Shown: positions 1 through 23,505 of the stretch, piece after piece
Position numbering within the stretch: the first letter of the stretch is position 1
Layout: each line of letters opens with the position of its first letter
DNA from: a virus
Reading direction: 5' to 3' (one strand)
IMG/VR virus record: IMGVR_UViG_3300006751_000144
Span: 1-23,505 of that record
Length of the DNA stretch: 23,505 bases
Notes under the pieces: generated by a model
Database searches by the model: none
The model's input: only the letters and a program-made list of their open reading frames with translations
What the model was told of the DNA's origin: nothing
Made by a program: the position numbers and the translations under genes

Positions 1-3000
1 GAAGCTGAATCAGAATCAGAAGACGATGAGTCTGAGGATGAAGAAGGGACAGCCGCAACTGTTATTTATATGTCTTCTGATATAAAATCTCGATTAATTA
101 AAGTTAGAAAGACATTGAATCTCTATTCGAGATACAAGACAATGTATACAGCAGTAGAGGGTGGTAATTTATATTTTACTAATTCGAATAAGCCGTTTGA
201 TTTAAGTTTGTATGGTGATGTTGGATTGTTTCCCACTTCATTATTAGGAAAGACATTAACTCAATTAGATGATTTTTTAATTCAAAAGGGTTATAATCTT
301 CCTGGTGTTGGTGGTGTTGGTGGAATGTTTAACGACAGAGTAACCAAGATGGAGTTTAAGTTTACTAAGAAGTTTATATTAAAACGTCTAAAAATATGGA
401 CAGAGGGTTGTGGCGAAAAGCCAATTATTTTTAATAAAAAATTAAAACCCTTATTAGCTCAATCTGCTTGGAAAGATCCGACAGCCATGGCTTATTTTGC
501 TAGATTAGAGGATATGGAAATTGATATCACCGCTCGCACTCCAAAGCCCTGGTTGGAATTTATCAGAGAGCATACTTATCCACCGATTTATTCTTCAGTT
601 AATGCTATTGTTGGTAATAGTGATCCTGGTGGCTCTGTTGGTAGTTGTATTGCGGATTCTCTCGCAGCAGAGGGAAAACAACTTGGACAGGATATTTTAA
701 ATGATGTATTTAGCTTGAAAGATGCCATATTATATCAGTTTCATAAAAATCTATGTCGCAACTCATTAGAAGAAGTCATTGAGGATGATATAGAAATTGG
801 ACATATATATGACCCAAATTCAGATAGTAAGAAGAATATTCTTGCCGCAGCACAAGAGCAAGCATTCAAACAACTGAAACAAGATGATCAAGTATTCACT
901 AACACATGCGCTAATGTAACAAGTTTAATGGCCAGCACGAAAAACTCAGCAGCAATGTTGGAGGCTATTTGGAAAGAAGGGTTTGATGAAATCAAGCTTT
1001 GTGGTCTTTATGATTTGATGATGGATGCTATAGGTTGTTTGATGGGGGGACTGTCTTTAGAAGATGCGCTAGCTAGTATGATAAAGAGCGCCCTACAAGC
1101 CATGGGAATAGAAAATTTCGGGAAGTTATTTGTTGGATTATCGCCAGAGAAACAAGCAGAATTAGATGCATTAGTTAAAAAGAAGATAGAAAGCGGAGAT
1201 ATCTTCAAAGAAGGAAGTGTAAATCAACAACTTTCAGATACTTTGGAGGGTAAATTAGAATGGAATAAACCTTGGGAACCGACAGAGGCAGGCACAACAG
1301 TAAAAGAAGAATTTGAAGAAGCCAGTAAAACTTTCACTGAACCAACTGCTATGTCGGCAACAGAACAACAAGCGTCATCTCAACTGACAAGACGAACGCT
1401 AGCGCAGCAACTTGACGGTAGTAATAAAAATCAATTAAGTCCAAATGTTGTGATTCAAGCGTATGTTTTAGCTCTTTTAGAAGCGTATTCAGATAATTTG
1501 TTGGAATTACTTGATGAGTTGAATAAATTTCCAGGCTCCCAAGTTATTTCCGCTCTCATTGCTACGCTTGATTGTCCTCGTCCACCTATTTTAAATCCAA
1601 ATATTTTGGATTTTATTAAATCTATTGAACTTCCGTTTTGTCGCAATATTCACGATATTACATTTCCAAGATTAGATAATCCTTTCGGATGGCTTCCTGA
1701 TATTAAAGACATTTTAAAGTTTATTTGGATGGCAATGAAATTAGCGCTGCAGCAGTTGATTATTAAAATTTTATTAAAATTAATGATTAAAATTTGTGAG
1801 TTAATTGGAAATGCATTATGTAAAGCGTTGGAAACAGCGGGAGATATTGCAGCATCATTGCCGGCTATGGCGACAGGAAGAACAACATTATCGGATGTAA
1901 TTAAAGAATCAATCTGTGGTGATGATGCCGATTCAGAGCAAATTGATAATACTGTCGTGGATATGTTTTCTTCACTAGGATTAGGTGGACAAGCATTATC
2001 CGATAGAGATAAAGTATTGGCATTCGCAGAAGATATTTCATCTTCAACAACAAGATCGGAACTAATGAATGCATTTTTAGGTGATCCATCAAGTGATTTC
2101 TTGGAGGTTGTTAGTTCTGTAGTCGAGTTTGAATATCCAGAATTTCAAGATGCATTGCCTAATAAAGAGGCGCTTGGCAGCTTTTTTAAGAATTCTGGTA
2201 ATTTAATGCCTCTAGACTTTAAACAACAAATGAGAGATTTCGTTGGTGACTTGCCAGAAGGCGATATGTTGCCGGCAAATCCATCACTTTGCGCCACACC
2301 AGAACAACTTGAAGAGTTTTGTAATTTAAGGGCAGACATTTTAGAAGGCAGAGCAACAGAAGATCAGATTAAAGAAATGTGCGATAATAAACCTTTACTT
2401 AATGATTTAGATGATTTAGGGGCAATCTTACAAAGCGGCATTCCAGATTATATTGCTAGCAACATGCCGCCTATGACATCTGATCCTGGTTGTGATAATG
2501 GAATAGTTCCATTCGAATCCGAAGAACAGAAAGCAGTTGTATCTGCTGCATTAGGTGGTGATATGGAACAACTTAAAGTTGATTTTTCATATGATATGTT
2601 AGGCAACGGGCCTCAAAAGCAACGATGGGGTTTGATTAACATGATTATGTCCGATACAATGGGCATGCCGTTGACAGCGCATCATAGAATGGTATTCAAT
2701 AGAAGACGTTGGGTTGACTTTTATATTGATCCAGGGGAGATTGACGAAGACGTATCAGACGATAATGTGGCAAAACTTAAAAGACAAAAAGGAGCATATC
2801 CAGAAAAAATAGCAGAACTTCTGCAAACAAGATTAGGTGAATTAGATACAACATTCACATCAACAAACGATTATCAGGATGCTGTTACGTTTTCACGAAC
2901 ATATGAAGATTTGGGAATTGATAGATTTGGCAAGAATGTTGATTTATTATCATTGCCGGATCTTGGATACAACTACACAACAGAAGTTGATTATAAGAAT

Positions 3001-5775
3001 GAAGAAATTGATTTCATTCAGGAAGCAAGAAAAGAAACTCCAGATATAACTTTGGTATTTGAAGATTTGTCTGGTGGTAGATTAGACAGCGATGACCAGG
3101 CAGTTTTTTCTTTTGGATTTGAAATGGGGATGTATTTATCTGACTTATATGAATCTGGAAGTGTGGTTGTTAATCGTCCTAACGATAATGCAAGAATTAA
3201 AATCACAAATGAATATAATGCAGCAGATAAAATAGACTGGGTGGCGCTAGCGTTGATGCCGCTTACAGCAAAACTTGAACTGATGACAACTTTAAAAGAA
3301 AAGATGGAAAATCCAGAATCAATTTTTGAGAGAACTTATGAGTTTCTTTCGGTTGATGATACGCTTGATGATATTGACTTATCAGATTATCCAGAGTTTT
3401 TATCGATATTTGAGACGCCATCATTATACATACCTCAGATTGTGCTTTTGACAGAAATTTTAAATAACAATGGCGCCACATTATCAAATGCTGAAGTAAA
3501 AAGTTTTCATGATGAGGCAATGGGTAATATCTTTAAGACATTTTCTGCCGCAATTGCAGAAAATGAAGCCGCATTTACTTATGGCGCTGTATTTGATGAT
3601 TTAACTAAAGGTGATGTTGATTATGTTACTGAAGATGGTGTTTCATATTCTGAATCAGATTACACCAACGATGACATGGTGCTGGGAATCAGCTATAATC
3701 AATTCAAGATGGAAGCTGCCGGCACACCGGAGCTTACCCGAGTCTTTTATCTTGATCCTGCACAATATGGCGGTACATATATGAATCCTCCGATATATAT
3801 CGCACCATTGGCAAATGAAGGATGGTTGGGATTCATTGATATAATGTTCCCTGAGATAAGTCCATGTAAACCACAAAGAACAGATTTGATTGACTTTGAT
3901 CAAATTCAAAGTATAATCGATGATGTATATCCAACAATGCCAGAAGATGAGAGGTTAAAATCTGATCCAGATTGTGTAGTTGAAGTGCCTTATTCTAGAA
4001 TTCTAGAAAGATCCTCCGCTGCCGCCCTTCAGGGTATTATCACTGCCGCCATTAGGATATTTGCCAGCGTACATTTATTAAAAGGAATGGCAACATTCAG
4101 TAAGTTTTATCCAAAATTTACAGAGGTATATAGTTCGCTTTTTGCACAATATATTGTAGAAGATATGGAAGCGAATTTCAAAGATGCTCAAAAGGCTTTT
4201 TGGGAATTCTTTAATCCTTTCAAGGATACTGAATTTTGGTATGCATTTTTGGAGCAATCGGTACAAGTGTATTCACGAAGGGTTGATGATGGTGATATTT
4301 TAGATGTTCCAGATAATGTTTTAAATGCATTAATGAGTTTAAATGATACTCAAGAATCATTTGATTATCCTTATCGAGAGGATTTAAAAGAAGCAAAAGA
4401 TTTAGATGAAGTAAGTCGATTAAAAACATTAAAAAATTATCGTTCAAATAAGAATTTGGAAGCAGTACAAGAGACAGAAGAGATGGCAAAATTAGTTCTC
4501 AAAGAATTGGTTATTGAACAGTTAAATTATATGGGTGAGAAATATGTTGAGAATCTTGAAATTTTAGGTATGAAGCCTGATGTTTTTGATTTGGATTATT
4601 ATGTTTTTCAAGAACTTACACAAGGTAGTAGTTTAACGCTTGAAGAAGAAATAGAAGAAGAAGTGGTTTCTCTCCCAACTGAAGGTGAGGAATTATATAC
4701 TGATGGCACCGAATTTGTTAACACTGAAACAGATGAAATGTATATTGGATATTATCACGTCAATACAAGTGAAGGCGATGTTGTGTATATGGCTGGAGAA
4801 TTTCATGTAGAAGAAGGGCATGATGTTTTACGTCCGATTGCTGATCAGGTAATTGTTCCAATTGGAGATGTAGAAGATTATGGTTATTCTCCATCTGCCA
4901 GCACAGAACAGCCGTTTTTGATTGAGAAATATATCAGTATTGATGGTAAAAAATACGCATCAGACGATGCTATCGATATTATTACAGCAAATGATGATAC
5001 ATTGCTTATATCTGAAGTTTATCCTGGTACGCTAGAAAAAGTTGTCGGCAGTGCAGGACAAGTTACTGGATTAACTGGCGAATTAGGAGTTCGTTATGGG
5101 TTGTTGTTTTCTATTGTGATAAATGGTACTGCCTACGAGGCAACAAGTGTCGAAGTGGATGCTCTAGATATGCTTATTGCCTCTACTCCTCCATTTGAAG
5201 GTGATAGTAAGTTATTATTGTGTTTGCTAAATATGCTTAAAAACGATGACACTTATAAATTAGCAGTACAATATGCTTTCCCGATGAAAAAAGTTTTATC
5301 AATGTTGGCAATATATAATTCTGAAGCATTTTTGCCATCCATTGGAGAGGTGACAGTAGAAGCAGGAGCAGCATATGGAACAGACACAGATATGGATACT
5401 AAACCAGGAATGCAAGTTGAATATGATTCTAGTGGCGTTGCGAGTTCATCTGTAGCTCAGTCTGGTTGGGCAAATATTGATGATCGTAGCCAGATACCAA
5501 CTCCATTTGTTACTACGTGGGACGAATGGGATCGTGTTTTATTAAGAAACTCCAAAAGTCGAATTAAGAAGTTGTTTAAAACGCACTATAATTCTAGAGA
5601 CTTCGATCCCGGCGATCCCGATGGAGCCAATAAACCTGGAAAAATCATTATTAATGGATTGAGAGAAGGATTGAAACCACCAACAGGCATGCATTTACTA
5701 CCATGGTGGAAATTCCGAATGAGAAGATCTAATCCATTTAATTCCAAAGGTACGCTTTGTGAAAAAGAAGATTGA
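1..5775 (+). CDS. Giant phage structural protein, 5' end outside the window
   Basis: Probable baseplate or tail component of unknown exact role. The frame is open from base 1, so the Met at base 70 is probably internal: no Shine-Dalgarno sequence stands at the usual distance before it, and the 23 preceding codons encode a Glu/Asp/Ser-rich acidic run. Counting from that Met, residues about 548-600 form a strongly hydrophobic, Lys-dotted helical stretch like those of tail or membrane-contacting proteins. Residues about 1540-1590 hold a Gly/Tyr/His module (GYYHV at 1560-1564, FHVEEGHDVL at 1578-1587). A GELGVRYGL motif lies at 1670-1678. The last 80 residues are basic and aromatic, with a PWWK motif, and end in Cys-Glu-Lys-Glu-Asp. 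These C-terminal motifs resemble, from memory, recurring modules of giant marine phage virion proteins. It ends 26 bases before the gp25-like gene. A tape-measure role is possible but not supported by an overall repetitive coiled-coil pattern. The virion role is inferred from context. Confidence 0.6.
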   Translation, partial: EAESESEDDESEDEEGTAATVIYMSSDIKSRLIKVRKTLNLYSRYKTMYTAVEGGNLYFTNSNKPFDLSLYGDVGLFPTSLLGKTLTQLDDFLIQKGYNLPGVGGVGGMFNDRVTKMEFKFTKKFILKRLKIWTEGCGEKPIIFNKKLKPLLAQSAWKDPTAMAYFARLEDMEIDITARTPKPWLEFIREHTYPPIYSSVNAIVGNSDPGGSVGSCIADSLAAEGKQLGQDILNDVFSLKDAILYQFHKNLCRNSLEEVIEDDIEIGHIYDPNSDSKKNILAAAQEQAFKQLKQDDQVFTNTCANVTSLMASTKNSAAMLEAIWKEGFDEIKLCGLYDLMMDAIGCLMGGLSLEDALASMIKSALQAMGIENFGKLFVGLSPEKQAELDALVKKKIESGDIFKEGSVNQQLSDTLEGKLEWNKPWEPTEAGTTVKEEFEEASKTFTEPTAMSATEQQASSQLTRRTLAQQLDGSNKNQLSPNVVIQAYVLALLEAYSDNLLELLDELNKFPGSQVISALIATLDCPRPPILNPNILDFIKSIELPFCRNIHDITFPRLDNPFGWLPDIKDILKFIWMAMKLALQQLIIKILLKLMIKICELIGNALCKALETAGDIAASLPAMATGRTTLSDVIKESICGDDADSEQIDNTVVDMFSSLGLGGQALSDRDKVLAFAEDISSSTTRSELMNAFLGDPSSDFLEVVSSVVEFEYPEFQDALPNKEALGSFFKNSGNLMPLDFKQQMRDFVGDLPEGDMLPANPSLCATPEQLEEFCNLRADILEGRATEDQIKEMCDNKPLLNDLDDLGAILQSGIPDYIASNMPPMTSDPGCDNGIVPFESEEQKAVVSAALGGDMEQLKVDFSYDMLGNGPQKQRWGLINMIMSDTMGMPLTAHHRMVFNRRRWVDFYIDPGEIDEDVSDDNVAKLKRQKGAYPEKIAELLQTRLGELDTTFTSTNDYQDAVTFSRTYEDLGIDRFGKNVDLLSLPDLGYNYTTEVDYKNEEIDFIQEARKETPDITLVFEDLSGGRLDSDDQAVFSFGFEMGMYLSDLYESGSVVVNRPNDNARIKITNEYNAADKIDWVALALMPLTAKLELMTTLKEKMENPESIFERTYEFLSVDDTLDDIDLSDYPEFLSIFETPSLYIPQIVLLTEILNNNGATLSNAEVKSFHDEAMGNIFKTFSAAIAENEAAFTYGAVFDDLTKGDVDYVTEDGVSYSESDYTNDDMVLGISYNQFKMEAAGTPELTRVFYLDPAQYGGTYMNPPIYIAPLANEGWLGFIDIMFPEISPCKPQRTDLIDFDQIQSIIDDVYPTMPEDERLKSDPDCVVEVPYSRILERSSAAALQGIITAAIRIFASVHLLKGMATFSKFYPKFTEVYSSLFAQYIVEDMEANFKDAQKAFWEFFNPFKDTEFWYAFLEQSVQVYSRRVDDGDILDVPDNVLNALMSLNDTQESFDYPYREDLKEAKDLDEVSRLKTLKNYRSNKNLEAVQETEEMAKLVLKELVIEQLNYMGEKYVENLEILGMKPDVFDLDYYVFQELTQGSSLTLEEEIEEEVVSLPTEGEELYTDGTEFVNTETDEMYIGYYHVNTSEGDVVYMAGEFHVEEGHDVLRPIADQVIVPIGDVEDYGYSPSASTEQPFLIEKYISIDGKKYASDDAIDIITANDDTLLISEVYPGTLEKVVGSAGQVTGLTGELGVRYGLLFSIVINGTAYEATSVEVDALDMLIASTPPFEGDSKLLLCLLNMLKNDDTYKLAVQYAFPMKKVLSMLAIYNSEAFLPSIGEVTVEAGAAYGTDTDMDTKPGMQVEYDSSGVASSSVAQSGWANIDDRSQIPTPFVTTWDEWDRVLLRNSKSRIKKLFKTHYNSRDFDPGDPDGANKPGKIIINGLREGLKPPTGMHLLPWWKFRMRRSNPFNSKGTLCEKED

Positions 5776-5801
5776 CTCTATTTATAGTGAGGTAGAATAA
5801 T

Positions 5802-6170
5802 ATGGCTTCTTTTGGTGTCGCCCTTCCGCTTGCATTAGATTCGAACGATGGTTTTGTAATGTTGAAGAGTGTTAAAAAATTAATTAAGCAAAATCTAAAA
5901 ATGCTTCTATTGACAAATCCTGGCGAGCGAGTGATGGAACCTGATTTCGGTGTTGGTATTAAACAATTTTTATTTCAAAATTTTGGCTCTGGCACCGAAG
6001 GGCAAATAGATAGTAAAATTAGAGAACAAGTCAATATTTATCTACCAATTGTTAATATATTAAATATTTCTTTTGGACTCACTAATCCTGATAATAATCA
6101 TTTGGGATTTTCAATAGTTTATTCTATTCCAGATATAGGGGCAAGAGATTTATTAGAATTTACTATTTAA
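5802..6170 (+). CDS. 25: gp25-like baseplate wedge / sheath initiator protein
   Basis: A 122-residue protein of the GPW/gp25 family (T4 gp25, P2 gpW, type VI secretion TssE). In contractile tails this protein joins the baseplate wedge to the first sheath ring and starts sheath polymerisation. The family signature is clear: residues 31-52 read NLKMLLLTNPGERV followed by MEPDFGVG, matching the usual pattern of a helix, then TxPGERVxxPDFGxG. After it come a Leu/Phe stretch, a helix (DSKIREQVNIYLP) and C-terminal strands ending LLEFTI. The length matches T4 gp25 (132 residues). The start is supported by GAGG at 5789-5792, nine bases before the ATG. The gp6/J-like gene follows after 15 bases, the same gp25/W-then-J order as in P2-type phages. 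Some databases label this family 'lysozyme-like'; nothing here suggests enzymatic activity. Confidence 0.93.
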   Translation: MASFGVALPLALDSNDGFVMLKSVKKLIKQNLKMLLLTNPGERVMEPDFGVGIKQFLFQNFGSGTEGQIDSKIREQVNIYLPIVNILNISFGLTNPDNNHLGFSIVYSIPDIGARDLLEFTI

Positions 6171-6185
6171 AAATGAGGATTTTTT

Positions 6186-7982
6186 ATGGCTGATGATCAA
6201 AAAAAGATAATTCCGATAGATTATACACACAGAGAATATAAAAGTATTCGAGATGATTTGATGGGTATTGCAGAGAGATTTTATCCAAACACTTTCCAAG
6301 ATTTTAGTGAAGCATCTTTTGGCGCTTTAATGTTAGATGCAGTTGCGTATGTTGGTGATCAGCTTTCGTTTTATTTAGATTATAATGTAAATGAATCATT
6401 TTTAGATACAGCATATCAACACAGTAATGTGATTAGACATGGAAGAGTGTTAGGGTACAAAAACACTGGACGCCCATCAACATACGGAAAGCTAGCGTTA
6501 TTTGTTCTTGTACCGGCATCGTCAACAGCAATCGGCCCAGATACAGATTATATTCCTATTTTAAAGAAAAATTCCAAATTTACTTCAACTACAGGGTTGA
6601 GTTTTGTTTTAACAGAGAATGTGGATTTTGCAGCACCAAAAAACCCAGTTGTTGTTGCGAGAGTGGATTCTGATTCGGGCGCCCCCACTTATTATGCAAT
6701 TAAGGCATACGGTACAGTGGTATCTGGGCATTATGGTAGTGAGAGAATAACAATAGGAAATTATGAGAGATTTAAAAGAATAAGACTCTCAACAGCAAAT
6801 ATTTCAGAAATCATTTCAGTTACGGATTCGGAAGGAAATGAATACTTTGAAGTTGATTATCTTTCACAAGATATGGTTTTTAAAGAATTGCCAAATAATA
6901 ATTTTAAAAATGATAATGTTGCATCGGTACTTAAGCCATATTTAGTATCTCGTAAGTTTGTTGTAGATAGAGATAGATATAATACATACCTTCAGTTTGG
7001 TAGTGGTAAATCTGGCGAATCAAATGTTGTTGCCAATCCGCAAGCTGTAGCAATAAATGTTTTTGGAAAAGATTATGTTACGGATACTACTTTTGATCCA
7101 ACTCGTCTTTCTAGAAATGAAAATTATGGAATTGTTCCTAGTAATACTAAATTAACGATTACCTATCGAACAACAAACCCGATGAATTCAAATGTAGCAA
7201 CTGCGACAGTTAATACTGTTAGTAATCCTATTATCGAATTCAAAAATAGAGACAAGTTAACTAAAGCAACAGCAACAGCAGTAGTTAATTCTATGGAAGC
7301 TAGCAATGAAGAACCGATAATTGGAGATGTTGCTGAAATTTCAACCGGTGAAATGAAAAGAAGAATTTTTGATACATTTCCTACTCAAAATAGAGCAGTC
7401 ACACAAGCAGATTATGAAAATCTCACTTATAGAATGCCGGCAAAATTTGGTTCAATTAAACGTTGCTCCGTGCAGAAAGATCCAGATTCTCTTAAACGGA
7501 ATCTCAATATGTATGTGATATCAGAAGACCAACGAGGACTTTTAATTAAAACAAACTCAACAATCAAAAATAATTTAAAAACTTGGCTGAATAATTATAG
7601 AATGTTAAATGACACAATTGATATTTTAGATCCTTATATTATTAATTTAGGAATTGAATTTATTGTTAAACCGACAACAAATGCAGATAAATTTGTTTTA
7701 TTGGATGCATGCGTGGATGCGTTAAGAAGGAAATATTCAACAGCATTTTTTATCGGAGAGCCAATTTATATTAGCGATATATATGCAACATTAAAGGAGG
7801 TTGTTGGTGTTTTGGATGTGATTAAGGCGAAAATAGTTAATAAAACAGGCGGCATTTATGCCGGCACGGAAATAGATATAAATAGAAATTTATCTCCTGA
7901 TGGTGATTATTTAATGGTTCCAAAGAATGCTATTTTAGAAATAAAATATCCAGCAACAGATTTTAAAGGAAAGATTAGGTAA
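6186..7982 (+). CDS. 6: gp6 / Baseplate_J-like baseplate wedge protein
   Basis: A 598-residue protein resembling T4 gp6 (about 660 residues) and the Baseplate_J family (P2 gpJ, type VI TssF). It is the dimeric wedge component that links neighbouring wedges into the baseplate ring. The N-terminus has the typical opening: a short Asp/Tyr region, IRDDLMGIAERFYP, then a helical FGALMLDAVAYVGDQLSFYLD segment (about residues 47-67) and HGRVLGYKNTGRPS. A middle beta-rich domain follows. Residues 388-418 carry the characteristic GEMKRRIFDTFPTQNRAVTQ and ADYENLTYRMP segment. The C-terminal alpha/beta domain (465-560) has NDTIDILDPYIINLGIEF and later a GVLDVIKAKI segment. GAGG at 6175-6178, seven bases upstream, supports the ATG. 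The stop overlaps the next ATG by one base (TAATG). The distinction between T4 gp6 and generic J is inference; the wedge role is well supported. Confidence 0.88.
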   Translation: MADDQKKIIPIDYTHREYKSIRDDLMGIAERFYPNTFQDFSEASFGALMLDAVAYVGDQLSFYLDYNVNESFLDTAYQHSNVIRHGRVLGYKNTGRPSTYGKLALFVLVPASSTAIGPDTDYIPILKKNSKFTSTTGLSFVLTENVDFAAPKNPVVVARVDSDSGAPTYYAIKAYGTVVSGHYGSERITIGNYERFKRIRLSTANISEIISVTDSEGNEYFEVDYLSQDMVFKELPNNNFKNDNVASVLKPYLVSRKFVVDRDRYNTYLQFGSGKSGESNVVANPQAVAINVFGKDYVTDTTFDPTRLSRNENYGIVPSNTKLTITYRTTNPMNSNVATATVNTVSNPIIEFKNRDKLTKATATAVVNSMEASNEEPIIGDVAEISTGEMKRRIFDTFPTQNRAVTQADYENLTYRMPAKFGSIKRCSVQKDPDSLKRNLNMYVISEDQRGLLIKTNSTIKNNLKTWLNNYRMLNDTIDILDPYIINLGIEFIVKPTTNADKFVLLDACVDALRRKYSTAFFIGEPIYISDIYATLKEVVGVLDVIKAKIVNKTGGIYAGTEIDINRNLSPDGDYLMVPKNAILEIKYPATDFKGKIR

Positions 7983-9685
7983 TGGCACTTAAGAGATATA
8001 AAGCCGACGCCGACACAACGATAGTTAATGCGTATCAGATGGATTTGACTACACGCGGAACTGGCGCCAATACCGGCGAAGCAGATGTTCTTGAAACATA
8101 TTCGATATATGGTAGAGAGAATACTGGTTCACAAGAGCTTTCACGAATGTTAATTAAATTCCCGATAACAAATATTTCAACGGATAGAACCAATGGCGTT
8201 GTACCGGCTAGTGGTAGTGTTAGTTTTTATCTTCGAATGTTTAATGCGCGACATTCCAAGACAGTTCCTGCTGATTTTAAACTTTCAATAATGGGAATAT
8301 CTCAGTCGTGGCAGGAGGGTACTGGATTAGATTTAGAAGGGTATAAGGATTTAACTAAAGGTAATTCTGGTGCAAACTGGATGAGCGCTTCGAATACAGC
8401 ATATTGGACGGATCAAGCTGGTACATTATTAGCCGGTGGCTCTTATCTTACTGGCAACAGTACAACAGAAACATTTTTATTTACTGAGACTTTTACGACA
8501 GGATTAGAAGATCTGGAAGTTGATATTACGCCATTAGTTGAACAATGGATAGCTGGAACGTATTCAAATTATGGTTTAGGTGTTCATATGTCTGCTAGTT
8601 ATGAGGCATATATTTCCGGCGCCGCAAACACAGTCACTAATCGTATGCCGGGTCAACCAACGTTAGATGCTGATGATACAACTCAAAGTGTGATTTACAA
8701 TCCCAGCGGCTCTACAAAATCATATTATACGAAACGATTTTTCGCAAGAGGCTCGCAATACTTCTTTAAACACCCTGTGATTGAAGCAAGATGGGATGAT
8801 AAAATTACAGACGATCGAGGTGAATTTTATTATAGTAGTTCTTTATCGACTGCTAATGATAACTTGAATACGCTATATCTTTACAATTATGTTCGCGGAA
8901 AATTAAGTGATATTCCCGGCCTGGGCACCGCCAAGAAGATATATGTTAGTTTATTTTCTGGTTCTGTCGGTGGGTTTTATACTGGAGGCGACGGAGATGA
9001 TGTGGCACCATCGGACATTCCAATTTCAGGATCAACTGGTAGTGTGCAAATATTATCTGTTGACAATAGCAGCTTTGTCAGTAGTGTCAATAAATTAGTT
9101 GCAACAGGCGGAATTGTTTCAACTGGAATTTACAGTGCATCGTTTGCGTTCACTGGATCAACATTGCTGGAAACTGTATATGATGTTTGGTTTACTGGAA
9201 GCCACTCTACAATTAGTGCTGTTAACGCTATAACTCAATACTTCACAGGAACAATCAAGCCGATAACATTAAAAGCAGAACCACACAATGTACATCCAAC
9301 ATACTATCTGAATGTTACAAATCTTCAACAAAAATATCCCGGTAATCAAACTGCTCGTTTTAATGTGTTTGTTCGAGAAAAATACTGGAATCCAACGATA
9401 TATACGAAAGCAAGCTCAACTGCAAAATCGGCAACTGTCGTAAGTGCTTCATATCGTGTATTTAGAACTTTAGATGCATACGATGCGATACCTTATGGTA
9501 CAGGTAGTGATTTACATACCTTGATGTCATATGATGAATCTGGTAATTATTTTGATTTAGATATGAAGCTATTAGAACCGGGATACGAATACGCACTTAA
9601 ATTTTCATTTTATGACAGTCAGTTGAGTAGCTGGACTGAACAAAACGAATTATTTAAGTTCAGAGTAGAAGATTATGAGTATTAA
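7982..9685 (+). CDS. Phage structural protein with DNRLRE-like N-terminal domain
   Basis: A 567-residue protein placed between the gp6/J gene and the giant gene, probably a virion (baseplate or tail-decoration) protein. Residues about 1-205 look like a DNRLRE/CBM96-type jelly-roll domain: a DADTTI start, an Asn/Gly/Glu-rich loop, SRMLIKFPI at about 53-61, a strand of the VSFYLRMFNA type, SQSWQEGTG, paired Trp-containing strands, and a closing VDITPLVEQWIAG then YSNYGLGVHM near 180-204. The middle is Ser/Thr/Gly-rich. The C-terminal third contains a FNVFVREKYWNPTIYT segment, an ASYRVFRTLDAYDAIPYGTGSD segment, and a final SYDESGNYFDLDMKLLEPGY then FKFRVEDYEY segment, which I recall as recurrent in marine phage proteins beside gp6. 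DNRLRE domains are usually in extracellular or surface proteins, so glycan or surface contact is plausible but unproven. Its ATG overlaps the preceding stop by one base; AAAGGA at 7965-7970 may serve as ribosome binding site. Confidence 0.7.
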   Translation: MALKRYKADADTTIVNAYQMDLTTRGTGANTGEADVLETYSIYGRENTGSQELSRMLIKFPITNISTDRTNGVVPASGSVSFYLRMFNARHSKTVPADFKLSIMGISQSWQEGTGLDLEGYKDLTKGNSGANWMSASNTAYWTDQAGTLLAGGSYLTGNSTTETFLFTETFTTGLEDLEVDITPLVEQWIAGTYSNYGLGVHMSASYEAYISGAANTVTNRMPGQPTLDADDTTQSVIYNPSGSTKSYYTKRFFARGSQYFFKHPVIEARWDDKITDDRGEFYYSSSLSTANDNLNTLYLYNYVRGKLSDIPGLGTAKKIYVSLFSGSVGGFYTGGDGDDVAPSDIPISGSTGSVQILSVDNSSFVSSVNKLVATGGIVSTGIYSASFAFTGSTLLETVYDVWFTGSHSTISAVNAITQYFTGTIKPITLKAEPHNVHPTYYLNVTNLQQKYPGNQTARFNVFVREKYWNPTIYTKASSTAKSATVVSASYRVFRTLDAYDAIPYGTGSDLHTLMSYDESGNYFDLDMKLLEPGYEYALKFSFYDSQLSSWTEQNELFKFRVEDYEY

Positions 9686-12600
9686 GAAACTTTTTGGATC
9701 CACAGATAAACCAAATAAATACCTCTCAGATACAACTGAAAAAGAGGCATTTCAAGAGATAGAGTCTGCAAGAAATTTAAAAGCATTAAGCGAAAAGCAA
9801 AATACTTATGTACCGCAAGTAGATTATTCAGATCCTGCTAGTTTTGCAAAATACGGTTCAGCATATCTTTACTATAAATCTTCAATGGAACGAGTTGCTG
9901 ACTTCTTTCCGTATGATGGTTCGGATGCGGAGATTAATGAATATCATAATAAATCTTTAGATATCGATAAGTATATCTTCAATAATCTCTATCCTCGTAC
10001 AAATGGATATATCCACATTAGCTCAGATGGATGGGGTACTTTAAGTGGTTCTAAATATAGCGGGTTTGGATTACCAAGCAGTTTAGAATATATTGATTTT
10101 AAAGGTGGCCCAAATACAATTACTGCTTCTAATGCCGCCGCGTTGTTTGGCAATCCAAATTCTTCTAACACAAATACAGCAAATATATATGATACTGATA
10201 TCTATACGACTGCCAAATTACCTAGTAATTTTGGTTCTGGTTCTAGAGAATCAAATCTAAAATCAAATTTTGACGATGGTGTTACGGTTGAATTTTGGGC
10301 AAAAACAGGATCTCTGGGTGCAGCATTAACCAATAAACAAGTTTTCGTTGATATTTGGAATAATGAAGTATCCTCTAGTGCTTACGGAGGTTCTGTTGGC
10401 GCAAATCCAAATCCAGTATATGGACGCATTACTATAGCATATCAGGTTCCTTTAGAACGGTTTGTGATTACAGCGCAATCAGGTTCCACCGGTATTTTTG
10501 AACAAAAAATCGGAACAAGCCTTACAGGTTCTTTATCTGATTGGAAACATTATGCGGTTTCATTTTATAATTCAGGTAGCAGTTTTATTACAAATCTTCA
10601 TGTTGATGGGAAATTAAATGATTCTAATTCTATTGCAGGATTGAATGTTAATGAAATTAACTCAAAGAATATGGTTGGTAGAATTGGAGCACTCTTATCC
10701 TCTCCATCAGGAGCCGCCGGTTCTGCTCAACAAACACAAAATATGGTTGGCGCAGGTAAACTTAGTGGTTCGTTGGATGAGTTTAGATTTTGGAAGGCTT
10801 ATCGTAACTCTCACGAGATTGCCAAACATTACTTTACGCAAGTAAGAGGCGGCGCAAATACAGATATTTCTAATACGACTTTAGGTCTCTATTACAAATT
10901 TAATGAAGGTATAACTGGAACTTCGACTACTGATAGTGTGGTTTTGGATTATAGCGGAAGGATAAGTAACGGAACTTGGACGGGATATAGTACAACTTCT
11001 AGAAATACTGGTTCTGCGATAATATCTGCTAGTGCTGCGGGGGTAGAATACGAAGACCCGATTATCAGAACAAATCATTCAGATGTTACGAGTTTGAAAA
11101 AAGCTTTGTTAGATAGTGGTTCGTATCATGATAACACTAGCATTTCTTCGATGCTAAGTATGATTCCAAGTTGGATTGTTGAAGAGCAAGAAAAAGCAGA
11201 AGATGGTAATGTACAAGTAATGTCTCATATTATTGGAGCTTACTTTGATAAATTGCATTTAATGATTACTGCTCTCCCGAAATTTAACAGTCAAACACAC
11301 ACCAGCGCTTCGTATACTCCTTTGGCTTTCGCACAGCACCTACCGCAATCGTTGGGATTGTACACTCCAGAGATATTTGTTGATTCAGACGTGTTGGAAC
11401 GATTTATGAATCGAAATCAAACTATGCTATTTGAAGGAGATTTAATAGAAACAAAGAATTTGATTTATTTGAATCTTTACAATAACTTAACAAATATTTA
11501 TAAATCAAAAGGAACAGAGAAATCCATTCGAAATGTATTTAGATGTTTTAATGTTGATGAAAAAGTACTTAGATTTAATACATATGCTCATAATGCGACA
11601 TATGAGTTAAAAGATAATTTTCAACAAACATTAATAAACAAGCCTTTAATAAATTTAAATAAAAAAGATAATTTAACTGCAGTTATATATCAAGCAGCAG
11701 ATGCTGCAAATGGAGAAAGTTTAGGATACATTTCTGGGAGCAACGGCGCCGGTGATCCAGGTGGTGCTGGTGGCGGGAATGATGCATATGAAGATAAATA
11801 CGGATTTACAGCAGAATCCAGTGTTATTTTCCCAAAATTTAATCAAATTGCTAATAATTTTGATCGTAATTATGCCGACGTTTCATTATTTGGAATGTAC
11901 ACAGTCAACACCGGAAGCGCCAATTCATTAAATGGAACAGATACGACTTTTGTTGATGAGGATTTTGCAAACTTTCAAGTGATGGCTGTTAAGGATAAAC
12001 ACTTATCGAAAAATGTTTATTTTAAATTAACTTCTTCAATTTCACCATATTCTTTTCCCGAATTAACAAGTAGTACATTTTTTAATGTATATGATGATAA
12101 TCATTGGAATTTTTCTGTTAGATTAAAACCAAGTAATTATCCTCTTACTGATATTGTGACTGGATCAGAAGGTTACACATATGATGTAATTTTCAAAGGT
12201 ATCAATACATTTATTGGTACTATTCAAGATAGCTTTACTTTAACCGGTTCGGTGAGTAAAGAAGTTGGACGGAATATTTTAAGATCAGCTAAACGGCTGT
12301 ATGCCGGCGCCCGAAGGACAAATGTAACTGGTAATGTGCTGCAGTATTCTGATGTGTTGTTTTCAAATGTAAAATATTGGACAAAATATTTAGACGATTC
12401 ATCAATTGAGCGGCATTTATATGATTTCGAAAACAGAGGAGTATCAGGTTCCTATCAGCCGACATCACCACGAGACGCAAATATTAAAAATGTAAATATT
12501 CTTAATTTAAATACTTTGGCATTGGATTGGAATTTTGAAAATGTAACAAGTTCTAATACTGATGGTACTTTTGTTGTAACTGATATGAGTTCTGGTTCAG

Positions 12601-15600
12601 CGTTAATTCGTGATAACTATGGATGGATAGGAAAAGTTGCAGGATATCAACATACTGGTTATGGAAAGTCATTTGCCACTTCTTCAAGTGATGTGATAAC
12701 AAAAGAAGCAATTAATGTTTTCAAATACATTGACCCTGAAAAAGTAGTATCCTCCGATATGGTTCAGATACTAACAGAAGATGATAAAGTTTTTGGAACT
12801 CCAGATAGTATTCCCAGTTATCGGTATACCTTGGAAAAGAGTATGCACAATGCCATATCAGAAGAAATGCTTAAGTTTTTTGCTGGTGCTGTTGATTTTA
12901 ATAATGTCATTGGCGAACCAGTTAATAGATATCGTGCTGAATATAAGACATTGCGCAAATTAAGAGAAATATTCTTTCGCAAAGTAGTAGCAATAAAAGA
13001 TGTAGAAGATTATATTGATTATTATAAATGGTTTGATGATTCTTTAGCTCAAATTATTGGTCAGTTATTGCCGGCATCTTCTGATTTTGAGAGTGATGTT
13101 TTTAATACTATTGAAAGTCATGTGTTGGAAAGAAATAAATATGAAACAAAATTTCCCACACTTGAGTTTAAAGCCACTCCACCGGAGGCCTCGTTTGAAG
13201 GAATTGGTGCAAAATTATATCCACCACGAGGAGGGGCGACTCCCACGGGTTCAGGCCCATTAGATAATTATGTAAAAAGAAAAACAAATATTAATGAAGT
13301 TTATTGGAAAAATAGAGCAGAAAGAGACTCAGTTGAAATAACATCGGGCGATAGCACTGTAGATGCGCAGAGGTTAATTATTCGTGATATAGTTGCAAGT
13401 GTTCCCGCATTTAGTCGTTCTTTCCCTACATTATCAAGCATCGGTGGCGTCAAATATCTTGATAGTAAATTTAGATATAAACAATTAGTAAAATTGTATA
13501 ATTTTGAAATATTAAGTCCCTTTAGTCCTAAAACTAGCTTCTTTAAAGGTGGTATGAATTTTGAACAGAAAAAGAGTCTTCAATTTACTTATACCGCTTT
13601 ATATCCGTTTGGTCCAGTTAATCGTACTAATAGTGTTTTTGTTCCAAAAAATGTTTTATTTGCTCATGTTAGTGATTTAGAAGGACTCAAAGAAACACAC
13701 TTAGATAATATTAACAGTAGTTCAAATCCATCGCAGAAAACAAAGCGATATTTTAAAGTTCAACATGGTAGAGATTGGGAAGAGGGAGGGGGCTATAGTA
13801 ACGTTAAATCATCATTTTCTTTTCCGTTTAATGTTATGAGTTCATCTGTAAAAACTGGTTTTAACAAGATAGTAGTGGATAGAGTGACAGGTGGTATTGA
13901 AATTACAAATCTTCATCATGATGCATATGGTGCTGATTTAGATATTCCAATGCAAGGTAACTTTACGAATTATGCTGTTGGTGGACATCAATCACGTCAT
14001 GTTCCGCTTAATACGGGAAGTGATGATTACACAAACCGTCCTGAAGCATGGAAGATTTTATTAGATACATGTGGCGCTATAGATGGTATTACCGGTGCTA
14101 TTGGTATGGTTGGCGCTGATTATCCCTGGCCAGAGGCAAATGCTGTCGGTGCTAATCCTTATCCAATGACTGCATCACAAAAAGCAGTTTATTATCGGGA
14201 TGGAATAGCTAAGAGGCCAGTAAATATTCGCAATATTCATCATACAACCGGCGCAGCCAGCGCAGGCGGCACTGGCTCAACAATTTTAGGAAACTATAAT
14301 CATCAATATGATATTGTTAGTACGCAAGGTGCTTACTCTAATCCACGACGATTTGTTGAACAACAGCCAACTTTGCCAGCGCCAGTGTTGTCACATTTCA
14401 CAGGCGTTGCTGCTCGTTCGTCATCTACTAATGTTATAAATAATTTTATTAATTTACATCGGGGAACAGAAGGACATTTTGATTTTAATTTAACATATGC
14501 TCCTACTGGAATTTCTGGTTCTGATAATAAATCTGTAATGATAAATCGTTTCTCTAATCCTGGTGGTATAGAAGTTATGTCAAGAGGATTTCAAAATCTC
14601 CGAGATGGTGAATTTTCTCAGTATAATAGCACGAATTATCGTAATTTAACAGTTATAAAACCACATCAAGGATCAAGAGGAACTATTTCTGAACCAACTG
14701 GAACCGAAGGAGGTCCTAGTATTAGAGTTTACGATATCCATTCAAATGATTATGGTTTGCGTTCTCATCTATCACGTCATACAGGAAAATTTGGAAGAGA
14801 TAGTTTGATATACCCCGTAGATGAGCTTCGCGAACCTTATAATCTAAACAAACCATTTATTGGATACAGTGGTGTCGAAACATATCGAACGACTGGTTCT
14901 TTACAGGGTTGGTGGAGATTAAATGAGAATGTTTCCTCCGCTCCCAATCTCCCGGCAGACAGCAGTACAAAAGGCAGGACAGGGGCATTTGACGCCGCAG
15001 ACGACCGCCCAGATTTTTCTTCATCGGCATTCCCTTCTAGATATGTTCAAACATCTAGTTGTGGTTTTTCTGGCGATGCAGACGGTGTAAATATCGGCGC
15101 CGCCGGAACTTGGAATGCGATTATAGGAAGTGCCGCTGCGTCAACCAAGAAAATGACATTTTCGGCTTGGATATATAAAGTTGGCGATGGAGGTGGAAAT
15201 TATGGACGTATTCTAGAATTTGGCGACGGAGATGTGCGATTTTACACTAATAATGTGGAAAGCATTTATTTTGATGTGACAGCTTGGTCCGGCGCCAATG
15301 CTCAATGGCATGCTACTAGTCCGTTTTCATTGACTACGTGGACGCATGTTGCTGTAACATATGATGCTACTAGTACGAATAACAATCCTATCATTTATGT
15401 TAATGGAATTGCCAAGACAGTTACAGAAGACACAGCCCCAGCAGGTACCTATGGTGCTATTGCCACTAATGCTTGTTATATAGGAAATAGAAGCGATGCA
15501 GCAAGAGGATTCAATGGTCAAATATCAGATGTCGCTGTTTGGAATTCTATATTATCACCAGAAGAAATTAAAGCAATATATAATGCTAGTAAATTGCCTA

Positions 15601-18600
15601 CTCTTGCTGGTCCTGGAGTATCTGCTGATCAATTTCCAGGTTTTCATAAAACTCATAGAAATTCATTCAAGAAAGGCCGACTTTCTAGTTCTGTCGGTAT
15701 ATTTGAAAATGGCACTGTTTTAATTTCCTCTTCTTATGATAACTTTTATGTACAACATCCAATCCCTCGCTCAGATAGGCAATATTCCTGGTATACATCC
15801 TCGTTAGCACCTGGAAGTACTGATTTAAGATATTATGGATATATGCCTCTTAAACCAAGCCCTGCTGCTGGGTATTATTCTGGGTCAGATGGAAAATATG
15901 TTTCATTCTTTAATTTTGTTTCCGCTAGTGCTGTTGGGGATGTTCAAACCAAAAGAGCGGTAAATAAAAACTTTGCTCAACCAACAGTAGGTAGACTGAA
16001 TATCCTTACTGTTGATCCTGTTAGCGGTGGTACTGATAATATTATTGGTTTTACCCCCGTTTTACCTTGGGCCGGCCCGACCCGAGGTGCGGACGATTCT
16101 CTGGGCCCTGATTCTTCTTATTTTAATAGTGATGTGTTGAACAACGCTCTCTATAAGCCACACCTTAACCCCCTCTCTTCTTCAGTTGTAGGTAATCGAG
16201 CTAATTATTTCAACCTTTTAATGACAAGAAGAGGTAATTCATTTGGATGGAGTTGGCAGAGAATCCTTCATCAATATGATAATCCTATTCTTACACAAGA
16301 AAGAAAGAATAATCGAATCACAATGATAACAGGTTCTGATCAGAATCTTGTTGGGTATCGACTCACTCCAGTTTCAATGAAAGGAAGGCCAACGTTAATT
16401 AATTTTCAATTAAGTAGTGATGAAGATATTACTCTTAAAGTAACTGATAATAATAATAAAATCTTTTTTGAAGAAACTGCAATGAATAATTTGATAATTG
16501 AATCAACGGATGGCATCACGACGCCATATGATCAGTTATTGCCAATTCTACAAGAAAATTATTCAATTAATTGGATAGTATACAGTGAAGCGCTTTATCC
16601 TTCAACATATAATGAATTCTTTTCATCATCCATTCAGCGTAGTGGATATAATAATGGTTTCTGGAGAGACAACAGAGAAAACAGAGCAGATCTAGGAAAT
16701 ACTTTAAGAAATGCATTTAATACAAGAAATGTTAATATTAGTCAGAGTAGTTGGGTATTGGATGCGCCGAAAGATTTCCTAACAAGAGGAGAGCCTGCAA
16801 CATGGCGTAATGGCGGCCTGCCAATAGTTTTCCAATTAAGTGGAAACGCCTCCGCTGGTACATTGCAAAATATTTATTCTCATTGTGTTCCGACATCTTC
16901 AGTGCTCAATGCTGGCGGTAGAGTTGGTTATCCCATCGCTGATCCAAACGACAAGCAAAGATTTGGAGCTTTAGTGCCGATGGCTTTATATGCTAGAAAA
17001 CATACAAATTTTTCTCCATCTTCTGTTACTTCACCTCAAGGGGTTAGGGTAGCTGAAACAGGTAGCAACCCCACGCAACACTCCAACCAGTGGAATACGA
17101 GTTTTCATGTTGAATTGTTTGCAGGTGAAGCACTTTGGGAAGCTGGCACGCAAGCAGGAATAATAACATCGTCAGTATCATCCCAAGGTACTACTAAGCA
17201 GGCTCTGCAACCTGGCTTTCAGTCAATTCCATCTGAGCCATGGTTTGATAAGTATTCTGATTATAACAATGATATGAAGTTGATAGCAAAAGATTATTCA
17301 ATTATCCCAGAATTTAGAATAAGTGAACACATTGAAGATTATGTTAATTATGGCTTGTTTGCCAGCACCAAGACAGATACCTTTGGAATCCCCGGCACGC
17401 ATCTATCTAGTTCTCAGAGTACATTCTATAAAGATTATTCAAACTCAGATTTTATGAATAATTTTTTGAATATTAAAGAAGATTCTTTATTAAACGCCAC
17501 AGAGATACGATTGGTTTGTAGTGCAGCAATACGATTTCATCCATATAAAGGATTTTACCCAGCACAGAGAACAGTAGATTTAGTTTCACAGTTTTCCAAA
17601 TCATATGGCAGTGGATTTTTTGCCACTTCATCGGAAGATGGTGTGAAATCGATGTCGAAAGTTGATGTGCCAACTCCCGATACTATATTGGATAGCTATG
17701 GCGGAATGATGAGGCCTTTAACGCAGACGCTTTTTGCTCCTGGTATTCTTTATAATTCTATTAAATCTGGTTTGGCTGTGGACTATCCTGTTATAACAGA
17801 TGAATATAAGATAAAAAAAGAGCATTATGGCCATAATAGTAGTATGGTGGATGGCGGCGCCGACGAAACTGGAGTAGGCTTTTGGGCTTTGGCGGCAACT
17901 TCAAGTTTGGGAGGCTCCGGTAGAGGATGTCCTATTAGTGGTGCATATTGGGATCAAAGATTGCCATTTGAAACGATAATTGAGCCTGAAAAGCGCATCA
18001 CAGATCTTAATTTAATTGACATAGAACCACACCCATCAGCTTCTTTAAATGTTACTGCTTCGTTATTAGGTGGAACATATGATGATATATATACTAGAAT
18101 GGCATCGAATTTTTTCGGTGAGATTGGTAATTTCTTTTTAAAAGACAAAGAGTTTACTAAATTAAGATCAGGTGTTGTGTCTGATAATCTAAAATTTAAA
18201 GCCGGCTCTTCGGGCGGTCCTTATGGTGCAAGAATAAAATTAAAACGCTCCAAATTTGGCAGTAGAAACTATCAATTCGAATCTGGAGCCTATGGTGGCT
18301 CCGGTAGTCCCGCCGGCTATTCAAAACAAGGAGGTGCATATTATGATACGGATGGTGCGAATTTTCTAACAAGTAGTTATTTTCCTATTCCGCAAGATCC
18401 ACGAGTAAATCTAGATTATAAAGAATCATTTACAATGTATAGTCGTCCATCAGCCTTCGGGCCTCCGGTTGCTGGTCGTCCATGGGGTACTGCTTCGTTT
18501 TTCGAAAGTACAGAAAGGACGCACCCCCTGGATTGTTTTAATGGTTTTTATGGCGCTCACACTCCTCCATATTATGATGGTGAAGCTTGGGCTGATATTA

Positions 18601-20216
18601 TTTTTAAGCCTGTTGCCGGCACAGAATATGATTTAGAAACAATACTTGCCGAATGCGCAGTAATCTATTGGCGTGTTGATCCGGGAGTTCAAGTGAAGGA
18701 TCCGTCTGACGCCGACCAACGTCCGAATACAGTATTAGTATCATCTTTTCCTCAAAAGAGTTATGATTCTCTTATGGTAACTGGAACCGCTGGCGCTGGA
18801 GTAGAATTTAGATCTTTTTATGGTGGCAAAACTATTAATCATAATATTATGCAGTTAAGTGCAAGTTTTAATTTATTTGGCGTAGAAGCTGTCACAGAAA
18901 CAGAAACTAATAAATTTGGAACAACAACTAAGCAGATCAATAAAACTGTTGGTTCGCGTTGGGTAATACAGCCAAAGTTTGAAACTCCAATGTTAAATTT
19001 CAACGATGAAGGTGTGCATCCAATCACCGAAGCCGCAGGGAATTTAACAATTCCAACATTTGGTTCTGCTTCTGTTCCAAGAGGCATGTGGCATCAATTT
19101 GGCATAATTGAACCAGATTCGAAAAAAGGAATTTTTATAGAAATAGATGATATTCCAACTGCCTGGTTAAGAAATCATTATGATGTAGTGCAGGAGGATT
19201 CTATATATAATCTTGATGATGCAGCCGGTAAGGGAGAAACTATGTATCAAAAGTATAATTCCTTGACTGATTTATTAGGATTTACCAGCAACAATAGTAA
19301 AGTTAGATTGGGAGAATTAGCAGAGACTCAAACATTAAGAGAGGCTATTGTTGCTGTTCCTTATATTTTGAATACTTCTGGTGATGTGACAGGGGATATT
19401 AATGCTCAATTATCTGCGACAACACGTTCGACATCAAAGGAATTTTTCGAAATTCCAGAAGAAAGATTAACAGCGGCAAAGGAAGAGACAGATGGTAGTC
19501 TAGTTGGCGATTCATTAGATGCTGCTGGAGAATCTATTAGAAAACTTATTCAAAAAATGGATAGATACATTTTGCCACCACAATTTGATTTCTTAAATAA
19601 TGATAGTGTTACTCCTATTGTGATGTATATGTTTGAGTTCGAATATAAATTGGATAGAGATGATCTATCGTATATTTGGCAAAATCTTGCCCCTAGAAAC
19701 TATAAAGATATGAAATTAGAAACTCAATCAGTGGCGCATGAATTAATTAATACAGAACTTCTTGATGAAGATAATATCATGGATAATGAAAATCTTCGCT
19801 GGATGGTATTTAAAGTCAAACAAAGAGGGCAAACAAATTATTGGGATGAAATTGCTTCTCAAGTAAATCGCGCCAATGCAAGTGCTGCCTCTAAGACATC
19901 ACGGGGTAAAAAAAGCAGACAGTCTCAAAAGCAAAAAAGACAAGAAACCAGCGAAAAAGCTGGTGGGGCATTTAGTAAAAGAAGTGAAGGGGCTGATGAT
20001 TATGAATTGAATTTTAATTGGCCTTATGATTATGTCTCGTTTGTTGAAATGGTAAAAATTGACGCGGAAGTGTTATATGAAGAAGAAACAATACAGGAAA
20101 AAAATGATACCACTGCAAGCGAACAAGTGTTGTCCGATATTCAAGCCGGCACCACTGGCGGCGGCGGAAGAAGTGGTGGAAGAAGTGGAGGCCGCGGCCA
20201 GGGAGGTTTAAAGTAA
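9675..20216 (+). CDS. Giant mosaic LamG-containing baseplate/fibre protein (3513 aa)
   Basis: The dominant gene of the window. Readable layout: residues 1-120, a helical N-terminus with a DYSDPASFAKYGSA motif and PRTNGY; about 200-390, a LamG-like lectin fold (VTVEFWAKTGS to LDEFRFWKAYRN); about 500-660, a helical segment with YKSKGTEKSIRN at 609-620, recalling the KGT motif of P2 gpI-type tail proteins; about 780-925, a second LamG-like segment ending SDVLFSNVKYWTKYLDD; about 1040-1165, a helical region with IDYYKWFDDSL and HVLERNKY (1149-1156); GGHQSRH at 1436-1442; about 1740-1975, the clearest LamG domain (GWWRLNEN, MTFSAWIYK, WTHVAVTYD, YVNG, GQISDVAVWNSILS); FHPYKGFYPAQRT at 2621-2633; a C-terminal domain near 3295-3390 (LPPQFDFLN); a Lys/Arg/Ser linker near 3402-3440; and a Gly/Arg tail. 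It overlaps gene 4 by 11 bases, indicating coupling. Likely role: baseplate-proximal wedge or fibre protein with receptor-binding lectin folds. The gp7/gpI link is inference; a plain tail-fibre role is the alternative. Confidence 0.68.
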   Translation: MSIKKLFGSTDKPNKYLSDTTEKEAFQEIESARNLKALSEKQNTYVPQVDYSDPASFAKYGSAYLYYKSSMERVADFFPYDGSDAEINEYHNKSLDIDKYIFNNLYPRTNGYIHISSDGWGTLSGSKYSGFGLPSSLEYIDFKGGPNTITASNAAALFGNPNSSNTNTANIYDTDIYTTAKLPSNFGSGSRESNLKSNFDDGVTVEFWAKTGSLGAALTNKQVFVDIWNNEVSSSAYGGSVGANPNPVYGRITIAYQVPLERFVITAQSGSTGIFEQKIGTSLTGSLSDWKHYAVSFYNSGSSFITNLHVDGKLNDSNSIAGLNVNEINSKNMVGRIGALLSSPSGAAGSAQQTQNMVGAGKLSGSLDEFRFWKAYRNSHEIAKHYFTQVRGGANTDISNTTLGLYYKFNEGITGTSTTDSVVLDYSGRISNGTWTGYSTTSRNTGSAIISASAAGVEYEDPIIRTNHSDVTSLKKALLDSGSYHDNTSISSMLSMIPSWIVEEQEKAEDGNVQVMSHIIGAYFDKLHLMITALPKFNSQTHTSASYTPLAFAQHLPQSLGLYTPEIFVDSDVLERFMNRNQTMLFEGDLIETKNLIYLNLYNNLTNIYKSKGTEKSIRNVFRCFNVDEKVLRFNTYAHNATYELKDNFQQTLINKPLINLNKKDNLTAVIYQAADAANGESLGYISGSNGAGDPGGAGGGNDAYEDKYGFTAESSVIFPKFNQIANNFDRNYADVSLFGMYTVNTGSANSLNGTDTTFVDEDFANFQVMAVKDKHLSKNVYFKLTSSISPYSFPELTSSTFFNVYDDNHWNFSVRLKPSNYPLTDIVTGSEGYTYDVIFKGINTFIGTIQDSFTLTGSVSKEVGRNILRSAKRLYAGARRTNVTGNVLQYSDVLFSNVKYWTKYLDDSSIERHLYDFENRGVSGSYQPTSPRDANIKNVNILNLNTLALDWNFENVTSSNTDGTFVVTDMSSGSALIRDNYGWIGKVAGYQHTGYGKSFATSSSDVITKEAINVFKYIDPEKVVSSDMVQILTEDDKVFGTPDSIPSYRYTLEKSMHNAISEEMLKFFAGAVDFNNVIGEPVNRYRAEYKTLRKLREIFFRKVVAIKDVEDYIDYYKWFDDSLAQIIGQLLPASSDFESDVFNTIESHVLERNKYETKFPTLEFKATPPEASFEGIGAKLYPPRGGATPTGSGPLDNYVKRKTNINEVYWKNRAERDSVEITSGDSTVDAQRLIIRDIVASVPAFSRSFPTLSSIGGVKYLDSKFRYKQLVKLYNFEILSPFSPKTSFFKGGMNFEQKKSLQFTYTALYPFGPVNRTNSVFVPKNVLFAHVSDLEGLKETHLDNINSSSNPSQKTKRYFKVQHGRDWEEGGGYSNVKSSFSFPFNVMSSSVKTGFNKIVVDRVTGGIEITNLHHDAYGADLDIPMQGNFTNYAVGGHQSRHVPLNTGSDDYTNRPEAWKILLDTCGAIDGITGAIGMVGADYPWPEANAVGANPYPMTASQKAVYYRDGIAKRPVNIRNIHHTTGAASAGGTGSTILGNYNHQYDIVSTQGAYSNPRRFVEQQPTLPAPVLSHFTGVAARSSSTNVINNFINLHRGTEGHFDFNLTYAPTGISGSDNKSVMINRFSNPGGIEVMSRGFQNLRDGEFSQYNSTNYRNLTVIKPHQGSRGTISEPTGTEGGPSIRVYDIHSNDYGLRSHLSRHTGKFGRDSLIYPVDELREPYNLNKPFIGYSGVETYRTTGSLQGWWRLNENVSSAPNLPADSSTKGRTGAFDAADDRPDFSSSAFPSRYVQTSSCGFSGDADGVNIGAAGTWNAIIGSAAASTKKMTFSAWIYKVGDGGGNYGRILEFGDGDVRFYTNNVESIYFDVTAWSGANAQWHATSPFSLTTWTHVAVTYDATSTNNNPIIYVNGIAKTVTEDTAPAGTYGAIATNACYIGNRSDAARGFNGQISDVAVWNSILSPEEIKAIYNASKLPTLAGPGVSADQFPGFHKTHRNSFKKGRLSSSVGIFENGTVLISSSYDNFYVQHPIPRSDRQYSWYTSSLAPGSTDLRYYGYMPLKPSPAAGYYSGSDGKYVSFFNFVSASAVGDVQTKRAVNKNFAQPTVGRLNILTVDPVSGGTDNIIGFTPVLPWAGPTRGADDSLGPDSSYFNSDVLNNALYKPHLNPLSSSVVGNRANYFNLLMTRRGNSFGWSWQRILHQYDNPILTQERKNNRITMITGSDQNLVGYRLTPVSMKGRPTLINFQLSSDEDITLKVTDNNNKIFFEETAMNNLIIESTDGITTPYDQLLPILQENYSINWIVYSEALYPSTYNEFFSSSIQRSGYNNGFWRDNRENRADLGNTLRNAFNTRNVNISQSSWVLDAPKDFLTRGEPATWRNGGLPIVFQLSGNASAGTLQNIYSHCVPTSSVLNAGGRVGYPIADPNDKQRFGALVPMALYARKHTNFSPSSVTSPQGVRVAETGSNPTQHSNQWNTSFHVELFAGEALWEAGTQAGIITSSVSSQGTTKQALQPGFQSIPSEPWFDKYSDYNNDMKLIAKDYSIIPEFRISEHIEDYVNYGLFASTKTDTFGIPGTHLSSSQSTFYKDYSNSDFMNNFLNIKEDSLLNATEIRLVCSAAIRFHPYKGFYPAQRTVDLVSQFSKSYGSGFFATSSEDGVKSMSKVDVPTPDTILDSYGGMMRPLTQTLFAPGILYNSIKSGLAVDYPVITDEYKIKKEHYGHNSSMVDGGADETGVGFWALAATSSLGGSGRGCPISGAYWDQRLPFETIIEPEKRITDLNLIDIEPHPSASLNVTASLLGGTYDDIYTRMASNFFGEIGNFFLKDKEFTKLRSGVVSDNLKFKAGSSGGPYGARIKLKRSKFGSRNYQFESGAYGGSGSPAGYSKQGGAYYDTDGANFLTSSYFPIPQDPRVNLDYKESFTMYSRPSAFGPPVAGRPWGTASFFESTERTHPLDCFNGFYGAHTPPYYDGEAWADIIFKPVAGTEYDLETILAECAVIYWRVDPGVQVKDPSDADQRPNTVLVSSFPQKSYDSLMVTGTAGAGVEFRSFYGGKTINHNIMQLSASFNLFGVEAVTETETNKFGTTTKQINKTVGSRWVIQPKFETPMLNFNDEGVHPITEAAGNLTIPTFGSASVPRGMWHQFGIIEPDSKKGIFIEIDDIPTAWLRNHYDVVQEDSIYNLDDAAGKGETMYQKYNSLTDLLGFTSNNSKVRLGELAETQTLREAIVAVPYILNTSGDVTGDINAQLSATTRSTSKEFFEIPEERLTAAKEETDGSLVGDSLDAAGESIRKLIQKMDRYILPPQFDFLNNDSVTPIVMYMFEFEYKLDRDDLSYIWQNLAPRNYKDMKLETQSVAHELINTELLDEDNIMDNENLRWMVFKVKQRGQTNYWDEIASQVNRANASAASKTSRGKKSRQSQKQKRQETSEKAGGAFSKRSEGADDYELNFNWPYDYVSFVEMVKIDAEVLYEEETIQEKNDTTASEQVLSDIQAGTTGGGGRSGGRSGGRGQGGLK
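14890..15600 (+). other. LamG-like domain segment inside the giant gene, possibly inserted
   Basis: This stretch encodes about residues 1740-1975 of the giant protein and reads as one self-contained LamG/concanavalin jelly-roll, from GWWRLNEN to the helix LSPEEIKAIYNAS. It lies between a segment containing HLSRHTGKFGRDSL and a segment containing FPGFHKTHRNSFKK, which I recall as near neighbours in related marine phage proteins that lack a lectin domain here. The first 200 bases (about 14930-15130) are visibly richer in G and C than the flanks. Both points suggest a domain gained by recombination; neither was tested by alignment. Confidence 0.45.
20166..20189 (+). repeat. Two tandem 12-base repeats in the 3' end of the giant gene
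   Basis: The unit GGAAGAAGTGGW occurs twice in a row and encodes the repeated Gly-Arg-Ser-Gly part of the Gly/Arg-rich tail. It is in frame, so changes in copy number would lengthen or shorten the tail without a frameshift. Confidence 0.7.
20190..20199. repeat. Perfect 10-base GC palindrome GGCCGCGGCC
   Basis: An uninterrupted palindrome made only of G and C in an otherwise AT-rich region. It lies two bases before the GGGAGG ribosome binding site of the next gene and within the last codons of the giant gene. It has no loop, so the hairpin would be short; an effect on translation of the next gene is speculation. Confidence 0.6.
20201..20206 (+). promoter_or_regulatory. Ribosome binding site of the 329-residue protein gene
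   Basis: GGGAGG overlaps the last coding bases of the giant gene and stands 13 bases before the ATG at 20220, somewhat further than usual. It is the only purine-rich GGAGG-type site nearby, which supports that start and suggests translational coupling across the stop at 20214-20216. Confidence 0.6.
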
Positions 20217-20219
20217 AAA

Positions 20220-21209
20220 ATGGCAAAATTCATCAATAAAAAAGAACAAGTTTATGATTTAAAACTCACCAGCTATGGACATTATTTGCTGTCTATTGGT
20301 AGATTTAAACCAATGTATTATACTTTTTTAGATGATAATGTTTTATATGATGGAGCGTATGCTGGCTTAACTGAAAGTCAAAATGATATTCGTAAGAGAA
20401 TCAAAGAAGACACGCCGTATCTTGAAAGCTTTGTTTTATTTAGAAATATTGAATCTGGATCTGTTCCACCTGATGGTGCTGGAAGGACGGATACACTTGT
20501 AACTCCAACAATGGCTAAACCAACAACAGATGCATTTAGATTTAATGGAATAATTGGTGACGCTTATTTGGATGGAGACACCCAATCAGCGCCAGCCTGG
20601 AAGATAGTATCTTTGCAAGGAAAAATAACTTCTTCATATTTTGAAGATGTGAAAAATATTGATAAAGTTCCTCAAATTAATATAAGTGCATCTTATAGAT
20701 TAAGAACAGTTGATGCTGATTTTAACGTTAATCCAGATAATATTAGAAGTCTTATTGATAGAACGCAAAAATTTATTGATAATAGAATTATTATTCTTGA
20801 ATCAGATGATCCATTGTTGTATATCGAAGAAGTAAATACAGAATTCTTAACAGAGAATTTTGATCTTGAGGTGTTTGAGGTGCTGACAGGATCCACTCCA
20901 GATGAATATGATACGTTAGTTCGAAAATACTTTAGAAGTGTTATTCCTCAAATAGAAAATGGATTAATGCTTTCCCCAACACAAGAAAGAACAACAATAG
21001 AAAGCCTAACAACAGGTAGTGTGGAGTATTATTTTGATGTTTTGGCTGATTTGCAAATCGATAAAAAAGCAGCCTGTAGGGGAGCAGGGGATTTCAATAA
21101 GAAATCATATTATATTGATATTGATTTTGATTGCGAATCAGATGAAGAAAAAGATTTATTCTTTGATATTTATGGTGTAGCAACGGAGCCTGAGTTATGT
21201 CAAGATTAA
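20220..21209 (+). CDS. Conserved phage structural protein of unknown role (329 aa)
   Basis: A 329-residue acidic protein. I recognise the type but not a named function. The N-terminus (residues 13-44) reads DLKLTSYGHYLLSIGRFKP then MYYTFLDDNVLYDG, a pattern I recall from conserved proteins beside giant structural genes in marine phages. Then come a helical, charged DIRKRIKEDTPYLESFVLF region, a beta-rich centre (WKIVSLQGKITSSYFED, VPQINISASYRLRT) and a C-terminus rich in Asp/Glu/Tyr/Phe, with Cys in ACRGAG, DFDCES and the final ELCQD. No signal peptide, transmembrane helix or catalytic motif is visible. The gene follows the giant gene by three bases and overlaps the next by 13, so it is probably co-expressed in fixed proportion with them. 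A baseplate or tail accessory role is inferred from context. Confidence 0.6.
   Translation: MAKFINKKEQVYDLKLTSYGHYLLSIGRFKPMYYTFLDDNVLYDGAYAGLTESQNDIRKRIKEDTPYLESFVLFRNIESGSVPPDGAGRTDTLVTPTMAKPTTDAFRFNGIIGDAYLDGDTQSAPAWKIVSLQGKITSSYFEDVKNIDKVPQINISASYRLRTVDADFNVNPDNIRSLIDRTQKFIDNRIIILESDDPLLYIEEVNTEFLTENFDLEVFEVLTGSTPDEYDTLVRKYFRSVIPQIENGLMLSPTQERTTIESLTTGSVEYYFDVLADLQIDKKAACRGAGDFNKKSYYIDIDFDCESDEEKDLFFDIYGVATEPELCQD
21185..21188 (+). promoter_or_regulatory. Ribosome binding site of the right-edge gene
   Basis: GGAG lies eight bases before the ATG at 21197, inside the end of the preceding coding region. It fixes the start of the last gene at this ATG and implies a 13-base overlap with the previous gene. 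Confidence 0.6.
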
Positions 21210-23505
21210 TATTTAAAGGTGATATTGTTAAGAACTTTGGAGAGTTTTTTCCTGCGCCTTTTGTTGAAAAAGTAACAATAGAAACCGATTCTTTGACGGC
21301 TGAATTGGCGCTGCATATTATTATAAATGAAGACAGAGAAGTAACAGATGTCTTAACAGAATTGGGTGATTTATCATTTTATTTAATGGCAGTAACAGAT
21401 GAAGACAAAATAAGCAATATTATTAGCAGAGAGGCAAATGTTTTTGGAGTATTAAATGAGCTTATTACTTATGAGGGATATACAGAAGGTATATATGAAA
21501 CTAGCGAGATGAGCAAAGCAGAAGTAGAGGCAGCAGCAACAGCAGCAATAGCAACAATAGGAGAATATGAACAAACAACAATTTCAGAATTTGAAACCGC
21601 CGCCGAAGATCTATATGATGATAATGGAAATAAAATATTAAGATTAACTAAAGAAGTTTTATTTACGGACTTGGCAAGTGCTGGTTGGGATTTTTTTGAA
21701 AACATCAGTTTATTTGCTTTTTCTTCGATAATAAATTTTAGTGATTCCACGAGTATTGAAATAGATGATAAATTAGAAATACTTCCATTATTAGATAATA
21801 GTATTAGTGATATTGTTTTCGAACCTGTATTTGAAGGTGGATATTTAGCAGGACAAAAAGAAATAAAATGGTTTGATCCTAACGGTGGAATTTTTGATGG
21901 GATCCCGTTGCAGTCACTTCATGCTGGATACTTTAAACCTGATAAGATAACACATAAAGAAATAACAGACGATTTCGAAGGGTTATTGGAAGAGTATGAA
22001 GGTTTAGCAGAAACAAACACTTCAATTGAGAATGCAGTAAACAGTATATCTTACATACTATCAGTTTATGGATATGAACCTGATTTGATTCCGAGATTAA
22101 ATGAATTTCGAAAAGCATTTCCTAGTAAAAGTTCTGCAACGCCACTTGGTAAATTATATTCTAGATTTAAATCGAAATTATTTGTTTCCAATAAACTTGT
22201 ATTGCAAGGAGAGAAATTACAAAAAAAAGTAACTTCTAATCCCGTTGTGGTGGACGCCACTGAACCATCACCAGGAGAGTGGGAAGTTACGGCAGTGGAT
22301 GATGATTTAAGTGATAGTGATTTTCTGTATGAGAAGTGGTATGTGTCTAATCAGTCAATTATAAAAGAAGGAGATACGTATGCAAATTATGTTAATGGCG
22401 GCGGTTTCTTTTTCTTTGATTTAGAGAAATATATCTACAACGCATCTAATTTATCAACTATATTTAATATATCAAAATTAGAAAGTTTGTTTGGTGTTGG
22501 AGTGTCAAATAAAGGAATAAGTGTTAACGAGGCAACGTTAAAAAGAAATTCAATCGATTCTGACGGCCTTTCCGTCGCCAACGCCTCTATCACGATGACG
22601 GCGACAATTAATGTAAATCCAAGAACCACTGGAATAGCGATTGAAAAAGAAGAAGGCGAGGCTTATACAGAAATTTCAACTGAAGATGGAACAGAATATT
22701 CGTATTTATGTTTGCGTAATTTTGGTTTAGCAAACGAAGAAGTAGATACATATCGTTTGATGTGTTTTGAGTTTCAAGATTTGTATCCTGAGTCAATGGT
22801 GAGTACATTCCAAGAACCTCTTGATCATTTTTATAGAGCTACTGTGACTCTAGAAGACACATCCCATGAGATAGTTGAGTCAATAATTGAACATTATTAT
22901 TCTTATTTATCTGATATTGAAGATTATATGGAAATAGTGTCAGAAGAATGTAATTATAATAATATAGATGGTAGATTTAACGATTTTTTTATTGACAATG
23001 TGATTGCGGCTTTTGAGGGTGATTTAGAGAACGCTCCTTGGATACGTGGCCCTATTATTTATAATTTTCATCGTGATTTATTGTTTGATACTTTTGGCGG
23101 TGATCATAATGAAATTATTGAGGCTTCTAAAGTAATGAGTGATAGAATAAGCCCCTATGCTGGAACTTTTGATAGAGTTGAGGTGTTTTTCAAAAAATTC
23201 AAAGATCTATATGATACCTATTATGCTATCGATAGCTCAACAGAGATAGGAGAAGCAATTATTCAGTTCAAACTCTCCAGCGCGAATGAAAAGACATACA
23301 GTGTAAAATTTTCAGATGTTCCTGTGGTTTATGATAGTACACTTGCTGACGAATTAGCCGCCGAAGCCGCAGCCTACGCTGAAGAACAAAGATCAGGGCG
23401 ACAGGAAACAACTATGCATACTACGGTTCGAGAATTTATACAGTCTATTTCTGATTGGACTGATCAGTATGAATCTTTAAGTTCCGAAGTAGACGACTTA
23501 TTAGA
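21197..23505 (+). CDS. Large phage protein, 3' end outside the window
   Basis: An open frame runs from the ATG at 21197 to the last base without a stop: 769 complete codons plus two bases. It starts MSRLIFKGDIVKNFGEF. Residues about 105-140 are an Ala/Glu/Thr-rich helix, possibly coiled coil, encoded by GCA/ACA triplet runs. Later come a Lys-rich region with PLGKLYSRFKSKLF, a short Phe-rich NGGGFFFFDLEKYIYNAS segment, a beta-rich part (SITMTATINV), a FEFQDLYPESMVSTFQEP segment, and a long helical acidic C-terminal portion with several Tyr-rich helices and an Ala/Glu-rich run. There is no signal peptide and no motif I can assign. The genomic position, after the giant baseplate gene and overlapping the 329-residue gene by 13 bases, suggests a virion structural protein. 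The family is unknown to me; an adhesin or fibre role cannot be excluded. Confidence 0.65.
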   Translation, partial: MSRLIFKGDIVKNFGEFFPAPFVEKVTIETDSLTAELALHIIINEDREVTDVLTELGDLSFYLMAVTDEDKISNIISREANVFGVLNELITYEGYTEGIYETSEMSKAEVEAAATAAIATIGEYEQTTISEFETAAEDLYDDNGNKILRLTKEVLFTDLASAGWDFFENISLFAFSSIINFSDSTSIEIDDKLEILPLLDNSISDIVFEPVFEGGYLAGQKEIKWFDPNGGIFDGIPLQSLHAGYFKPDKITHKEITDDFEGLLEEYEGLAETNTSIENAVNSISYILSVYGYEPDLIPRLNEFRKAFPSKSSATPLGKLYSRFKSKLFVSNKLVLQGEKLQKKVTSNPVVVDATEPSPGEWEVTAVDDDLSDSDFLYEKWYVSNQSIIKEGDTYANYVNGGGFFFFDLEKYIYNASNLSTIFNISKLESLFGVGVSNKGISVNEATLKRNSIDSDGLSVANASITMTATINVNPRTTGIAIEKEEGEAYTEISTEDGTEYSYLCLRNFGLANEEVDTYRLMCFEFQDLYPESMVSTFQEPLDHFYRATVTLEDTSHEIVESIIEHYYSYLSDIEDYMEIVSEECNYNNIDGRFNDFFIDNVIAAFEGDLENAPWIRGPIIYNFHRDLLFDTFGGDHNEIIEASKVMSDRISPYAGTFDRVEVFFKKFKDLYDTYYAIDSSTEIGEAIIQFKLSSANEKTYSVKFSDVPVVYDSTLADELAAEAAAYAEEQRSGRQETTMHTTVREFIQSISDWTDQYESLSSEVDDLL

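Follow-up and report, generated by a model that had tools for sequence, protein, structure and literature searches.

A portable histidine-bearing module in unrelated phage proteins, and the case for a possible metal site

What is the compact Tyr/Gly/His motif in the C-terminal part of a very large phage gene, and does it belong to that gene alone? The window, a 23,505-nucleotide stretch of viral DNA, opens with gene 1, in which a sequence-only reading had picked out a motif with three spaced histidines and proposed a portable domain, possibly metal-binding, shared by several unrelated giant marine phage proteins. The motif lies where that reading had placed it, with the correct spacing: Y1558-x-G1560-Y-Y-H1563-V, GEFH1579, V-E-E, GH1584 and DVLRP1589, with residues counted from the Met at base 70. 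This Met is not the start of gene 1, the reading frame being open to base 1. A contig containing the same DNA, L003, holds the whole open reading frame (ATG at L003:2563, ~2,087 aa), with the motif at residue ~1,744 and the window starting at L003:3052. Gene 1 sits in a baseplate region, directly 5' of genes for gp25- and gp6-like wedge proteins. No family was found for it in Pfam or PHROGs (window part) or in PHROGs (full ORF), and a tblastn search of cultured phages at E 0.1 gave no match. With the four histidine places of the module family termed H1 to H4, the features are:

1..5775, + strand: gene 1, 5'-truncated carrier (open frame; 1,901 aa counting from the base-70 Met)
4672..4869, + strand: module, residues 1535-1600 (LPTEGEELYT...GYYH...YMAGEFH...H..LRP...VPIGD; alignments A1, A2 and A5, AlphaFold block)
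4684..4722, + strand: predicted strand 1, residues 1539-1551 (AlphaFold, model residues 19-31)
4738..4770, + strand: predicted strand 2, residues 1557-1567 (AlphaFold, model residues 37-47)
4747-4761, + strand: GYYHV (direct reading)
4756..4758, + strand: H1563, H1 (His in 51/52 gene-1 family rows)
4762..4764, + strand: N1565, H2 place (His in 19/52 gene-1 family rows)
4777..4794, + strand: predicted strand 3, residues 1570-1575 (AlphaFold, model residues 50-55)
4795-4806, + strand: GEFH (direct reading)
4804..4806, + strand: H1579, H3 (His in 44/52 gene-1 family rows)
4816-4836, + strand: GHDVLRP (direct reading)
4819..4821, + strand: H1584, H4 (His in 44/52 rows; disappears together with H3)
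4915..5160, + strand: second predicted beta domain, 3' of the module, residues 1616-1697 (AlphaFold, model residues 96-177)
5802..6170, + strand: gp25-like baseplate wedge (PF04965 5.6e-13, phrog_261 4e-20)
6186..7982, + strand: gp6-like baseplate wedge (phrog_219 2.8e-15, phrog_6 2e-14)

The motif belongs to a beta module of 45-50 residues, here in the form that it takes in gene 1. AlphaFold predicts the module at a pLDDT of about 90-95 (mean 94.1 for the window domain). Predicted strand 2 bears Y1558, G1560, Y1562, H1563 and N1565; in the model, the H1 and H2 places are separated by two positions along this strand, and H3 and H4 are in the loop after strand 3. The window copy fits the pattern Y-x-G-x-Y-H followed by M-x-G-x-x-H-x4-H-x2-L (its row in alignment A3).

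Among 52 non-redundant relatives of gene 1, Y1558, G1560, Y1562 and G1576 are kept in every row, and on the evidence of the aligned sequences the conservation of the motif is beyond chance. Loss of conservation of the histidines would have refuted the original proposal; it did not appear, with H1 kept in 51 and H3 and H4 each in 44 of the 52. The last two go together: both are present in 44/52 relatives, neither in 8/52, and no row is mixed (0/52). A tree built without these columns implies about seven joint changes; restricted to well-supported branches, four independent pairs remain, and all four agree (sign test, p 0.125).

The module extends well beyond this family. Two pattern scans of viral contigs, which demanded H1, H3 and H4 but not H2, gave at least 239 matches; at least 211 entries passed the filter, representing at least 203 distinct ORFs. 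The 211 entries include repeats (one ORF twice, identical ORFs across contigs), and counts were therefore taken over the 203 distinct ORFs. Clustering without masking placed 198 of the 211 entries in one group and was rejected, because the module alone could link its carriers. With the module masked, the 211 listed entries fell into 42 clusters, 13 of them with more than one entry, and the distinct ORFs among the matches listed into 41, of which 17 have a median length of at least 130 aa; the number of short-protein clusters is an overcount, because short proteins hardly cluster. The 17 masked clusters of longer proteins among the matches listed bear out a portable domain in unrelated phage proteins, and confinement to one gene family, the other outcome that would have refuted it, is absent, given the 41 clusters. 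We regard the portability of this phage module as close to certain.

Judged by sequence, most carriers appear to be virion or structural proteins, unrelated to one another. They include a portal protein (contig L257; PF04860 1e-55) and, among the matches listed, some 39 standalone proteins of ~100 aa; some carriers hold the module at the N-terminus. Its occurrence is not restricted to giant phages: contigs of ~60 kb with Cellulophaga/Flavobacterium-phage-like head genes also carry it. Carriers are present in a contig whose head genes are podovirus-like and in which no sheath was detected; standalone module genes neighbour GroES and terminase in one contig that likewise shows no sheath. A sheath was detected in 22 of the 47 records, of which many are fragmentary. 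Of 42 records searched, 41 had a match, in every case in a single carrier ORF. The strict pattern had no match in 84,980 prokaryote species genomes, and a looser search of the same genomes found one relative, on a 4-kb MAG contig; viral contigs, for comparison, gave at least 600 pattern matches, 259 of them confirmed.

A further carrier, found separately from the scans, is cyanophage gp5 (hub/spike). A tblastn search with the canonical module pointed to it at E 0.3-0.4, and the match was confirmed with the gp5 end as query; in S-SSM7, P-TIM68 and S-SCSM1 the module is found close to the gp5 C-terminus. The gene-1 module itself found nothing significant in cultured phages by tblastn, a weak test with so short a query. 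Across 14 cultured-phage records checked, the full module was present only in S-SCSM1, with partial matches in two and none in 11; P-SSM2, S-PM2 and four further records from cyanophages or pelagiphages had no match.

The searched collections (Pfam, PHROGs, NCBIfam and the PDB) offer no credible family for the module. The best PDB profile match, a chain of the transcriptional regulator ERG at 0.013, was taken as chance, and MORN-repeat chains followed at 2.4 and 9.2; neither a MORN family nor PAAR (PF05488) was among the Pfam matches of the 56 and 118 module rows scanned. Structure comparison with the PDB gave no clear relative by Foldseek (best E 1.4 and 0.95), nor did VIA (best Z 2.9 and 2.6). 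JAB, PAAR and MORN chains are absent among the Foldseek and VIA matches listed, which excludes nothing. Against viral models, Foldseek gave one match at E <0.001; its top five rows, at E 0.001 to 0.13, are phage proteins that are either uncharacterised or without a name. Literature searches found no paper on the module, which says little, since subscription journals were mostly outside their scope.

The histidines are the clearest clue to function. Canonical modules have four, in the pattern YHxH...MxGxxHxxxxH. H2 was no part of the scan pattern, and it is His in 154/154 distinct canonical modules and in 26/38 long-loop matches, both among the matches listed. In alignment A3 (56 rows), G20, H23, M34, G36, H39 and H44 are invariant; most of these rows came from a pattern that fixes all of these positions except G20. 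A second set was gathered with patterns none of which required H3 or H4 and was read by profile search: 42 of its 62 new matches have all four histidines, and the other 20 are gapped, 15 at all four places and five at one to three. The earlier count of three spaced histidines is thus right for the window copy and falls one short of the canonical site; the window has Asn (N1565) at the second place and consequently no HxH dyad. This absence of H2, together with the 8/52 relatives without H3 and H4, indicates that the site is dispensable in some phages. Moreover, N-terminal copies in one carrier family (family 0; 90 ORFs examined) lack all four histidines wherever they could be read (17/17); the histidines are therefore probably dispensable for the fold.

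A separate puzzle brought to light by the module is the terminal tyrosine on its unrelated carriers. Among the matches listed, 129 of 146 carriers whose module is close to the C-terminus end in Tyr, against 3.6% of other ORFs. Leaving gene-1-type proteins aside, the distinct carriers among the matches listed end in Tyr in 130/154 cases, 93 of these with a Gly/Ser-rich tail; none of the 38 gene-1-type ORFs with the stop in view has such a Tyr-ending tail. A Shine-Dalgarno artefact behind the GGY ends is disfavoured by the mixed codons: the last Tyr is TAT in 81 carriers and TAC in 49, and Gly in the last 12 places is GGA 267, GGT 226, GGC 67 and GGG 41 times, GGA being slightly commoner there than in the rest of the same ORFs (892/2,326). 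In the predicted model of a standalone carrier the module itself reaches a pLDDT of about 92-94; the model has no docking of the Tyr tail, which is mostly at pLDDT <50.

We propose, with no more than even confidence, that the module binds a metal and serves the virion as an end-piece or for docking; it is present about once per phage, and the metal is inferred. A metal site is somewhat favoured in canonical copies, again by inference and without His-His distances, and falls just short of an even chance in the window copy, for which there are no metal data. According to this proposal, a beta module that moves between unrelated phage proteins, usually with one carrier gene per phage and hardly ever in cellular genomes, would bind a single transition-metal ion, zinc or iron, through its four histidines (three in the window copy). 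The ion would pin the loop to the hairpin and so stiffen the module into an end-piece or docking face of the virion. In three cyanophages its site would be the gp5 spike, at the C-terminal end, and in the window a large baseplate-region protein. Where the module lies towards the C-terminus, the flexible arm and terminal Tyr may be part of the same device, contacting a neighbour. An end-piece role in the tail or baseplate is a tentative inference, and a tail-tip role fits neither the portal carrier nor the standalone genes that neighbour GroES and terminase where no sheath was detected.

A more speculative extension, to which we give little weight, is that the Gly-rich arm inserts its C-terminal Tyr into a four-His metal site, either that of its own subunit or that of a neighbour, and so forms a metal-tyrosinate link locking virion proteins together. 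If true, this would amount to a type of virion cross-link not known so far, used about once per phage on any suitable structural protein, and other virion proteins with a GGY end would be further clients. More generally, a module so sharply conserved, found on spikes, on a portal and alone, and all but missing from prokaryote genomes, should serve virions generally. Both the metal and the module's place in the particle are directly testable, with the small standalone proteins and with gp5 ends from cultured cyanophages; zinc would bear on the stabilisation of virion parts, iron on marine phages bringing iron to host receptors.

The best-surviving alternative, though in our judgement an unlikely one, is a metal-free docking domain, whose Tyr, Gly and His would form a hydrogen-bonded surface for a shared partner such as another virion protein, the histidines being interface residues. 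The apparent persistence of the fold without histidines, in N-terminal copies and in relatives lacking H3 and H4, is in line with this, as are the movement of the module among many carriers and, in S-SM2, a virion protein that ends in a stretch without His (tblastn E 0.9 only). However, every canonical copy among the matches listed has an HxH dyad plus two more histidines, which resemble the ligands of a single site; that H3 and H4 are lost jointly likewise suggests one site rather than separate contacts. Less probable still is that the module is a PAAR analogue, the sharpened metal-bound tip of a contractile-tail central spike. Its position near the gp5 end, its ability to stand alone, its single carrier per record and the absence of PAAR from all 47 records searched (0/47), most of which have the module, would suit such a role, whereas the portal carrier, the N-terminal placements and the podovirus-like contig without a detected sheath would not; nor has replacement of PAAR been shown, P-SSM2, S-PM2 and the four other records giving no module match.

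We consider it improbable that the module carries iron for attachment, presenting it to siderophore receptors in the manner of the Ferrojan (Trojan) Horse hypothesis for marine phages (PMC11705849). According to PMC6116203, HxH dyads bind iron in phage fibres and spikes, at trimeric sites with HxH alone as ligand; the module keeps two further histidines, the window copy has no HxH, there are no iron data for the module, and a portal carrier is unlikely to reach a receptor. A remnant of a JAMM/JAB-like metallopeptidase, already disfavoured, can practically be set aside: despite local similarity of the YHxHP strand to the NCBIfam desampylase model (10/118 members, best 0.0014), Cap3 (4/118) and Prok-JAB (4), HxH-x7-SxxD occurs in 0/118 module rows even with a gap of 6-12, ten members taken singly gave one Cap3 match, only at profile positions 89-121 of 153, and none at the curated cut-off, and the Foldseek matches listed include no JAB chain.

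The closest known systems share some features with the module and differ in others. JAMM proteins bind zinc with a GxYHxHP strand, which the module shares along with weak profile matches; it differs in having no SxxD after HxH and a length of only ~50 residues. PAAR and gp5.4 spike-tip proteins are small and either standalone or fused, as is the module, which in three cyanophages lies near the gp5 end; unlike PAAR, it has no conserved Cys (any Cys in 3/118 rows) and is present also in a contig where no sheath was detected. Cyanophage gp5, the baseplate hub and tail lysozyme, has the module in common with gene 1, which is otherwise a different protein. Relative to the HxH iron sites of T4 gp37, P2 gpV, phi92 and R-pyocin, which are trimeric and coordinate an octahedral iron through six His, the canonical module adds two conserved histidines 11 and 16 residues past H2, and it is a defined beta module that also occurs on a portal and alone, with a window copy lacking HxH. 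What the canonical form shares with these sites (PMC6116203) is a His-x-His on a virion protein, and a metal role is plausible.

The motif singled out by the sequence-only reading, YIGYYHV...GEFHVEEGHDVLRP, could be read directly at residues 1558-1589 of gene 1, counted from the Met at base 70 (bases 4741-4836). It belongs to a β module of 45-50 residues with clustered histidines, canonically YHxH...MxGxxHxxxxH; the four histidine places are termed H1 (H1563), H2 (place 1565, an asparagine in the window), H3 (H1579) and H4 (H1584). In the window, a virus record of 23,505 bases, the gene 1 frame is open to base 1 and hence truncated by the left contig edge (window 1-70). The whole ORF is present in L003, a viral contig whose match to the window is 100% identical: it starts with an ATG at L003:2563, spans ~2,087 aa and carries the motif near residue 1,744, placing the true start ~163 codons upstream of the window's left edge. 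The window part of gene 1 had no match in Pfam or PHROGs, the full L003 ORF had none in PHROGs, and tblastn at E 0.1 revealed no cultured relatives. The N-terminal part contains a CxxC stretch followed by PNPNALVPDW, and similar stretches occur in L039, L049, L082 and L098.

Gene 1 is followed, in this order, by:
Directly after gene 1: gp25-like wedge protein (PF04965, 5.6e-13)
After the gp25-like wedge: gp6-like wedge protein (phrog_219, 2.8e-15)
Window 7982-9685: 567-aa protein
Window 9675-20216: 3,513-aa protein containing a Laminin_G_3 domain in two stretches
After the 3,513-aa protein: 329-aa protein

By eye, the same gene order is found in five long relatives (L039, L049, L086, L082 and L098). 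One of them, L049, has a tape-measure PHROG match (5.2e-06) and an endolysin PHROG match (0.013), both in the second gene upstream of gene 1. The wedge-like neighbours, the shared gene order and the upstream tape-measure match place gene 1, as predicted from sequence, in the baseplate region of a myovirus-like tail; the 23.5-kb piece was not searched for a sheath. Among cultured phages, the nearest gp6 proteins are those of Microcystis phage Mel-JY01 and Flavobacterium phage immuto, neither of which has a gene-1-sized protein before gp25. The 567-aa protein and its relatives in L039, L082, L086 and L098 (4/5 listed) share a conserved RVEDYEY-like end with a terminal tyrosine, which is missing from the L049 relative. 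The C-terminal tail of the 3,513-aa protein is rich in Gly/Arg, and a frame without a stop (window 21212-23505) is open to the right contig end.

Successive module scans yielded 12, 26 and then 123 confirmed relatives, 80 of which were retained. When the ORFs of contigs L001-L107 and the window were searched by profile, 81 scored below 1e-3, all of which match gene 1 even with the module masked; within this set, the module is therefore confined to one family. In viral contigs, two scans with a pattern of YH followed by M-x-G, H, H and L (free gap, 9-39 bases) produced at least 239 matches, and 208 of those listed have an upstream Y-x-G. The usual YH-to-M spacing, in most of the matches listed, is seven residues (the 68-base class). 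A slightly different filter passed 211 of the listed entries, corresponding to 203 distinct ORFs. Clustering with the module masked divided the 211 entries into 42 clusters (13 multi-entry) and the 203 ORFs into 41, the biggest holding proteins of ~290 aa (96 ORFs), gene-1 type (39), ~1,250 aa (7) and ~760 aa (6). The 39 distinct ORFs shorter than 130 aa cluster poorly, which makes the count of short families too high, and remote kinship between masked clusters is not ruled out. Individual carriers include:
L257: portal protein (PF04860, 1e-55)
L154: 1,294-aa protein, module close to the N-terminus
L138: 761-aa ORF matching structural phrog_14478

In the cultured cyanophages S-SSM7, P-TIM68 and S-SCSM1, gp5 bears the module near its C-terminal end, likewise in S-SSM6a, which is closely similar to S-SSM7; in S-SM2, a His-less stretch ending a virion protein matches only at E 0.9. 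The proposal that the motif extends beyond the gene-1 family, as a portable domain in unrelated phage proteins, is thus borne out by the ~290-aa family, the portal and gp5 carriers and, among the matches listed, 17 masked clusters with a median length of at least 130 aa.

The histidines suspected of forming a site are largely conserved. Across 52 non-redundant gene-1 family rows, including the window, Y1558, G1560, Y1562, G1546 and G1576 are invariant, and histidine occupies H1 in 51, H2 in 19, H3 in 44 and H4 in 44. H3 and H4 are both kept in 44 rows and both lost in 8, with no mixed row; a tree inferred with these columns left out requires at least 7 changes at H3, and four independent pairs on well-supported branches all agree (4/4), too few for significance. 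The scan pattern fixed H1, H3 and H4 and left H2 free; among the matches listed, H2 is histidine in 154/154 distinct canonical hits and 26/38 long-loop hits. A second set used two patterns, neither requiring H3 or H4 and one requiring H1 and H2, with an additional filter for similarity to one canonical protein. Of its 62 new hits in 42 ORFs, 42 read HHHH; the remaining 20 are gapped, 15 of them at all four places and 5 at one to three. In the ~290-aa family, an N-terminal copy could be looked for in 90 sufficiently long entries and was readable by regular expression in 17; none of these 17 (L112 and 16 others) has any of the four histidines. Because of these copies, the fold probably stands without the four histidines, which look like an added site; this inference rests on sequence comparison.

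In the predicted model of a standalone protein (~100 aa), the module reaches pLDDT ~92-94 and most of the tail falls below 50, with strands at 2-14, 20-28 and 32-35 and a helix at 52-77. The window domain model (mean pLDDT 94.1; strands 19-31, 37-47, 50-55 and 66-69) has the same strand order. H1 and H2 lie two apart on strand 2, and H3 and H4 in the loop past strand 3; His-His distances were not derived. No clear match among solved structures emerged from a PDB profile search, Foldseek or VIA.

Many carriers end in tyrosine. Among the matches listed, this holds for 130/192 distinct ORFs that carry the module and have a visible stop, 93 of these 130 having a Gly/Ser-rich tail. Among 3,537 other ORFs, all 90 aa or longer, a terminal tyrosine occurs in 129 and is combined with such a tail in 13, the 13 including at least two unlisted module proteins (S-SSM7 gp5 and one L182 ORF). 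By class, again among the matches listed, the terminal tyrosine is found in 130/154 ORFs outside the gene-1 type and 0/38 within it, and in short-loop classes in 129/146 when the module lies within 150 residues of the C-terminus and 0/7 when it lies further away. The second set agrees (34/41 complete ORFs); P-TIM68 gp5 lacks such an end. Codon use speaks against a DNA-level artefact as the source of these tails. Gly-rich tails with a terminal tyrosine also occur without a visible module (L192, L212, L234, L275, L323, L343 and others), and some of these ORFs resemble tail or baseplate proteins by eye.

A profile of the 56-row module alignment matched 41 of 42 records, in one ORF each; six second hits were same-length frames beside the first and were counted as the same ORF. 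These records, reaching 233 kb, are in many cases fragments; because most were chosen for the module, the hit rate cannot be read as a prevalence. Mel-JY01, immuto and G033 matched only partially. A second search covered 14 records, four of which had also been among the 42: only S-SCSM1 matched in full, Mel-JY01 and immuto matched in part, and the ten added records (five cyanophages, pelagiphage HTVC008M, three Bacteroidota-host phages and one uncultured phage) had no match. In 84,980 prokaryote genomes the strict pattern was absent, and a looser one found a single relative. The contig that carries it (4.1 kb, from a Nitrosopelagicus MAG) may be a phage fragment that was binned there. Run on viral contigs, the looser pattern gave at least 600 stretches, at least 259 of them confirmed and 80 retained. 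The module thus occurs about once per phage and is all but limited to phages. A sheath was detected in 22/47 records (21 above the curated cut-off) and PAAR in 0/47. The module is probably not exclusive to contractile tails, because G002, a 61-kb contig with terminase, portal and structural genes and no sheath match, carries a standalone module gene. Its presumed capsid protein is similar to those of Cellulophaga and Flavobacterium phages, and a GroES-type gene is found close to its module gene. In two different phages (L457:3656-4255 and L257:5526-6134), the module carriers have a GroES-type co-chaperonin gene nearby.

No Pfam, PHROGs or NCBIfam family covers the module: PHROGs matched 0/56 rows, and Pfam/NCBIfam matches were scattered and weak. 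Recurring among the latter were JAB-type metallopeptidases, at best a desampylase model (0.0014) that appeared in 10/118 rows. In JAMM proteins the corresponding strand binds zinc. Since the JAMM signature after HxH is missing in 118/118 rows, we read these matches as a merely local likeness to that zinc-binding strand. We infer that the canonical form likely binds metal, and the three-His window form somewhat less likely so. Fibres and spikes contain HxH iron sites (PMC6116203), and an iron hypothesis has been put forward for marine phages (PMC11705849). Portable virion modules and histidine metal sites are already known in general. With no description found in searchable sources, what is new is this portable phage module and its coupling to a terminal-tyrosine arm.
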